Positions 1 to 64,000 of a DNA stretch of 64,000 nt are shown in pieces. The notes beneath the pieces are model-generated. The model was given only the letters and a program-made list of their open reading frames with translations, ran no database searches and was not told where the DNA came from. Position 1 is the first letter of the stretch, and each line of letters begins with the position of its first letter. Made by a program: the position numbers and the translations under genes. Location: contig NZ_JRMH01000001.1 of assembly GCF_000803315.1 (NCBI RefSeq), positions 2,728,001 to 2,792,000 on the forward strand, written 5' to 3'. The DNA is from Pectobacterium actinidiae. GTDB lineage: Bacteria; Pseudomonadota; Gammaproteobacteria; Enterobacterales; Enterobacteriaceae.

Positions 1-159
1 ACTAAAGCGCCAGCACCGGCATACCATGCAGAACCTGCTCGACACAGTGATTGGGTACGTCCGGCCTATCCGTTCTCAGGAAAAGGTTCGGCAGGTGGCC
101 ATGCCGCAGTTAACCAGTCAACTGCGCCAGCAACCAAGCCTACACCGGTCAGCGAGTAA
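1..159 (+). CDS. rne: Ribonuclease E, C-terminal end only (partial)
   Basis: Frame 1 is open from the first base to a TAA at 157-159 and gives the last 52 residues of a protein. The tail contains RHSDWVRPAYPF, then GKGSAGGHAA, and ends PTPVSE, which closely follows the end of enterobacterial RNase E as I remember it (RHSDW, GKGAAGGH, and a Pro-rich tail). In the family this C-terminal region is the PNPase-binding end of the degradosome scaffold. The catalytic N-terminal part lies outside the window. A perfect hairpin with a T run follows 20 bases later. The neighbouring pyrC-dinI-bssS group is in the same chromosomal region as rne in E. coli, which supports the call. Confidence 0.88.
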   Translation, partial: TKAPAPAYHAEPARHSDWVRPAYPFSGKGSAGGHAAVNQSTAPATKPTPVSE

Positions 160-178
160 GCCTGACTTATATAGACAA

Positions 179-206
179 ACACCCGCCAATTGGCGGGTGT
201 TTTTTT
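179..206 (+). terminator. Intrinsic terminator after rne
   Basis: An uninterrupted 22-base palindrome (ACACCCGCCA / TGGCGGGTGT around a short AATT centre) is followed by six or more T residues. It sits between rne and the convergent monooxygenase gene and could stop transcription from both sides. Confidence 0.9.
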
Positions 207-221
207 ATGCACAATTATTCG

Positions 222-509
222 TTAGCCTAAAACATTCAATAGCTTGATATCCACACTGTTCGTTTTGCCATCCAACTCCGCCAGCAGATTTTTGAAGTGA
301 TCGCTCTGCTCATGTGATGTCAGGGCATCTCGATTTTTCCAGCGTTCGAAGAACACAAACGAACCGGGTTTATCCACGACTTCATGCAGATCATATTGCA
401 CATTACCCGTTTCCTGTCTGCTAGGTGCCACTACGCGTTTTAGCGTTGCAGTAACATCTGTAATGAACTCTGCTTTTGCCTGAATAGTGGCAACAATACG
501 AATTTCCAT
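222..509 (-). CDS. Small antibiotic biosynthesis monooxygenase (ABM)-type protein
   Basis: A 95-residue protein with the one-domain ferredoxin-like fold pattern of ABM/quinol monooxygenases: N-terminal EIRIVATIQAK strand, central ETGNVQYDLHE, and FVFFERWKNRDALTSHEQSDHF, the usual signature of the family (E-x-W-x(4)-AL-x-x-H). Members dimerise and act on quinones or other small aromatics without a metal or flavin. The reading frame could start two codons upstream, but AAGGG sits six bases before the ATG used here. It is convergent with rne and stands alone. The substrate cannot be read from the sequence. Confidence 0.8.
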   Translation of the reverse strand: MEIRIVATIQAKAEFITDVTATLKRVVAPSRQETGNVQYDLHEVVDKPGSFVFFERWKNRDALTSHEQSDHFKNLLAELDGKTNSVDIKLLNVLG

Positions 510-693
510 ATACATCCCTTATTTATCAATGAAAAGATAATGCTATCAGATGCCAATCCACGGTTAATTTCAAGCATTCATCAACAAACGGATGCATTCA
601 AATGGCTTTACGCTTATCCTTATCCCCCGCCGTATCAGTCCCAAAACCAACCGAAAGACGATGTTTTTCTACTGACCGCCGGAGCGCAATTCC

Positions 694-1737
694 ATGACCG
701 CACAGCCCACTATTCTTAAAATCCGTCGCCCTGACGATTGGCACATTCACCTGCGTGACGATCGGATGCTGGAAACTGTCCTCCCCTATACCAGCCGTTT
801 CTTCGGTCGTGCGATTGTTATGCCTAACCTGACGCCGCCGATTACCAGCGTAGCCAGCGCTATCGCGTATCGGCAGCGCATTTTAGCCGCGGTCCCGCAG
901 GGCGATAACTTTCATCCACTAATGACGTGCTACCTGACCGATGCGTTGGATGCCAATGAAATCGTGAGTGGCTTTGAGCAAGGCGTCTTTACCGCGGCCA
1001 AACTCTATCCAGCCAATGCGACAACGAACTCCAGTCATGGGGTTACCAGCGTCGCCAATATTTCCGGCATTCTGGAACAAATGCAGAAGATTGGCATGCC
1101 GCTACTCATCCATGGTGAAGTTACCGACTCTGCCGTGGATATTTTCGATCGGGAAGCACGCTTCATCGAAACGGTGCTGGAACCCTTACGCAAGCAGTTC
1201 CCTGAGCTGAAGATCGTCCTTGAGCACATTACGACGAAAGAAGCAGCGCAGTATGTTATTGAGGGTAATGATTATCTTGCCGCAACCATTACACCGCAGC
1301 ATCTGATGTTTAACCGCAATCATATGTTGGTTGGTGGCGTTCGCCCTCACCTATATTGCCTACCCATATTAAAACGTAATACGCATCAGCAGGCGCTACG
1401 TGAAGCAGTTGCGAGCGGCTGTGACCGGCTTTTCCTCGGCACTGACTCCGCGCCCCATGCAAAACACAGAAAAGAGTCCAGCTGCGGCTGTGCCGGCGTG
1501 TTCAATGCTCAGGCGGCACTAAGTACCTATGCCACCGTTTTTGAAGAAATGAATGCGCTGGATAAACTCGAAGCATTCTGCTCCCTGAACGGCCCACGCT
1601 TTTATGGCCTGCCAGTGAACGACGGCTGGATTGAACTTCATCGTGAATCCGTCACATTCCCCGAAGAAATCGCTCTCGGCGACGAGTCGCTAATCCCCTT
1701 CCTGGCCGGCCAAAGCCTCAACTGGTCAGTCCGTTAA
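694..1737 (+). CDS. pyrC: Dihydroorotase, pyrimidine biosynthesis
   Basis: PyrC cyclises N-carbamoyl-aspartate to dihydroorotate, step three of de novo pyrimidine synthesis, in the cytoplasm. The protein is 347 residues, the usual class II length. The metal ligands HIH (in WHIHLRD, residues 17 and 19), the carboxylated lysine in [13 protein letters not shown] (about residue 103), HGE (about 140), and GTDSAPH (about 250) are all present, so the enzyme looks intact. The SD is GGAG nine bases before ATG. It is a single-gene unit closed by a hairpin, followed by dinI, an arrangement shared with E. coli. Confidence 0.97.
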
Positions 1738-1743
1738 TCGGCA

Positions 1744-1777
1744 AGCCCATCCGCATTATGCCGATGGGCTAAATTTT
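1744..1777 (+). terminator. Likely terminator after pyrC
   Basis: AGCCCATC and GATGGGCT form an 8-bp stem with an 11-base loop, followed by AAATTTTATT. The T run is interrupted, so it is a moderate candidate. Confidence 0.6.
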
Positions 1778-1807
1778 ATTGTGTGCCTTGTTCTCCATTC
1801 ACAATAA

Positions 1808-1823
1808 CTGTATAAATAAACAG
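1808..1823. promoter_or_regulatory. LexA box (SOS operator) before dinI
   Basis: CTGT-N8-ACAG (CTGTATAAATAAACAG) exactly matches the enterobacterial LexA consensus and lies 20 bases upstream of the dinI start. LexA repression of dinI is established in E. coli, so SOS induction is inferred here. Confidence 0.92.
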
Positions 1824-1843
1824 TTTAAAATTTGGAGGTCAGC

Positions 1844-2083
1844 ATGCGCGTAGAAATCACTCTTGCAAAGACAACGCCTTTACCCGCCGGTGCCGTCGAC
1901 GCACTTAGGCATGAGCTGGAAAAGCGTATTCACAAAATTTATCCCGACACGCCCATTCAAGTTCGTTATGCATCCGCAAATAACCTGACAGTCATGGGCG
2001 CTGGCAAAGAGGACAAAGATCGTATCTCTGAAATCTTACAGGAAACATGGGAAAGCGCCGACGACTGGTTTACCACAGAGTAA
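1844..2083 (+). CDS. dinI: DNA damage-inducible protein DinI
   Basis: DinI binds and modulates RecA filaments and thereby LexA and UmuD cleavage. The 79-residue product begins MRVEITLAKTTPLPAGAVDAL and ends ISEILQETWESADDWF, near-identical to the E. coli family pattern and of typical length (about 80). The reading frame opens four codons earlier with TTG, but that codon overlaps the GGAGG ribosome binding site, so the ATG is used. A consensus LexA box lies just upstream. Monocistronic; the neighbour pyrC is the same as in E. coli. Confidence 0.96.
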   Translation: MRVEITLAKTTPLPAGAVDALRHELEKRIHKIYPDTPIQVRYASANNLTVMGAGKEDKDRISEILQETWESADDWFTTE

Positions 2084-2171
2084 TCTAAAACTTGAAAAAT
2101 AATGAAGATATAGGCTGTAATGGCAGTTTAAAGCGGCAATTCGCCATGTGCTATGACCGAGGGTATGTGTG

Positions 2172-2429
2172 ATGACGGTAGAAAAACCAGAAGAGGCAAT
2201 GACATTTGGGGAACTGCTAGGGCTGATTGGCGAGCAACAACGCAAGATAGACGCTCTTGAACTTGCCTTTTCGTCCCTGGCATTCTGCCTTGATGAAAAA
2301 GCAAACAAACTGATGATTCACAATCTGGCACTCGAATCTCAAAATGAGAATCGAGATCCAGCAATGAAAAAATACCTTGCTCGACTTGCTGCCGCATTGG
2401 AGAAAAATGCAGGATTTGGCGTGGAATAA
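2172..2429 (+). CDS. Small helical protein, possibly IraP-like RpoS anti-adapter
   Basis: An 85-residue product, largely helical with a coiled-coil stretch (EQQRKIDALELAFSSLAFCL, about residues 20-40) and a second helix MKKYLARLAAALEK near the end. No membrane segment or metal motif is seen. The length and the N-terminal coiled-coil pattern (cf. QVEALEIIVTAML in E. coli IraP, from memory) suggest an RssB anti-adapter of the IraP type, but the match is weak. It starts either at GTG 2169 or at the ATG used here; GAGGG is properly spaced for both. The upstream neighbour dinI is separate. Confidence 0.5.
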   Translation: MTVEKPEEAMTFGELLGLIGEQQRKIDALELAFSSLAFCLDEKANKLMIHNLALESQNENRDPAMKKYLARLAAALEKNAGFGVE

Positions 2430-2457
2430 TGCTCTGCCGTCCCTGTTAACAACACTT

Positions 2458-2483
2458 TCGGGATGAAAGCCTATTCATCCCGA
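2458..2483 (+). terminator. Hairpin terminator after the IraP-like gene
   Basis: TCGGGATGAA and TTCATCCCGA form a perfect 10-bp stem with a 6-base loop, followed by TATTTCATTT. It is placed between the small helical protein gene and bssS. Confidence 0.6.
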
Positions 2484-2670
2484 TATTTCATTTGACACAT
2501 CCCTCGTCACTCACTCATACCTGCCTGTGTAATCTTTTTTACAAAAAATTGAAAATATTTCCCATAAATTAAATAAGCAGCAGTATACTGATAATGCTCA
2601 TTTAAAAATAATGAGCCACCTGAAGCCTCATTAGTCACTCATGTTAGTAACTAGTCAATAAGGGGTATTT

Positions 2671-2925
2671 ATGGATAGAAAAAATGAAGTTATTCAGACA
2701 CATCCTCTTGTAGGTTGGGACATCAGTACCGTTGACAGTTATGACGCCATGATGATCCGTTTGCACTACTTATCCACCTCGGACCAAGCACCAGATGAAA
2801 CACATGTGGACCGTACGCTTTGGCTAACGACCGATGTTGCCAGGCAGTTGATACACATACTTGAAGCCGGTATTGCAAAAATCGAATCAACAGACTGTGA
2901 TGCTAGTGATTATCGAAAACATTAG
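2671..2925 (+). CDS. bssS: Biofilm formation regulator BssS
   Basis: The 84-residue product has NEVIQTHPLVGWDISTVDSYDA at the N terminus, LWLTTDVARQ in the middle and ILEAGIAKIES near the end; all are hallmark stretches of enterobacterial BssS (YceP), which is also 84 residues. BssS affects biofilm formation and indole/AI-2 linked signalling in E. coli, by an unknown mechanism. The start ATG is preceded by AAGGGG. A 24-bp-plus strong hairpin follows. The flanking dinI/pyrC genes agree with E. coli synteny. Confidence 0.95.
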   Translation: MDRKNEVIQTHPLVGWDISTVDSYDAMMIRLHYLSTSDQAPDETHVDRTLWLTTDVARQLIHILEAGIAKIESTDCDASDYRKH

Positions 2926-2973
2926 TAATTGATAACGTTATTAATATTATATTCAATACCCATTAACTTTCCT

Positions 2974-3012
2974 AAAATAACAATACCGCCAATAGAGCGG
3001 TATTGTTATTTT
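2974..3012 (+). terminator. Strong bidirectional-type terminator after bssS
   Basis: A 16-bp perfect stem (AAAATAACAATACCGC / GCGGTATTGTTATTTT) with a 7-base loop. The A-rich left and T-rich right ends allow termination on either strand. Confidence 0.88.
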
Positions 3013-3383
3013 AGGGTTATTCTCATTTCTTTTTATAGCCATCCATCTATTAAATCATGCCTATCTGTTCTTATACTCGCACGCCTCTTATACTAATAAT
3101 CACCTGCTACATAATTATTCAACGAATAGAGTCCTCTTCCAGCACCACTAATTTATTCCATTGTCGTCTTTATTCATCCTTTGCCTGAAAACAGGCATTA
3201 GAAATATTTATTTTAAATAAAGCACTTCAATAACCAAACTGAATAAATTATGAATTTAAATTCAAAAAAATTGCTCATGTTTATGATAATGTTGCAATTT
3301 GAAAGTTTATATTGATTTTATGTTTCTTCCTGTTAAATTTCGCCAAATTGACTACGTTATCGATCTGATAAGGAGCTATCACC
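3013..3383. other. AT-rich intergenic region before yceJ
   Basis: About 370 bases without a supported gene. It holds a perfect 14-base palindrome TGAATTTAAATTCA at 3251-3264 and is AT-rich near yceJ, which should contain the yceJ-yceI promoter. I do not see a clear -10/-35 pair that I would defend. Confidence 0.5.
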
Positions 3384-3938
3384 ATGCTTTGGCGTAATAC
3401 CTCTTCTCGTTATGGCCATATCAGCATTCTTTTGCACTGGATTGCAGCGTTAACCGTTTATGGCATGTTCGCTTTAGGGCTGTGGATGGTCACGTTAGGG
3501 TACTACAATATTTGGTATCATCGTGCTCCAGAGATTCACAAAGCCATTGGTGTGCTACTCTTTGCCATCTTAATCTTTCGCGTGGTGTGGCGTTTTATCT
3601 CCCCACCGCCTCCACCGTTGAAAAGCTACTCGACATTTACCCGTATCAGCGCGACGCTGGCTCATATTGCGCTTTATGTCATTCTTTTCGCCATTCTCAT
3701 TAGTGGATACCTCATTTCCACTGCCGAGGGGCATTCCATCTCAGTTTTTGGCTGGTTTTTTGTTCCGGCCATTGTCAGCGGCTTGACGGATCAGGCCGAT
3801 ATAGCAGGCGACGTGCACCTTTATCTTGCATGGGCGGTGGTTGCCTTATCAGCGCTGCACGGCTTAGCCGCATTAAAACACCACTTTATCGATGGTGATA
3901 ACACGTTGAAACGGATGTTGGGTCGCAACGTTCCTTAA
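3384..3938 (+). CDS. yceJ: Cytochrome b561 family membrane protein (YceJ type)
   Basis: A 184-residue integral membrane protein with four hydrophobic segments (about residues 15-35, 50-70, 92-112, 145-165). His residues that can ligate heme are placed as in bacterial cytochrome b561 proteins: LHWIAA (about 18), EIHKAIG (about 53), and [23 protein letters not shown] near the C terminus. The family transfers electrons in the inner membrane; the partner is unknown. SD GGAG. yceI begins 27 bases downstream, so the two are probably one operon, as in E. coli. Confidence 0.9.
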
Positions 3939-3964
3939 CTTTCTGGATTTATGGAGAAATACCA

Positions 3965-4543
3965 ATGCTGAAGAAAACACTACTGAGCCTGACCGCAGTA
4001 TCCATGCTTGCCTCTGCCGGTTCTGCACTGGCGGCAGAGTACAAGTTTGATAAAGAAGGCCAGCACGCGTTTATTGAATTCCGCATTAAACACCTCGGTT
4101 ACAGCTGGCTTTACGGCAGCTTTAACGACTTCGATGGCGCTTTTACCTTTGATGAGAAAAACCCATCAGCGGATAAAGTGAATGTCACTATCAACACCAA
4201 CAGCGTTGACACTAACCACGCTGAACGTGACAAGCATCTTCGTAGTGCAGAGTTTTTAAACGTTACCAAGCATCCACAGGCAACGTTTACCTCCACTGAA
4301 GTGAAGAAAGACGGTGAAGAGTATGATATTACTGGCAACCTGACCTTAAATGGCGTCACCAAGCCCGTTAAGCTGGATGCCAAACTCATCGGTCAGGGTG
4401 ATGACCCGTGGGGTAACTATCGTGCAGGATTTCAAGCTGAAGCCACTATCAAGCTGAAAGACTTCAACATCACGACCGATTTGGGTCCAGCTTCACAGGA
4501 CGTAGAACTGATTATTGCCGTTGAAGGCGTTCGCCAGAAATAA
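3965..4543 (+). CDS. yceI: Periplasmic YceI family lipid-binding protein
   Basis: A 192-residue precursor with a Sec signal peptide cleaved after SALA (about residue 23), giving a mature [16 protein letters not shown] start as in E. coli YceI. The rest carries the lipocalin-like beta-barrel pattern: [36 protein letters not shown], and a C-terminal [17 protein letters not shown]. Family members bind isoprenoid chains in structures; the physiological role is open, with high pH and osmotic induction reported in E. coli. It is cotranscribed with yceJ and closed by a strong terminator. Confidence 0.95.
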
Positions 4544-4569
4544 GGCGGCACATGCATCAACAGTACACA

Positions 4570-4595
4570 GCCCTTTCCGTTGGAAAGGGCTTTTT
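4570..4595 (+). terminator. Intrinsic terminator after yceI
   Basis: GCCCTTTCC / GGAAAGGGC, a 9-bp stem with a 3-base loop and five T residues, between convergent yceI and trhO. Confidence 0.9.
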
Positions 4596-4615
4596 ATTGC
4601 ACGATAAGCCGTTAG

Positions 4616-5683
4616 CTATTCAGCCTTATCTTTCGCTACCGGTGCAGGAATGTGCAGCGTTGATTGCAACAATCCTTTGGATTTATTGAAGATCTTCATC
4701 CCATTTTCACGCCCGCTGCGTATCGCTCTCTGCTCTTCCAACGGCAACTTCGTTTCATCCTGACACTGCGTGCTACAGCAACCTTCGTATTTTTCGGCAC
4801 AGCTCGGACATTGGATAAACAGAAGATGGCACCCTTCATTACGGCAGTTAGTGTGGCTATCACACGACGCTCCGCACTGATGGCAATGCGCGATAACATC
4901 ATCAGAGATACGCTCTCCCATCCGTTCATCAAACACGAAATTCTTGCCGATAAACTTCAGCGGTAAGCCCTGAGCTTTAGCCTGACGCGTATACTCGATA
5001 ATACCGCCCTCGACGTGATACACGTTCTTAAAGCCGTGATGCAGCATGTAGGCGCTGGCCTTCTCGCAACGGATACCGCCCGTGCAGTACATGACAATAT
5101 TTTTATCACGCACCTCGTCCAGCATTTCAACGGCCATCGGCAATTGCTCACGAAACGTATCCGACGGCACTTCCAGTGCATTCTCGAAATGCCCGACTTC
5201 ATATTCGTAATGATTACGCATATCGACAAACACGGTATCAGGATCGTCAGCCATTGCATTAACCTGATCGGCTTTCAGGTATTGACCAACATTCGCCGGG
5301 TTAAAGGTAGGATCGTCAATGCCATCGGCGACAATCCGTTCGCGTACTTTCATACGCAACACCCAAAACGATTTCCCGTCATCTTCGAGAGCGATATTTA
5401 AGCGAATCTGATCGAGTGCCGGATGCGCGCTGAACAATCCAGCTTTAAAGGCATCGAACTGATTATTGGGCACACTGATTTGGGCGTTAATCCCTTCAGT
5501 GGCAATATAAATGCGCCCGAAGACCTTATATTGCTCAAGCTGAATATACAGACGATCGCGAAATGCTTTTGGATCGTCAATCGTAAAATATTTATAGAAG
5601 GAAACTGTGGTACGCGGCTCGGTTTCCGCAAGCATACGTGCCTTCAGTTCCTCATTAGAAATTCGGTTATGTAACACTGGCAT
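4616..5683 (-). CDS. trhO: tRNA uridine(34) hydroxylase (rhodanese-like)
   Basis: TrhO (YceA) makes 5-hydroxyuridine at the wobble base of several tRNAs. The 355-residue protein has an N-terminal acylphosphatase-like domain ([10 protein letters not shown]), a rhodanese domain with active loop [12 protein letters not shown] (Cys about residue 180), and a Cys-rich C-terminal zinc-like region ([28 protein letters not shown]). An upstream ATG exists seven codons earlier, but MPVLHNRIS is the family N terminus and AGGAA lies eight bases before it. It is monocistronic, divergent from the Old Yellow Enzyme gene. Confidence 0.95.
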
Positions 5684-5899
5684 GGTGTACGTTCCTGTCT
5701 TCATTGAGGTTAACGGGTGGCATTCAACATCAAGCTATAGCTCGATACATCGAATCGCCCGGCATCATACCTGATAGTGCGGAGGCTGTCAGGGCATGAA
5801 ATGAATAGCGCAACGAGAAAGCGTGATCTACCGTAAACCCATGACCTCTGGGATTCATTTTCGCTTTCATGAAGTATCATCATTGAGGGATCTGTCATT

Positions 5900-6994
5900 A
5901 TGAGTCAGCTTTTCACCCCCGTATCGCTTGGTAAACTCGAACTGCCCAATCGAATCATCATTGCCCCCATGTGTCAGTATTCGGCTGAGGACGGCAAAGC
6001 GACAGCCTGGCATACGATGCATTTAGGTCATCTGTCACATTCTGGCGCAGGGCTACTTATTATTGAGGCGACAGCAGTTTCGCCAGAAGGTCGAATATCC
6101 CCGCACGACCTTGGTTTGTGGGATGATGCAACCGAACAAGCCCTTGCCAGCGTGATTCATGCAGTCAAAACCTATTCTGCTATGCCTTTCGGCATACAGT
6201 TGGGGCACGCAGGTCGCAAAGCCTCAACGGGCGTTCCGTGGAGCGGACGGGCATTTCTGCATCCAGATCAGGGTGGCTGGCAGACTATCGCACCATCGGC
6301 TGTTCCTTACAATGCGAGTGATTCGACACCACAGGCCATGTCAGAATCGCAAATCCGTGCGTTAATTGACTCGTTCGTTGACTCTGCTAAACGTGCGGAC
6401 CGCCTGGGTTTTGATCTGATAGAAATTCACGCTGCCCACGGCTATTTACTGCACCAATTCCTTTCACCACTGACAAATCAGCGCATGGATGGCTATGGCG
6501 GTTCACTTCAAAATCGGATGCGTCTGGTCATTGAAATTTACGGCGCGATTCGTGACGTTTTCCCTGAACATAAAGCCGTCGGCGTGCGCATTTCTGCGAC
6601 AGATGGTGTGGAAGGAGGCTGGGATCTGGAACAGTCCGTACAGCTCAGTAAGGCGCTGCACGAATTGGGTTGCGATTTCATCCATGTATCCAGCGGCGGG
6701 CTATCACCGTTACAACAGATTCATCCTGCCCCTAATTATCAGGTGCCGTATGCACAGCGGATTAAACAAGAGGTTGGTATTACAACCATCGCCGTTGGAT
6801 TGATAACCGAGCCGGAACAGGCAGAAGCGATCGTTGCAACCGGAGAGGCAGACGCTATCGGGCTGGCCCGTGCGATACTCTTCAATCCTCGCTGGCCGTG
6901 GCATGCGGCCACCAGACTAGGCGCACAGGTATGTGCACCTGCACAGTACTGGCGTAGTGAACCACGCTACGCCAGAGGCATTTTCAAACAGTAA
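5900..6994 (+). CDS. Old Yellow Enzyme family NADPH dehydrogenase (YqjM/XenA class)
   Basis: A 364-residue FMN-dependent ene-reductase. It opens with LFTPVSLGKLELPNRIIIAPMCQYSA; Cys25 and Tyr27 in this MCQYSA segment are the fingerprints of the thermophilic-like (YqjM/XenA) class. HAAHGYLLHQFLSPLTN holds the substrate-binding His pair, GVRIS and IGLARAILFNP complete the barrel, and the C-terminal YARGIF carries the dimer arginine-finger region. The family reduces activated alkenes, quinones or nitro compounds. The start ATG has only a weak SD (GAGGGATCTGTCATT). It is divergent from trhO with a 200-base promoter gap. The natural substrate cannot be told. Confidence 0.9.
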   Translation: MSQLFTPVSLGKLELPNRIIIAPMCQYSAEDGKATAWHTMHLGHLSHSGAGLLIIEATAVSPEGRISPHDLGLWDDATEQALASVIHAVKTYSAMPFGIQLGHAGRKASTGVPWSGRAFLHPDQGGWQTIAPSAVPYNASDSTPQAMSESQIRALIDSFVDSAKRADRLGFDLIEIHAAHGYLLHQFLSPLTNQRMDGYGGSLQNRMRLVIEIYGAIRDVFPEHKAVGVRISATDGVEGGWDLEQSVQLSKALHELGCDFIHVSSGGLSPLQQIHPAPNYQVPYAQRIKQEVGITTIAVGLITEPEQAEAIVATGEADAIGLARAILFNPRWPWHAATRLGAQVCAPAQYWRSEPRYARGIFKQ

Positions 6995-7254
6995 CGATGG
7001 ATACGATGCGTCAGGCGATCCTTCCAAGGTCGCCGCTTCCCCTTCTCACCACGCGATTTGCCAACAAAGGTTAAAACTCATTCCCAGAAAATGGTACGAT
7101 AAAGTACGCTTTTTGCATAAAAATCAGTCAATAACATGACAGTAATTTGTTTTATTGGCAAAGCACCGCAATAATCTATCTTGCAGTTAACCATTAACTC
7201 GATTTTTTTAACGGTTCGCGTGCTGACCAGCACCAAAATATTGATACTGAGGCC

Positions 7255-8175
7255 ATGACACAAATCCCTTCTTTTAATCGTTCATTGCTACATCCGCGCT
7301 ACTGGCTCACCTGGTTGGGCATCGGCATCCTGTACCTTATCGTTTTGCTGCCCTATCCCGCTATTTATCGTATCGGTACCGCTCTCGGCCATCTGGCTAT
7401 GCATCTGCTGCCAAAACGCGTCAAGATCGCTGCTCGTAACCTTGAGCTGTGTTTCCCCGACATGCCACAGGCTGAGCGTGATGTATTAGTCAGGAAGAAT
7501 TTCGAATCGGTCGGCATGGGCGTGGTTGAAACGGGTATGGCCTGGTTTTGGCCGAATTGGCGTCTCGAACGCTGGTTTACGGTAACAGGCCTTGAGCACA
7601 TACGTCCTGAGAACGAACGTGAGCAAGGTGTATTGCTTATCGGGCTACATTTTTTAACGTTGGAGCTCGGTGCACGCGTTTTTGGTATGCACAATCCCGG
7701 GATCGGCGTTTATCGTCCAAATGATAACAAGCTGATCGACTGGTTGCAGACATGGGGGAGACTACGTTCCAATAAATCCATGCTGGACCGAAAAGATCTT
7801 AAGGGCATGATTCGTGCTCTCAAACAAGGCGACATTATCTGGTATGCCCCGGATCATGATTATGGCCCACGCAGCAGCGTATTCGCCCCGCTGTTTGCCG
7901 TAAACACCGCGGCAACAACCCGTGGGAGCTATATGCTGATAAAAACAGCACATCCGGCAATCATCCCATTTGTGCCACGCCGACTGCCCGAAGGCAAAGG
8001 TTATGAGTTGCTGATTCAGCCTGCTGAACAGGGAGCACCTGTAGATAATGAAACCGTGACCGCCGTTTGGATGAATAAGGTTGTTGAAAAGAACATTCTG
8101 CTCGCACCGGATCAATACATGTGGCTGCATCGCCGTTTCAAAACCCGCCCGGAAGGTGAACCGTCTCTTTATTAA
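7255..8175 (+). CDS. lpxL: Lipid A lauroyltransferase LpxL
   Basis: A 306-residue inner-membrane acyltransferase, the same length as E. coli LpxL (HtrB), which adds laurate from ACP to Kdo2-lipid IVA. There is a single N-terminal transmembrane segment (about residues 17-37), the catalytic HX4E motif in [10 protein letters not shown] (about residue 127), and [20 protein letters not shown], the substrate-binding stretch of the family. LpxP and LpxM are paralogues; LpxL is preferred because of the gene order lpxL-opgH, as in E. coli. Terminated together with convergent opgH by one hairpin. Confidence 0.92.
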
Positions 8176-8238
8176 CTATCCTATGTCAGCACTCACCGTT
8201 CCGATTACTCGTTTCAGGAACAGCTGACAGACGAAAAA

Positions 8239-8268
8239 AAAGCAACGGCGATTGATTGCCGTTGCTTT
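8239..8268 (-). terminator. Terminator between lpxL and opgH
   Basis: AAAGCAACGGC / GCCGTTGCTTT, an 11-bp stem with an 8-base loop. The eight A residues on its left give a U run for the minus strand (opgGH); the plus-strand T run is short. Confidence 0.85.
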
Positions 8269-8289
8269 ACCTTTCACACCACTATGCGG

Positions 8290-10854
8290 TTAGCTTTTGA
8301 TATGAGGTGTGGGAAGTTTTTGGTAAGACTCGACCCACGCAGCATAAGCTTCCGGTTTTTGCCACACATGGTAGTGCAACCGCGAGATCGTAACAGGATC
8401 GCTAAGCAATGCCAGACGCTGATTATTGCTGACCTCTTCCGGCTTACGATTCAAAGCATCACGCACATTTTGCTCACGTACATCTTCAATCGCCCGACTG
8501 AAGCGGTGACGCGCCGTCGCCATTGCACTGGCAAGGGCGTTAACTGACGGATCAAAGACAGCCTGCATAAACCCGTTATCAAGTCTACGCTGGTGGTTCA
8601 ACCTGCAATATTCGTCGGTCGCGACCAGTTCGCGTGGTGGATTAAACTCTTCCGGTATCATCAACAGCTTCGCACGCTTACAACGCAGTCCCAACGCCGC
8701 ACGGCTTGAGTAAACCGACACAAACGGCGACAGAATCAGCGAGAAGACAATCGGCGCCAGCCACCATAAGAAACGCAGATCCAGCCATGCCATGCCAATC
8801 GCCCAGACCAGCCCCAGAATCAACTGAGAACCGTGGCGCACAAACGCTTCACTCCACGGAGTCGCATCGTCGTCACGCTGTGGAGAATTCCACTGCACCG
8901 ACCAGCCAAGGAACGCACTAACAACAAACACCGTATGGAACAACATACGAACCGGTGCCAGCAGAACCGAGAACAGCATTTCCAGCAGCAGAGAAAGGAA
9001 TACCCGGAAAGCGCCACCGTACTCTTTTGCGCCTTTCGCCCACACCAGAATCACGCTCAACAGTTTTGGCAAGAACAGTAAGACCAATGTCGTCGAGAAG
9101 AGCGCAATAGCCAGTTCTGGCCGCCACTGTGGCCAGACGGGGAACAACTGTCGAGGCTGCAAGAAGTACTGTGGTTCCATTAGCGTATGCACAACCTGCA
9201 AGGCTGTAGAGAGCACCAGGAACATAAACCACAGCGGTGCGGACAGATAAGACATCACACCAGTAAGGAAAACTGCACGGTGAACAGGATGCATACCTTT
9301 AACCAGGAACAACCGGAAATTCATCAGGTTACCATGGCACCAGCGGCGGTCACGTTTTAATTCATCCAGCAGGTTGGGCGGCAACTCTTCGTAGCTTCCC
9401 GGCAGATCGTATGCAATCCACACGCCCCATCCTGCACGACGCATCAGCGCCGCTTCAACGAAGTCGTGAGAAAGAATCGCACCCGCAAACGAACCTTCAC
9501 CCGGCAGCGGCGCCAGGGCACAGTGCTCGATGAACGGTTTAACACGGATAATCGCGTTATGACCCCAGTAGTGTGACTCACCCAACTGCCAAAAATGCAG
9601 GCCCGCGGTGAACAGCGGCCCATAGACACGCGTTGCAAACTGCTGGCAGCGTGCATACAGCGTATCCATACCCGATGCTTTCGGCGAGGACTGGATGATA
9701 CCGGCGTTTGGATTCGCTTCCATCAGTCTGACCAAAGACGTCAGACAGTCGCCGCTCATCACGCTATCGGCATCCAGAATCACCATGTAGCTATACTGGT
9801 TACCCCAACGGCGGCAGAAATCGTCGATATTGCCGCTCTTACGTTTGACGCGGCGACGGCGACGGCGATAGAAGATACGCCCAGCGCCACCAACATCACG
9901 GCACAACTCCATCCAGGCTTTTTGCTCTGCCACGCAGATATCGGGATCGTTACTGTCGCTCAGGACGTAAATATCAAAATGCTCAAGGTTGCCCGTCGCT
10001 TCAACAGATTCATACGTCGCACGTAATCCCGCAAACACGCGTTCTACGTCTTCGTTACAAATCGGCATGATTAACGCCGTGCGATGCTCGGGGTTCAGCG
10101 CCTCGTTACCCACCGTCGTGGAAGAGATACTGTATTTGTCTCGACCAATCAGCAGTTGCAGGAACCCCATCAATGCAGTCCAGAACCCAGCCGACACCCA
10201 ACAGAACAACACCGCGAACAGGACAAGTATGCCGCTTTGCAGCACATAAGGCAGCAGTTGCATTACCGAGCGCGTCCAAGGCTGACCCGCCATTTCAAAC
10301 GGATCGATCAGCGCCCACCCCTGATAAGGGAGAATGGTTTTCATGTACCAGGTTGCGATCGCCGTCTGGAACAGCGTCAACACCAGCAGAATATAGCGGC
10401 GGATTGTTCCTACCAGACGCCAGCGGTTTTCGGAAATTTTCTCTTCCGGGCTGTAATGAGGACGAGGCGGCACAGTACGACCCAGCAGACTTTCCCACCA
10501 GCGGATCAGTGGGTTCGTCCGCCAGACATCAGGGAACATAGAAGCGCGGGTAATGACAGGCATGGCTTTTAATGCCGTCCGCCCTTCTCTATCTGTACCA
10601 AGCTGCTTACCGTTTTCCAAACCATCAGCCCAGGCCATTTCAAGACGAGCCTGCACAGAATGCAGTGCAACATCGTCTTCTGCCTGAACATTGACCTGGC
10701 TACCTCCAGACGGGTTACCTTCAGACAAGGCCTGATGCAAAACGGCCTGATCGTTCCAGGCCGCTTGCGGTAATTTTTCGCGAAGAACCTCTGCCTGCTC
10801 CGCAGGCAGAGGTAGTTTCTCAATATAATCGAGAGAAGAAGTTGACTTATTCAT
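8290..10854 (-). CDS. opgH: Osmoregulated periplasmic glucan glucosyltransferase OpgH
   Basis: OpgH polymerises the beta-1,2-glucan backbone from UDP-glucose at the inner membrane. The 854-residue protein has a cytosolic N terminus, two early membrane segments (about residues 150-225), a GT2 domain with DADSVMSGD (the DxD element), SHDFVEAAL and RRWCHGN (the Q/RxxRW-type element), then several C-terminal membrane helices. E. coli OpgH is 847 residues. It overlaps the end of opgG by eight bases, so translation is probably coupled. In enterobacteria OpgH also inhibits FtsZ when UDP-glucose is high. OPGs are virulence factors in soft-rot bacteria. Confidence 0.97.
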
Positions 10855-12415
10855 TAGCAGGCAGCTGATTGCTCCAGGTTTCAGTCAATGTCGTCTCGCC
10901 ATTAACCAACGCAGCTCTCATTTCAGTTGGCTGTTTCGCATCCTTCACACGCAAACGCAGCGTCAGACGCCAGCCATGAGTTACCGGGTTATAGCGAACA
11001 TTATTTTCTACAATCTCGCCGTTGTCGCCAATGCTGACCTGAGAAGCTACCGGAGCATTCTCATCCAGCTCTTTTAAATTCGGCCCAATAAAGTCCACAA
11101 TATAAGCGATCGTGCCGTCAGGCTGGCGGATCAGGTTAGATTGTTTGACATCACCGGCAGAACGGCGAGTTTGCTGAACATAGGCAACATTCGGGGAATG
11201 CAGTTGATCTTCGTCGCGTGTAAAGTGCAGACGATATTTAATATCCAGCGGTTTGCCCGTTTCTGGCAACACATCCGGCGTCCAGAAGGCAACAATATTG
11301 TCGTTGGTTTCATCCGCAGTAGGGATTTCAACCAGTTCAACTTTTCCTTTGCCCCACTCGCCTTTCGGCTCAACCCAACCGCTTGGGCGCAGATCGTAAC
11401 GATCGTCAAGATCTTCATAAGCAGTGAAATCGCGACCACGTTGCAGCAGACCAAATCCTTTCGGGTTTTCTACCGCATACGTACTCACAGACAGGTGCTT
11501 CGGATTATTCAGCGGACGCCAAATCCATTCACCATTACCGGCGTGAATAGACAAACCGTTAGAATCGTTCAGCGCTGGACGATAGTTCAGCGTCGTCGAT
11601 GGCTGGTTAGGTCCAAACAGATACATACTGGTCAACGGAGCGATACCCAGCTTGCCCACGTTATCACGCAGGAAGACTTTAGCCTGAACATCTACAACGC
11701 TGTCACGACCCGGATAAACGGTAAAGCGGTAAGCACCTGCGGCACGCGGCGAATCCAGCAGCGCATAAATCACCAGGTGTTTATCATTCGCTTTTGGACG
11801 TTCAATCCAGAATTCACGGAAACGCGGGAACTCTTCACCAGAAGGCAGCGCGGTATCGATAGCCAAACCACGGGCGGATAAGCCATAAATCTGGCCTTTA
11901 CCGACTACACGGAAATAGCTGGCACCCAGCATACTGACGATTTCGTCGTTCTTATCTGCTTTATTGATTGGATAGAGAACTTTAAAACCCGCAAAACCGA
12001 GATTTTTAACGGCTTCAGGATCGTGATTAACGGAACCAAAATCAAAGTACTCAGGAGAGTATTTAATCTCATCAACCGTTGTCGCCGTGACTTCATTAAT
12101 TTTCACAGGAGTATCGAAATACATCCCCTGATGGTAGAACTGGAGCTTGAAAGGCGTCTGTACATTATTCCAGTATGACTTATCGTTATTGAAACGAATT
12201 TGCTGATAGTCCGCAAATTTCATATCACGGAATTGCGCAGGAAGATTACTTTTCGGCGCTTCAAAACCCTTTTGTGCCAGCTTTTCAGCCTGCTGTGCCA
12301 CATCATCAATAGAAAATGCCCAAGCAGGCACTGCGCTTACAGACAGCATAATGGCGGCGGACAGCCAGCGAAGGCTAGCAACCCGCTGTTTAAACCCAAA
12401 TTTATTATCCAGCAC
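10847..12415 (-). CDS. opgG: Periplasmic glucan biosynthesis protein OpgG
   Basis: OpgG is needed in the periplasm for OPG synthesis, probably for glucan branching. The 522-residue precursor has a signal peptide ending at [12 protein letters not shown] (cleavage about residue 33; the N-region is longer than in E. coli). Characteristic stretches are [64 protein letters not shown] and [10 protein letters not shown]. It is the first gene of the opgGH operon. Confidence 0.97.
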
Positions 12416-12792
12416 AGCTCCCCCTGTTGGTGTGCTTCAATCAACTAAAATCCATATTAATGGATAAGTTAGCTTTCCTACAACTTGATAAAGATATTGT
12501 TCATCATAATAGGTCAGCGTTTAAACAACGAGAACGCTAAAGCATGATAAACCGGGTTGTAAAAATGGAAAACAGCCACGGACTATAGCGAATATCGACC
12601 TGCGCGTGCGTAGGATTATTCCGTTTACGCCCGTGCAATTTCCTGATGAGTCATTGATAGAAATCAGAACGAATAGCGGCAGCGCTTCATATGTCACGTG
12701 CAATATGTCGGGCATAAACATTTGTGTAACAATGCCGGGGCAAGTAAAGTACACTCCCTGACTGAACCCGGTATTGTTGAATTAAGACTGCT
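12416..12792. other. Divergent promoter region between opgG and the DUF2946 gene
   Basis: About 380 bases with no supported gene. It must carry the opgGH promoter (osmotically controlled in E. coli) and that of the DUF2946 gene. I see no recognisable Fur or CueR-type operator here. Confidence 0.4.
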
Positions 12793-13284
12793 ATGCTTTT
12801 GTCCGCGCTACGACGGCGAAGTTTCCCAGCCTGGGTCGGCATCTTCGCTATTTTGACCATCTTCATTGCACCAGTGATTTCACAAACACAGGTGCTTCAT
12901 GGGGCTCATGCCCATGAAAATGGTACCAGCACGCCAGATTCTACTACTACACATCGTTCAACTACTGCACATACGACCAGCGCGCATGATACAGCCGCGT
13001 CCGCTCGCGAGAGTATAGCCGAACCGCATCATAATCATACCGGACATGCAATGTCCGGGCATCACGCGACGCAATCACACCACTCTTCGCCGTCCATGAT
13101 GATGGACCATGCTGCTTGTGGTTACTGTGTACTCTTTTCGTATACGCCAGCGTTGTTCGCAACAGGCTCTCCCACTCCCATACTGACAGCGTCTTTATCG
13201 GAAGTACTGGTTATTCATTTTATCTCCCGTATTGTCCTTCCTGAACGTTATGCTTCTCCTGTCGTTCGCGCCCCGCCTTTCTGA
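12793..13284 (+). CDS. DUF2946-type His-rich exported/membrane protein
   Basis: A 163-residue protein: an N-terminal hydrophobic anchor or signal (about residues 12-32), then a long low-complexity His/Thr/Ser region (HAHENGTSTPD, HHNHTGHAMSGHHATQSHHSS, Met-rich MMMDHAACGYC), and a C-terminal hydrophobic segment. This is the layout of DUF2946 proteins, often near copper or TonB-related genes. His/Met and CxxC-like clusters suggest soft-metal binding in the periplasm. The PepSY gene starts about 100 bases downstream and carries a similar His/Met insert, so a shared metal-linked role is inferred. No experimental function is known to me. Confidence 0.72.
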   Translation: MLLSALRRRSFPAWVGIFAILTIFIAPVISQTQVLHGAHAHENGTSTPDSTTTHRSTTAHTTSAHDTAASARESIAEPHHNHTGHAMSGHHATQSHHSSPSMMMDHAACGYCVLFSYTPALFATGSPTPILTASLSEVLVIHFISRIVLPERYASPVVRAPPF

Positions 13285-13386
13285 ATCACGCATCATCATG
13301 CTCATGTGCATTTATAACGCATCGCGCTATACCCTTTCAGGTATGGCGTTTGATCATTTTTTTGCTAAGTGATTTCAGAGGGTTTT

Positions 13387-14904
13387 ATGTCACACCCTAA
13401 TCAGGCCTCAGCCGCCGCCTCCAGCGCGCGTCCAGCCGCAGAAACTGCGTCGGATAAACATACGATGGATAACGTATCGCCACGTGCCGCAATCGTTGCC
13501 CTGTTCATCCGGCTTCATTTTTATATCGGTCTTTTTGTCGGCCCTTTTATTTTCGTCGCGGCTCTGACAGGGACGCTGTATGTCCTGACACCCCAGATTG
13601 AAAACCGGCTGTATTCGCACCAGCTTTTCACCGAAAGCCAGGGCACGCAGCACTCTCTGGCTGAGCAAATCCATGCTGCACAGGCGGGGCTCGCTCACCG
13701 TCAGGATGCAAAATTACTTGCGATACGCCCTGCGCCTGCCGTGGGAGAAACCACCCGCGTCATGTTTGCCTTGCCTGAGTTGGGGCCATCGGAAAGCCGC
13801 GCCGTTTTCATCGATCCTGTTTCACTGGAAAATCGCGGCAGTGAGATCGTTTACGGCACCAGCGGCATCCTGCCATTTCGTACCTGGCTTGATTACCTGC
13901 ACCGCGGGCTGCTGTTAGGTGATATCGGGCGCACTTACAGCGAGTTGGCAGCATCCTGGCTGTGGGTCGCAGCGTTGGGCGGCATGGTTATCTGGTGGTC
14001 AACCCGACATCTGTCGTCAACGACCAAACGGCGGAAATTAAAAAATAGCCAGACAGCGGCGGCCAAGACGCAGCGTTTGCGCCACTGGCACGCCACGATG
14101 GGGCTGACCCTTGTGCTTGGTTTGCTCTTTTTCTCCGTAACGGGGTTAACCTGGTCACAATGGGCGGGAAGCAATATTTCTGTCGCGCGAACCACGCTAG
14201 GGTGGCAGACCCCATCGGTGAATACACAGTTGCCCACACCGATGTCTCATCACGATATGATGCACGCTCACGATATGGCGATGACGACAGATGAGCACGC
14301 TGAACACCATGCGTCGATGCCAATGGGGGATGTCGAAGCCTCTTCGCCTGCATTATTTGATGAGGTGTTGGCTATCGCACGTCATGCTGGAATTGATGCC
14401 AATAAAATCGAAATCCGCCCTGCCACCAAGCCGCATCGTGCATGGACCGTCAGTGAGATCGAGCGTTCATGGCCGACACAGGTTGATGCCGTATCAGTTA
14501 ACCCCGATACGCTGGATATTGTAGACAAAACCGATTTCAACACCTTCCCGCTTGCCGCCAAACTCACCCGCTGGGGAGTAGATGCGCATATGGGGGTGTT
14601 ATTCGCTTTACCCAACCAACTCATCCTCGCGGCGTTTGGTCTTGGGCTCTGTACGATGATTGTATGGGGTTATCGAATGTGGTGGATACGTCGTCCAAAA
14701 TCTCGCCATGACGCTAATCCGATCAACACGCTGACAGCAGCATGGTTGGTGGTTCCTGTCTTTCAGCGAGTGTTGATTACGCTTATAACGCTACTCGTGG
14801 CAGTGAGCTTGCCCGTCATGGGGATCAGCCTGCTTATCTTCCTGCTCATTGACGTTGTTCGGTGGTCGATGAATCATCCGAAGCAAACTATCGCTAAACC
14901 CTGA
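13387..14904 (+). CDS. PepSY-associated membrane protein with His/Met-rich loop
   Basis: A 505-residue inner-membrane protein of the PepSY_TM family (often tied to iron-siderophore reduction or copper). Membrane segments lie at about 50-72, 180-200, 233-255, 410-435 and 460-495 (LTGTLYVL at the end of the first is typical). The periplasmic loop includes a metal-ligand-rich insert, HHDMMHAHDMAM then HAEHHASMPMG (about residues 285-315). The reading frame extends six codons upstream to a GTG, but GAGGG lies four bases before the ATG used. It probably forms an operon with the DUF2946 gene. Family function is assigned by similarity only. Confidence 0.82.
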   Translation: MSHPNQASAAASSARPAAETASDKHTMDNVSPRAAIVALFIRLHFYIGLFVGPFIFVAALTGTLYVLTPQIENRLYSHQLFTESQGTQHSLAEQIHAAQAGLAHRQDAKLLAIRPAPAVGETTRVMFALPELGPSESRAVFIDPVSLENRGSEIVYGTSGILPFRTWLDYLHRGLLLGDIGRTYSELAASWLWVAALGGMVIWWSTRHLSSTTKRRKLKNSQTAAAKTQRLRHWHATMGLTLVLGLLFFSVTGLTWSQWAGSNISVARTTLGWQTPSVNTQLPTPMSHHDMMHAHDMAMTTDEHAEHHASMPMGDVEASSPALFDEVLAIARHAGIDANKIEIRPATKPHRAWTVSEIERSWPTQVDAVSVNPDTLDIVDKTDFNTFPLAAKLTRWGVDAHMGVLFALPNQLILAAFGLGLCTMIVWGYRMWWIRRPKSRHDANPINTLTAAWLVVPVFQRVLITLITLLVAVSLPVMGISLLIFLLIDVVRWSMNHPKQTIAKP

Positions 14905-14943
14905 TTTCCCGACTGTCATCATCGCTCGATACAGCAATAAAAA

Positions 14944-14984
14944 ACCGCCATTGTGCTACACAATTCGTGTAATACAATGGCGGT
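14944..14984 (-). terminator. Terminator between PepSY and chemoreceptor genes
   Basis: ACCGCCATTGT / ACAATGGCGGT, an 11-bp stem with an inner ACAC/GTGT hairpin. The A run to its left gives a U run for the minus strand, so it mainly ends the chemoreceptor gene. Confidence 0.82.
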
Positions 14985-15014
14985 AATTAGCAAGACACGA
15001 TTAGCGAGAAAGCG

Positions 15015-16679
15015 TTAGAACGTCGTCCAATCCGCCAGCTCACCTTTAGCAGACGTTTTTTCCGTACGGACACTTTTAGGTGCAGCCAGCGCAGGCGCTT
15101 CTGCTTTTCTACTTAACGCAGCGCTTTTATACGATGCGCCAAGATTGAACACACTGACCGTACGCGCGAGGCTATTGGCCTGATCCTGCAAAGAGAGTGC
15201 TGCGGCGGCAGATTCTTCAACCAATGCGGCGTTTTGCTGGGTTGTCGTATCAATCTGCCCAACAGCCAGGTTGATCTGGTTGATTCCATCGCTTTGCTCA
15301 CGACTGGCCTGTGCTATTTCGCTGATGATTCCCGTTACGCCCTGCACGTTCGTCACCAATGAGTTCATCGTGACGCCCGTTTCTTCTACCAGCCCCATGC
15401 CGTCCTGTACTTTCTTGAACGAATCATCGATAAGCTCTTTGATTTCTTTTGCCGCCGTAGCACTGCGCTGAGCCAACGCCCGGACCTCGCTGGCAACCAC
15501 GGCAAACCCTCTGCCCTGTTCACCCGCTCGTGCCGCTTCAACAGCTGCATTCAGTGCCAGAATGTTGGTTTGGAATGCAATGCCATCAATCACACCGATA
15601 ATTTCCGCCATACGTTGTGACGAATCGCGGATACCGCGCATTTCCTGCGTTACCGTTTCCATCATCGCACCGCTTTTTTTCACCGTTTCAGACGCGCTGG
15701 CCGCAAGGTCTGTTGCCTGCGTCGTATTATCTGCGGTATTTCTTATCGTCGATGTCAATTGTTCCATTGATGACGCCGTTTCTTCCAGCGAGCTTGCCTG
15801 TTCTTCGGTTCGGGCAGACAGATCCTGATTCCCTGCGGCAATTTGCGATGCCGCACTAGAGATCGTTTCAGCGCCATCCCGCACCTGACTGACAATTTGT
15901 CTTAAGCTACTGTTCATATTATTCAAGGCAGATAACAGTTGACCGGTTTCATCTTTACGTTCGGTATAGATTTCAGAGGTCAGATCGCCTTTCGCGACAT
16001 TTTCGGCCACGCCCAGCGCTTCTTGTATAGGCTGAGTTACACTGCGGGTAATCAGTGAAGCAATAATCAACCCAGCCAGCGCACTGATGATAATGATCGT
16101 AGCGAGAACCATCAGCGCATTTTTGTAACTTTCCCCCACCGCTTGCGCTGAGGATGACATTTTATCATCCTGTATATCAATGAACTCGTTAACTTTGCTG
16201 GTGTATTTCGCTTGAGTAACACGCGTTATATTGAAGTACTCTTCGGCAGCGGCGTCGGTGCTCCCTGCCACGACCAGTGACGAGAGTTTATTCGCTGAAT
16301 CAAGGAAATCGCGTCGGATATCACTAATATCACGCAGTACCGCAACAGATTTATCATCATTGACAGACTGGTTTAGATATTCCATGAGTTCAGATATTTT
16401 CCCTGAACGTTCTTTGTTCAACGCCAACTGTTTATTAATTTCACTTTCTGATTTGAGTAATAACAACAGCTGTTGATTATTGAGGTAACCGTTCAACTCA
16501 TCAATGAGCTTGTTACTTTTGACGGTGAGTGGATAGTTTTGCGAAACAATTTCATCCATTTTTTCGTGAAAATCACTTAGTTTTGAAATTGCAACGCTGC
16601 CAATTACCAAAAGCATTAATACCAGAAAGGAAAACCCCGCTCCTAATCGATATCCTATACGCCAGTTGGATAAACTCAT
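15015..16679 (-). CDS. Methyl-accepting chemotaxis protein
   Basis: A 554-residue transmembrane chemoreceptor: TM1 (about 10-30), a four-helix-bundle periplasmic ligand domain (about 31-188), TM2 (about 189-212), HAMP, and the signalling domain with the hairpin tip GIAFQTNILALNAAVEAARAGEQGRGFAVVASEVR. It ends DWTTF, a pentapeptide like the NWETF tether for CheR/CheB, so it may be a high-abundance receptor. AAGGAG lies six bases before the second ATG, used as start. The ligand is not predictable. Soft-rot genomes carry many such receptors. Confidence 0.95.
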   Translation of the reverse strand: MSLSNWRIGYRLGAGFSFLVLMLLVIGSVAISKLSDFHEKMDEIVSQNYPLTVKSNKLIDELNGYLNNQQLLLLLKSESEINKQLALNKERSGKISELMEYLNQSVNDDKSVAVLRDISDIRRDFLDSANKLSSLVVAGSTDAAAEEYFNITRVTQAKYTSKVNEFIDIQDDKMSSSAQAVGESYKNALMVLATIIIISALAGLIIASLITRSVTQPIQEALGVAENVAKGDLTSEIYTERKDETGQLLSALNNMNSSLRQIVSQVRDGAETISSAASQIAAGNQDLSARTEEQASSLEETASSMEQLTSTIRNTADNTTQATDLAASASETVKKSGAMMETVTQEMRGIRDSSQRMAEIIGVIDGIAFQTNILALNAAVEAARAGEQGRGFAVVASEVRALAQRSATAAKEIKELIDDSFKKVQDGMGLVEETGVTMNSLVTNVQGVTGIISEIAQASREQSDGINQINLAVGQIDTTTQQNAALVEESAAAALSLQDQANSLARTVSVFNLGASYKSAALSRKAEAPALAAPKSVRTEKTSAKGELADWTTF

Positions 16680-17399
16680 TAACATCTCCTTAATTAATTT
16701 TCTCTATCTGTATAAAAGCATATAATTAAAAAATTAATACTTATTCAATAAATACAGATAGCTCCAATACTCTTTTTCATAACAAAAAAACACATTTCTG
16801 GACAGATTATTCATATGCCCTAGTGAGAGACATAAAAAATATGTAGGTCGACATGCTTATCAAACCACATCCATCATGGCGCAGTCGAATTGGTCTAACC
16901 AGATACAGTGCGCATTACCAGGTTTATGAACATACTGGCAAGAGAAAAACGTCATACTTTACACCCCATCTTTCATCACACCGCAGCTCGGCTGTTCACA
17001 TCTCATACGCCATAAAACCCACGAACATTACCACTGCTAAAATGAGTGGTTAAATAGCAGCGACAAGGGTGAATAAAAATCAGAACACGCCTTGCTTACG
17101 CCGAAGGTGGTATCGGCCTTTTGTAGATAATCTTTATATTTTCTAACTTATCTATTTAATATCTATTAAATCGATCATTTTTTTAAAATCTATCTATTTA
17201 CAAGATATATCTATTTTATAAAAATAAATATTGCATTTAGAATGTAACAATAAAACCAAAAAAATAAATAATAATAATTTTCTATATATTTAAATAAATA
17301 TTGTTTGAATTTATATTTAACTGCATACAGGAAATAGCGAGATATGAAAAACGAGGTGAATGGCGTCGGATAAGGTCCTTTCCAATGATATTCACGCGT

Positions 17400-17521
17400 T
17401 ATATCCGTCATACTTCAAGTTGCATGTGCGTTGGCTGCGTTAATCGCCCTAGAGGGCTAACGCTTCGCGTTGTTCAAAACGTTAACGTTTTGTCCTGAAA
17501 CTCGAATTATTTGGGGTATAT
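17400..17521. repeat. Imperfect palindromic intergenic repeat element
   Basis: The left end ATATCCGTCATACTTCAAG and the reverse complement of the right end ATATACCCCAAATAATTCG, followed by AGTTGCA / AGTTTCA, form matching inverted termini about 120 bases apart, with inner inverted segments GCCCTAGAGGGC and AAAACGTTAACGTTTT. The ends resemble the ERIC-like/MITE-like multicopy repeats common between genes in Pectobacterium, Serratia and relatives (from memory). No second copy was seen in this window. Confidence 0.7.
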
Positions 17522-17547
17522 ACGAACATCAAGAATGAGCAAAAGAC

Positions 17548-17583
17548 TCACCCAGACACCTTTTTATCAAGGCGTCTGGGTGA
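17548..17583 (-). terminator. Hairpin downstream of the ribbon-helix-helix gene
   Basis: TCACCCAGACACC / GGCGTCTGGGTGA, a 13-bp stem with one mismatch and a 10-base loop, between the repeat element and the convergent side of the RHH gene. T-rich sequence follows on both strands. Confidence 0.7.
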
Positions 17584-17639
17584 TTTAATTTTGTTCTTTA
17601 TTCTTTAAATCAATCAGAGATCAGAATCATATTCCAGCA

Positions 17640-17921
17640 TTACTTTTTCTTGGAGGTCGCTTTAGATTTACCTTTCAGTAATTCTCGGAGTTTCTTGAGT
17701 TCTTTCTGCGTCAATGGTGCTTCTGCACCCACTTCCTCCGTACCCTGGCTGTCCACCGATTTAGGCGACAGCTCAGAGACCTGATGGCTTTCATCAAAAC
17801 TTCTCAGCAACCGGGCGCTCACTTCCGCACTGAGGGATACCTCGTTTTCCAAGGCAGCGGCTTTGATTTTTTCTTTCAGCTCTGGGGAAATTTTCAGGGA
17901 CAGGCTAGATATCTCACTCAT
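17640..17921 (-). CDS. Ribbon-helix-helix (Arc-like) small DNA-binding protein
   Basis: A 93-residue protein. The N-terminal half, SLSLKISPELKEKIKAAALENEVSLSAEV (about residues 6-35), fits a ribbon-helix-helix fold: a short strand, helix A, the turn NEVSLSAE, and helix B with SARLLRSF. The C-terminal half is charged, ending in a Lys-rich tail (KGKSKATSKKK). RHH proteins are dimeric repressors, often of toxin-antitoxin or plasmid genes; no toxin is adjacent in the same direction. GAAAGG lies upstream of the ATG. The target is unknown. Confidence 0.7.
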   Translation of the reverse strand: MSEISSLSLKISPELKEKIKAAALENEVSLSAEVSARLLRSFDESHQVSELSPKSVDSQGTEEVGAEAPLTQKELKKLRELLKGKSKATSKKK

Positions 17922-18079
17922 TTTATTACCTTTCTGATGGGGTAAAATAGTAAGCTATGACAGCCAGCCTACAATGTCCATACTGAAATAAAAATTTAAT
18001 ATTTCTGTCACAGAAATAGTTTAATTGATTTCTTAGCAAAGAGATTATTATTTCGCTATTTTTATTTTTCTGTCGAATG

Positions 18080-18379
18080 CTATGTATTTCCCTTTTTCAT
18101 TCTCCAGTCATCAATCATTTTTCTGGTCACGTCATCTTTGTAACAAATTGGCGAATAGCCTCCTGCCCGGCTCCATGCGCTACGCTTACCGCACTTGCTA
18201 CCATTACGTGCTGAATTATAAGGACAAGGGCAATTACCGGAATAAGAAGAAATCGATTCCTGAATAATCTTTTCTTTGATCTGTTCATCAGAAATCCGAG
18301 AATTTTTCGCCATACTAGGTGTAGAAACAGAAAGCAGGGCTACAGCACACACCATCGCAACAGCCAGTGTTGTTTTCAT
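18080..18379 (-). CDS. Small exported Cys-rich protein, unknown function
   Basis: A 99-residue precursor with a Sec signal (cleavage after PSMA, about residue 24). The mature part has four Cys (about 50, 52, 63, 79) inside a conserved-looking core CPCPYNSARNGSKCGKRSAW-SRAGGYSPICY. I have seen this CPCPYN...CGxRSA...SRxGG...CY pattern in small periplasmic proteins of many proteobacteria, without a known role. The Cys pairs could form disulfides or bind a metal. It stands alone, with a GGTTTT-poor SD (GAGACCTTCGGT). The toxin-like gene is divergent on its right. Confidence 0.65.
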   Translation of the reverse strand: MKTTLAVAMVCAVALLSVSTPSMAKNSRISDEQIKEKIIQESISSYSGNCPCPYNSARNGSKCGKRSAWSRAGGYSPICYKDDVTRKMIDDWRMKKGNT

Positions 18380-18534
18380 ACCGAAGGTCTCATTTTAACC
18401 AGAGGATAGTAACTGTAGTACAAAATACACACCGCAGAGCGGTGCCTCACGACGACCCATTATGGGTTAAAAAATTGATCATAAAATATTAACAACATAA
18501 AATGCAGGCGCTTCGAGGATAAAAGGAAATAAAC

Positions 18535-18720
18535 GTGCCACATCACTCCCTCTGGGAACTCATCAAACTTACCTACATGATCGGTTTTGTCGTTTCCTTG
18601 ATCGTTACTTTCTTGTTAAGTAAAGACAAATCCTTACTCATTCGATTCTTTGCCTCATTAATCGTGGGGCTAACCTGGCCGTTGAGCTTTCCCGTTGTCC
18701 TGCTGTTTTCCATTTTTTGA
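18535..18720 (+). CDS. GhoT/OrtT-like small membrane toxin
   Basis: A 61-residue hydrophobic protein with two membrane segments (about 12-30 and 37-58). The C-terminal half IRFFASLIVGLTWPLSFPVVLLFSIF closely matches E. coli GhoT (LLSAFLVGITWPMSLPVALLFSLF) and OrtT from memory. Those toxins depolarise the inner membrane and lower ATP and growth under stress. Start is GTG, with AAGGA seven bases before it. No ghoS-like antitoxin gene is seen on either side, which fits an orphan OrtT-type toxin. The neighbouring RHH and Cys-rich genes are on the opposite strand. Confidence 0.82.
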   Translation: MPHHSLWELIKLTYMIGFVVSLIVTFLLSKDKSLLIRFFASLIVGLTWPLSFPVVLLFSIF

Positions 18721-18803
18721 AGCGGCGTTTCTCTTCCATACAACGCGTATGGTGACTCAATGCAGCAACGCCTATGCTCGCTTTTTAGAAGGAATACCCC
18801 ACG

Positions 18804-19310
18804 ATGAGTAACATTCTAATCAGCGCCTGTCTGTCCGGCTTCCCTGTACGCTATAACGGTACTGAAAAGAAATCTGTCGGCGAATACCTTGCGCAGTGGC
18901 GACAACAGGCCAGACTGATTACGTTTTGCCCAGAGCTTGCTGCGGGTTTCTCAACGCCCAGACCTTCAGCAGAAATTATTCCTGCCCCGGGTGGCAATTC
19001 GGTCATTAAGGCTGGTGCAAAAGTTGTCGAAGCAACCGGTGGCGATGTAACCGAGCGTTATATCCTGGGAGCCTGGCTAACACTACAAATGGCACAACAG
19101 CATAACTGCCGCTACGCTCTGCTTACAGAAGGAAGCCCATCCTGCGGCAGCCGCATCATATATAGCGGACGATTTGATGGTTCACAAACGGCAGGCAGCG
19201 GCGTCACCGCAGAATTGCTGCGCCACCACGGTATCGAAGTGTTTTCCGATCGCGAGATCGATCGGTTGATCGAACGCGTTGAATATTGCGATAGCCAGAC
19301 TGACGCATAG
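18804..19310 (+). CDS. DUF523 family protein
   Basis: A 168-residue protein that opens ILISACLSGFPVRYNGTEK, and carries LLTEGSPSCGSRIIYSG and FSTPRPSAEI, the diagnostic stretches of DUF523. Conserved Cys residues (CLSG, CPE, PSCG) suggest metal or Fe-S binding, but no role is established for the family. SD AGAAGGA precedes the ATG. It lies 83 bases after the toxin-like gene on the same strand and is convergent with the universal stress gene. Confidence 0.85.
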   Translation: MSNILISACLSGFPVRYNGTEKKSVGEYLAQWRQQARLITFCPELAAGFSTPRPSAEIIPAPGGNSVIKAGAKVVEATGGDVTERYILGAWLTLQMAQQHNCRYALLTEGSPSCGSRIIYSGRFDGSQTAGSGVTAELLRHHGIEVFSDREIDRLIERVEYCDSQTDA

Positions 19311-19358
19311 TGTCGCTGCTGCCCCATAACCAAACGCGGCAGCAGCGTTATGCAAAAA

Positions 19359-19787
19359 CTAACGGACAACTAACACTGACATTTTCGCATGGCGAACAAT
19401 AGCGGCAGCATTTGAGCCAAGCAGATAGGTTTTCACATTCGGTCGCCGTGAACCGATAACGATTAAATCTGCATTCATCTCTTCTGCTAGCGCTAACACT
19501 TCGTCTCTGGCCGATCCGAAGCTGACACTGCATGTCAAACGCGATGCAGGAAGATCGATTGTTTTCATCAGTGATTTCAGTTTGTCATTGGCTTTCACCA
19601 CCGCCTCATTCTCAAACTCTTTTATGCCAAAAGAATAAGCAGATAAAAATGCTGACGCATCCGGGAGGGAATGAAAGAGGTGGATTGCAGCTCCCGACAT
19701 TTTAGCTAACCTGACTGCATGCGTCAGCGCGTGTGTGGTGAGTTCATCTTCTTCTATATCTACTGGCACCAGGATGCTCGTGTACAT
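19359..19787 (-). CDS. Universal stress protein, UspA superfamily (UspF/UspG-like)
   Basis: A 142-residue protein starting MYTSILVPVDIEEDEL, with the nucleotide-binding signature of ATP-binding Usps near the end: ADLIVIGSRRPNVKTYLLGSNAAAIVRHA then SVLVVR (the G-2x-G-9x-G-S/N pattern). It fits the short UspF/UspG branch. The frame extends two codons upstream to a GTG, but GAGAGG is properly spaced for the ATG used. Likely induced in stress or stationary phase, by family analogy. Single gene, 51 bases from the DUF523 gene on the other strand. Confidence 0.9.
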   Translation of the reverse strand: MYTSILVPVDIEEDELTTHALTHAVRLAKMSGAAIHLFHSLPDASAFLSAYSFGIKEFENEAVVKANDKLKSLMKTIDLPASRLTCSVSFGSARDEVLALAEEMNADLIVIGSRRPNVKTYLLGSNAAAIVRHAKMSVLVVR

Positions 19788-19952
19788 AATCACCTCTCCC
19801 TATCGTGGATAACTGATTATCTGTCAGCCTGTAAGAAGCGTAGTCTGCTCCTCGTCAGCAGAATATGATCCTGTTCACTTTTACGCATGTTGCCTGCAAT
19901 TTTTATCCTAATCTGCGCATAAAGCGAGTCGTTAGCTCACCGCAATGTTGAT

Positions 19953-20408
19953 TCAAAGCGACCGTGAATAGATACGTGACGACTCACCCCAAGGGTGATG
20001 CCCCATTCCCGTAAAGTGAAACGCATACCGTTCATAAAAACCGCACAGATCCGTACATAAATGCAGCTTAGAAAAACCCATACGACGGGTTTCCTCTGCA
20101 AGACGTTCGATAATCCGCCCCGCATAACCGTTGCCACGATGACGCTCTTCAACGTAAAGCGCACACAGCCAGGGATAAAGATCCATACGGCTGATGAAAT
20201 CATTAGTGATTAACCCTGCGCCACCAATAATATGTCCATCTTTTTCCAGCAAATACCAATCAGGCAATGGGTTTTCGGCATCAATGCAGTGGTTAATACA
20301 GTCTTCATAAAGCATCAACGTGTCATCTGACGCCCAATGGCGTTGAAAATAATGAACGGCCCGTTCTTTGTACTCGGGCTGATTTCTGACAGAAATAATA
20401 GTCAACAT
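19953..20408 (-). CDS. GNAT family N-acetyltransferase
   Basis: A 151-residue acetyltransferase fold: LLEKDGHIIGGAGLITND (beta4), PWLCALYVEERHRGNGYAGRIIERLAEE (beta4-alpha3, with the acetyl-CoA pyrophosphate loop RHRGNGYAG), and KLHLCTDLCGFYERYAFHF. The substrate is unknown. The gene starts five bases after the stop of the isochorismatase-like gene; a longer frame would overlap it by 26 bases. Coupled translation with that gene is likely. Confidence 0.85.
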   Translation of the reverse strand: MLTIISVRNQPEYKERAVHYFQRHWASDDTLMLYEDCINHCIDAENPLPDWYLLEKDGHIIGGAGLITNDFISRMDLYPWLCALYVEERHRGNGYAGRIIERLAEETRRMGFSKLHLCTDLCGFYERYAFHFTGMGHHPWGESSRIYSRSL

Positions 20409-20412
20409 AGGG

Positions 20413-20937
20413 CTAGCGGCCTGCCTTCCATGAAGCAATGATGTGTTCTGTTGTTTCTACCGTAATCGTGTTACCCGGAATAATAAAATGCCGCCACACG
20501 TCGTTGTAATGCGTAGTTAACTGTTCGGCTTTCAGTTCGTCGCGATTGGACGTCGTGTGAGCATCAGCTGCAATCGTCAACGCATAGCCGCGGCTAGCTG
20601 CATTTTTAATGGTTGCATCAACGCAATAATCCGTCGCACATCCACAAATCGTAAGGTGGTTTACACCCAACTCAGCCAGCACATCGGATAGCGACGTGCG
20701 GTAAAATGCATCACACGCCGTTTTAGTGATAAACAGGCTCCCCTCTGGCTGGTGCAGTTCAGATAATAGTTGCCATCCCTCGCTACCAGACAGCATGCCG
20801 TCATCTTCATGCTGAATAAAAATCGTCCGATCTGCTGCATTCGAAAGCTGGTTTATCAATGCGACCGTCTGCGCTTGTCGCGCTCTTGGCGTTGCAAACA
20901 CCGCCTTTTGCATATCAATCACGATCAAAACCTGCAT
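20413..20937 (-). CDS. Isochorismatase-family cysteine hydrolase
   Basis: A 174-residue alpha/beta hydrolase of the isochorismatase-like superfamily. The triad is visible: Asp8 in VLIVIDMQ, a Lys in ITKTACDAFY (about residue 72), and Cys in ICGCATDYCVDAT (about residue 107), with the usual cis-peptide before it. The family includes nicotinamidases, N-carbamoylsarcosine amidases and others; lack of a metal-binding DxH set argues against a nicotinamidase. It precedes the GNAT gene in a two-gene unit. Confidence 0.86.
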   Translation of the reverse strand: MQVLIVIDMQKAVFATPRARQAQTVALINQLSNAADRTIFIQHEDDGMLSGSEGWQLLSELHQPEGSLFITKTACDAFYRTSLSDVLAELGVNHLTICGCATDYCVDATIKNAASRGYALTIAADAHTTSNRDELKAEQLTTHYNDVWRHFIIPGNTITVETTEHIIASWKAGR

Positions 20938-21023
20938 CTTTTTTCCTTATTTCGACGTTTAACATCGGCATGCATTATCATCATCGAAGCAACGGCACAA
21001 CCATCCCAACCCGTTAGTTCTGG

Positions 21024-21446
21024 CTAGATCATGTCCACTATACCATGAGGATAAAACTTGATTTCCCCTGAACGCAGTAAATCAATATCAAACCAGCGGG
21101 TGATGATCGGAACACCGTTTGTCTCTATACCATGAATGATATCTTGTTGATAAAGCGACTCATCCTGAAAACGAGCCTCATAAACAAAGACAATCTCATG
21201 ACCTGGCTTGCCATTGTAGGAGAAAATATTCTCTGAAACGCCCAATAGCGAAAAATCCTTGGTCGCAGCACTGATTTCCTCCTGAACCTCCCTCTCCGCC
21301 GCCGCCTGCGACAGCTCGCCAAAATCGATGCCGCCTCCGAGCGGCAACACATAATGCTCATCTTTTATCGGGTCATGCCCTTCTGCTAACAGAATCTTGC
21401 CATTATGGCGGAAAAGACAAACGGCTTTTGCTCTGATCTTTTGCAT
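21024..21446 (-). CDS. NUDIX hydrolase
   Basis: A 140-residue NUDIX protein. The Nudix box GGGIDFGELSQAAAEREVQEEI (written here as GGGIDFGELS then AAAEREVQEEI, about residues 37-58) has the GX5EX7REUXEEXGU layout with the REVQEE metal ligands intact. The family cleaves nucleoside diphosphates linked to another moiety; the exact substrate is open. Upstream is an unusual array of four 18-bp repeats (21476-21547) that lies over its likely promoter or leader. Confidence 0.88.
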   Translation of the reverse strand: MQKIRAKAVCLFRHNGKILLAEGHDPIKDEHYVLPLGGGIDFGELSQAAAEREVQEEISAATKDFSLLGVSENIFSYNGKPGHEIVFVYEARFQDESLYQQDIIHGIETNGVPIITRWFDIDLLRSGEIKFYPHGIVDMI

Positions 21447-21475
21447 GCCAACGCTCCAGGTAAACTACAGCACTC

Positions 21476-21547
21476 TTTTGATAAAAATACATTTTTTGGT
21501 AAACGGACATTTTTTGACAAAAAGGCACTTATTGATAAACAGCATGT
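21476..21547. repeat. Four tandem degenerate 18-bp repeats
   Basis: Four head-to-tail units of exactly 18 bases at 21476, 21494, 21512 and 21530: TTTTGATAAAAATACATT, TTTTGGTAAACGGACATT, TTTTGACAAAAAGGCACT, TATTGATAAACAGCATGT. Shared core TTTTGATAAA-N3-RCAT. They begin 30 bases upstream of the NUDIX gene start. Regular spacing close to 1.7 helical turns is compatible with iterated protein binding sites or with slipped-strand expansion. Confidence 0.8.
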
Positions 21548-21948
21548 ATCGCAAAAAAATGTCATCTTCTTGTACAGATCAAAATCTTATAGGTCGTAAT
21601 CAAAATGCATTAATAGTCTTTATGTTCAGCTAATGTTTTCCCCTTCCTCCTTTCACCCCGTTATGTTTAACTTATTGAAGTCATGCATCTCACATAATTA
21701 TTTCAGACATAATATTGGTGGAAAACGATAAATTCATATTTATCCGCCTGACCATTGATCGTCATCACCCTTTCACATTTGGAAGCATCGCTGAGTAACG
21801 CTGTATTTATTTATCTTATCGACTGGTTTTATGCGTATGATCGACTAAAGTTAAGTAGCCATTTCTTTATGTCTGGCGGATAGCGCGTTCGTGCTGTCTG
21901 GCAGTGTGCGTACAAACAATGTCCAAAGCACGAAAGGGAGGAGAAACA
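21548..21948. other. Intergenic region before the YmgB-like gene
   Basis: About 400 bases, AT-rich, with no supported gene. It should hold promoters for both the NUDIX gene (left) and the YmgB-like gene (right). No operator was recognised apart from the repeats to its left. Confidence 0.4.
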
Positions 21949-22203
21949 ATGCATCCAGAGGTGTCGCAAAACGAGCTCCCAACATCTGGTGGCCTCGGCC
22001 TTGATTCTCAGGTCAGTGATACGGAAATGCTCGGTAACATTGTGGAAGAAATCATTCAATCTGGTCATTCCGTTAGCAACAAGGCTATCATCGCTAAATT
22101 AGTCCACAAGATTGAAACAGAGGCCAATACTGCCTTTCAGGAAAAATATCGTTCTTTGCTAGAACTGGTGGTTTATAAAACGCAAGATGACTTCCTGATT
22201 TAA
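21949..22203 (+). CDS. YmgB/AriR-type small regulator
   Basis: An 84-residue helical protein with EMLGNIVEEIIQSGHSVSNKAIIAKLVHKIETE followed by YRSLLELVVYKTQDDF; this lines up with E. coli AriR (YmgB) segments such as [27 protein letters not shown] and LEIVLRYTADD (from memory). AriR is a dimeric Hha-like-fold regulator of acid resistance and biofilm; relatives connect to the Rcs pathway through YcgZ-YmgA-AriR. GGAGG lies seven bases before the ATG; an in-frame upstream start is ignored. Single gene. Confidence 0.8.
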   Translation: MHPEVSQNELPTSGGLGLDSQVSDTEMLGNIVEEIIQSGHSVSNKAIIAKLVHKIETEANTAFQEKYRSLLELVVYKTQDDFLI

Positions 22204-22558
22204 TACGCAGTCAATACATCAGTCTATCGTTTTTCAGTAACATATTGGTTTTTCAGTCAGGAAATTTTATTTAATGTACGCAAGTCCGAACAGAAATAGA
22301 TAAGCAATAAATAACATCGGCATTTATATTGTCATTATCCCTGAGCAATAACTATCGATTTATTAATGATGAGCAACGCGATGCTTATTTGTTTTTTACT
22401 CATCGCTAGCATCCATTTCTGAATGAATAGGTGATGGGAAAATCCGCTGCGTGCCTTCGCTCCAGGTTCCAACATGCTCAGCGCGGACGTTGTTACGACA
22501 ACGGCCACATCAGCGCCACAAGGTAGAAACGATTTTGGGATTTGATAGCAGAAACGAA
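22204..22558. other. Intergenic region with no gene seen
   Basis: About 350 bases between the YmgB-like gene and the tRNA-Ser terminator. No coding frame, tRNA or recognisable operator was found. Confidence 0.4.
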
Positions 22559-22584
22559 AACGGGCTAGCCTAAGCTAACCCGTT
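22559..22584 (-). terminator. Terminator of tRNA-Ser(UGA)
   Basis: AACGGGCTAGC / GCTAACCCGTT, 11 bp with one mismatch and a 4-base loop, 9 bases beyond the tRNA 3' end. On the minus strand it is followed by TTTTCG. Confidence 0.8.
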
Positions 22585-22592
22585 GAATTTTT

Positions 22593-22680
22593 TGGCGGAG
22601 GAGTAGAGATTCGAACTCTAGAACACTTTCGCGTCGCCGGTTTTCAAGACCGGTGCCTTCAACCACTCGGCCACTCCTCC
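22593..22680 (-). tRNA. serT: tRNA-Ser, anticodon UGA
   Basis: An 88-base tRNA with encoded CCA. The acceptor stem GGAGGAG pairs with CTCCTCC before discriminator G. The anticodon loop CTTGAAA reads UGA (decodes UCA and related codons). The D loop carries GAGTGGTTGAAGG, the T loop GTTCGAATC, and a long variable arm (about 17 bases, CGACGCGAAAGTGTTCTAG) is typical of class II serine tRNA. It neighbours yccA as serT does in E. coli. Confidence 0.97.
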
Positions 22681-22692
22681 GCAATGACGCGA

Positions 22693-22721
22693 ACTATAAA
22701 CAGTGTGTGAGATCTTGTAAA
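22693..22721 (-). promoter_or_regulatory. Sigma-70 promoter of serT
   Basis: Read on the minus strand: TTTACA (22716-22721), 17-base spacer, TATAGT (22693-22698), then a GC-rich discriminator TCGCGTC just before the tRNA. The GC-rich discriminator is typical of stringently controlled stable-RNA promoters. Confidence 0.75.
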
Positions 22722-22968
22722 GCATCACAGCGCTCGATTGCCTGAAAAATAATCTAACACAACGCAATTGCACGTAAAAACGCCACGCGACAGATAAAAT
22801 AGTGCAATTTATCTCCGGTTTCACACGACTTGCAGGACAAAAACACGCGCGCTGCCCCACAGGATGAAAAATTTCAGCGTAAAGAAGGGTAAACCACCTT
22901 TAATAACGTCCTGCAACTATTTACTCTTTGACATTGGATAATAGCACCCTGAAGAGAGAGTCGCTGAT

Positions 22969-23628
22969 ATGGATCGTATTGTTGTTTCTTCTACCCGTGA
23001 AAGCTCGCTGCTCAGCACTCATAAAGTGCTGCGCAATACCTATTTCCTATTGTCGCTGACACTGGGCTTTTCTGCCGTTACCGCAACGGCAAGTACTGTA
23101 CTTAACCTGCCCGCTCCTGGCTTAATTCTAATGCTGGTTGGTTTTTATGGTCTGATGTTCCTGACGCACAAACTGGCGAACAGCCCTGCCGGTATTCTGG
23201 CAGCGTTCGCACTGACCGGATTTATGGGTTACACGCTGGGCCCGATTTTAAGCTCGTTGATTTCTTCCGGCGCAGGCGACATTGTCATGTTAGCGTTGGG
23301 CGGTACAGCGGCGGTGTTCTTCTGCTGTTCAGCCTATGTCTTAACGACACGTAAGGATATGTCCTTCCTGTCAGGCATGATGATGGCAGGGTTCGTTGTT
23401 CTGGTTGTTGCCGTCATCGCCAATCTGTTCCTACAGATTCCGGCCTTGCATCTGGCGATCAGCGCCCTGTTTATTTTGTTCTCTGCGGGTGCCATTCTGT
23501 GGGAAACCAGTAACATCATTCATGGTGGTGAAACCAACTACATCCGGGCGACGGTTAGCCTGTATGTCGCGATATATAATATCTTCGTTAGCCTGTTGAG
23601 CATTCTGGGCATCATGCGTAACGACTAA
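22969..23628 (+). CDS. yccA: Bax inhibitor-1 family membrane protein YccA
   Basis: A 219-residue protein with seven hydrophobic segments and no signal sequence. It opens [32 protein letters not shown] (given here in part: [17 protein letters not shown]), then [24 protein letters not shown], and ends [10 protein letters not shown]. coli YccA is 219 residues. It is a substrate and modulator of the FtsH-HflKC protease in the inner membrane. GAGAGAG SD precedes the ATG. Gene order serT-yccA-tusE is as in E. coli. Confidence 0.96.
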
Positions 23629-23651
23629 ATCTCGTCTATCGTCGCACCGAG

Positions 23652-23675
23652 AAAGCCCCATTTGGGGCTTTTTTT
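23652..23675 (+). terminator. Intrinsic terminator after yccA
   Basis: AAAGCCCCA / TGGGGCTTT, a 9-bp stem with a TT loop, then a T run. Confidence 0.9.
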
Positions 23676-23737
23676 ATTCCGGCGCAAACAGAAAAATTTG
23701 TTAAACTGCGGGCTGATACATCGCAGTCGGAGAGAAG

Positions 23738-24067
23738 ATGTTGGAGTTTGAAGGGCGAACAATCGCAACTGACGCGCAAGGTTACCTTATGGATAGCACC
23801 GCGTGGAGTGAAGCCTTGGCTCACATGTTAGCGGAACAGGAAGGCATCGTATTGACTGAGCCGCATTGGGAAGTCGTGCGGTTTGTGCGAAATTTTTATC
23901 AGGAGTTCAATACATCGCCCGCGATACGCATGTTGGTTAAGGCGATGGCGCAAAAGTATGGTGAGGAGAAAGGAAATAGCCGCTACCTGTATAAACTCTT
24001 TCCTAAAGGGCCAGCCAAGCAGGCAACGAAAATCGCCGGCTTACCCAAACCGGTGAAATGCATCTAG
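23738..24067 (+). CDS. tusE: Sulfurtransferase TusE (tRNA 2-thiouridine relay)
   Basis: TusE accepts sulfur from TusBCD and hands it to MnmA for s2U34 of tRNA. The 109-residue protein is DsrC-like: [51 protein letters not shown] (both fragments), [22 protein letters not shown], and the catalytic Cys as the second-to-last residue (VKCI, Cys108). SD GGAGAG. It sits between yccA and convergent acyP, as in E. coli. Confidence 0.96.
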
Positions 24068-24078
24068 CGCCCTCAGAT

Positions 24079-24357
24079 TCAATAGCGGATCGTAAAACCT
24101 TCATAGTCCGTCTTGCCATGTGGCTCAATAAGCACCTTATCAACTCTGGCGCTTCGTGGGCCTCCTTGCTTCAGCCACTCGATCAACGCATCTACCGCAT
24201 GAGCTTCACCGCTTGCGAGCACCTCCACGCTGCCATCATCACAATTGCGCGCATAGCCATTGAGGCCAAGCTGCCTAGCCTGATGCTGCGTGCTGTAACG
24301 AAATCCAACGCCCTGAACCACACCATAGACATAGGCGACAGTCGCTATCGTTGTCAT
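24079..24357 (-). CDS. acyP: Acylphosphatase
   Basis: A 92-residue acylphosphatase (YccX; 92 in E. coli). The phosphate-binding loop [16 protein letters not shown] includes the catalytic Arg (about residue 21), and [17 protein letters not shown] includes the Asn (about 38-40) needed for activity. It hydrolyses acyl phosphates. An upstream ATG 12 codons earlier is ignored because GGAGGA lies directly before this one and the length then matches. It overlaps no other gene; tusE is convergent. Confidence 0.95.
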
Positions 24358-24443
24358 CTTCTCCTCCTCTCCAGCCCAGCGACCCAACAACATTTCATTA
24401 GCAGAGCTGTATCTTCTAAAAATTTACACCATACTGTTAATAA

Positions 24444-24887
<444 letters not shown>

Positions 24888-24968
24888 TTTTCACTAAAAA
24901 CAGATACTGGCGACCAACGCAAAATATTGGCGATGTTGTGGTATTCAGCATCGCCGACTATCTGCAAC

Positions 24969-25382
24969 TTATTTCTCCAACCCCAGCCGCGGGATTTCAA
25001 TTTTCGGGCAGCGATCCATCACGACGATCAGTCCGGCATCGTGAGCCAGAATTGCCGCTTGCTCATTAATCACACCAATCTGTAACCACAGAACGGTAGC
25101 GCCGATGGCGATGGCCTCTTTGGCTATTTCATAAGCGGCTTCCGGCTGGCGAAAGACATCGACCATATCAACCGGTTTAGGAATGTCCGCTAAGCTGGCA
25201 TATCCTTGTTGCCCTAAAAGTGTCTGGTCGGCCAGTTTGGGACTAACTGGGATAACCTCGTAGCCCTGTTTTAGCAAATACGCCATCACACCATAACTCG
25301 GGCGGGACGGATTATCGCTGGCTCCCACTAACGCAATGGTTTTTACCGTTTTCAGTACAGACTCAATATCTCTGTCATTCAT
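24969..25382 (-). CDS. yccU: CoA-binding domain protein YccU
   Basis: A 137-residue Rossmann-fold CoA-binding protein: IALVGASDNPSRPSYGVMAYLLKQGYEVIPVSP (in two parts IALVGASDNPSRPSYGVM and LLKQGYEVIPVSP) and the C-terminal DRCPKIEIPRL. E. coli YccU is 137 residues; function is unknown beyond CoA binding in the family. A TTG three codons upstream lies inside the SD spacing, so the ATG is preferred. Convergent with hspQ. Confidence 0.93.
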   Translation of the reverse strand: MNDRDIESVLKTVKTIALVGASDNPSRPSYGVMAYLLKQGYEVIPVSPKLADQTLLGQQGYASLADIPKPVDMVDVFRQPEAAYEIAKEAIAIGATVLWLQIGVINEQAAILAHDAGLIVVMDRCPKIEIPRLGLEK

Positions 25383-25576
25383 GCTATTCAACCTCTCTTG
25401 CGTGATTTATTACAGTGTATCGCACATCCTACGACGAGCAGGAAATAGCGTAAAACCACGTTCATCTGTGCCTTATGGCGCGAAAAATGCCATAACAGTC
25501 TGTTTCAAATTGAAACCTTTGACACACTCAGACAATTCCTCAACAATACTCGGATTACGTGCCATCTGGGAAAATT

Positions 25577-26101
25577 ATGAAATTCGGCTTCATCACTGTC
25601 TGCCTTGTTATTGCAGGTTTAAGTACCTCAGCAATTGCGGCAACAACGTTGAAATTAGATCAGAAGATCAATCTCCTTATGGTTGACGGGCAGAGGATGT
25701 CAGGCTCGTTGCTGAAAGGTGCCGATAGCCTCGAACTGAGCAGTGGACAACACCAAATTCTCTTCAAAGTGGTTGAGACTGTCGACCACCAAACAGGTGC
25801 CCCAGTAACCTATTTTCCCTCAACATTTATTGCGACCTTTAATACAGAAAAAATGACGTCGGTGTCATTTAAGCTGCCGCCGCTGCGAACCGTTCAGGAT
25901 CGCAAAAATTTTACCGCCCAGCCTGAATATCAATTGCTTGATGAAAAAAATCAGGCGATCCCCGTTCGTAGCGATGCGATTGTGATCGCAGACAGTGAGC
26001 TACTCGATATAGAGCGAAAAATGTCAGAATACAACGCAGCAGCGAAAGGCGCTTCGGTTGCTGGCTTTGCTACCGTACTGAATGAATCCGTAAGCTGGTG
26101 A
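25577..26101 (+). CDS. csgI: DUF2057 family protein, CsgI (YccT) type
   Basis: A 174-residue precursor with a signal peptide (MKFGFITVCLVIAGLSTSAIAA), so periplasmic. It has the DUF2057 pattern: LKLDQKINLLMVDGQ, LELSSGQHQILFKVVE, TYFPSTFIATFNTE. In E. coli YccT, renamed CsgI, restrains curli assembly. It is shorter than the E. coli protein (about 220 residues), missing part of the C terminus, but the reading frame is clean. Position between yccU and mgsA matches E. coli. Confidence 0.88.
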   Translation: MKFGFITVCLVIAGLSTSAIAATTLKLDQKINLLMVDGQRMSGSLLKGADSLELSSGQHQILFKVVETVDHQTGAPVTYFPSTFIATFNTEKMTSVSFKLPPLRTVQDRKNFTAQPEYQLLDEKNQAIPVRSDAIVIADSELLDIERKMSEYNAAAKGASVAGFATVLNESVSW

Positions 26102-26238
26102 TTTTATATGCAGTCACAGTAGATTTTTGATACCCGTTCGCCTTTTCCTACTTTTATCGCTTTGCACTGAAACGGCGTTTCCGTAATCTGTCTGTACCCT
26201 AGCGTCAGCTTTACTACACCAGATTGAAGGACGTAACC

Positions 26239-26697
26239 ATGGAGTTCACCACCCGTACCATCCCCGCGCAAAAACATATTGCGCTGGTAGCACACGACCA
26301 CTGTAAACAATCTTTGCTGGATTGGGTTGGTACGAACAAACAACAGCTCACAGAGCACACGCTTTACGCTACCGGAACCACTGGTAACCTAATTCAGTTG
26401 AATACGGGTCTTCCCGTAAAAAGCATGCTAAGTGGACCGATGGGGGGTGACCAGCAGGTTGGCGCACTCATTTCCGAAGGGAAAATCGATTTAATGATCT
26501 TCTTTTGGGATCCGCTTAACGCCGTGCCACACGATCCCGATGTCAAGGCGCTGCTGAGGCTGGCTACGGTTTGGAACATCCCTGTTGCCACCAACCGGGC
26601 AACGGCTGATTTCCTGATTCACTCAGCGCTATTTAAAGAACCGGTTCAAATCGCCATTCCTGATTATCAGCGCTACCTACAAGACCGTCTGAAATAA
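26239..26697 (+). CDS. mgsA: Methylglyoxal synthase
   Basis: MgsA converts dihydroxyacetone phosphate to methylglyoxal and phosphate, bypassing lower glycolysis under phosphate limitation. The 152-residue protein matches E. coli in length. Active-site residues are present: His19 in LVAHDHCKQ, Asp71 in [11 protein letters not shown], Asp91 and His98 in [20 protein letters not shown] lies seven bases before ATG. Cytosolic homohexamer in the family. Confidence 0.97.
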
Positions 26698-26715
26698 TAT
26701 CAGTCCATCACCCTG

Positions 26716-26763
26716 GACCAGCGGCGTGCTACATGAATACACCATCGACGCTGGTCTCTTTTG
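26716..26763 (+). terminator. Likely terminator after mgsA
   Basis: GACCAGCGGCG / CGACGCTGGTC, an 11-bp stem with one mismatch and a 19-base loop, followed by TCTTTTGTTC. It lies between convergent mgsA and helD. Confidence 0.55.
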
Positions 26764-26782
26764 TTCTATTTCTCTTTTTTCG

Positions 26783-28840
26783 TTATCCCGGCTTACGCTG
26801 CGTCGGTACGCCTAGGCGGTGAAGATGTTCAATAAACACTGATGGATTTGTCACATCCTGTAGCAACCAAACGCGATGTTTCGCCCTCGTCAGCGCCACA
26901 TACAGTAAACGCCGCTCTTCCGCATCGGGGAAGTCCTCCGGTTCAGGTAATAGCACCGCCTCAATGACAGACTCTCTTGCCGGAGCCGGGAACCCATCTT
27001 TCCCTTCATGCATACCCACAATAATGACATACTCCGCCTGCTGCCCTTTACTGGCGTGCACCGTCATGAAATCAATCTGCAAATTCGGCCATTTGGTCGC
27101 AGCCTTCTCTAAAATCGCTGGGCGTAAATGGTGATAACGCGCCAGCACGAGAATGCGTTCATCCGCTTTCACAAAGCCGCTAAGTTTATCCAGAAGGGGT
27201 TCAAGCTGATCCTGAGGCAGGATGGTCACCGCTTTTTTATCTCCCTTATTCAGGCTATTAAGCGGTTTCCTCAACTGATATGGGTTTTGCTGTATGAACG
27301 TGTTGGCGACTTCACCAATGCGTTCATTAAAACGATAGGTGGTATCCAGCGCGCACTGCTCGCCTACGCCGAAATGCTGTTCAAATGCTGTCGTCAACGC
27401 CAGCTCAGCACCGCTAAAACGATAAATTGCCTGCCAGTCATCCCCAACAGCAAAAAGACAGGTACGGCTATTTTGTCGACGCAATGCTGCTAACAGCGTC
27501 GCACGCTGCGGTGAGATATCTTGAAATTCGTCCACCAGAATGTGCTTCCAGGGACTCACAAAGCGCCCTTTATCCAGCAAGTTCACGGCTTGATGGATGA
27601 GGCCAGAGAAATCGACGGCATTCTCATCCTTAAGCGCTTTTTTCCAGGCTTTCAACAACGGAGCCATCAGGCGAACTCGTTGCTGAAATACTGTCCGAAT
27701 TGATTCTGGCGCCTGCTCAACCATTTCACTCTGGCTGCCGCCGTGCATACGCATCAAGCCTAACCAGCGTTCAAGTCGCCCAGCCAACCGTCCCGCCAGC
27801 TTCGGATCGCTCCAGAAATCGCCTTCTGGCACATCCCATTCCAGCTCTTCTGTTAACCAGCGTCGCCACCCGTTAGCCTGCGTTTTTTTCTCAGCACACT
27901 GCTGCTGCCAATGAGAAATCAGCAATTCTCGACGCTGTTTCGCATCACTTTCCAGTTGGCTTATCATCGGGGCCTTGCGGCTAGCCTGCTGAATAATGTG
28001 CAATGCCAGCGCATGGAACGTCTTAGCCTGAATCTCATCCGTGCTGACCCGCTCCCGGATACGTTCGTTCATCTCTTCTGCCGCTTTACGTCCAAATGCC
28101 AGCAGTAGAATCTGATCGGGCGTGGCTTCTTGACGATGCAGTAACCATGCCGCTCGGGCCACCAGTACGGAGGTTTTCCCACTGCCAGCGCCGGCCAGTA
28201 CCAGCACTCCCTCTTCACCATTAATCACAGCTTTACTCTGCGACACATTTAGTGGCGAACTCTCTACCGTTTCAAAGAAAGACTGTTCTGCCGCCAGCGT
28301 GCGATCCATCCATGCCTGATTCACCGCTGTGCGCGTCTCATCGCCCTGCTCAAGCCAGCGCAAGCAATTCTGGTAGTGGTCACGGCAGTTATCAAAGGTT
28401 TCAAGACGAGAAACAGGAAGCGGCAAAGCGCCCAGCGATTCACGAATGGCATTCTGCAATGTTGCTAAAGCCTGTCGGCTAAACCATTTATCCTGCTGCG
28501 TCAGTGTTTGAATACTGTCCGTTTGGCGTTGCAAAACTTCAGCACTGATCAGACTCATCTCCTCGCTCCAGTCGAGCCAGGATTTAAGAAGATGGCGGTA
28601 AAAAGCCTGCGTTTCCTGCCACTCTGTTCCGTGCAAGCGCACCACTTTTCCGGCTGGCAATTCAAATTCCAGCTCTCCCCACACCAGCCCTCTTTTACAG
28701 TGAATACTCAGCAACTGATTAAAAGGGATCAGGTATTGATGTTTATCGCCACTCACTTCGACACCGGCATTCAGTAACCGCACCCGGTTGTAAGGATGCT
28801 GGGCCAGATGTTTACCTAACGAGGTAGATTTCAGTTCCAT
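26783..28840 (-). CDS. helD: DNA helicase IV
   Basis: A 685-residue SF1 UvrD-like helicase (E. coli HelD 684). Motifs: QSKAVINGEEGVLVLAGAGSGKT (Q motif and Walker A; shown as GAGSGKTSVLVAR), ILVDEFQDISP (motif II), AVGDDWQAIYRFSGA (III), DTTYRFNERI (IV), TVHASKGQQAEYVIIVGMHEGKDGFP (V, in part), and LLYVALTRAKHRVWLL (VI). The N-terminal 180 residues are the HelD-specific domain. 3'-5' unwinding with a recombination role. Single gene between mgsA and yccF, as in E. coli. Confidence 0.97.
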   Translation of the reverse strand: MELKSTSLGKHLAQHPYNRVRLLNAGVEVSGDKHQYLIPFNQLLSIHCKRGLVWGELEFELPAGKVVRLHGTEWQETQAFYRHLLKSWLDWSEEMSLISAEVLQRQTDSIQTLTQQDKWFSRQALATLQNAIRESLGALPLPVSRLETFDNCRDHYQNCLRWLEQGDETRTAVNQAWMDRTLAAEQSFFETVESSPLNVSQSKAVINGEEGVLVLAGAGSGKTSVLVARAAWLLHRQEATPDQILLLAFGRKAAEEMNERIRERVSTDEIQAKTFHALALHIIQQASRKAPMISQLESDAKQRRELLISHWQQQCAEKKTQANGWRRWLTEELEWDVPEGDFWSDPKLAGRLAGRLERWLGLMRMHGGSQSEMVEQAPESIRTVFQQRVRLMAPLLKAWKKALKDENAVDFSGLIHQAVNLLDKGRFVSPWKHILVDEFQDISPQRATLLAALRRQNSRTCLFAVGDDWQAIYRFSGAELALTTAFEQHFGVGEQCALDTTYRFNERIGEVANTFIQQNPYQLRKPLNSLNKGDKKAVTILPQDQLEPLLDKLSGFVKADERILVLARYHHLRPAILEKAATKWPNLQIDFMTVHASKGQQAEYVIIVGMHEGKDGFPAPARESVIEAVLLPEPEDFPDAEERRLLYVALTRAKHRVWLLQDVTNPSVFIEHLHRLGVPTQRKPG

Positions 28841-29037
28841 GATGTTCGCGCCATGACTATGTGAGAGGTTATTCGTCCATTTTTATCGTTTATCTGTTCA
28901 CTAGTTTACCCGTTATCAGACTTCACGCTCTAGCCTTAAAAACAGGTTAGGATATCCTGATGCTTAATGTGATAATTCTTTTACCATCAGCGAGTTTGGT
29001 TACTTTATCGGTTTACCTTACACGTACAGGAGAGAGT

Positions 29038-29484
29038 ATGCGTACTGTGTTGAATATCCTTAACTTCGTATTAGGTGGTTTTTTCACCACGTTAGCCTGG
29101 CTTCTGGCGACTGTTGTCAGCGTGCTGCTGATTTTTACCTTGCCGCTAACACGCTCATGTTGGGAAATCACCAAGCTGTCACTCTTGCCTTATGGCAATG
29201 AGGCCATCCATGTTGACGAGCTGCGCCCAGATGAAAAGAGCGCGATTCTCAGCGCAGGCGGATCGCTGCTGAATATCTTCTGGTTCATTTTCTTTGGCTG
29301 GTGGCTTTGCCTGTCGCACATCATTACTGGCATCGCACAGTGTATTACGATCATTGGCATTCCTGTTGGCATCGCCAATTTTAAAATTGCCGCCATCGCG
29401 CTGTGGCCAGTAGGGCGTCGCGTGGTTTCCGTCGAACTGGCGCAGGCTGCGCGGGAAAACAATGCCCGCCGCCACTTTCGCTAA
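29038..29484 (+). CDS. yccF: Inner membrane protein YccF (DUF307)
   Basis: A 148-residue protein, MRTVLNILNFVLGGFFTTLAW then LIFTLPLTRSCWEITKLSLLPYGNEAIHVDE and IIGIPVGIANFKIAAIALWPVGR, near-identical to E. coli YccF. Three or four hydrophobic segments. Function unknown. A 26-codon upstream extension is not used because AGGAGA precedes this ATG. yccS starts 20 bases downstream, so the two form an operon. Confidence 0.95.
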   Translation: MRTVLNILNFVLGGFFTTLAWLLATVVSVLLIFTLPLTRSCWEITKLSLLPYGNEAIHVDELRPDEKSAILSAGGSLLNIFWFIFFGWWLCLSHIITGIAQCITIIGIPVGIANFKIAAIALWPVGRRVVSVELAQAARENNARRHFR

Positions 29485-29504
29485 CGGCATCTAAGGATAT
29501 TACG

Positions 29505-31640
29505 TTGCTCATCTTCGCCCCGGGAATTCGCCGCTATGTGTATAACAGCAGTTGGCTGTATACCATTCGCATCCTTATTGCTCTGAGTGGTGCGGCGGCC
29601 GTTCCCTGGTGGCTTGGGCAGCCAACATCGACTATCCCCGTCACGCTTGGCGTCGTCGCAGCCGCCCTTACCGACCTTGACGATCGCCTCACCGGACGTC
29701 TGCGTAATCTGTTCATTACGCTGGCCTGTTTTTTTGTCGCTTCCGTTTCGATCGAATTGCTTTTCCCCTATCCCTGGCTGTTTGGCCTTGGTCTGGCAGT
29801 ATCAACCTGCGGATTTATTCTGCTCGGCGCATTAGGGCAACGCTATGCAACTATTGCATTCGGCGCACTGCTGATCGCTATTTACACCATGCTGGGCATC
29901 TCGCTTTATGACAACTGGTATCAGCAGCCCATCATGCTGCTGATCGGGGCCTCGTGGTACAACCTGCTGACGCTATTCGGCCACCTGATATTCCCCATCC
30001 GCCCGTTGCAGGATAACCTCGCGCAGTGTTATCAGCAGTTGGCTCGCTATCTGGATGCCAAAGCTAACCTCTTCGACCCCGACATTGAAGAAGAAACCGA
30101 CAAGCCCCTCATTGACGTCGCGATGGCAAACAGCCAGCTGGTTGCGACGCTCAACCAGACCAAATCATCGCTATTAACACGTCTGCGTGGCGATCGCGGC
30201 CAGCGCGGTACGCGCCAAACGCTGCACTACTATTTTGTCGCGCAGGATATTCACGAACGGGCCAGCTCATCGCATGTTTACTATCCGCAACTGCGTGAAA
30301 AACTGCGCTATAGCGATGTCTTATTCCGCTTTCAGCGCCTGCTGAGTATGCAGGCCAAAGCCTGTCAGCAGTTGTCGCAATCTATTCTTCTCCAGCAAAA
30401 ATATCAGCATGATAGCCGCATTGAGCGGGCTTTCGTGCATCTCGAGTCCGCTATTGCGCGCATTGCTGCCAACAACATGGCCGACGCCGCACAAATCAAA
30501 GCGCTCACTTATCTCTTGAATAATCTGCGCGCCATTGATGCTCAGTTGGCGACTATCGAATCTGAACAGGCGATTGAGCAAGAAAACAACCCGGAAAACA
30601 CGCTGGCAGATGACAAAATCACGGGGTGGAGCGACATCCGCTTACGCATTAGCCGCCACTTGACGCCGCAGTCGGCACTGTTTCGTCATGCCATACGTAT
30701 GTCCGTGCTGCTCTGTAGCGGCTACGCGTTGATTCAGGTCACGGGCTTGCAACACGGGTATTGGATTCTGCTCACCAGCCTGTTTGTTTGTCAGCCCAAC
30801 TATAACGCCACTCGGCGGCGTCTGACGTTGAGAATTATCGGGACATTGACTGGTATTTTGCTTGGCCTACCCATCCTATACTTCGTTCCTTCGCTGGAAG
30901 GACAACTGACGTTGATCGTTATCAGTGGCGTACTATTTTTCGCCTTTCGCAACGTACAGTACGCCCACGCGACCATGTTTATTACCCTGCTTGTCCTGCT
31001 CTGTTTCAACCTGTTAGGTGAAGGCTTTGAGGTTGCAGTGCCACGCATTATTGATACGCTACTAGGGTGTGCCATCGCATGGGCGGCGGTGAGTTTTATT
31101 TGGCCAGACTGGCGCTTCCGCGGTCTGCCAACCGTCATCAATAAGACATTGGATGCCAACTGCCGTTATCTTGATGCGATCATGGTTCAATATTATCAGG
31201 GGAAAGATAATAGCCTGCCTTATCGCATTGCCCGCCGCGATGCGCATAACTGCGATGCAGAACTGGCCTCCGTCGTATCGAATATGTCTTCAGAGCCTCA
31301 TGCGACCAGAAATAAGCTGGACAGCGCATTCCGCTTCATGTGTCTGAATCATACGTTGCTAAGCTATATTTCGACGCTCGGCGCACACCGAGGGAAAATT
31401 ACCTCAACGGAAACGCTGCAATTGCTGGATGATGCCGTGTGTCACGTTGATGATGCGTTACACTGCAACGAAGAGGAAAGTTTGCGTATCAATCAGGGAT
31501 TGAAAACTATCACTGCCAGCCTTCAATCCCTTTCACCCGAATCAGACAGTAAAGAATCATTAATTATTCAGCAAATCGGCCTATTGATCGGTCTCTTACC
31601 TGAACTCGTACAGTTAAAAAATGACATGATTACACAGTGA
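29505..31640 (+). CDS. yccS: YccS/FUSC-family inner membrane transporter-like protein
   Basis: A 711-residue member of the FUSC/aromatic acid exporter-like family (YccS/YhfK). There are two blocks of about five or six membrane segments (about 20-150 and 390-510) with cytosolic parts between and after. Diagnostic stretches: VAAALTDLDDRLTGRLRNLFITL, LLTRLRGDRGQRGTRQTLHYYFVAQDIHERASSSH (in part), GYWILLTSLFVCQPNYNATRRRL. It most likely starts at TTG 29505 with AAGGA seven bases before it; a longer frame opening inside yccF would add 34 non-homologous residues. The substrate is unknown. Confidence 0.92.
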   Translation: MLIFAPGIRRYVYNSSWLYTIRILIALSGAAAVPWWLGQPTSTIPVTLGVVAAALTDLDDRLTGRLRNLFITLACFFVASVSIELLFPYPWLFGLGLAVSTCGFILLGALGQRYATIAFGALLIAIYTMLGISLYDNWYQQPIMLLIGASWYNLLTLFGHLIFPIRPLQDNLAQCYQQLARYLDAKANLFDPDIEEETDKPLIDVAMANSQLVATLNQTKSSLLTRLRGDRGQRGTRQTLHYYFVAQDIHERASSSHVYYPQLREKLRYSDVLFRFQRLLSMQAKACQQLSQSILLQQKYQHDSRIERAFVHLESAIARIAANNMADAAQIKALTYLLNNLRAIDAQLATIESEQAIEQENNPENTLADDKITGWSDIRLRISRHLTPQSALFRHAIRMSVLLCSGYALIQVTGLQHGYWILLTSLFVCQPNYNATRRRLTLRIIGTLTGILLGLPILYFVPSLEGQLTLIVISGVLFFAFRNVQYAHATMFITLLVLLCFNLLGEGFEVAVPRIIDTLLGCAIAWAAVSFIWPDWRFRGLPTVINKTLDANCRYLDAIMVQYYQGKDNSLPYRIARRDAHNCDAELASVVSNMSSEPHATRNKLDSAFRFMCLNHTLLSYISTLGAHRGKITSTETLQLLDDAVCHVDDALHCNEEESLRINQGLKTITASLQSLSPESDSKESLIIQQIGLLIGLLPELVQLKNDMITQ

Positions 31641-31655
31641 AAATAGGTATTTTTC

Positions 31656-32276
31656 TTAGTGCTTTGGCCCTTTGGATACCGCATTATTTTTATACCATTC
31701 CAACAGTTCGTTGCGGATACCGCGAGGGAGTGCCGCCTGATGAGTACCACAAATTGCACCAGCAAGCGCCAATAGCACGTTAACACTCAGATTAGCGCGA
31801 ACCTTCCGCAACTCGAGATAGCTGTTTTTCGCACCATAATGTTGTAATTCATCGACATTCTTTATTCCTGCTTTCCACAGCAGCCGTTCGATATCGTGGT
31901 TAAGATTCGGAAGATCTTTTAGCCGTCCGTTGGCACTTATGACGGCTTTATCATACTGCGCGCCTCCCAGTGCCAGATGGGCGAAATACAATAACTGCTC
32001 AGATTCTTGCCATAATGCTTCATCGACGAGAAAGTAATTCAACGGAACGGGCATGCCGCGCTTGGTATAAATCAGATTAGGCATATCCCGCTGTTGAAAA
32101 TATTTTTCATCCTTCTTACTGGCGCGAAGATAAAGCTCCCCTTCTGACACCAGTCCAAAAATCGTTTTATTTGCTGCGATGCTGTAGCCACCAAATTGGG
32201 AACGCGAAGTGATGTCCCCCAAAGATGAAAAAGACTGCTGAGATTGCAAAATCCTTTTTTTGCATAATTGCTTCAT
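31656..32276 (-). CDS. sxy: Competence regulator Sxy/TfoX
   Basis: A 206-residue protein. The N-terminal TfoX domain has LGDITSRSQFGGYSIAANKTIFGLVSEGELYLRA, and the C-terminal domain KDLPNLNHDIERLLWKAGIKNVDELQHYGAKNSYLELRKVR with AICGTHQAALP (shown in part). E. coli Sxy is 209. With CRP it activates CRP-S promoters of DNA uptake genes. The start used has AAGGA eight bases upstream; an ATG two codons earlier is possible. Divergent from sulA with a 220-base gap rich in inverted repeats. Confidence 0.93.
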   Translation of the reverse strand: MKQLCKKRILQSQQSFSSLGDITSRSQFGGYSIAANKTIFGLVSEGELYLRASKKDEKYFQQRDMPNLIYTKRGMPVPLNYFLVDEALWQESEQLLYFAHLALGGAQYDKAVISANGRLKDLPNLNHDIERLLWKAGIKNVDELQHYGAKNSYLELRKVRANLSVNVLLALAGAICGTHQAALPRGIRNELLEWYKNNAVSKGPKH

Positions 32277-32373
32277 TGCCATAATCCTTAGTATTGAAAT
32301 GATCTCTTCCTGAACAATTAGAAATATCTGTAGCAGGAACAAATAATTAACCACAGCCCCGATGCGGCTTCAA

Positions 32374-32393
32374 ACAGTAAATGTGTTTACTGT
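32374..32393. promoter_or_regulatory. Perfect 20-bp inverted repeat between sxy and sulA
   Basis: ACAGTAAATGTGTTTACTGT is a perfect inverted repeat (8 + 4 + 8). It is located about 100 bases upstream of sxy and 108 bases upstream of sulA, and is a strong candidate operator. It is the reverse arrangement of a LexA box (ACAG-N12-CTGT rather than CTGT-N8-ACAG), so LexA is unlikely. The binding protein is unknown. Confidence 0.6.
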
Positions 32394-32461
32394 CTCTTGC
32401 ATATGGAATATGCGAAGCGCTTTCAAAAAAATCAGGTTGATTTTCACGCACACAGTAGATA

Positions 32462-32477
32462 CTGTATGTTCATACAG
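32462..32477. promoter_or_regulatory. LexA box before sulA
   Basis: CTGT-ATGTTCAT-ACAG, within a perfect 20-bp palindrome TACTGTATGTTCATACAGTA. It lies 23 bases before the sulA ATG. It also overlaps a second short palindrome ACAGTAGATACTGT (32452-32465). Confidence 0.95.
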
Positions 32478-32500
32478 TAACACTATGGGTAGAACTCATT

Positions 32501-33007
32501 ATGCGTACGCAATCAATCCGCTCTCACAACATCGAGCCGTCATCGTTTTCTGCAAATCAACACGCTGCGGAGCCCTCGGTTGCCACAGGTGGAATCATCA
32601 GCGAAATCGTGTACAACGCCGATCAGCCCATAGTCACACACTTGTTATTACCGCTCTTACAGCAGCTAGGTACGCAGTCTCGTTGGCTGTTGTGGCTTTC
32701 TCCTCAGCAAAAATTGAGCCGCCCTTGGGTTCAGCAATCTGGGCTACCGTTGGATAAAATGGTACAACTTCACCACATCAATCCGCTGTTTACGGTTGAT
32801 GCTATGGAAAGAGCCTTGCTGACAGGGAATTACAGCGCTGTTTTGTGCTGGTTACCACACGAATTAACGGAAGAAGAGAGGGTTCGGTTACGGCACGCCG
32901 CACAGGCAGGAAACACGTATGGCTTCATTATGCGACCAGAAAGTGCTGGCGGTGACGCCTATAGACTGTTTCCTAGCCTTAAAATTCATTCGACATTGTA
33001 TCATTAA
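32501..33007 (+). CDS. sulA: SOS cell division inhibitor SulA
   Basis: A 168-residue protein (E. coli 169) that binds FtsZ and blocks division during DNA damage. Family stretches are [47 protein letters not shown] (in part), [24 protein letters not shown] and the tail IHSTLYH, whose C-terminal His is the Lon recognition feature. A perfect LexA box is just upstream. Between sxy and ompA, as in E. coli. Confidence 0.96.
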
Positions 33008-33056
33008 GTAAATTAAGAATTTTCTCAGCTCATCTAGGTTATACGCCTTGTCGATC

Positions 33057-33085
33057 GCCGCAGAGCGGTATTCTGCGGGCTTTTT
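33057..33085 (+). terminator. Terminator after sulA
   Basis: CCGCAGA / TCTGCGG stem (33058-33064 and 33072-33078) followed by GC and five T residues. Confidence 0.7.
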
Positions 33086-33174
33086 GGATATATTTAATAC
33101 AGCTAGAAGGCGTAAGATCTGTCAAAAGCATCTACTATTTGTTAGCAAGTATGTATGAATCGTGCGGTTTTCTT

Positions 33175-33193
33175 ATGATGTAAATCACATCAT
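33175..33193. promoter_or_regulatory. Inverted repeat upstream of ompA
   Basis: ATGATGT-AAATC-ACATCAT, a perfect 7+5+7 inverted repeat about 180 bases before the ompA start. The right part contains TCACA, so a degenerate CRP-type site is possible, but the left half lacks TGTGA. The region between here and the start codon also holds the ompA leader RNA. Confidence 0.4.
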
Positions 33194-33369
33194 ACTTGTA
33201 ACTTTCTCATCACGTTGTAGACTTTAACTCGCTGGAGTTGCTCTTTTATAACGTCAGTTGACTGACAGTGAGTCATAAATAAGGGCAAAGTCTCCAACCA
33301 AAGGATTTTAACCAAAGGTTTATTAGCCCTCCAGGTTAATTACCGATTTGGATGATAATGAGGCGTAAA

Positions 33370-34464
33370 ATGAAAAAAACAGCTATCGCAGTTGCAGTGG
33401 CACTGGCTAGCTTCGCGACCGTCGCGCAAGCAGCTCCTAAAGACAATACCTGGTACACCGGTGGTAAACTGGGTGTGTCTCAATTCCACGATACTGGTTT
33501 CTACGGAAATGGTTACACTGGTGTCAACAACAACCCAATCAAAAGCAAGTTAGGCGCTGGTGCATTTGTTGGTTATCAAGCCAACCCGTACCTGGGTTTT
33601 GAACTGGGCTACGACTGGCTGGGCCGCATGAAGTATGCAGGTTCAACTGCATCAAATGATGACAGCGCTAGCTTCAAAGCACAGGGCATCCAACTGGCTG
33701 CTAAACTGAGCTACCCAGTTCTGCCTGATCTGGATGTTTATACCCGTTTAGGTGGTATGGTATGGCGCGCTGATAGCCATGCAGCAACCTCTGTCAACAC
33801 AGGTGTAAGAACTGATATCAACAACGACGACACTGGCGTTTCTCCGCTGGCTGCGATCGGTGTTGAATACGCTATCGACAAAAACTGGGCCACTCGTATT
33901 GATTACCAGTGGGTAAGCAATATTGGTGATGCAGGCACAGTCGGTGCTCGTCCAGACAACATGCTCATCAGTGCTGGTCTTTCTTACCGTTTCGGCCAGG
34001 ATGACCGTGTAGCACCAGTTGTTGCACCAGCTCCTGCTCCAGCTCCAGTTGTTGAAACCAAGCGTTTCACCCTGAAATCTGACGTTCTGTTCAACTTCAA
34101 CAAAGCAACACTGAAAGCAGAAGGCCAGCAATCACTGGATCAACTGTACACCCAGTTGAGCTCTCTGGATCCTAAAGATGGTTCTGTTGTTGTTCTGGGC
34201 TTCACTGACCGTTTAGGTTCAGAGCAATACAACCAAGGCCTGTCTGAAAAACGTGCACAGAGCGTCGTTGATTACCTGGTTTCTAAAGGTATCCCTGCGA
34301 ACAAAGTCTCTGCTCGTGGCCTGGGCAAATCTCAACCTGTTACCGGTTCTACCTGTGACAACGTGAAACCTCGTGCTGCGCTGATCGACTGCCTGGCACC
34401 GGATCGTCGCGTAGAGATCGAAGTTAAAGGCATCAAAGACGTTGTAACTCAGCCTCAGGCTTAA
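33370..34464 (+). CDS. ompA: Outer membrane protein A
   Basis: A 364-residue precursor with a 21-residue signal (AQA|APKDN). The N-terminal eight-stranded barrel ([14 protein letters not shown] to [12 protein letters not shown]), an Ala-Pro hinge ([14 protein letters not shown] in its sense), and the OmpA peptidoglycan-binding domain with [16 protein letters not shown] and [22 protein letters not shown] stretches (shown in part), where Asp and Arg contact diaminopimelate. Two Cys (STCDN and LIDCL) match the family disulfide. The frame begins six codons earlier but [13 protein letters not shown] is the family start. Multifunctional structural and adhesion protein. Confidence 0.98.
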
Positions 34465-34480
34465 GTTATTAACGAAAAAA

Positions 34481-34505
34481 AACCTCGCTTCGGCGAGGTT
34501 TTTTT
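34481..34505 (+). terminator. Intrinsic terminator after ompA
   Basis: AACCTCGC-TTCG-GCGAGGTT, an 8-bp stem with a stable TTCG tetraloop and a long T run; A residues on the left allow use by the convergent matP gene too. Confidence 0.95.
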
Positions 34506-34542
34506 ATGCCTGTTTATCGGCAAGATAGATGACAAACACCGA

Positions 34543-35001
34543 TCACATTTCGTCGTTATTCAGAATAGCTTTAAGATCCTGCTTAAGCAGCGACATCTGG
34601 CTGGCATATTTTTCTTTGTGTTCAGCGTCTTCAATTAACTGCACTATCGTTTCTGATAACGTCACTCCGCGTCTCTGCGCAAGAGCAGCAAGACGCTGCC
34701 AAACCAGGTATTCCAGATCGATCGATTTCTTGCGTGTATGCTGATGCTCTGCGTTGAAATGGCGTTTGCGCCGTGCGCGAATTGTCTGCTTCATCCGGTT
34801 TTCTAAGGTGGGATTCATACATTGCGCAATCCACTCCAACACTTTCACCGGCTGGTTTTCCATTTTAAGCAATGCTTGTACAGCATCATCCGCAGCGCTT
34901 TGCTCGAGAAAACGCGTAATCTCTTCCCCCTCCCGATGCTTCTTCACCAGGTATTTCCATTTCCACCCGCACTCAAGATTTTCTAGTTGTTGATATTTCA
35001 T
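34543..35001 (-). CDS. matP: Ter macrodomain organiser MatP
   Basis: A 152-residue protein starting [31 protein letters not shown] and continuing [41 protein letters not shown] (shown in part), which is the four-helix bundle plus ribbon-helix-helix of MatP. It binds matS sites and organises the replication terminus with ZapB. Length as in E. coli (150). Upstream, lonH is divergent. Confidence 0.97.
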
Positions 35002-35170
35002 ATTAAATTCTTCAGTGACCGCGTAACGTGACTTTCAGCATAACAGTTTTCCTTGATTTTGGCCGCTTTCTGGCAGCTTTTAAGATGATTAGCCAAACGC
35101 GGCCTGCGTTCCAACGTATGAAAGATGACGGAGAGATGACTCTCCTTATGCGAAGTTTAGATTATTCTTG

Positions 35171-35176
35171 TATAAT
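35171..35176 (+). promoter_or_regulatory. -10 element of the lonH promoter
   Basis: A perfect TATAAT lies 34 bases before the proposed lonH start. TTTAGA at 35155-35160 is a weak -35 candidate, but the spacer is short (10 bases), so a separate activator or a better -35 (TGACGG upstream) may be used. Confidence 0.4.
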
Positions 35177-35209
35177 CACGCTTTTCCTTCAGACGATTAC
35201 ATTGATACT

Positions 35210-36937
35210 TTGACCAGTAACCGACTCTCATGGCAGCATTTACTGCCCAATAATACGCCTTATCAAACGCTATTCACTCAGGCAGCGCAACTTGCTCCTG
35301 CTGAATTCTCCGCTATTCAGTCGCGTCTGGCAGACAGCCTGACGCTCTTTTGCCACCCTCGTTCCCCTTCCCGCTTTATGCTATTGAAAGCGCAGGAGAA
35401 TGATGAATATATGGCATTGATCGCCCGTGCGCTAAGCGCCATCAGGCCAGACTCCGGGGCGATACATGGCAGTAAATATATCATTGAGGGTCGTCATATC
35501 CGGGTCGAACCCGCCACACAGCCTGCGGATAATTTTGCCGCACAGCAATCCTGTGGCTATCAGGAATGGATTGAACCTGAACAGCTCTTCGGCTGTGTAC
35601 GCAGTTTTCACGATGAAGTCACGCTGCACCCAGGACTGATTCATCAGATAAATGGCGGTACGTTGATCCTGTCAGCCAGAGCACTGCTGGCTCAGCCGTT
35701 GATGTGGCTGCGTCTGAAACAGATTATGGCTGAAGGTCTCTATCGTTGGCTGTCACCAGACGAGCGCAAACCACTTCCTGTTGATGTACCACCGATGCCG
35801 CTTGATCTTCGTCTGATCATTCTCGGTGATCGTGAAAGTTTGGCAGATATTCATGATATGGAGCCGGAATTAGGCGAACACGCGATTTACGGCGAGTTCG
35901 AAGCGCAATTGCAGTTAATTGAAACTGACGACATGGCGCGCTGGTGCTCCTACATCAATGCCCTGTGCAGCGAAAATCAGCTGCCGCTGCTGGATGCCGA
36001 TGCCTGGCCGGCATTAGTGAACATTGCGATACGCTACAGCGGCGATCAAGGCAACTTGCCATTATGCCCGCGTTGGCTAATCAGCCAGTTAAAATATGCA
36101 TCTCTATACGCCAGAGATGGTCAAATCACGGAGCAGGCGCTGGTTGACGCCGTTGCCGCTCGCCAATGGCGTGAAGGCTACCTTCGCGAACGCATGCAGG
36201 ATGAAATCGAATTAGGTCAGATCCTGATCGAAACGGAAGGCGAAGTCGTCGGCCAGATTAATGGACTTTCCGTATTAGAATTCCCTGGCTACCCCGTTGC
36301 CTTTGGCGAGCCGACACGTATCAGTTGCGTGGTTCACGCGGGCGACGGTGAATTCACCGACGTTGAGCGCAAAGCCGAACTTGCTGGCAATTTACACGCC
36401 AAGGGTATGATGATCATGCAGGCATTCCTGATTACAGAACTGGAGCTTGATCAACAACTGCCCTTCTCTGCGTCCATAGTCTTCGAGCAATCGTACAGCG
36501 AAGTTGATGGCGACAGTGCCTCACTGGCAGAGCTGTGCGCGTTGGTGAGCGCCCTCGCCTTGCGACCCATTAATCAACAGTTCGCGGTAACCGGTTCCGT
36601 CGATCAATTTGGTCACGTGCAGCCAATTGGCGGCGTGAATGAGAAAATCGAAGGTTTTTTTGAGGTCTGCCAGCGTCGTGGGCTGACGGGAACACAGGGC
36701 GTGATTTTACCTACGGCTAATCTACGTCATCTCTGTTTACAGGAAGATGTCGTTGAAGCGGTACGTGGAGGGAAATTCCATCTTTTCCCGGTAGAAACTG
36801 CGCCGGAAGCGTTGTCATTATTGACCAACTTCGCTTATGACGATGAGCAACAGCCAAACCTGCTGTCCGCTATTCGTGAGAGAATTGGACAACTTGCACC
36901 GCAAGAACGTAGACGTTTCCCTTGGTTTTTCCGTTAA
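35210..36937 (+). CDS. lonH: Lon-like protease LonH (YcbZ)
   Basis: A 575-residue protein with a degenerate AAA-like N-terminal half and a C-terminal Lon protease domain. The Ser-Lys dyad is present: catalytic Ser in SEVDGDSASLAELCALVSAL (about residue 440) and Lys in VGGVNEKIEGFF (about 480; IGGVNEKIEGFFEVC here). E. coli YcbZ is 586 residues. The start is uncertain: TTG at 35210 aligns with the E. coli N terminus; the next upstream codon, TTG 35168, would lie on the -10 element. Followed by fabA, as in E. coli. Confidence 0.88.
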   Translation: MTSNRLSWQHLLPNNTPYQTLFTQAAQLAPAEFSAIQSRLADSLTLFCHPRSPSRFMLLKAQENDEYMALIARALSAIRPDSGAIHGSKYIIEGRHIRVEPATQPADNFAAQQSCGYQEWIEPEQLFGCVRSFHDEVTLHPGLIHQINGGTLILSARALLAQPLMWLRLKQIMAEGLYRWLSPDERKPLPVDVPPMPLDLRLIILGDRESLADIHDMEPELGEHAIYGEFEAQLQLIETDDMARWCSYINALCSENQLPLLDADAWPALVNIAIRYSGDQGNLPLCPRWLISQLKYASLYARDGQITEQALVDAVAARQWREGYLRERMQDEIELGQILIETEGEVVGQINGLSVLEFPGYPVAFGEPTRISCVVHAGDGEFTDVERKAELAGNLHAKGMMIMQAFLITELELDQQLPFSASIVFEQSYSEVDGDSASLAELCALVSALALRPINQQFAVTGSVDQFGHVQPIGGVNEKIEGFFEVCQRRGLTGTQGVILPTANLRHLCLQEDVVEAVRGGKFHLFPVETAPEALSLLTNFAYDDEQQPNLLSAIRERIGQLAPQERRRFPWFFR

Positions 36938-36940
36938 ACC

Positions 36941-36957
36941 AACTGGTTTAACCAGAC
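36941..36957. promoter_or_regulatory. FadR-type site upstream of fabA
   Basis: AACTGGTTTAACCAGAC contains the TGGT-N3-ACCA palindrome of FadR operators (consensus core CTGGTCNGACCAG). It starts 3 bases after the lonH stop codon and 70 bases before fabA. FadR activates fabA in E. coli; the same is inferred here. Confidence 0.7.
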
Positions 36958-36972
36958 GCAACAGACTTGCCC

Positions 36973-36990
36973 AGCGTACAGGTGTACGCT
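36973..36990. promoter_or_regulatory. FabR-type operator upstream of fabA
   Basis: AGCGTACAGGTGTACGCT is a perfect inverted repeat (8+2+8) matching the FabR operator seen before fabA and fabB in enterobacteria. FabR represses unsaturated fatty acid synthesis in response to the acyl-ACP/CoA pool. Confidence 0.82.
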
Positions 36991-37028
36991 AACCTGCGTG
37001 CTTCATTAAAACAAGGCTTACAGAGACC

Positions 37029-37547
37029 ATGGTAGATAAACGCGAATCCTATACAAAAGAAGACCTCCTTGCCTCCAGTCGTGGTGAACTGTTCGGCCCG
37101 CAAGGCCCTCAGTTACCTGCCCCTAACATGCTCATGATGGACCGCGTCGTTAAAATGACGGAAGACGGCGGTAAGTATGGCAAAGGCTATGTGGAAGCCG
37201 AATTGGATATCACGCCTGACCTGTGGTTCTTCGGTTGCCACTTCATCGGCGATCCGGTGATGCCAGGCTGCCTCGGCCTGGATGCCATGTGGCAATTAGT
37301 CGGCTTTTATCTGGGCTGGCTGGGTGGCGAAGGCAAAGGCCGCGCGCTCGGCGTGGGTGAAGTCAAATTCGCCGGACAAATATTGCCGACAGCGAAGAAA
37401 GTGACGTATCGCATTCACTTCAAACGCGTGATCAATCGCCGTTTGGTGATGGGTATTGCTGATGGCGAAGTACTGGTTGATGGTCAACAGATCTATACCG
37501 CTGACGAACTGAAAGTAGGTTTGTTCAAAGACGCCAGCGCTTTCTAA
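37029..37547 (+). CDS. fabA: 3-hydroxydecanoyl-ACP dehydratase/isomerase FabA
   Basis: FabA dehydrates 3-hydroxydecanoyl-ACP and isomerises the product to cis-3-decenoyl-ACP, the entry to unsaturated fatty acids. 172 residues, as in E. coli. The active site is visible: His71 in [23 protein letters not shown] (shown in part [13 protein letters not shown]) and Asp85 in LGLDAMWQL. FadR and FabR type sites lie upstream. Starts ATG GTA GAT AAA as usual. In E. coli rmf is the neighbour; it is not seen here. Confidence 0.98.
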
Positions 37548-37561
37548 GCGCCAGATAGCAC

Positions 37562-37587
37562 TGCGGGCGAAAAACTTTTCGCCCGCA
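37562..37587 (+). terminator. Strong hairpin after fabA
   Basis: TGCGGGCGAAAA / TTTTCGCCCGCA, a perfect 12-bp stem with a 2-base loop; the T tract after it is weak (TTATCC). It may still end fabA transcription and convergent yebE. Confidence 0.65.
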
Positions 37588-37641
37588 TTATCCGTTTATT
37601 TCTCCGATGTTATCCCTGCGTGGTTTAAACCACTCGCCCTA

Positions 37642-38295
37642 TCATGATGGACTTTTCAGTTCATGGGTGATCGACTGCCGTACGTCTTGCGGTATCTTCA
37701 ATTCAGTCGCTAACGCATCCAGATAGCTTTTCTCCATGAAGTGGTCGACATCGATTACTGCGCAGCTCAGGAAGTACACCTCGAGCGCTTCTTCCTCGTT
37801 CTTCACGTCTTTTGCCAGCAAAACAGGGTCAAGCGGTTGTTCTATAGCTTCCTGCACCCAGCGCTGCGCGTCACTCCCCAGTTGCAGTTGCTGGATATTG
37901 TCATCAATACGCTGTTTCTCAGTCGCATCAATATGGCCGTCGCTCTTGGCAGCAAAAACCAACGCCTGAATCAGACGGCGGGCACGAACATTGTCGCCCG
38001 AAGACTGGGTGCCAAACTGTGGATCGTCCTGATGCGTGTCACGAACGCGTTTTTTGTACTGGTTCCACAACACCACGCCCGCCGCCGCACTGCCGCCAAT
38101 GATCAACGCATTTTTACCCAACGAACCCATGATTTTCCGCGTGGATTTATTCGACAACAACACGCCCGCCAAACCGCCCAACGCAGCAGGCTTCAGCATA
38201 TCGCCCAAGTTGCCGTTTTTGCCCCCTTGATGCTGATTCCCCTGCTTGCTACCGGAGCCCAATAAGCCCTGAATCTGTTGCAGCCAATTATTCAT
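37642..38295 (-). CDS. yebE: YebE family inner membrane protein (DUF533, TerB-like)
   Basis: A 217-residue protein. N-terminal NNWLQQIQGLLGSGSK, a Gly/Ala membrane segment (about 60-85, LIIGGSAAAGVVLWNQYKK), HQDDPQFGTQSSGDN, then a TerB-like helical domain with ALVFAAKSDGHIDATEKQ, IEQPLDPVLLAKDVKNEEEALEVYFLSCAVIDVDHFMEKSYL (shown in part). YebE in E. coli is CpxR-activated and of unknown function. GAGGA fits the second ATG. Its place next to fabA differs from E. coli. A hairpin-capable inverted repeat lies in its leader (38316-38340). Confidence 0.9.
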   Translation of the reverse strand: MNNWLQQIQGLLGSGSKQGNQHQGGKNGNLGDMLKPAALGGLAGVLLSNKSTRKIMGSLGKNALIIGGSAAAGVVLWNQYKKRVRDTHQDDPQFGTQSSGDNVRARRLIQALVFAAKSDGHIDATEKQRIDDNIQQLQLGSDAQRWVQEAIEQPLDPVLLAKDVKNEEEALEVYFLSCAVIDVDHFMEKSYLDALATELKIPQDVRQSITHELKSPS

Positions 38296-38441
38296 TTTCA
38301 TTCCTCAAGGAAAAGTGACATCACTGATGGTGTTGTCACTCATAGTAATGGTGCGGAAGGCGTTTGTTTGTCAGATTGTGTATAGCAATGAAAAGTATGG
38401 ACCGCACTTTCTCTACGGTCCATCTGGCTATGCAGGAAACG

Positions 38442-40121
38442 TCACGAGGCTGACTTCAGCGGCGTTTTTCTCACTGGGGTATTTCCGGAAACGTAGTAGC
38501 GCGCTTTGCTGCGCGGCAGCGGCTGACGACGGCGGATTCGGTCGGCAATTTTCTCAGCAATCATGATGGTTGTTGCGTTCAGGTTACCCGTAATAATTTG
38601 CGGCATGATGGAGGCATCCACCACACGCAGCCCTTCCATACCATGAACCCGGCCTTGTCCATCGACCACCGCCATCTCATCCTCTCCCATCTTACAGGAA
38701 CAAGAGGGATGGAATGCTGTCTCAGCGTGGGTACGGATAAACTCGTCCAGTTCCTCATCAGTCTGAACCTCCAGCCCTGGGCTGATTTCTCGTCCACGGT
38801 ATTTATCCAGTGCGGGCTGCGCCATGATTTCACGCGTAATGCGGATCGCATCGCGAAATTCCTGCCAATCCTGATCCGTCGACATATAGTTGAACAAGAT
38901 GCTGGGGTGCTCGCGGGCATCTTTGGATCGCACCTGTACACGCCCCCGACTGAGTGAACGCATAGAGCCGACGTGCGCCTGAAATCCGTGTTCTTTCACC
39001 GCGTTACTGCCATTGTAATTAATCGCGACGGGCAAGAAGTGGTATTGAATATTCGGCCAAGCGAACTCATCCCGGCTGCGAATAAAGCCCCCCGCTTCAA
39101 ACTGGTTGCTGGCTCCAACGCCAGTGCCGCTGAACAGCCATTCTGCCCCGATTTTCGGCTGATTAAACCATTGCAACGCGGGATAGAGCGATACCGGTTC
39201 TTTGCAGGCGTATTGCAAATACATTTCCAGGTGATCCTGTAAATTCTCACCGACGCCGGGCAAATCGTGCACGACGGGAATGTCGAGACTTTGAAGCAGA
39301 GCTTTCGGTCCTACACCGGAACGTTGCAGGATCTGCGGCGAGGCGATCGCGCCAGCACAGAGCAACACTTCGCGGCGTGCCTTCGCCGTCTCCGCACTGT
39401 CGCCTTTAAAGTAAGCCACGCCAACAGCACGTTTTCCATCAAAGAGAATTCTGTCGGTTAAGGCATGCGTCACGATGGTTAGATTTTGACGACCTTTCGC
39501 CTGATCCAAATAGCCTCTCGCGGTACTGGCGCGCCGCCCTTTCGGCGTGACAGTCCTGTCCATCGGGCCAAAACCTTCCTGCTGGTAGCCGTTAAGGTCG
39601 TCTGTACGCGGATACCCTGCCTGTACGCCCGCTTCGACCATCGCATGAAACAGTTCGTTGTTTCCCATCTTCGGCGTAGTCACCGAAACCGGGCCAGTCG
39701 CACCATGATAGTCGTTCGCCCCAACATCCCGCGTTTCCGCTTTACGGAAATACGGCAGGCAGTCAAGGTAACTCCAGTCTTCCAGACCCGGCATGGTCGC
39801 CCAGTTATCGAAGTCCATTGCATTGCCGCGAATGTAGCACATGCCGTTAATGAGTGATGAACCACCCAGCCCTTTGCCGCGGCCGCATTCCATACGGCGA
39901 TTATTCATGTGAGGTTCTGGATCGGTTTCATAAGCCCAGTTATAGCGTTTCCCCTGCAATGGGAAAGCTAATGCGGCGGGCATTTGCGTGCGGAAATCCA
40001 GCCGATAGTCTGGGCCACCCGCCTCAAGCAGTAGCACGCTCACGTCGCTTTCTTCTGTTAAACGCATTGCCAGCACATTGCCAGCGGAACCCGCTCCGAT
40101 AATGATGTAATCGTATTCCAT
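38442..40121 (-). CDS. betA: Choline dehydrogenase
   Basis: BetA oxidises choline to betaine aldehyde at the membrane using FAD. The 559-residue GMC oxidoreductase opens [23 protein letters not shown], the FAD-binding GxGxxG, has the GMC signatures ([15 protein letters not shown] and [13 protein letters not shown]), and the catalytic His pair region [15 protein letters not shown] and [14 protein letters not shown] longer frame starts 17 codons upstream, without a family match. It is the last gene of betIBA, 19 bases after betB. Confidence 0.97.
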
Positions 40122-40140
40122 TAGGTTTTCTCCCCTTCGT

Positions 40141-41613
40141 TTAAAATACCGAGCGGAATTCACCCAGTTCAACCTGTACAGCTTTAATTTGCGTATAGTG
40201 TTCCAATGTTATTATGCCGTTTTCACGTCCGACACCCGAATGTTTGTAGCCGCCCACAGGCATTTCGGCCGGCGATTCTCCCCAGGTGTTAATCCAGCAA
40301 ATGCCCGCTTCAAGCTGGTGAATAACCCGATGTGCCCGATTCAGATCGCAGGTCACGATGCCAGCCGCCAGTCCATACTCGCTTTGATTGGCGCGACGGA
40401 TAACCTCATCCTCATGCTGATACGTCAAAATACTCATGACCGGACCAAAGATCTCCTCTCTCACAATCGTCATGTCATCCCGGCAATCGGTGAACACCGT
40501 AGGCGCAACGTATGCGCCTTGCGCATACTTCTCGTCAGCCATCGGTTCGCCGCCCACCAGCACGCGAGCGCCTTCACGTTTTCCGCTTTCGATGTAACGC
40601 AGTACGGATTCTCTGTGCGGAAAGCTGACCAGTGGACCAAAGTTCACCTGCTCGTCAACCGGATCGCCAATACAGATGCGCTGAACGCGCGCCAGAATTT
40701 TTTCCTCAAACTGTGCCTGCAATGTCTGAGGAATGAAGACACGTGTGCCGTTAGTACACACCTGGCCTGAGCTGAAGAAATTCGCCATCATGGCGATGTC
40801 CGCCGCCTTATCCAGATCGGCATCATCAAAAATGATCAGCGGTGATTTTCCGCCTAGCTCCATCGTGACGTCTTTCAGCGTCGAACCTGCGGCATTGGCC
40901 ATTACGGTTTTCCCACTGGCGATCCCCCCAGTGAAAGAGACTTTGGCAATCCCCGGATGCGTGGTCAGCGCCTGACCAACAGATTTCCCCGTTCCCGTCA
41001 GCACGTTGAAAACGCCAGCCGGTAATCCAGCCTCGGTATAGATTTCCGCCAGCTTCAACGCCGTGAGTGACGTGACTTCGCTGGGTTTGAAGATCATCGC
41101 ATTGCCTGCCGCCAGCGCAGGGGCAGATTTCCACAACGCGATCTGAATAGGGTAATTCCAGGCACCGATACCCGCGACCACGCCAAGCGGTTCACGACGG
41201 GTATAGACAAATGAGGTATCGCGCAGCGGGATCTGCTGCCCTTCCAGCATAGGAATCAGCCCCGCGTAGTACTCCAGAACATCCGCGCCGGTCACGATAT
41301 CGACGGTACGTGTTTCCGAGAGTGGCTTGCCGGTGTCGTGCGTTTCGAGTAACGCGAGCTCATCGTTGCGCTCGCGCAGGATATCCACAGCACGGCGTAA
41401 AATGCGCGAACGTTCCATCGCCGTCATCGCCGCCCATACCTTCTGCCCTGCGGTTGCTGCATTGACCGCACGGTCAACATCTGCGGCAGTGGCCGACTGA
41501 ATTTGGGCAATGATCTCGCCATTCGCGGGGTTCACCGCATCAAACGTATCGTCACCCGTGCTATCGACATACGTACCGTTGATATAAAGCTGTTGTAAAC
41601 CGTAGTGAGACAT
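40141..41613 (-). CDS. betB: Betaine aldehyde dehydrogenase
   Basis: BetB oxidises betaine aldehyde to glycine betaine with NAD(P). The 490-residue enzyme has the ALDH motifs: cofactor loop [12 protein letters not shown], Glu in [20 protein letters not shown] (about residue 252), catalytic Cys in [15 protein letters not shown] (about residue 286), and [16 protein letters not shown] lies four bases before the ATG; an upstream frame is ignored. Operon betI-betB-betA. Confidence 0.97.
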
Positions 41614-41681
41614 AAACTCTCCTGTCTGATGACTGCCTAAACACACGCTCCAGGCAGTGAAGGCAAAATGATAAAGAAGGA

Positions 41682-42269
41682 TTACGCGCGGGCGAGTTGC
41701 TGCTCGATATAAGCGTAGGTAATGCCCAGCGCATCTTCGCGGTTGAAGGCGTCATGGCTTAGCGCACCACGCAGCCATAGCCCATCGATCAGACCTGCCA
41801 GCCCTTTTGCCGCAATACGCGCGTTGTCCTTCGACAAGCAGCGGCTGAATTCAACACACAAATTGGAGTAAAGTCGCCGATCGTTAACCTGCTGTAGCCG
41901 ATGGAGCATGGGGGAATGCAGACTACTGGCCCAGAACGCCAGCCAGGTTTTCATCGCCGCGCTATTCGTCTGGCTATCATCAAAATTCCCCAGAACTATC
42001 GCCCGCAAACGTGCGCGAGGCGTATTTTCTGCCAGGTTCATCAGTCTTGATTTCACCGCCAGCCCCAGATGACTAATCAGATAGCGCATCGTCGCTTCCA
42101 GTAAGCCATTTTTATCGCGGAAGTAATGACTGATAATCCCATTCGACACTCCGGCACGTCTGGCAATCTGTACGATTGAGGCATCATGCATCCCCACATC
42201 ATTAATCGCGGCCAGCGTCGCTTCGATGAGTTGCTGCCGTCTGATGGGCTGCATTCCGACTTTAGGCAC
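41682..42269 (-). CDS. betI: Choline-responsive repressor BetI
   Basis: A 195-residue TetR-type repressor. [22 protein letters not shown], then the helix-turn-helix [39 protein letters not shown] (in part) is near-identical to E. coli BetI. Choline relieves repression of betT and betIBA in E. coli. It is first in betIBA and divergent from betT; the likely operator lies 100 bases upstream. Confidence 0.97.
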
Positions 42270-42368
42270 CGCACTTCCCCTTCATTTTCTTTCCGCCATT
42301 TTTGTGTGATAAATCACAGTGAACGACGGTGATTTGTGATCCGATTTGTCTTATTAAACTTTTTTTTG

Positions 42369-42382
42369 ATTGAACGTTCAAT
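42369..42382. promoter_or_regulatory. BetI-type operator between betI and betT
   Basis: ATTGAACGTTCAAT is a perfect 14-bp palindrome in the 357-base divergent region, similar to the TTGAACGTTCAA core of known bet operators. It is placed to control both betT and betIBA. The rest of this gap (42270-42626) is AT-rich and shows no gene. Confidence 0.78.
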
Positions 42383-42626
42383 AAAAAATGAATATCTTTT
42401 ATTGCTGAAAGGTTAAAAATATGTATCGATTATCATGAAAACTGGTGTAAGTTCAGACGATAACTCCACCTTAAAAAGAATAATTTCTTTTTTGTTCTGA
42501 CGACCATCTTCAACGGAAAGCGTACTCAGCGGATGTCCTGCACCGTGTGTTTGGTATGATATGCGCTAAGCGCGCTTCGTGGAGAGAGGGGTCGGAGTAC
42601 TATTTCACGCAACGCAAGGGATAACC

Positions 42627-44660
42627 ATGCCAGCCTCAGAAACCACTACCCAACAGGATCGCCTGAATCCTGTCGTGTTCTACACATCAGCGGGATTAAT
42701 CCTGACCTTCTCGCTGATGACCATGTTGTTTAACAAAGAAGCGAATGCCTGGATTACCCACGCGCTTAACTGGGTTTCCGCCACATTTGGTTGGTACTAC
42801 CTGCTAGCCGCCACGCTCTACATCGTTTTCGTCATCTTCATTGCGTCATCACGGTTTGGGTCGATCAAGCTCGGGCCAGAACAGTCGAAGCCTGAATTTA
42901 GCCTGATGAGCTGGGCAGCCATGCTGTTTGCGGCGGGGATTGGCATCGACTTAATGTTCTTTTCCGTTGCGGAACCCATTACGCAATATATGATGCCGCC
43001 GGAAGGACAGGGACAGACGATAGAAGCGGCACGGCAGGCCATGGTTTGGACGCTGTTTCACTATGGGTTAACCGGTTGGTCAATGTACGCGCTGATGGGT
43101 ATTGCTCTTGGCTATTTCAGCTACCGGTATAATTTGCCGCTGACGATTCGCTCTGCCCTGTACCCTATCTTTGGTAAACGTATTAATGGCCCGATTGGTC
43201 ACAGCGTTGATATCGCGGCCGTGCTCGGAACTATCTTCGGTATCGCTACCACGTTGGGCATCGGCGTCGTTCAGCTTAACTACGGGCTGAAAGTCCTGTT
43301 CCAGATCCCAGAGAATCTCACCGTTCAGGCCTCGCTTATCCTGCTTTCCGTGATCATGGCGACAGTTTCCGTAACATCCGGCGTCAATCGCGGTATTCGC
43401 TTCCTCTCCGAGCTGAACGTCCTGCTCGCACTGGGCCTGATTCTTTTTCTGCTTTTCTGGGGTGATACCGAATTTCTGCTAAACGCGCTGGTGCTTAACG
43501 TGGGAGATTACATCAATCGCTTTACCGGCATGACGCTTAACAGCTTTGCCTTTGATCGCCCGACAGAATGGATGAATAGCTGGACGCTGTTCTTCTGGGC
43601 TTGGTGGGTCGCATGGGCACCGTTTGTCGGGCTGTTTCTGGCTCGTATCTCACGCGGCAGAACGATTCGCCAGTTCGTCGTCGGCACGCTGATCATTCCG
43701 TTTGTCTTTACACTACTGTGGCTCTCCATTTTCGGCAACAGCGCGCTTTATCAGGTGCTCCACGGTAATCTGGATTTTGCCAATGAAGTCATGCAGCACC
43801 CAGAACGTGGATTCTATAGCCTGCTGGCACAGTATCCGGGCTTCAGTCTAAGCGCATCTGTCGCGACGATTACCGGCTTACTGTTTTATGTCACCTCTGC
43901 CGACTCCGGTTCACTGGTGCTGGGCAACTTCACCTCTCGCCTTGGCGACATTAACAATGATGCGCCAAACTGGCTGCGGGTTTTCTGGTCAGTCGCGATT
44001 GGCCTGCTCACGTTGGGTATGCTGATGACAAACGGTGTATCAGCATTGCAGAACACCACCGTGATCATGGGGTTACCGTTTAGCTTTGTGATGTTCTTTA
44101 TTATGGCGGGATTGTATAAATCACTGCGGGTTGAGGATTACCGTAAAGCGAGTTCCCTACAAACATCGGCACCAATACCAATATCAGGCGACGATCGTCT
44201 GAACTGGAAGCAACGGCTCTCACGCGTCATGAATTTCCCTGGCACAACGCATACGCAAAAAATGCTGGATAACGTCTGTAAAGTCGCTATGGATGATGTC
44301 GCGCGCGAACTGCGCCTGCGAGGCACCAGCGTTGAAGTCAACGACTTGCCGCCTGTTGCAGATGAACGCCTGAACCATCTCGAACTGTTGGTTGATTTGG
44401 GGGATGAACAGAACTTTCTTTACCAGATTTGGCCACAGCGCTATAGCGTCCCGGCGTTTACCTACCGCGCCCGCTCGGGTAAATCAGATTATTACCGCCT
44501 TGAAACCTTCCTGCTGGAAGGGAGTCAGGGGAATGACCTAATGGATTACAGCAAAGAACAGGTAATTAACGACATTTTGGATCAGTACGAACGACACCTG
44601 AACTTTCTTCATCTTAATCGAGAGGCTCCAGGCAATACGCTGACCTTCCCTGACGCATAG
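42627..44660 (+). CDS. betT: High-affinity choline transporter BetT
   Basis: A 677-residue BCCT family transporter driven by the proton motive force. About 12 membrane segments in residues 20-500, with the BCCT signature TLFFWAWWVAWAPFVGLFLARISRGRTIRQFV (in part WAWWVAWAPFVGLFLARISRGRT), followed by a long cytosolic C-terminal osmosensory tail (about residues 520-677, SRVMNFPGTTHTQKML) as in E. coli BetT. A longer frame exists upstream; AAGGGATAACC precedes the ATG used. Divergent from betIBA. Confidence 0.96.
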   Translation: MPASETTTQQDRLNPVVFYTSAGLILTFSLMTMLFNKEANAWITHALNWVSATFGWYYLLAATLYIVFVIFIASSRFGSIKLGPEQSKPEFSLMSWAAMLFAAGIGIDLMFFSVAEPITQYMMPPEGQGQTIEAARQAMVWTLFHYGLTGWSMYALMGIALGYFSYRYNLPLTIRSALYPIFGKRINGPIGHSVDIAAVLGTIFGIATTLGIGVVQLNYGLKVLFQIPENLTVQASLILLSVIMATVSVTSGVNRGIRFLSELNVLLALGLILFLLFWGDTEFLLNALVLNVGDYINRFTGMTLNSFAFDRPTEWMNSWTLFFWAWWVAWAPFVGLFLARISRGRTIRQFVVGTLIIPFVFTLLWLSIFGNSALYQVLHGNLDFANEVMQHPERGFYSLLAQYPGFSLSASVATITGLLFYVTSADSGSLVLGNFTSRLGDINNDAPNWLRVFWSVAIGLLTLGMLMTNGVSALQNTTVIMGLPFSFVMFFIMAGLYKSLRVEDYRKASSLQTSAPIPISGDDRLNWKQRLSRVMNFPGTTHTQKMLDNVCKVAMDDVARELRLRGTSVEVNDLPPVADERLNHLELLVDLGDEQNFLYQIWPQRYSVPAFTYRARSGKSDYYRLETFLLEGSQGNDLMDYSKEQVINDILDQYERHLNFLHLNREAPGNTLTFPDA

Positions 44661-44671
44661 TCCCCTACTCT

Positions 44672-44698
44672 ATGGCGCTGAAATACAGCGCCATTTTT
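44672..44698 (+). terminator. Intrinsic terminator after betT
   Basis: ATGGCGCTG / CAGCGCCAT, a 9-bp stem with a 5-base loop and a T run. Confidence 0.9.
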
Positions 44699-44825
44699 CA
44701 ATATGTTATGCATTTATTATCCTTATTCTTTCATCCTCTTTTTCCTGAATCTATGGACTGTGCCGCATTCTTTGCTTCGACGATTTGCGCTTTATTTTTG
44801 AAACGGTATACTGCACACATCAATT

Positions 44826-44840
44826 TGAAATACAGTTTTA
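44826..44840. promoter_or_regulatory. Weak KdgR-like site before the RpiB-like gene
   Basis: TGAAATACAGTTTTA shares 11 of 15 positions with a KdgR-like pattern (TGAAACATTGTTTCA, from memory). KdgR controls pectin catabolism in soft-rot bacteria. The match is imperfect, so this is only a candidate, 36 bases before the start codon. Confidence 0.25.
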
Positions 44841-44876
44841 AAAAATGTATTTGTCCGTCACAAAAAAGGAACGAAC

Positions 44877-45515
44877 ATGAAAATTGCACTGATTAACGAG
44901 AACAGCCAGGCTGCCAAAAACGCCATCATCGCCGAGTCTTTGACCAAAGCGGTTGCACCGTTGGGCCACACTGTACACAACTACGGTCAATACGCCGTTG
45001 AAGATGCAGCGCAGCTGACCTACATCCAGAACGGTATTCTGGCAGCTATCCTGCTGAACTCTGGCGCGGCTGATTTCGTTGTGACCGGTTGCGGCACTGG
45101 CCAGGGCGCAATGCTGGCTTGTAACTCTTTCCCAGGCGTAATTTGCGGTCTGGTTGTTGACCCGTCTGATGCTTACCTGTTCTCTCAGATCAACAACGGT
45201 AACGCTGTATCTGTTCCTTACGCTAAAGGCTTTGGCTGGGGCGCTGAACTGAACCTGGAAAACCTGTTTACCCAGCTGTTCAAAGAAGAAGGCGGCCGAG
45301 GCTATCCGAGCGATCGCGTTGCTCCTCAACAACGTAACAAAAAAATCCTGGATGCCGTAAAAGCAGTGACCTACAACGATTTGATCACCATCCTGAAAGG
45401 CCTCGATCAGGATCTGGTTAAAGGCGCGGTTGCTGGTCCTAAATTCCAGGAATACTTCTTCGCTAACAGCAAAGACGAAGCACTGACCAGCTACATCAAA
45501 ACGCTGCTGGCATAA
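44877..45515 (+). CDS. RpiB/LacA/LacB family sugar-phosphate isomerase
   Basis: A 212-residue member of the RpiB/LacAB family, which interconverts aldose- and ketose-phosphates in the cytoplasm. MKIALINENSQAAKNAIIAESLTKA starts the Rossmann-like domain; the active Cys is in FVVTGCGTGQGAMLACN (about residue 72), the typical GCGTGxG stretch, and PYAKGFGWGAELNLENL follows. It is longer than typical RpiB (about 150), with a C-terminal extension ending TLLA. The sugar (ribose, galactose-6-P or erythrulose-4-P type) cannot be fixed. AAAAAGGA SD; single gene with its own terminator. Confidence 0.82.
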   Translation: MKIALINENSQAAKNAIIAESLTKAVAPLGHTVHNYGQYAVEDAAQLTYIQNGILAAILLNSGAADFVVTGCGTGQGAMLACNSFPGVICGLVVDPSDAYLFSQINNGNAVSVPYAKGFGWGAELNLENLFTQLFKEEGGRGYPSDRVAPQQRNKKILDAVKAVTYNDLITILKGLDQDLVKGAVAGPKFQEYFFANSKDEALTSYIKTLLA

Positions 45516-45534
45516 TCGTCCGATAGCTGACAAA

Positions 45535-45567
45535 AAACCACAGGCCATCATGGTCTGTGGTTTTTTT
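45535..45567 (+). terminator. Intrinsic terminator after the isomerase gene
   Basis: AAACCACAGGCCA / TGGTCTGTGGTTT, a 13-bp stem (one wobble) with a 3-base loop and a T run. Confidence 0.92.
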
Positions 45568-45673
45568 ATGCCAATTATCTACTCGCTTTGCCTACATTTT
45601 AACGACACGGTTACGCGGACTATCCTTTACCGTTCAATGCTTAGCCATACGCACCGTTCGCGCTAAATACTGC

Positions 45674-45702
45674 TTGACCGAATCCAGACGACTCCCTATA
45701 GT
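45674..45702 (+). promoter_or_regulatory. Sigma-70 promoter of serX
   Basis: TTGACC (45674-45679), 17-base spacer, TATAGT (45697-45702), then a GC-rich AGCGCCCC discriminator, 31 bases before the tRNA. Same architecture as the serT promoter in this window. Confidence 0.85.
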
Positions 45703-45733
45703 AGCGCCCCGTTGCCCCTTGTAGGCAACCCCC

Positions 45734-45823
45734 GGTGAGGTGTCCGAGAGGCTGAAGGAGCACGCCTGGAAAGTGTGTATACGTGAAAACGTATCAAGGG
45801 TTCGAATCCCTTCCTCACCGCCA
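45734..45823 (+). tRNA. serX: tRNA-Ser, anticodon GGA
   Basis: A 90-base class II tRNA with encoded CCA. The acceptor GGTGAGG pairs with CCTCACC before discriminator G. The anticodon loop CTGGAAA reads GGA (decodes UCC/UCU). The long variable arm TGTATACGTGAAAACGTATCA forms a hairpin (GTATACG / CGTAT); T loop GTTCGAATC is intact. Confidence 0.97.
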
Positions 45824-45872
45824 TATAAAAGAAAACGCCCTTAACTTACGTTAAGGGCGTTTTCTTTTATAT
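45823..45872 (+). terminator. Very long-stem terminator of serX
   Basis: A perfect 23-bp stem from 45823-45845 and 45850-45872 with a TTAC loop (core AACGCCCTTAAC / GTTAAGGGCGTT) and T-rich 3' side. It begins on the last base of the encoded CCA. Confidence 0.9.
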
Positions 45873-46007
45873 CGTTGGAACGGATGAGAAGCGTTGACAG
45901 GGTTCGACAAAACGACAGGAGTGGCGTTTTGGACCGCCAACAGCGGCCCGCAGGGCGAGCGGCAGGACGCCGCGAGTCAATCCATCGACATGTACATGCC
46001 TGAGACT
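45873..46007 (+). ncRNA. Structured RNA element, possibly RtT-like
   Basis: A 135-base non-coding stretch bounded by two intrinsic terminators. It has GC-rich self-complementary segments (CCGCCAACAGCGGCCCGCAGGG, GGCGAGCGGCAGGACGCCGC in part) and ends in a GAGTCAA motif. From memory these features (GTTGACAGGGTTCG, CAGGGCGAGCGGCAGGACGCC, GAGTCAA) resemble RtT RNA, a repeat found after tRNA genes in enterobacteria. It is likely processed from the serX transcript or made separately. No reading frame of note. Confidence 0.5.
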
Positions 46008-46040
46008 AAAACGCCCCTGATTTGCATCAGGGGCGTTTTT
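46008..46040 (+). terminator. Terminator after the structured RNA element
   Basis: AAAACGCCCCTGAT / ATCAGGGGCGTTTT, a perfect 14-bp stem with a TTGC loop and a T run to 46042. It is a second full terminator downstream of serX, shared with convergent phoH. Confidence 0.9.
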
Positions 46041-46085
46041 TTATGCTGAAGGCACAGGAACTTTCATTCCCATACCACACAGACA

Positions 46086-46874
46086 TCAGCCATAGGCATG
46101 GAGCGTACGCTGGCACAACGCCGAGCGCACGCAGTCCTCTTTACCGAAAGAGACTACGCCGATCATGTCATCCTCAACAAAACGCTCCAGTGCATCGCGC
46201 AGCCCGGATTTAACCCCGGATGGCAAATCACACTGCGTCACATCACCATTGACGATAACCGTGACGTTTTCGCCTAAACGCGTCAGGAACATTTTCATTT
46301 GGTTCACTGTCACGTTTTGCGCCTCATCCAGAATCACAACCGCATTTTCAAACGTCCGTCCGCGCATATACGCAAAAGGGGCAATTTCGACTTTGGCGAT
46401 TTCCGGCCGCAAACAGTACTGCATGAAAGAGGCTCCCAGTCGACGCAAAAGTATGTCGTAAACCGGGCGGAAATAAGGCGCAAACTTCTCCGCAATATCT
46501 CCAGGTAAAAAGCCAAGATCTTCGTCAGCCTGTAATACTGGCCGCGTAACGATAATACGTTCAACCTCTTTATGGATTAGTGCCTCCGCCGCTTTCGCAG
46601 CGCTCAGATACGTTTTACCACAGCCAGCTTCACCCGTAGCAAAAATCAACTGTTTGTTTTCTATCGCAGACAAGTAATGTTCCTGGGCAGCAGTACGAGC
46701 TTGAATAACGGAATTATCACGATTTTCGCGCGCCATCCCGATTGCTTCAATCCCGCCCATGTGTACCAGAGAAGTGACCGATTCTTCCTCACGCTGACGA
46801 TGGCTACGTGACTCACGACGGATAACGCGTTTTGCTTCACGACGCGCTTTGATCACTGCTTTTTGTCTTCCCAT
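46086..46874 (-). CDS. phoH: PhoH ATPase
   Basis: A 262-residue PhoH-family protein. The N terminus MGRQKAVIKARREAKRVIRRESRSHRQREEES is basic and family-typical; Walker A GEAGCGKT (about residue 80) and Walker B VVILDEAQN (about 178) are intact; TRPVLQADEDLGFLPGDIAEKF is the family hallmark. E. coli phoH belongs to the phosphate regulon and binds ATP; its biochemical task (RNA-related) is not settled. A Pho box lies far upstream, 400 bases before the start. No flagellar relation is expected; it is simply adjacent to fliZ. Confidence 0.94.
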   Translation of the reverse strand: MGRQKAVIKARREAKRVIRRESRSHRQREEESVTSLVHMGGIEAIGMARENRDNSVIQARTAAQEHYLSAIENKQLIFATGEAGCGKTYLSAAKAAEALIHKEVERIIVTRPVLQADEDLGFLPGDIAEKFAPYFRPVYDILLRRLGASFMQYCLRPEIAKVEIAPFAYMRGRTFENAVVILDEAQNVTVNQMKMFLTRLGENVTVIVNGDVTQCDLPSGVKSGLRDALERFVEDDMIGVVSFGKEDCVRSALCQRTLHAYG

Positions 46875-47393
46875 AGTGGCACCTTACAGTTTGTTTCACT
46901 TACCGCACTGCTCTGCAGCGCGTGACGTTTAACTCACTAACGAGGTTAGGCTTCCTTATTAAGCCGATAGCGGACGGAGAATACGCATGATTTATCCACG
47001 AGCCGAGTGGAAAACAGATCGGGCGTTCATGGATAGAAAAAGAAAATAAACGGAAAGTTTGGGTAACAAGAGAATGGCGCAGTGTTGAAAATATGTGGGA
47101 GAAGAGTCCCTCGCATCGGCGAGTCAGCAGAATAGAATCTTGACATCGACTATAAAGTCCGAAAAAGGACATTACCATTCGCGTTCCTCACTGTGACAAC
47201 AACTATTCCACTGAATAATGATTGACCGCATCGTAGAACTACCGCTAACCATTGCCTAAAAATTAGTGCCGAATGATTTCAGTATTATGACAGTGCAATA
47301 ATTTGCCCCTGCAATGCAAGCATTTTTTACACTGTCATAACATTTACGTCTGGTTAGTATCCCATGGTTTGGCAATGTCAGCGCTTATGCGCG
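46875..47393. other. Long upstream region of phoH
   Basis: About 520 bases between phoH and fliZ, both on the minus strand. There is no supported gene; the 92-codon minus frame at 46900-47178 has no family pattern. It carries a Pho box (47276-47293), an 11-bp inverted repeat TTATGACAGTG / CACTGTCATAA (47285-47295, 47330-47340) and presumably a fliZ terminator that I could not place. Confidence 0.5.
47276..47293 (-). promoter_or_regulatory. Pho box (PhoB site) for phoH
   Basis: On the minus strand CTGTCATAATACTGAAAT matches the Pho box (CTGTCAT-W4-CTGTCAC) in about 15 of 18 positions. A -10 candidate TAATTT (47260-47265 on the plus numbering) lies ten bases downstream, as PhoB-activated promoters require. 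phoH is a classical Pho regulon gene. The leader to phoH would be about 370 bases. Confidence 0.65.
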
Positions 47394-47909
47394 TCAGAAA
47401 TGCCGCTGCCAATCCAGATATTGATCGTATTTTCGTAAAGCGCTGCGGTAAATATTTTGCTCAATACCGGGAAGATAATCACATACGCGTTGCTGCACTC
47501 CATCACGGTGCCGGGAAAAGGTTTCTGTGGGATAATTATTGGCAGCCAACAGTTCGTCCAGGCGCCGCAGGCGAATGACATACTCGCGCATCGTGCTATG
47601 GCGAACTTCAGTCTGCTCAATCAGATACTGTGTGAAAGCTTTAATATCGAAATAGCTAGCAGTGGTATTGCATAATATTTCGCTACAAAAGCGGCAAAGT
47701 GGGATTAACTCCTGTTGCAGACCGGCCCATATTTCGTCGTCGATAAGCCTATCGATACTGCCGATCGATTTCTTATTGATAAGCTGATTGCGAAATACGA
47801 GTGAAACGCGGTCAAGCTCTTTATCACACTGGGAACAGTTGGTCTGTCTGTGTTTGAAGTCTTTCAGATAACGGCTTAGGAGCTGTTTCTTCCGAATTGA
47901 TGTGTGCAT
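47394..47909 (-). CDS. fliZ: Flagellar regulator FliZ
   Basis: FliZ favours flagellar expression and antagonises RpoS-dependent genes in enteric bacteria. The 171-residue protein has the family pattern: LLSRYLKDFKHRQTNCSQCDKELDRVSLVFR, then LCRFCSEILCNTTASYFDIKAFTQYLIEQTEV, MREYVIRLRRLDELL and YRSALRKYDQYLDWQ (all shown in part). Two CxxC pairs are seen. The frame opens with TTG six codons earlier; the ATG is used. It lies 203 bases after fliA in the same direction, as in the fliAZ operon. Confidence 0.92.
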   Translation of the reverse strand: MHTSIRKKQLLSRYLKDFKHRQTNCSQCDKELDRVSLVFRNQLINKKSIGSIDRLIDDEIWAGLQQELIPLCRFCSEILCNTTASYFDIKAFTQYLIEQTEVRHSTMREYVIRLRRLDELLAANNYPTETFSRHRDGVQQRVCDYLPGIEQNIYRSALRKYDQYLDWQRHF

Positions 47910-48112
47910 GAATCCATTCCATGACAATATATAACGTCAGTGTGAAGCGATAGCATCATTCATTACGTCAGAGAATCTGGCGTGCTAAAAACAGGTGACA
48001 TTAATCATGTAAATACTGATGCAAGATGCGCATCAATATTCAAAATTGTCATAATCCTGCGGCTTCAGTGACTGAAGATATACTTTGATAACAGTATTCC
48101 TACGCAGCGCAA

Positions 48113-48835
48113 TTAAACATCGTTCATTAATTTCACGCGCAGGCGCTTTATCGCCTGGCTATGCAACTGACTGACTCTCGACTCCCCGACTTCAAGAACG
48201 GCACCGATCTCTTTCAGGTTCAACTCTTCCTGATAGTAAAGCGTCAGCACCAACTTCTCGCGCTCTGGCAGGCTTTCAATCGCATCCATTACTCGATGAC
48301 GCAAATTGCCTTCCATCAGTTGATGCAATGGATTCGCATCTTCATTGCCTTCCAATAACGCCTCTGCGCTGTCACCATGTTCTTCACGCCATTCATCGTA
48401 AGAGAAAAGCTGGCTGTTATTGGTATCCAGCAATATCTGACGATAATCTTCAAGCGTGATATTCAGGGTCTGCGCAACTTCCTGCTCCGTTGGAGTACGA
48501 CCGAGCTGCTGTTCAGCCTGTTGCATTGCTTGTGCCACTTCCCGCGCATTACGCCGTACACTGCGTGGAGCCCAGTCACGACTGCGTAATTCATCCAGCA
48601 TCGAACCACGAATTCGTTGGACGGCATAAGTGGTAAACGCCGTACCTTGTAACGAATCATAACGTTCAACGGCGCTTAGCAAACCGATACCGCCAGCCTG
48701 AAGCAGATCGTCAAGCTCAACACTCGCGGGGAGACGAACCTGTAAACGCAAGGCTTCATGGCGCACTAGTGGAACATAGCGCTTCCAGAGGGAATTTTTA
48801 TCCATTGTGCCTTCGGCGGTATACAAATCGCTCAC
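48113..48835 (-). CDS. fliA: Flagellar sigma factor FliA (sigma-28)
   Basis: FliA directs RNA polymerase to late flagellar and chemotaxis promoters and is held by FlgM until the hook is complete. 240 residues, almost E. coli length (239). Region 2: VELDDLLQAGGIGLLSAVERYD and FTTYAVQRIRGSMLDELRSRDWAPRSVRR; region 4: LPEREKLVLTLYYQEELNLKEIGAVLEVGESRVSQLHSQAIKRLR (in part). The start is GTG, as in E. coli. Upstream lies the AT-rich glycan island rather than fliC, which is expected beyond the window. Confidence 0.97.
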   Translation of the reverse strand: MSDLYTAEGTMDKNSLWKRYVPLVRHEALRLQVRLPASVELDDLLQAGGIGLLSAVERYDSLQGTAFTTYAVQRIRGSMLDELRSRDWAPRSVRRNAREVAQAMQQAEQQLGRTPTEQEVAQTLNITLEDYRQILLDTNNSQLFSYDEWREEHGDSAEALLEGNEDANPLHQLMEGNLRHRVMDAIESLPEREKLVLTLYYQEELNLKEIGAVLEVGESRVSQLHSQAIKRLRVKLMNDV

Positions 48836-48861
48836 AGTGACAAATACCTACGATGATAATG

Positions 48862-48869
48862 TTATCGAC
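48862..48869 (-). promoter_or_regulatory. Sigma-28 type -10 element before fliA
   Basis: On the minus strand GTCGATAA matches the sigma-28 -10 (GCCGATAA) at seven of eight positions, 27 bases before the fliA start. The -35 (TAAA) is poor at the right distance (TACC) or 4 bases closer, so autoregulation is only suggested. Confidence 0.35.
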
Positions 48870-48932
48870 ACTATTATGCTTTTAGGTAGGGTAGCCAATC
48901 GCCTGAATAGCGTCAAAAAAGGAGGGCTATTC

Positions 48933-49022
48933 ATGCCATGTATGACAGGATTGAGTAAAGGCCCTGCGGAGAGCAGCACAAACCACTCGTACAAATGGTG
49001 CAATGAGACAGCAGATCTGTGA
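48933..49022 (+). CDS. Possible 29-codon small open reading frame
   Basis: A short frame MPCMTGLSKG...WCNETADL with a strong ribosome binding site (AAAAAAGGAGGGCTATTC) before its ATG, in the divergent region between fliA and the first island gene. Three Cys-free Ser/Thr rich stretches; no family match. The very strong SD for such a short frame, away from any larger gene, is the only support. It could be a leader peptide or chance. Confidence 0.3.
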   Translation: MPCMTGLSKGPAESSTNHSYKWCNETADL

Positions 49023-49283
49023 TGCATATCTCTTCCTAAGGAAAATTATACTCGCGCAGATCTCGAATAGATAAGCCACTCTTGCGCCTCAAAGGCTCAA
49101 CAGCCATGTGAAACTTTTAGTGCCAGATAGATATGCCAAAACATTATAATCAGGAATATAGAAGTCTACTACCAGACATTCGCTCTTTTTCTTGTCGCCG
49201 ATGGCAGCAAGTATCAAATTGTTATCACTGATAAATTAATATAGTATTGAGTAATATCAATCCCTTAAAAATGCGGTGCACAA

Positions 49284-50342
49284 ATGATATCAGTCTGCAT
49301 GATCGTAAAAAACGAAGCTTTGCACTTAGGCAACGCATTGAAAGAGATTGTAAAATATTTCGACGACATTGTTGTCATAGATACTGGTTCAACTGATGAC
49401 TCAAGGAATATTGCCAGAAACTTTACTGACAAAGTTTATGACTTTGAATGGATATCAGATTTTTCCGCCGCAAGAAATTATTCGCTGCAATTTGCCAAAT
49501 ATGATTGGATTTTAATTATTGATGCCGATGAAGTGATTAATCAAATTGATATGGCAGTGCTTTCCGAACTCATTAACACGCATCCGACACACGTCGGGAC
49601 GGTAGAGATCGCTAGCATTACTAATGATGAAACCTCGGAAGAAATAGATTTAATTCAAGAACGTATAAGTCGGCTTTTCAACAAAAAATATTATGAATTT
49701 TTTGGCATTATCCATGAGCAGATTTGCAAGAAAAATACTGGAGAAGCACCAGATGGACGATTTAATGCACCACTATCGTTCATACATACTGGTTACACAA
49801 AAGAAATCATAGAAAGTAAGAATAAGATCGATCGCAATATAACGTTACTCCAACAGGCCATCGATAAAACAAGTAATGACGCTTATTTACATTACCAGTT
49901 AGGGAAAAGTTACTATCTGGGGAAGAATTATGAGCAAGCAGCACAAAGCTTCGAAACATCACTACACCTGCAAAAAGATATGTATCAGGATTACAATGAA
50001 GTCCTGATTGAATGTTACGGCTATTGTTTAATTAATACAGCACAATATGAGAAAGCACTAGAAATTTTGCAATATGAAAATTTTTGCCCCTCAACGGATT
50101 TTATGTTTTTAAAGGCATTAATACTCATGAATAACGCTGATTTTCAGAATGCTATCGATACATTCCAGCTATGTACAAAAATGGGCCCAGGCCGAAAACA
50201 AGGCGTTGGAACATATAAGGCCAATTACAACATAGCAGTTATACTTGAGTGTTTTGGTATGAAGTCTGAAGCTCTCGACTATTACCAACGGTGCGGGGAT
50301 TATAAGCTAGCGCTTGAGGGGATTGTAAGGATTAAAGCGTAA
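49284..50342 (+). CDS. GT2 glycosyltransferase with C-terminal TPR repeats
   Basis: A 352-residue protein. The GT-A domain (about 1-175) opens MISVCMIVKNEALHLGNAL, has VVIDTGSTDDSRNIA, and the DxD motif IIDADE (Asp80 and Asp82). The C-terminal half (about 185-345) has TPR-like helix pairs (YLHYQLGKSYYLGKNYEQAAQSFETSL, AQYEKALEIL). This SunS-like layout is common in peptide/protein glycosyltransferases, where TPRs bind the acceptor; flagellin is a plausible acceptor given adjacent fliA (inference). It is on the plus strand, convergent with the rest of the island. AT-rich like the island. Confidence 0.82.
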   Translation: MISVCMIVKNEALHLGNALKEIVKYFDDIVVIDTGSTDDSRNIARNFTDKVYDFEWISDFSAARNYSLQFAKYDWILIIDADEVINQIDMAVLSELINTHPTHVGTVEIASITNDETSEEIDLIQERISRLFNKKYYEFFGIIHEQICKKNTGEAPDGRFNAPLSFIHTGYTKEIIESKNKIDRNITLLQQAIDKTSNDAYLHYQLGKSYYLGKNYEQAAQSFETSLHLQKDMYQDYNEVLIECYGYCLINTAQYEKALEILQYENFCPSTDFMFLKALILMNNADFQNAIDTFQLCTKMGPGRKQGVGTYKANYNIAVILECFGMKSEALDYYQRCGDYKLALEGIVRIKA

Positions 50343-50410
50343 TTTATTTAAAAACCAATGGAGCATCCTGTTTTATTAAAACCGACACTCCATTAAAATA
50401 ATGATGGAAT

Positions 50411-51253
50411 TTAAAAATCCATATACTCATCATTGAGAACATTATAGTAATTTGAGCTAATCAATGCTTTAACCAAATCAGTTCGACTATACTTATCAAA
50501 AAATGAATAGTTTATTTTGCAGGCAAGCTGCAATCCAGAATCCCTCATCATATAATAGCTTTGGTCACCGCTACCAAGTCTAGGGGCTCTATAATTATTC
50601 AGCAACTCTTGACCATTAAGGTTAAATGTTTCATGAATACCAAATGTATTAAAATGTATTGATTCAAATAATAAACTTAAATGCTTATTACTTGGATGGC
50701 TAATGGTTGAAAAACAGTCTTGATCCTGAGACAAAGAGGATAGATAGTAATCTGAGTAATCAAAAATCAGCTTCCCTGAGTCATACAACGCCTTATATTT
50801 ATCAGTATTTTCTATCAGTGCGGCATATTTTTTATCTTGGGACAAACCAACACTATGGTATTTTTCGATGGCACCTTTATAGTCAAAACCAGAGAGATAC
50901 AAATGCAGAAACCGATAGTCTACATAAACCATCAGGTCAGGCAACTCTTTATCAAAGTAGGCTAATTGTGGGCTAGATACCCGAGACTCCATAGTAGGTA
51001 ACATTTTTATATCAAAGTATCTTTCCAGTGCGGAGGTAGAGAAACTCCCCCATCGTTCTGAGTGATACTGCATAAAAATAACATCACAGGACTCTAATTC
51101 ATGGTAGAAATTTATAACATCAGCTTTCTCTTTTAATTTATAGATTGGTGTATTAAAAATATAGTTATACTCATTACCACTAATATTCTTATTACTTTTC
51201 AGCAACTCACCAATAATTTCTAGCTGACAATTTCCAACTAAAGCGACTCTCAT
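50411..51253 (-). CDS. WcbI-like polysaccharide modification protein
   Basis: A 280-residue protein opening MRVALVGNCQLEIIGELLKS; the GNCQ block, DVIFMQYHSE and a late HPSNKHLSLLFESIH segment fit the WcbI family (putative acetyltransferase or SGNH-like, found in capsule and O-unit loci). The nucleophile-like Cys/Ser of GNCQ and the late His could be catalytic, by analogy only. AAAGG lies six bases before this ATG (five codons inside the longest frame). It follows luxC by 81 bases and is last in the operon. Confidence 0.65.
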   Translation of the reverse strand: MRVALVGNCQLEIIGELLKSNKNISGNEYNYIFNTPIYKLKEKADVINFYHELESCDVIFMQYHSERWGSFSTSALERYFDIKMLPTMESRVSSPQLAYFDKELPDLMVYVDYRFLHLYLSGFDYKGAIEKYHSVGLSQDKKYAALIENTDKYKALYDSGKLIFDYSDYYLSSLSQDQDCFSTISHPSNKHLSLLFESIHFNTFGIHETFNLNGQELLNNYRAPRLGSGDQSYYMMRDSGLQLACKINYSFFDKYSRTDLVKALISSNYYNVLNDEYMDF

Positions 51254-51333
51254 AAAAAACCTTTCCATTATATATAACTACATTCTAAGCGCATAAAAAC
51301 CATTGCGCATAGATTCCCATAAAACTGAAAGCC

Positions 51334-52551
51334 TTATTGAAAAATCATTTTTCGTGATAGCTCTCGAATCAGGTCGTGCCCATCCCATACTAAGGAGAAA
51401 TCCATAGATTTCCCCATTGGAACAATTCTATCGACGCCTTTTGGGCTCGACGAAATGAATGTTTCAAAATCTTCTTTATTTAGACCAAGATAAGTGATTG
51501 TCTGACATTTATCAGAGCAAACAGGTAAAATTTCCGTTATATCCCGAATAGAGTACTCAAGGAAAAAGCCGCTATTATATTTATGATTTATAATATCAGA
51601 GCGCAACGCTTTCAGTTCAACTCTTGTAAGATGATTGGAGCGGTTCTTTATGATTGTCACATCAGAGCACGCCGCAATTTGATAGGATTTAGATAATTTA
51701 CCAACAGCCTGTACAGGTGAAAGAGGATAGTCTCTGATAGATTTATTCTCAACTCTTTCCCAAAAATCAACCTTTGCTGCTTCAATATTATTTCCAATCC
51801 AAAAGACAAATGCTGGGGACGTACACGCATTTTGGTCAGAAAAGTAAGTATCGTTATAAAAATCCCGAACAACCCTTGCTTTATCATCAACAGACAAATA
51901 AAAATCAGCATTGATAATTAATATAGAATGCCTGTCAGAAAATGTTATTTCATTTGCTCTTGGTTTCAGCGCTGACTGCCGGATATTAGCAATGGTTTGA
52001 TCGCCTCCCCAGATCACTCGAGCATCAGCTATAGCAGACAAGCTATCAATAATAGCTCTAACCGTAGGGAATTTCGCCATTAACACATAAGGCTGAATAT
52101 AAGAAAACTCTTCGGAGGCAAGCTCATTTATAGCATCACAGATAACAGAAACCTGAGGAAATTCTTTAGCTGGCAACCTAATAATATTTGAATTACCAGC
52201 TAACAAACCTGCTGCAAAACTAAAAGCAAAGTTAACAGGCACATTAGATGGCGTAGAATGAAAAACGATTCCTTTACCGAATCGTTCAAGAACATCATCG
52301 TATTTGTTTTTTTCTTTCAACAATGAGACTCTTCGACACCAAAAAGCAAACGTTATTACATCCGAATAACCTTTAGCTTTTTTCATCAGCAGTGTAGACA
52401 GCGCATTCAAAAAAGTAATACTTTTGTCATCAAAAATCCTCATAGCCGGAACATCAGGCATTTTTTTCAGAGTGTTTTCATTTCCGACAACATAAGATAT
52501 ATCGCTAATTTCTTGCTGCATAAGTGTCGCTACACCCTCTGAGTTCTGCAT
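51334..52551 (-). CDS. LuxC-like acyl-CoA/acyl-protein reductase
   Basis: A 405-residue aldehyde-dehydrogenase-fold reductase of the LuxC family, which reduces an acyl group (handed over by LuxE) to an aldehyde with NADPH. Cofactor and binding stretches: VFHSTPSNVPVNFAFSFAAGLLAGNSNIIRLPAK (in part), WGGDQTIANIR; catalytic Cys243 in YFSDQNACTSPAFVFW. It is somewhat shorter than Vibrio LuxC (about 480). The long frame opens with GTG 15 codons earlier; AGG seven bases before ATG 52551 favours the start used. It overlaps the luxE 3' end by 47 bases, implying coupling. No luciferase genes (luxAB) are near. Confidence 0.85.
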   Translation of the reverse strand: MQNSEGVATLMQQEISDISYVVGNENTLKKMPDVPAMRIFDDKSITFLNALSTLLMKKAKGYSDVITFAFWCRRVSLLKEKNKYDDVLERFGKGIVFHSTPSNVPVNFAFSFAAGLLAGNSNIIRLPAKEFPQVSVICDAINELASEEFSYIQPYVLMAKFPTVRAIIDSLSAIADARVIWGGDQTIANIRQSALKPRANEITFSDRHSILIINADFYLSVDDKARVVRDFYNDTYFSDQNACTSPAFVFWIGNNIEAAKVDFWERVENKSIRDYPLSPVQAVGKLSKSYQIAACSDVTIIKNRSNHLTRVELKALRSDIINHKYNSGFFLEYSIRDITEILPVCSDKCQTITYLGLNKEDFETFISSSPKGVDRIVPMGKSMDFSLVWDGHDLIRELSRKMIFQ

Positions 52552-53587
52552 TTTTAAGCCTGCCATTAATTTTGAAATATTTACCTTTCCGGCCACAAAG
52601 ACAGTTATCGATACCTAATAAAACGCCCTCATCCTCTGTTAGCAAAGAATGTCCAGGATATGATTGTGGTAAAATGGATACAACCTGGATAATTCCAGTT
52701 TCACCGGGGCTGCAAACAGAAAAATCAGATGGACGACGAATAATTACATCAGAGTAATTACTGGCATGCAAATGTCCATGCTCACATGCCATATAAATGG
52801 ATCCGGTTTGCTCGACCATACCGTAGTAATCATGGATATCGCTAAGATTAAACTGCGCTTTTAGCCTATCTTTAAACTCTGCTTGTGAAACAGCCTCAGA
52901 AGCCAGTTTTTTCCACCCTCCTCCATGAATCAAACATCCATTTGATAAATCAAGCTTGTCGCCTGATCTGACAAATTCTTTATAAAAATGCTGCCAGACC
53001 ATAAATGTAAAACCAAAAAGCAGTACTTTCTTTCCTTCATGCTTTTTCAGAAATGCTTTAATCACAGGTAGATTAATGTTCATTTCATCATCTAAAGCAT
53101 AGGTTCTATCGGTGCCAAAAATAGAAAAACCTAATATACCCGCACCTCTTGCCGAAAACATTGCGCGGTTTTTTACTACAGCTGAACTATCAATGATCAA
53201 CATCGGCATACGAGAGCTTTCAGTAAAGGAAGAAACGATCTTCACCAGTACCTTTTGTTGATTACTTGCTGTTGTTTTATCCAAATAAATTTTGGATACA
53301 GTTTGACCTGTTGTACCTGATGACGTCATCGTTTTGAACACGTCTTCATCAGGAACAGACTTTAATGTTAACTCTTTAAAAAGACTTACAGGCAGAAAGG
53401 GAATATCGTAATAGGAATTGATGTTAAGAAGATCAAAGTTTAACGCATCTAAAATATTTGAATAGGGAGCGCAATGTTTATAGTGCAGACGAGTTAACTC
53501 CCCCAAGCTACGCGTTAAAAAATCATTTTTTTCCTGCTCCCCCATTGAAAATGGGTTTAAACTCAACACACTCTCAAGATTATTCAT
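52505..53587 (-). CDS. LuxE-like acyl-protein synthetase
   Basis: A 360-residue LuxE/PaaK-type adenylating enzyme. It has PFLPVSLFKELTLKSVP, the nucleotide loop TMTSSGTTGQTVSKIYLDK (about residues 86-104), GFTFMVWQHF, IHGGGWKKL, DYYGMVEQTGSIYMAC (adenine motif) and C-terminal GRLKNAELRGCSD with a Cys that in the LuxE family receives the acyl group. With LuxC it forms a fatty acid reductase. Here it follows an independent AMP ligase gene by two bases and overlaps luxC, so it is deep in one operon. Confidence 0.86.
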   Translation of the reverse strand: MNNLESVLSLNPFSMGEQEKNDFLTRSLGELTRLHYKHCAPYSNILDALNFDLLNINSYYDIPFLPVSLFKELTLKSVPDEDVFKTMTSSGTTGQTVSKIYLDKTTASNQQKVLVKIVSSFTESSRMPMLIIDSSAVVKNRAMFSARGAGILGFSIFGTDRTYALDDEMNINLPVIKAFLKKHEGKKVLLFGFTFMVWQHFYKEFVRSGDKLDLSNGCLIHGGGWKKLASEAVSQAEFKDRLKAQFNLSDIHDYYGMVEQTGSIYMACEHGHLHASNYSDVIIRRPSDFSVCSPGETGIIQVVSILPQSYPGHSLLTEDEGVLLGIDNCLCGRKGKYFKINGRLKNAELRGCSDTYAARN

Positions 53588-53589
53588 TA

Positions 53590-54996
53590 TTATTTCCCAA
53601 GTTCGCTATATAATATTTTCCCAGCGTTATTTTTCGGCAAGGAAAAAATATATTTAACCTTGAAAGCAGAGAAATTTATCTTACTTGTTTTAGCAACAAA
53701 ATCCCTGACATTCTGAATACAATCATTATTCGTAATATAAATATCCATGGCATCATCAATACCACAACAGGCGCAATCGATATCTATAAAGTTAGATTTT
53801 ATTAAACGCTCAGTTTCATCAAGGTTTACTCTATTACCATATATTTTTAAAAATCTCTTTTTTCGTCCAATGATATAAAAGAAACCATCGTTATCAAACT
53901 TTGCAACATCTCCAGTAAGCAATCTCCCTTTGAAGTCATCCCCTTCTGAAAGATCGTCGCGCGAACTGGCATACCCCAGACTTACATTATCTCCATGATA
54001 GACAAGCTCTCCTGCGGTTTCAGGTGAGTTTATTAAATTACCGTTTTCATCTATTAAAGAAAATTTTCCGCCAGGAATCGCAATACCCATTGAGCCTATT
54101 TTTTCTAACGTTTTATCTGCCGGCAGGTATCCCATTCTTGCTGTAGCTTCTGTTTGCCCATACATCACAAAGAATTTCTTATTATTATCATACGCATATC
54201 GGGCAATTTTTTCGTGCAACTCTAATGAGAGCTTCCCACCTGCTTGCGTGAGCGTCTTTAAATTGGGAAGATCCCTTCTCATGAATTTTAATTTATCAAG
54301 CATTTCATAAGTGTATGGTACCCCAGCAATAGATGTCACATTGCTCACTTGCAATAGAGTCCAAAATTCCTTTTGCATTAATGTGCTATTCGTTAATACA
54401 ACACTTGCCCCAATGCTAAAATGTGAATTAATTATGGATAGTCCATAGGTATAATTCATTGGTAGAAGAGTGATTGCGCGATCAGTTTTCGTTATGCCAA
54501 GATATTCAACAATCGCTGACGCGTTAGACTCAATATTTTGATAGCTTTGTCTAACTAATTTAGGGCTACCCATCGAACCGGATGTCGTCAACAATAACGC
54601 CAGATCGCTGTTTAAAGAATTATTTTTATTATGATGAATATTTGTCTCTAACAATGCGTACCCGTGTCGTAAAAATACGGTTTTATATGAGAATAGCGAT
54701 TGTCTCTCCACTGGCACATAAATATAATCAGGCTCATAAATATCAATAAGATTGCTCAATAACGTTGAATCAATGTCTTTATCAAGCAGTAATGGAACTG
54801 CATCATGTTTTAATGCTGAAACATATCCAACTATCGCGCCCAGACAATTAGAGCACAAACTAAATATTAAAGCACGTTCCCTTATTTTCTCGCCAAGTTC
54901 ATTACTAAATAAATCTAATTCTTTATAAGAAACTTCGCTACCATTTTCAGTAACAATGGCAGTGTTATGTATGTACTTATTAAAATCAAACAGCAT
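53590..54996 (-). CDS. AMP-forming acyl ligase (ANL superfamily)
   Basis: A 468-residue adenylating enzyme. Core motifs: LLTTSGSMGSPKLVRQ (P-loop), YGQTEATARMGYL (about residue 280), RLLTGDVAKFDNDGFFYIIGRKKRFLKIYGNRVNL (hinge region, in part), and the C-terminal catalytic Lys in KNNAGKILYSEL. It would activate a carboxylic acid and load it onto CoA or, more likely, the operon's carrier protein. It overlaps the end of the hydrolase gene by 11 bases. GGGGAGAG precedes the ATG. Substrate unknown. Confidence 0.87.
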   Translation of the reverse strand: MLFDFNKYIHNTAIVTENGSEVSYKELDLFSNELGEKIRERALIFSLCSNCLGAIVGYVSALKHDAVPLLLDKDIDSTLLSNLIDIYEPDYIYVPVERQSLFSYKTVFLRHGYALLETNIHHNKNNSLNSDLALLLTTSGSMGSPKLVRQSYQNIESNASAIVEYLGITKTDRAITLLPMNYTYGLSIINSHFSIGASVVLTNSTLMQKEFWTLLQVSNVTSIAGVPYTYEMLDKLKFMRRDLPNLKTLTQAGGKLSLELHEKIARYAYDNNKKFFVMYGQTEATARMGYLPADKTLEKIGSMGIAIPGGKFSLIDENGNLINSPETAGELVYHGDNVSLGYASSRDDLSEGDDFKGRLLTGDVAKFDNDGFFYIIGRKKRFLKIYGNRVNLDETERLIKSNFIDIDCACCGIDDAMDIYITNNDCIQNVRDFVAKTSKINFSAFKVKYIFSLPKNNAGKILYSELGK

Positions 54997-55675
54997 GGAT
55001 TCTCTCCCCTATGATAAAGCTATCACCATGACCTGGGAAACATACAATATTTTTATCTAGAGAAAAAAAGAAAGGCAATGCTACATCATTATAGCTTTTA
55101 TGATTTCCACCTGGAAACCTGGTAATGGCCTGGACATCTTTTAATAATGAATCACCAGTAAAAGATATTTTATTATTAACAATAATCGACACGCTTCCTG
55201 CTGAATGACCAGGAATTGACGTAATTCTTATTTCATTCCCCTCCCAAAGATAAATAATTTCATCATCAAAAACAATATCAGCCACACATTTGTAAGATGG
55301 GAAATTTTTGTTAAATTCTTTAGAGAAATCAGTACCATTAACTTTATCTTGTTCTGCAAGAATAAAAGAAATCAAAATTGGCCGGTTATTTCTTTTATCA
55401 AGAATAGATTCTGCACATTTTCTTTGACAGATCAGTGTTGATTTAAATATGGATTTTAGCCAGTTTACACCGGACGTATGATCGGGATGTTCATGCGTTA
55501 ATAAAATCACAACCTCTTTTACATTGCTATTTTTCAACAATATATAAGCACTTTCAGATTCATGAGGATCAACAACTAATGCAGAACATCTCCCTAATAT
55601 GATATACATATTAGAGTTAATATACGGAAAAATAAAGCGGTTGATAGTGATATCACCCGCTTGATAATAAGGCAT
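54986..55675 (-). CDS. Metallo-beta-lactamase-fold hydrolase
   Basis: A 229-residue MBL-fold protein. The metal motif THEHPDH (His61, His63, Asp65, His66) is perfect; further ligands are in SIPGHSAGSVSII, ISFTGDSLLKD and CFPGHGDS, so a two-metal site is intact. Such enzymes often hydrolyse thioesters (glyoxalase II-like) or esters, and a role in releasing or editing the acyl carrier would fit. The start is uncertain: the frame continues upstream and would overlap the NeuB-like gene by 23 bases. Confidence 0.82.
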   Translation of the reverse strand: MPYYQAGDITINRFIFPYINSNMYIILGRCSALVVDPHESESAYILLKNSNVKEVVILLTHEHPDHTSGVNWLKSIFKSTLICQRKCAESILDKRNNRPILISFILAEQDKVNGTDFSKEFNKNFPSYKCVADIVFDDEIIYLWEGNEIRITSIPGHSAGSVSIIVNNKISFTGDSLLKDVQAITRFPGGNHKSYNDVALPFFFSLDKNIVCFPGHGDSFIIGERIHAV

Positions 55676-55679
55676 TTGA

Positions 55680-56720
55680 CTACAACGTCCCGCTAATGTC
55701 ATCTTGGGATATTAACCGATCGGCCTCAACATCTCTGCTTAACACACGTCCAATCAGGCTATCTGTTAATTCCGGAGCAAGACCTGTACCTGGACGCTTA
55801 AAATCCATGTCATTGATCGATAATTTGTGTCCTGCTGGTAAATTTCTAGCAAACACTATGCTTCTGCGCATTTTTTTACGCTGTTCATATTCTTCTACTG
55901 AGACGACTCGCTCTTTATTGCCCATAGCAGAGAAGACACTATGACAGCCATGAACCAAAACCGCCATTTCTTCTGGTTCGATGGCCATGTTGTTGTCCAT
56001 TCCCATCTTACTCTTATCCAATGTAAGATGTTTTTCAACGGCACAGGCTCCTAACGCTGTAGCAGCGACCGCCATCTCAGTTCCTAAAGAGTGATCTGAG
56101 AAACCAACTGGGTAATCCCTGAATATTTCTCTCAGCCCGATTATGTTATTGAGATTTATTGTCTCTGGTTCAGCAGGATAAATTGAAATACAATGCAATA
56201 GAATGATCTTACGATTACCTTGTTTTTCAATAGTATCGATAGCCTTTTTTATTTCATCAAGCTCGGCCATTCCTGTGGAAAGAATGATAGGGACATTCTT
56301 GCTCGCAATATATTCAAGATATGGATAATTATTAACATCTTGAGAAGCAATTTTAATATAGGGAACATTGCACTCATTTACTAAAAAATCTACTTCTCCG
56401 CGAGAATAAGGAGTAGAAGAAAATGAGATACCTATTTCATTGCAATATTTGGATAATTCTAACAGTTCTGTTTCAGGCAATGAAAATTTTGAGATTATCC
56501 GTTTTGCAATAGGATTGCTATCGTAGTAATCCTTTGAGTACAAAGAATCAGTAGACCAGGACTGAAATTTTACACAATCACATCCTGCATCCTTTGCTTT
56601 AGTTATCATATCCTTTGCGACGTCAATATTTCCGTTATGGCTTGAATTTACTTCTGCAATAATATACGGTTTTTTATAAGAACCTATTATTTTACCATCC
56701 CGTAATAAAATATCTGCCAT
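55680..56720 (-). CDS. NeuB-like PEP-dependent sugar acid synthase
   Basis: A 346-residue NeuB/PseI/LegI-type enzyme, which condenses phosphoenolpyruvate with an aldehyde sugar (such as a 2-acetamido-hexose) to make a nonulosonate. The TIM barrel shows YIIAEVNSSHNGNIDVAKDMI, CDCVKFQSW, SSTPYS, IKIASQDVNNYPYLEYIA, ILSTGMA, GFSDHSLG, EKHLTLDKSKMGMDNNMA; the C-terminal SAF domain has RRSIVFARNLPAGHKLS and RPGTGLAPE. All expected parts are present. No CMP-sugar synthetase, epimerase or Pse/Leg pathway genes are in the window. It follows the ThDP gene by 18 bases. Confidence 0.88.
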   Translation of the reverse strand: MADILLRDGKIIGSYKKPYIIAEVNSSHNGNIDVAKDMITKAKDAGCDCVKFQSWSTDSLYSKDYYDSNPIAKRIISKFSLPETELLELSKYCNEIGISFSSTPYSRGEVDFLVNECNVPYIKIASQDVNNYPYLEYIASKNVPIILSTGMAELDEIKKAIDTIEKQGNRKIILLHCISIYPAEPETINLNNIIGLREIFRDYPVGFSDHSLGTEMAVAATALGACAVEKHLTLDKSKMGMDNNMAIEPEEMAVLVHGCHSVFSAMGNKERVVSVEEYEQRKKMRRSIVFARNLPAGHKLSINDMDFKRPGTGLAPELTDSLIGRVLSRDVEADRLISQDDISGTL

Positions 56721-56738
56721 CATATACCTCGATATATT

Positions 56739-58520
56739 TTACTGATCAATTGGATCAATAATCATTTCTGATAAAAAGAGCTCTCTTTCCAGGAAAGGAG
56801 ATTGATCTTCTAAAGGCCTCTGGACAAAGCGCCCTTTCATGTTGCGAACATAAGAGGTATTAATATACTCTTGATCTTCTGGGCTTAAAATTTCACAGAG
56901 GACTGGACCTTCACGGTTCAGGACTTCCTGAATTTTTTGATCAACTACATGCGTGTTTTCAATGAACTCATACTGAATATCGAAACAGTTAGCAACTTTT
57001 TCGAATTCAGGACAAGAGACACCATTATCAGCATCTGTGCCGACAGTTCTTGTTCTAAATAAATCAACCTGTCTCTTTCTAATAACGGCATAACAGTTAT
57101 TATTAATTACCAAAATCTTAATAGGTAAATTATTATGTCTAATTGTCTGCAACTCTTGCAAGTTCATCATTATGGAACCATCACCAACAACAGCAACGAC
57201 TTGTTTCCCTGAACTATAATATGCTCCGATCGCTGCGGGTAATGCGTATCCCATCGCCCCCTGAGATACAGGATGCAAACACTTTTGCTGCTCTTTAAAT
57301 GAAATGGTTGTTGGCATAATCAACTCTTCCAAACCAGAGTCAGTCACAAAAACCGCATCATTATCCAAATGTGCCGAGAGAACATCGGCTAAATAATACA
57401 AATCAACCTTTCCGTCTAATTTATATTTATCTTCGCACTTAGGAAATATATTTTTGTAATGCAAACACTTATCAACCCAGGCACTCCAGCTTGTGTTTAC
57501 ATTTTTGCTGCTAAGTTTATTCAAGAAATCTTTAGCATCAGATAGGATAAGTTTATCTACTGTTAAATTATCCTTTTTATATTCATTTTCATCAATATCA
57601 ATAGCGATAATTTTCGCACATCTCGCAAATTTATCGGGGTTATTTCCCGTCGTCATCGATGTCATACGAGAGCCAACAATAATTAATAAATCGGCATTCT
57701 GCATAGCAAAATTAGCCGCTCTATTCGTCGCCATTGTACCTACAGCACCAATCGACAGTTTTTTATCAGACTTATATATATCCGTAGCTGAGGCTGTATA
57801 AACAACCGGTATTGAATACTTATCAACCACTGAATCTAAAACCGCCTCAGCGCCTGCAGAACGAACGCCGCTACCAATCAAGATAACAGGACGTTCAGAA
57901 GCAGCTAATGCCTCTAGTAAATATTCGATATCGCCATCAGAAGCGGATAATTTATCTTCATTAAATTCGAGTCGCTTTAGTTCATCTTCATCAACTCGCA
58001 TATTCTGAATATCGAGAGGAATATCAATCCATACGGGGCCTTTCCGACCAGAGAGAGCCAAGTGAAAGGCCTTATCCAGCTCCATCGCGATACTTTCAGG
58101 ATCTGAAACCATAACCGCATATTTAGTAATCGGCGTAACCAGACTGATGATATCAGCTTCTTGTTGCCCATAAGTCCTTATAGGCAGCCCAGTATAGGTT
58201 ACCGTTTCCTTTAATGAATTCTGTCCTGAGATCACAACCATCGGGACGTCATCTTGCCAAGCGCAGAGTACAGGAGTAATGGCATTCGTGGAGGCACACC
58301 CTGTAGAAACCAGGCAGGCACCCATTTTATGATTTACCTGAGAATAAGCCATCGCAGCATATGCACCAGCTTGTTCATGATGAACACAGATGCAGTCTAA
58401 CCCTTCCTGCTTGGCGGCAGCGTCAGACAAATAAAGTACCCCTCGGCCCGTTACCATAAATAGGTGTTCAACCCCTTCCAGGTACAGGCGTTTCATAACA
58501 TAATCTGCGACGCGAATCAT
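56739..58520 (-). CDS. Thiamine-diphosphate-dependent enzyme (acetolactate synthase-like)
   Basis: A 593-residue ThDP enzyme of the IlvB family. The activating Glu49 lies in CVHHEQAGAYAAMAYS; the middle domain has PVILIGSGVRSAGAEAVLD; the ThDP/Mg motif GDGSIMMNLQELQ ... LVINNNCY is complete. Such enzymes decarboxylate pyruvate or an oxo acid and add the two-carbon unit to a carbonyl, giving branched sugars (YerE-type) or acetolactate. It is not the housekeeping enzyme: it is in the glycan operon, directly upstream of the NeuB-like gene. AGGAAA SD. Product unknown. Confidence 0.88.
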   Translation of the reverse strand: MIRVADYVMKRLYLEGVEHLFMVTGRGVLYLSDAAAKQEGLDCICVHHEQAGAYAAMAYSQVNHKMGACLVSTGCASTNAITPVLCAWQDDVPMVVISGQNSLKETVTYTGLPIRTYGQQEADIISLVTPITKYAVMVSDPESIAMELDKAFHLALSGRKGPVWIDIPLDIQNMRVDEDELKRLEFNEDKLSASDGDIEYLLEALAASERPVILIGSGVRSAGAEAVLDSVVDKYSIPVVYTASATDIYKSDKKLSIGAVGTMATNRAANFAMQNADLLIIVGSRMTSMTTGNNPDKFARCAKIIAIDIDENEYKKDNLTVDKLILSDAKDFLNKLSSKNVNTSWSAWVDKCLHYKNIFPKCEDKYKLDGKVDLYYLADVLSAHLDNDAVFVTDSGLEELIMPTTISFKEQQKCLHPVSQGAMGYALPAAIGAYYSSGKQVVAVVGDGSIMMNLQELQTIRHNNLPIKILVINNNCYAVIRKRQVDLFRTRTVGTDADNGVSCPEFEKVANCFDIQYEFIENTHVVDQKIQEVLNREGPVLCEILSPEDQEYINTSYVRNMKGRFVQRPLEDQSPFLERELFLSEMIIDPIDQ

Positions 58521-58539
58521 AAAGGTTTCCTAAAAAATA

Positions 58540-59013
58540 TTACTTCGGAAGAAATTTATTCAAAGTATCTGGTACAGCAACAACTAGCTCAATTTGGCAC
58601 GCTAATTCGCCATGAACAAAGCCGGTAGCTTTCCCACTGGCAATTCCCCGACGATAGGAGTTCAATTCCGCAATAATATCCAAGCGGTTTCCCGGAATTA
58701 TCTTCTTCTTAAAATCGGCATTTTTAACAGATAAAAAGCCTGTTTTCTTTCCTTTATTTTCAGGAATAGTTAAAAATGTCATTAAAAAAACTTGTGTTAA
58801 CGTTTCTATTTGAATGAACCCAGGGACAACGGGTTCATCTTCAAAATGGGCAGGAAAAAACCATTCATTATAGGTGAAATTTTTAAACCCTTTCGCACTT
58901 TCCCCGGGAATCGCTTCCTCTATTAAATCTAAAAAAAAGCAAGGATAGCGATTTTGCTGATATTTTTGAATTTCAACAGGAGAGAGGTTTCTTAAAATAG
59001 AAGACTCACTCAT
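58540..59013 (-). CDS. FabZ-like hot-dog acyl-carrier dehydratase
   Basis: A 157-residue hot-dog fold protein. The catalytic pair is kept: His56 in FFPAHFEDEPVVPGFIQIETLTQ and Glu70 (the spacing of 14 is that of FabZ). YPCFFLDLIEEAIPGESAKGFKNF is the FabZ N-terminal strand and KKIIPGNRLDI the later one. It probably dehydrates a 3-hydroxyacyl chain on the carrier protein, or acts as a thioesterase. It starts three bases after the carrier gene stop, with GAGGG, so the two are coupled. Confidence 0.86.
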   Translation of the reverse strand: MSESSILRNLSPVEIQKYQQNRYPCFFLDLIEEAIPGESAKGFKNFTYNEWFFPAHFEDEPVVPGFIQIETLTQVFLMTFLTIPENKGKKTGFLSVKNADFKKKIIPGNRLDIIAELNSYRRGIASGKATGFVHGELACQIELVVAVPDTLNKFLPK

Positions 59014-59015
59014 TA

Positions 59016-59261
59016 TTAACCCTCAGAGATTTCAATATTGTATTTACCTAATATCTCGATCCCTTTTTTGAATGAACTCAAATCAACAATGTCGTCAGTA
59101 TCCAGCATAATGTCAAAGGTATCTTCTATTGCAGCAACCAGTCCCATATGCCCAACAGAGTCCCATGCATCAATGGACTGGTATTTTAGCTCGCTTGCAC
59201 TTTCCGCTTCAATTTCAAATGTTGTAGCAAATGCGTTGGTATATTTCTCTAGGTTAGTCAT
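59016..59261 (-). CDS. Acyl carrier protein
   Basis: An 81-residue acidic carrier protein. The phosphopantetheine Ser35 is in the canonical DSVGHM motif (DAWDSVGHMGLV). It probably carries the acyl intermediates for the adjacent dehydratase, ligase and LuxC/LuxE proteins and for the acyltransferase. It differs from the housekeeping AcpP (DSLDTV). First gene of the packed operon; an 8-bp inverted repeat lies 24 bases upstream. Confidence 0.9.
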   Translation of the reverse strand: MTNLEKYTNAFATTFEIEAESASELKYQSIDAWDSVGHMGLVAAIEDTFDIMLDTDDIVDLSSFKKGIEILGKYNIEISEG

Positions 59262-59284
59262 ATTTTCCTCATAAGATGAAAGAA

Positions 59285-59306
59285 CAAGATTTATGTGTAA
59301 ATCTTG
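59285..59306 (-). promoter_or_regulatory. Inverted repeat before the carrier protein operon
   Basis: CAAGATTT-N6-AAATCTTG, a perfect 8+6+8 inverted repeat 24 bases upstream of the carrier gene. It may be a weak terminator for the neuD-like gene, an operator, or a leader hairpin. Confidence 0.4.
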
Positions 59307-59368
59307 ATTTTAAATAGATGTATTCTGAGTTAAAAAATTAATATACAAATAGGTAAATGAATTGGTTT

Positions 59369-60028
59369 TTATAAAAAAACCTTGCCCTCATCATTTCCTT
59401 TCGTAACACGTGCTGGATTGCCTATTACTACAGAGCATGCCGCAACATCTCTAAATACAGCGGCCCCCATAGATATTATGGCATCATCCCCGACAGTAAT
59501 TTTTTCTTTAATCGTTGCATGCATTCCAACATAAACTCTATCGCCAAAAACAGATGATCCACCAGGTGCGGAATGGGCGGAGAAAACAGAATGGCTACCA
59601 ACAACAATATCATGCCCAAGCAAACTGTATGGCTGAATGAGGCAGTTATTACCAATGTTCACATTACAGTGAATTGACGAATACTCACATAAAACACAAC
59701 CTTCACCTATTATTGCACTGGGTGAGATTCGTGCCGTTGGATCGATCAATGTAGCAATATTCAGTCCATTGCTCTTAGCTTTATTAAAAAGTTTTTCACG
59801 TAAAGAAGGTTCGCCGATAGCAATAATAACCTCATAAGCGTCCTTATTTTTCATTATCGAATCAAAGCTAAATACTTTAGCGCCCAGATTTTCGCCATTA
59901 TTTTCATAGTCATTGATAAAAACAATCTCTGACCAAGATTTTGATTTTATATTTATAGCATTCGCTATATCAAAAAACTCTCTACCCAGACCACCCGAAC
60001 CATAAATAGCTAACATTTTGTTTTTCAT
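59369..60028 (-). CDS. NeuD-type sugar O/N-acyltransferase
   Basis: A 219-residue NeuD/PglD family protein: an N-terminal Rossmann-like domain (MLAIYGSGGLGREFFDIANAI) and a left-handed beta-helix (residues about 90-205) of hexapeptide repeats (IGEGCVLCEYSSIHCNVNIGNNCLIQPYSLLGHDIVVGSH), with His in LLGHD and the acceptor loop near VIGNPARV at the end. It transfers an acyl group, here perhaps from the carrier, onto an amino or hydroxyl sugar. The first eight codons of the longest frame are excluded for lack of SD. Neighbouring VioA-type aminotransferase suggests an amino sugar substrate. Confidence 0.84.
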   Translation of the reverse strand: MKNKMLAIYGSGGLGREFFDIANAINIKSKSWSEIVFINDYENNGENLGAKVFSFDSIMKNKDAYEVIIAIGEPSLREKLFNKAKSNGLNIATLIDPTARISPSAIIGEGCVLCEYSSIHCNVNIGNNCLIQPYSLLGHDIVVGSHSVFSAHSAPGGSSVFGDRVYVGMHATIKEKITVGDDAIISMGAAVFRDVAACSVVIGNPARVTKGNDEGKVFL

Positions 60029-60213
60029 AGAAACACTCAAAGCAAAAATCATTGTGTCAAAAGTGTCTTTTATCTCTATTTAAAATAGATAAAATTTCGT
60101 GAATGTCTCTATTTATTTCAGGAAACGATCATGTCATGCCGAATCCTGTAAGACTCTCATATGTTTATCTTCAGAAAAAAGATAGGCATGATAAAAATAG
60201 ATTATTTAAATCA

Positions 60214-61281
60214 CTATCGAATCTTCATATATAATGTATCACCTTCGATAAAATGATATGCCACTCGAGGATCATTGATTAACTCATCACCAACTTTTTT
60301 CGGCCCATCACCAAATGCCCAGTCATAATCATCAATAAGTACCCAACCATTGCTCTTAACAAGAGGAAACCAATTATCAACATCTTTTTTAGCTTCCTCA
60401 TATTTATGGTTTCCATCTATATGTAGGAGAGCTATTTTTCCCTCTATTTTTACGCATCCGAACTCATCATTACAAATTTCGCCACGCTTCGTAGCGAGCA
60501 GATATTCTGAAATTGCTTTCTCAGAAACAGCGCGAATATAAGTTAGATTTTTCTGTCCAGAGTTATGTGCAAGAAAGCCTGAGAAAACACTATCCCAATT
60601 AACCTGATCGCGAGAGTCATTGACGAGAGCCACTTTATCATCGTTGCCTTGATCACCACTGAGTTCGCCTTCCCAAGGATCGACGCATACAACACTACCA
60701 ATTTCATATCGTTGAGCTAACCAAGATAAAGCAAATCCCGATCGACCTAAAAAGGAACCTATTTCAATGATATCTCCTTTAGGTGTGTCCGTAAATATCG
60801 AACATAAAGATCTCAACTTAACATTATCACTTTGCCCTGGAATATCATTATATTTTATATATAAATTTGCATACTCATTTTCTTTCAATATCACACCGGA
60901 ATTAAAATGATTATTTTTAGATATATCCTTTGTTGTTTCCTTAGCCCATGAAAATGCATCTTTTACATTATTAAAAACAGAATCCAATGGGGGCAAATTA
61001 CAAACTGAATAATCGTATGATATTGTTTCTTTTAATTTATTCAAATACTGCCAGACTACAGTGTGTGGAGAGTAAACATAGTTGATATTATTATGGCGTA
61101 GCATATCTTCAAAATCAGACTGAAAAGATTCATCTGTAATATAAGGAAGATGCTGAGTATTGATATCTTTTTTAGTTTCTGAAGATGCATATATGATGTT
61201 GCCACCAATGGATCTGGCAAAATTTGCGAACACCTTAGACTCAGGCATATTACTAGGGAAAACTAAAAAATTCAAAACCAT
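60214..61281 (-). CDS. Two-part protein with class I SAM methyltransferase domain
   Basis: A 355-residue protein. Residues about 1-100 look like the pre-ATP-grasp lobe of CarB-type proteins (LNFLVFPSNMPESKVFANFARSIGGNIIYA, then HNNINYVYSPHTVVWQYL). The C-terminal half has SAM motif I (GDIIEIGSFLGRSGFALSW), motif II (VVCVDPWEG) and LLHIDGNHKYEEAKKDVDNWFPLV, KSNGWVLIDDYDW as in TylF-like sugar O-methyltransferases. It likely methylates a glycan hydroxyl. GGAGAG precedes this ATG. Confidence 0.75.
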   Translation of the reverse strand: MVLNFLVFPSNMPESKVFANFARSIGGNIIYASSETKKDINTQHLPYITDESFQSDFEDMLRHNNINYVYSPHTVVWQYLNKLKETISYDYSVCNLPPLDSVFNNVKDAFSWAKETTKDISKNNHFNSGVILKENEYANLYIKYNDIPGQSDNVKLRSLCSIFTDTPKGDIIEIGSFLGRSGFALSWLAQRYEIGSVVCVDPWEGELSGDQGNDDKVALVNDSRDQVNWDSVFSGFLAHNSGQKNLTYIRAVSEKAISEYLLATKRGEICNDEFGCVKIEGKIALLHIDGNHKYEEAKKDVDNWFPLVKSNGWVLIDDYDWAFGDGPKKVGDELINDPRVAYHFIEGDTLYMKIR

Positions 61282-61400
61282 ATTCACTCTCCAAATAAAA
61301 TAAAAAGCCAATGAAAGCTTTATTTAAATTAATAATTTAATCTTGCTAGTAAATAAAGACGCAGTGCAAAGATGCTTAACATATATTTATGAAAAACCGA

Positions 61401-62504
61401 TCATTCAAGAATAAACTCGACTATTTTAAATATATCTTCTTCAGATAAGTCAGGGTAAATAGGAAGACATAATACATTATCAGAAATATTCACTGCACTA
61501 GGTAATAAACGTTCCTCTGCCGAGTCCAGACCTCTGTACATAGGAAATGAGCTAATCAGCGGATAAAAATAACGCCGCGAGAATATATTCTTTGTTTTTA
61601 AATGCTCATAAATCTCGTCTCTCTTTTTAGGAAAAGAGTCAGACAAAAATATAGGAAAGTAAGAATAATTCCAAGTAACATCATGTGGAATATTTATTAT
61701 TTTAATTCCCGAGACTTCTTTTAAAAGTTCAGCGTATAAATTATAAACTTCTTTTCTTTTATTCAGCGCGACATCGATATGTTTAATCTGTAGCAATCCA
61801 TATGCAGCCTGTATTTCATTCATCTTACCGTTGATGCCAGGTGCAACAACCGTGACCTCATCAGCAAAACCAAAATTTTTAAGATAATCGATACGTTTTT
61901 TTGTCTTCTTATCAGGGCATATAATAGCACCGCCCTCAACAGTACTGAAAACTTTAGTTGCATGAAAACTTAGAATAGATAGGTCGCCATGATTCAAAAT
62001 ACTGATATTGTTTTTTTTCACGCCAAATGCATGGGCGGCATCATAGATAACTTTCAGTCCATAGTTATCTGCAATCGCTTGAATACGTTCAACATCGCAA
62101 GGAATACCATAACAATGCACAGGCATAATAGCTGAAGTGTCAGAAGTAATCGCTTGCTCAATCTTATCAGGATCGAGGTTGCACGTAAGAGGGTCAATAT
62201 CGACAAATACGGGTTTTAGTCCATTCCATAAAAGCGAGTGTGAAGTCGCGACAAAGGAATAAGGAGTAGTAATGACCTCACCGGTAATACGCAATGTCTG
62301 CAATGCAGTTAATAGAGCCAAAGTACCATTTGAAAAAAGACTGATATACTCGACTCCTAAGTATTTGGCCAGTTCTTGCTCAAGCTGCTCATGTAGAGGT
62401 CCACCATTCGTTAATCTTTTATTTTCCCATATTTTTTCCAAATAAGGAATAAACTCCTCAAGCGGAGGAAGCAGTGGACTGGTGACATATATTTCATTTT
62501 TCAT
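61401..62504 (-). CDS. DegT/DnrJ/EryC1/StrS sugar aminotransferase (VioA-like)
   Basis: A 367-residue PLP-dependent aminotransferase for NDP-4-keto sugars. The PLP lysine is Lys184 in LSFHATKVFSTVEGGA, Asp155 in IYDAAHAFG contacts the pyridine ring, and GTLALLTALQ holds the phosphate. The start MKNEIYVTSPLLPPLEEFIPYLEKIWENKRLTNGGPLHEQLE resembles VioA, which makes dTDP-4-amino-4,6-dideoxyglucose (viosamine), a sugar found in flagellin glycans of Pseudomonas. AAGGG SD. The nucleotide sugar substrate is inferred. Confidence 0.88.
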   Translation of the reverse strand: MKNEIYVTSPLLPPLEEFIPYLEKIWENKRLTNGGPLHEQLEQELAKYLGVEYISLFSNGTLALLTALQTLRITGEVITTPYSFVATSHSLLWNGLKPVFVDIDPLTCNLDPDKIEQAITSDTSAIMPVHCYGIPCDVERIQAIADNYGLKVIYDAAHAFGVKKNNISILNHGDLSILSFHATKVFSTVEGGAIICPDKKTKKRIDYLKNFGFADEVTVVAPGINGKMNEIQAAYGLLQIKHIDVALNKRKEVYNLYAELLKEVSGIKIINIPHDVTWNYSYFPIFLSDSFPKKRDEIYEHLKTKNIFSRRYFYPLISSFPMYRGLDSAEERLLPSAVNISDNVLCLPIYPDLSEEDIFKIVEFILE

Positions 62505-62526
62505 AAACAGCCCTTAATATAATAAA

Positions 62527-64000
62527 TTATCGTGGCAGCCAATTTTTCTTTATAATTTCCAGATTTTTTTGATTAATCATCCAGTTTTCTTGAATTTCAC
62601 TTTTTAACACTGCACCAACTTTCCTGGCCGCATCAACATCATTGATATATTGACTCATTGCTGAAGACCAGTCTTTGTATCTATTTTTCACAACATTAAC
62701 GGAAAGTCTGCTTTTATAACATAAAACATCACTGCATATAATCGGTATTCCACAGATACCTAACTCTAATAGACGAATATTACTGCGGGCTCGATTAGCA
62801 TTATTATCAGCCAGCGGTGCTATTGCGAAATCAAGATTAAGAGAAGCTAGTTGCTGAGGGTAATGTGTAAAACCGTGATAACGATGATACTCATGAATAA
62901 ATGGTTTCAGTTTAGGAGGGTAAGCGCCCAAAAACACCCATGTAACGTGGTGGAAAAAGTCACGGATGACGTTAGAAACTAATTCAATATCTTCATCACT
63001 GAGATCCTGTGTTATACACCCAACACGAGGTTTATCGCTTGTCCTACGTGTGAAGGCAAGGTCATTCCAAAAATGGGGTAAATATGTAGGTAAAACCTGA
63101 ATATCGTGATGCACTCTGCCATATTGCTCTGCTAACACTTCAGACCCGACAATCACTCTATCAAATGGAGCCAAGTCTTCTTTTATTTTATTCAAATGTT
63201 CTTTTTTATTTTTACTATCATCAAACTTGTTTGATTCATAATAGTTCATGTCATAAATAGAAAAACAATCTTTCATCGACTTGAAATCAATTATCTTTCT
63301 ACTTTGAATATGATTCTGAGTGATAATAACATCAGGCTTTGTTTGCAAAAAATCAGATATAATAAGAGGTTCTGAAGCCACTGCACCTTCAACAACTCCA
63401 TTGTATCTCATTTTATAAAAAGGTTCGTCTAGCCGATATATCTCCATCGGATTAGAACTGCCAGAAAACATCATTATACGGGGCAAGCGTTGAGGCTCTA
63501 GCGATAACTCACGCGGCCTGATATATTTTTCTATTCTATAATTTCTTGTTAATGACAAATTTTTATTATAGGCAGGATCATTAGCAATGACATCACCCCA
63601 CTTATGATAGATAGCCTTCACTTGTTCTGAGCAAGTTTCATTTTTTCTATCATTTTTTTCTGGAGATAAATCAGTCGCGACAATAGAGTAAGGAGTCCAA
63701 ACAGAAAGATAACCTGCGTCACGAATTTTTAGGCTTAAGTCGATATCGGCAAGATATCCCTCAGTCAGTGACTCGTCTATGCCACCAACATCTTGATAAA
63801 CAGAACGTCTTACAAGTAAACATAATTCGGGAAGTACACTATAATTTTGTTCTATTGCTAAACGATGCATATAACCAGGGGCTGAATAATGGCTTCCAAT
63901 AAAAGGACTTTCTGCTACACCATTGAGCCCAAGCACTATGCCTGCTGAATAAACTTTCTCATTGAGATTAATCACTTTGCTGCCAACGCATCCAACCTCA
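62527..64000 (-). CDS. Large GT2/GT4-type glycosyltransferase (partial, N terminus outside)
   Basis: The frame is open across the window edge: the last codons read EVGCVGSKV before INLNEKVYSAGIVLGLNG, so the protein begins outside. The visible 491 residues hold the C-terminal half of a GT-A domain (VGGIDESLTEGYLADIDLSLKIRDAGY) and then a GT-B-like domain (YDMNYYESNKF, CITQDLSDEDIELV, FAIAPLADNNANRARSNIRLLELGICGIPIICSD in part), the arrangement of large two-domain glycosyltransferases in flagellin and surface glycan loci. It precedes the aminotransferase gene by 22 bases. Confidence 0.85.
   Translation of the reverse strand, partial: EVGCVGSKVINLNEKVYSAGIVLGLNGVAESPFIGSHYSAPGYMHRLAIEQNYSVLPELCLLVRRSVYQDVGGIDESLTEGYLADIDLSLKIRDAGYLSVWTPYSIVATDLSPEKNDRKNETCSEQVKAIYHKWGDVIANDPAYNKNLSLTRNYRIEKYIRPRELSLEPQRLPRIMMFSGSSNPMEIYRLDEPFYKMRYNGVVEGAVASEPLIISDFLQTKPDVIITQNHIQSRKIIDFKSMKDCFSIYDMNYYESNKFDDSKNKKEHLNKIKEDLAPFDRVIVGSEVLAEQYGRVHHDIQVLPTYLPHFWNDLAFTRRTSDKPRVGCITQDLSDEDIELVSNVIRDFFHHVTWVFLGAYPPKLKPFIHEYHRYHGFTHYPQQLASLNLDFAIAPLADNNANRARSNIRLLELGICGIPIICSDVLCYKSRLSVNVVKNRYKDWSSAMSQYINDVDAARKVGAVLKSEIQENWMINQKNLEIIKKNWLPR

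Follow-up and report, generated by a model that had tools for sequence, protein, structure and literature searches.

A conserved ACP, LuxE/LuxC, NeuB-like and ThDP gene cassette as a candidate acyl-building module in a Pectobacterium flagellin glycosylation island

A Pectobacterium genome carries a low-GC island for flagellin glycosylation, flanked by fliA and fliC. Within it, eight genes (51334 to 59261 of the window, i.e., the whole 64,000-nucleotide stretch analysed) and an adjoining neuD-type gene form, by sequence comparison, a conserved cassette that recurs across unrelated bacterial groups. We see an even chance that this cassette is an exchangeable acyl-building module in a viosamine-type island, its reactions being read from the enzyme families. 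Its likely product is an unusual side group of the flagellum-coating sugar, made by a route not yet described.

All eight reading frames were open on the minus strand where the original prediction had placed them, with a corrected start for LuxC, and none contains a frameshift or stop. By their spacing, they form a putative operon. For the LuxC-type acyl reductase (51334..52551; PF05893, 93 bits; DQNAC), the longest frame begins at GTG 52596, and ATG 52551, which overlaps LuxE by 47 bases, is the likelier start. The LuxE-type acyl-protein synthetase (52505..53587; PF04443, 188 bits) has its C-terminal Cys motif RGCSD, and the AMP-forming acyl ligase (LIG; 53590..54996; PF00501, 127 bits) its signature, TGD and GK motifs. 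The glyoxalase II-like MBL-fold hydrolase (54986..55702; PF00753, 46 bits; HEHPDH) is a putative thioesterase or lactonase. The NeuB-like PEP-condensing enzyme (55680..56723) combines NeuB (PF03102, 264 bits) and SAF (38 bits) domains. The ThDP-dependent C-C bond enzyme (56739..58520) has three TPP domains (113, 113 and 98 bits), the Glu and a canonical GDG...NN motif. The FabZ-like dehydratase (58540..59013; FabA-like PF07977, 60 bits) retains its His and Glu and reaches 98 bits with the FabZ model, slightly below the cut-off of 113. The acyl carrier protein (ACP; 59016..59261) has no Pfam match and a weak NCBIfam ACP match (19.9 bits, cut-off 66), and its DSxGHM motif with the Ser is present. 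These motif residues are presumably catalytic as in their families, and the predicted integrity of catalytic residues was borne out for those checked across the window proteins. Because the DegT (see below), NeuB and FabZ proteins score below the NCBIfam cut-offs, their substrates are guesses. Bioluminescence was rejected as a function: LuxC and LuxE reach 43 and 70 bits with the bioluminescence equivalogs (cut-offs 750 and 550), and the Pfam scan of proteins lying between 46086 and 63975 showed no luciferase, as the original prediction had said.

The assignment of the cluster to a flagellar island was correct, with fliA on one side and fliC and fliD beyond the window end on the same contig, and the position supports a role in flagellin modification. 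The island encodes glycosyltransferases, and its GC content (0.32-0.42 per kb from 49 to 64 kb) differs from that of the preceding chromosome (mostly 0.45-0.55 from 19 to 49 kb). Sigma-70 domains mark the presumed fliA, which lies with the presumed fliZ at 47394-48835; these two names, like the label WecD-like, are our own presumptive assignments. Upstream of the ACP gene, all on the minus strand, follow a NeuD/PglD/VioB-type sugar N-acyltransferase (59369..60052; above the cut-off of TIGR03570, NeuD/PglB/VioB), a SAM methyltransferase (60214..61311; listed start TTG, first in-frame ATG 10 codons downstream), a DegT/VioA-like sugar aminotransferase (61401..62504; below the cut-offs of the aminotransferase models) and the 3' part of a 1167-aa protein (62527..64000, running on to L026:3031). 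The 482 aa of the latter inside the window had no Pfam match at 1e-3; the protein resembles the adjacent 1255-aa GT2 protein (L026:3176-6943) and was taken as a glycosyltransferase. The next gene is fliC (L026:7260-8150). One dTDP-glucose 4,6-dehydratase in the genome scores above the curated cut-off. One tRNA and one Rfam sRNA match lie within 45000-64000, and PADLOC gave no defence-system match for three cassette proteins. Our literature search found no flagellin structure for the strain.

The cluster comparison proposed in the original prediction recovered the gene set as an ordered cassette, also in other phyla, which argues for a grouping beyond chance. In an Elusimicrobiota genome (L081, G899), the order NeuD-ACP-FabZ-ThDP-NeuB-MBL-LIG-LuxE-LuxC is identical to that in the window. 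A Rhodospirillales MAG (L004/L067) has FabZ-ThDP-NeuB-ACP-LIG-LuxE-LuxC, and Syntrophomonas palmitatica has FabZ-ThDP-NeuB on one contig end and NeuB-ACP-LIG-LuxE-LuxC-MBL on another, the ends splitting NeuB at residue 266/267. An N-acyltransferase lies directly upstream of (ACP-)FabZ in all five FabZ-ThDP-NeuB loci: NeuD in the window and L081, GNAT in L066 and L068, and GNAT-like in L067, where the protein has no Pfam match and the assignment rests on 30% identity to L008. L091 and L092 lack FabZ and MBL, and L091 also a visible acyltransferase. LuxE-LuxC gene fusions occur at L022:3636-5966 and L089:16615-18918.

A search for the ThDP gene gave a match in 1 of the 25 Pectobacterium species genomes covered. 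Among 398 genomes of the phylum there were five matches, G000 and four at 40-41%; the order of Syntrophomonas gave 2 of 63, and the phylum of G760 gave 10 of 149 (one at 63%, nine at 37-41%). Megablast gave no copies elsewhere among plasmids or ecoli_genomes, and tblastn with the ThDP protein (1e-100) none among plasmids, search sets from which very near records may be absent. The low GC and the single match among the 25 Pectobacterium genomes would suit a horizontally acquired block that is silent or decaying and has no present product. We consider such a block very unlikely, as the eight genes are without frameshift or stop, their motifs are intact, and ThDP proteins 94-99% identical are present in several named Pectobacterium species.

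We observed a block exchange with a related Pectobacterium island (L115), which has a different NeuD-ACP-SDR-LIG-LuxE-LuxC block at the cassette position. The exchanged block (51275..61772) is bounded by conserved flanks that match L115 at 85.8% and 81.2% identity, and inside it there are only patches of 64-68% identity. Both the methyltransferase and the 3' end of the aminotransferase gene fall within it. The proteins flanking the block are 75-88% identical to those of L115, whereas counterparts within it reach 42-65%. On one side, outside the block, these are a GT2 glycosyltransferase with TPRs (49284..50342, plus strand; 87%) and a WcbI-like polysaccharide biosynthesis protein (50411..51268, minus strand; 88%); on the other, the aminotransferase (75%) and the 1167-aa protein (82%). 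The 1255-aa protein was compared over residues 648-1227, where L115 begins. FabZ, ThDP, NeuB, MBL and the methyltransferase had no match in L115 at E 1e-3, the methyltransferase had none in L114-L116, and the large glycosyltransferases had none in L114 and L116. As L115 retains both the large glycosyltransferases and two distal genes, along with most of the aminotransferase, while its NeuD block differs, the sugar N-acyltransferase was exchanged along with the cassette. This is the one exchanged pair seen with both flanks conserved.

We infer the following pathway. The DegT protein would aminate dTDP-4-keto-6-deoxyglucose to a 4-amino sugar. The ligase and LuxE would activate an acid, which LuxC would reduce to an aldehyde, and condensation of the aldehyde with PEP by the NeuB-like enzyme would yield a 4-hydroxy-2-oxo acid. 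This acid would be decarboxylated by the YerE/JanthE-like ThDP enzyme, which would also form a second C-C bond. FabZ may then (de)hydrate an ACP-bound intermediate, and MBL may hydrolyse a thioester or lactone. The acyl group should end on the cassette's own ACP, from which the NeuD/VioB-type enzyme would move it to the 4-amino nitrogen, and the methyltransferase and large glycosyltransferases would complete the glycan on flagellin. Each of these reactions and their order, as well as the starter, the ThDP acceptor and the final structure, are predicted from gene content. Use of the product as an N-acyl group leaves the ThDP acceptor unexplained because a keto sugar is the normal acceptor of YerE-like ThDP enzymes, and the product may have no carboxyl for the ACP.

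Among the closest known systems is the viosamine island of P. syringae, for which the available part of PMC3927599 describes vioA, vioM, vioT (1173 aa), vioB, acp, vioS and vioR, with mutants in vioA, vioB, vioT or vioR lacking modified viosamine. By family, both islands share the flagellin link, a VioA-like aminotransferase, a VioB-type acyltransferase, an ACP and a methyltransferase; VioT, as far as that text describes it, agrees with the window glycosyltransferase (~1170 aa) only in size, and the likeness of the two islands is one of description. According to the same partial source, P. syringae has a KAS III (vioS) and a ketoreductase (vioR), whereas the window has FabZ, ThDP, NeuB-like, MBL, ligase, LuxE and LuxC instead. 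Neither a KAS III nor an SDR/ketoreductase, the pair that makes the 3-hydroxybutanoyl group in the viosamine-type island, turned up in the scanned island proteins or in a tblastn search of 45001-64000.

The ThDP protein gave JanthE (8rph, E 8e-112), a YerE-like ketone carboligase, as its best PDB match, so that a YerE-like enzyme is its closest solved relative and ketone carboligation is its putative activity. With the YerE-like lyases (YerE, ErwE, JanthE) it has in common the ThDP fold and a partner enzyme that should produce 2-oxo acids. It differs in its GDG motif (CDG in JanthE), in adjoining ACP/LuxE/LuxC and an N-acyltransferase without CDP-glucose genes, and in forming its own clade, separate in the tree from ten sister proteins. 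In this clade, NeuB adjoins ThDP in six of seven loci, and the seventh (L092) has an HMGL-type aldolase. Sister-type ThDP was found in 15 genomes, ten of them examined with gene context (G521, G854, G867, G964 and G987 were left out; a weak local ThDP match in L090, absent in tblastn, was uncounted). Pyruvate/PEP aldol-type enzymes lie near the sister genes in 8 of these 10 loci, which supports the NeuB-ThDP pairing; an acetylating acetaldehyde dehydrogenase is also present in two. Moreover, the available text of PMC12247030 reports that the P. atrosepticum enzyme ErwE uses 4-hydroxy-2-oxo acids, the product class expected from PEP-aldehyde condensation. The JanthE match, the sister loci and these ErwE substrates, taken from that partial text, lend support to the original idea of an aldehyde followed by C3 extension.

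The same relatives bear on the main rival, a YerE-type branched-chain sugar, which is close to the original idea. Here, the LuxE/LuxC aldehyde and PEP would be joined by NeuB, the ThDP enzyme would, in the manner of YerE and ErwE, attach the hydroxyacyl group to a nucleotide 4-keto-6-deoxy sugar at its keto carbon, and the ACP would merely feed LuxC. The JanthE match fits, as do the reported preference of ErwE for 4-hydroxy-2-oxo acids with CDP-4-keto-3,6-dideoxyglucose (PMC12247030, available text), RfbF in five of the ten sister loci examined and one sister locus (L083) with aldehyde dehydrogenase, aldolase, ThDP and RfbF-like genes together. However, RfbF, a CDP-glucose gene of branched-sugar loci, was found in none of the seven cassette-clade ThDP loci and none of the 34 LuxE+LuxC loci surveyed, the two ThDP clades stand apart, and in the block exchange the N-acyltransferase changed together with the cassette, whereas most of the aminotransferase and the large glycosyltransferases were kept. 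We regard a branched sugar as possible at roughly one chance in four. Of the originally predicted branched or acyl-extended sugar, we thus favour the latter, as an ACP-borne acyl group on an amino sugar, over the former.

The NeuB-like protein raises the question whether it makes a nonulosonic acid of the sialic, pseudaminic or legionaminic type, to which the ACP module would add an acyl group. Its NeuB and SAF domains and conserved Lys, Gln and His residues are common to NeuB/SpsE/PseI synthases, and L099 has an ACP-SDR-LIG-LuxE-LuxC module next to true PseI, PseG and PseF genes, all above their NCBIfam cut-offs. The cassette protein, however, scores 315.9 with NeuB (cut-off 399.65) and 261.4 with PseI (cut-off 340.25), whereas PseI of L095 and L099 reaches 485.6 and 493.6. 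Unlike these synthases, it has its own signature (NSSHNG, KFQSWS, IAS[MQ][DE], GMDN), departs from the L095/L099 PseI at several motif positions and is linked to LuxC modules, with no CMP-activation partner found. PseG and PseF queries gave nothing within 45001-64000. The two PF02348 CTP-transferase matches in the genome (L101:1489-2241 and L108:7644-8369) both lie above KdsB subfamily cut-offs, leaving no NeuA/PseF/LegF-type CMP-nonulosonic acid synthetase among them. As this is also the sole NeuB in the genome, a nonulosonic acid is highly improbable, and we rejected it as the main reading on the cut-offs, CTP-transferases and motifs.

The LuxE+LuxC survey covered 34 loci picked by LuxC or ThDP similarity (stretches of 5 to 21 kb): 22 of 24 of a first set (without L019 and L024, whose LuxE lies outside the stretch), 10 fetched of 32 non-own genomes matched, L081 and the window; L067, which repeats L004, and L114-L116 were uncounted. 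RfbF, RfbG (on L069), PseG, PseF, PseI, RmlA and aldolases were identified by family models. A recognised N-acyltransferase occurs in 22 of the 34 loci, some stretches being short. MBL was found in three and FabZ in four, so LuxE/LuxC modules do not generally require either.

Islands with ACP, ligase, LuxE and LuxC are already published. Those of De Maayer & Cowan 2016 (PMC4875605), between fliA and fliC or near flagellins, and the Aeromonas Group II islands (PMC7874193), near flagellins, share these genes with the window, as far as the available parts of both papers describe them; a Dickeya zeae island (PMC7575072) shares them and has tktA-tktB. The ACP-FabG-ligase-LuxE-LuxC islands have FabG, whereas in the window FabG was not found and NeuB-like, YerE-like ThDP, FabZ and MBL proteins occur instead. 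The available part of PMC4875605 lists FabZ for a single strain within one FGI type, possibly but not necessarily the window island. Both sources, in these parts, propose a liposugar, in which fatty-acid-synthesis-like genes would produce or shorten a fatty acyl chain on the glycan; in the window, NeuB and ThDP would then serve a separate sugar. ACP, FabZ, ligase, LuxE and LuxC are indeed fatty-acid-type enzymes, yet no KAS or reductase was seen among the Pfam-scanned island proteins. NeuB and ThDP sit inside the ACP-to-LuxC run in the window and in other phyla and are unlikely to be separate from it; hence, we judge the liposugar improbable. As originally stated, no description of or pathway for the full set was found in our literature search. 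Treponema denticola is said to have an acylated flagellin glycan, a possible parallel; we found no relevant paper and did not use it as evidence.

In the cassette, LuxE/LuxC form one conserved unit with an N-acyltransferase and two enzymes of C-C bond formation. In the available parts of the literature found, LuxE/LuxC in flagellin islands were noted as 'fatty acid' genes with no assigned reaction. Tentatively, and with less confidence than in the acyl module itself, we propose a malonyl-independent acyl route from an acid via LuxE/LuxC to an aldehyde, through PEP aldol addition and ThDP carboligation to the ACP and the amino sugar, together with a modular LuxE/LuxC family. If true, LuxE/LuxC modules across bacteria would have an interchangeable slot for C-C enzymes (split transketolase, HMGL aldolase, NeuB-like, YerE-like ThDP or KAS III). 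The cassette would also assign a role to a NeuB subfamily that databases currently annotate as sialic acid synthase. A partner aldol enzyme may often supply YerE-like ThDP enzymes, as the sister loci suggest; this could aid the search for their physiological substrates. The pathway is definite and testable; it implies that flagellin, a protein recognised by plants, carries an acyl group not described so far.

All eight ORFs of the cassette, predicted at 51334..59261 on the minus strand, are open and overlap or nearly touch each other. Only the start of LuxC has to be revised: its ORF is open, but ATG 52551 is a better start than GTG 52596. The encoded families are LuxC, LuxE, an AMP-forming acyl ligase (LIG), an MBL-fold hydrolase (MBL), NeuB plus SAF, a three-domain TPP enzyme (ThDP), a FabZ-like protein and an ACP. 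The motifs with the catalytic residues of these families are all intact in the window, as had been claimed. They are also intact in the relatives of the cassette, save for single changes (e.g., in the ligase motifs of locus L091) and regions truncated in the translation.

The cassette sits in a low-GC region. One flank carries a gene that is presumably fliZ, together with fliA, and then genes for a GT2-TPR glycosyltransferase and a WcbI-like protein. The other flank encodes a NeuD-type acyltransferase, a methyltransferase, a DegT aminotransferase and two large proteins, one of 1167 aa and one of 1255 aa; the latter has GT2 domains, and the former is similar to it. After the large-protein genes, fliC and fliD follow just past the window end. 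Elsewhere in the window, positions 46091-46284 match the Yersinia sRNA family Ysr251 in Rfam (142 bits), on the strand opposite a PhoH-like gene.

The gene set is a real, conserved unit. Cluster comparison had been proposed as a check, and the ordered set indeed recurs beyond Pectobacterium. Searching species-representative contigs with LuxC yielded 24 loci. In L004, from a Rhodospirillales MAG, the order is FabZ-ThDP-NeuB-ACP-LIG-LuxE-LuxC, with 53-75% identity. L081 has NeuD-ACP-FabZ-ThDP-NeuB-MBL-LIG-LuxE-LuxC, the order of the window. Its genome (G899) shares a phylum with a Proruminimicrobium MAG, and the ThDP protein of L081 differs very little from one named Endomicrobium; Proruminimicrobium and Endomicrobium both belong to the Elusimicrobiota. 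In Syntrophomonas palmitatica, two contig ends carry FabZ-ThDP-NeuB and NeuB-ACP-LIG-LuxE-LuxC-MBL, respectively. As the two NeuB pieces are complementary (residues 2-266 and 267-342), we read both ends as one locus split by assembly. Partial or altered sets occur in L068 (GNAT-FabZ-ThDP-NeuB; from the genome that also has the Lachnospiraceae locus L016), in L091 (LIG-LuxE-LuxC-SDR-FabH-ACP-ThDP-NeuB plus a transketolase pair) and in L092 (ThDP, LIG, ACP, LuxC and LuxE plus HMGL, SDRs and a transketolase pair). Among 120 listed NeuB entries, 23 have a longest contig equal in size to that of one of 120 listed ThDP entries, which fits NeuB/ThDP linkage in many metagenome contigs but is no proof of it.

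The best solved relative of the window ThDP protein is 8rph (E 8e-112). This is JanthE, which is YerE-like and joins 2-oxo acids to ketones (PMC12188165). The related ErwE of P. atrosepticum is described as preferring 4-hydroxy-2-oxo acids, with erwiniose as product (PMC12247030). A YerE-type branched sugar is the main alternative end product. In a quick tree of 27 ThDP proteins, which includes two long branches, the six non-window cassette loci and ten sister loci form separate branches (SH-aLRT 100 each). RfbF occurs in 5 of the ten sister loci examined, and neither LuxE nor LuxC in any. Eight of the ten encode a pyruvate/PEP aldol-type enzyme: HpcH/HpaI in L083, L084, L082 and L098 (weak matches in the last two), NeuB family in L086 and L100, HMGL-type proteins below the 4-hydroxy-2-oxovalerate aldolase cut-off in L069 and L084, and proteins over that cut-off in L083 and L097; none was seen in L085 and L087. 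At L083:5634-10442, which also matches RfbF, and L097:299-5051, the ThDP gene lies beside genes for this aldolase and an acetylating acetaldehyde dehydrogenase, both over NCBIfam cut-offs. These genes probably encode pathways that supply the donor for ErwE-like branched sugars. At L086:6328-7833, the immediate neighbour of the YerE-like ThDP gene encodes a NeuB-family protein that also has a cupin domain.

The gene content of the sister loci thus points to a recurring scheme of aldehyde source, C3 aldol addition and ThDP ligation, which LuxE/LuxC, the NeuB-like enzyme and ThDP of the cassette would fit. The cassette is therefore a plausible aldehyde-extension pathway with predicted reactions, and this part of the original prediction is strengthened. 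The cassette NeuB subfamily keeps conserved Lys, Gln and His positions and has its own signature (NSSHNG, KFQSWS, GMDN). It is the sole NeuB of the genome, and both CTP-transferases found there are KdsB-like. The second one is encoded in an O-antigen locus (L108:5389-8369, C1 about 1317-1320 kb) with a HAD hydrolase and an HMGL/4-hydroxy-2-oxovalerate-aldolase-like protein, suggesting a CMP-activated ulosonic acid made via a different aldolase.

Among 34 loci with both LuxE and LuxC, we found a ligase in 31, an ACP in 29, an N-acyltransferase and an SDR in 22 each, and NeuB in 10, a count that includes PseI of L095 and of L099 as well as an edge fragment from L016. ThDP (5), FabZ (4), MBL (3), HMGL (2) and FabH (2) are rarer, and RfbF is absent from all 34. 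Fusions of LuxE and LuxC in one reading frame (L022:3636-5966, 776 aa; L089:16615-18918, 767 aa) support a joint action of the two proteins. Split transketolase pairs lie inside 7 of these 34 LuxE/LuxC modules, in several unrelated genomes (e.g., L088:12367-14153 in G097, L089:3257-5116, L091:9936-11730 and L006 from 1011). They match a tktA-tktB pair reported for Dickeya zeae.

Flagellin glycosylation islands with Acp, LuxE, LuxC, CaiC and FabG, and FabZ in one strain, have been described, and a liposugar was suggested (De Maayer and Cowan, PMC4875605). Aeromonas Group II islands share this core (PMC7874193). Neither the combination of NeuB, ThDP and LuxE/LuxC nor an assigned pathway was found in searches of the open-licence PMC literature.

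A precedent is the viosamine island of Pseudomonas syringae pv. tabaci, reported with vioA, vioM, vioT (1173 aa), vioS, vioB, vioR and acp. Mutants lacking vioA, vioB, vioT or vioR have flagellin glycans devoid of the modified viosamine, which is acylated with an N-(3-hydroxy-1-oxobutyl) group (PMC3927599). VioA, VioM, VioB and ACP have counterparts in the window at the family level, and VioT has one by size only. Unlike in that island, KAS III and ketoreductase were not found in the window.

Within Pectobacterium, the cassette region appears exchangeable. The window ThDP protein shares 99% identity with proteins that bear the name Pectobacterium, in line with a Pectobacterium host. Of 25 species genomes of this genus, 1 (our own) has the ThDP gene and 4 (our own and three others) have LuxE. 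One of these three holds L115, whose flanks match those of the window: 83% for the 1255-aa protein (residues 648-1227 only, as L115 begins there), 82% for the 1167-aa protein, 75% for DegT, 88% for WcbI and 87% for GT2-TPR. The genes in between reach 42% (NeuD), 53% (ACP), 53% (LIG), 65% (LuxE) and 44% (LuxC). The L115 block additionally holds an SDR, and FabZ, ThDP, NeuB, MBL and the methyltransferase have no match in it at E 1e-3. DNA homology ends at about 51274 and restarts within the DegT gene, at about 61773; the interval holds nothing more than patches of 64-68%. L114 and L116 carry an alternative module of the L115 kind (NeuD-ACP-SDR-LIG-LuxE-LuxC); their flanks differ more, and the large glycosyltransferases have no match in either.

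The window and L115 thus share the large glycosyltransferases and most of the aminotransferase, while the acyltransferase and the acyl-building genes change together. Because of this joint exchange, the cassette probably makes an acyl group for the amino sugar. Seen in one pair, it is the strongest argument for such a role. As the end product, an amino sugar carrying such an acyl group is more probable than a branched sugar.
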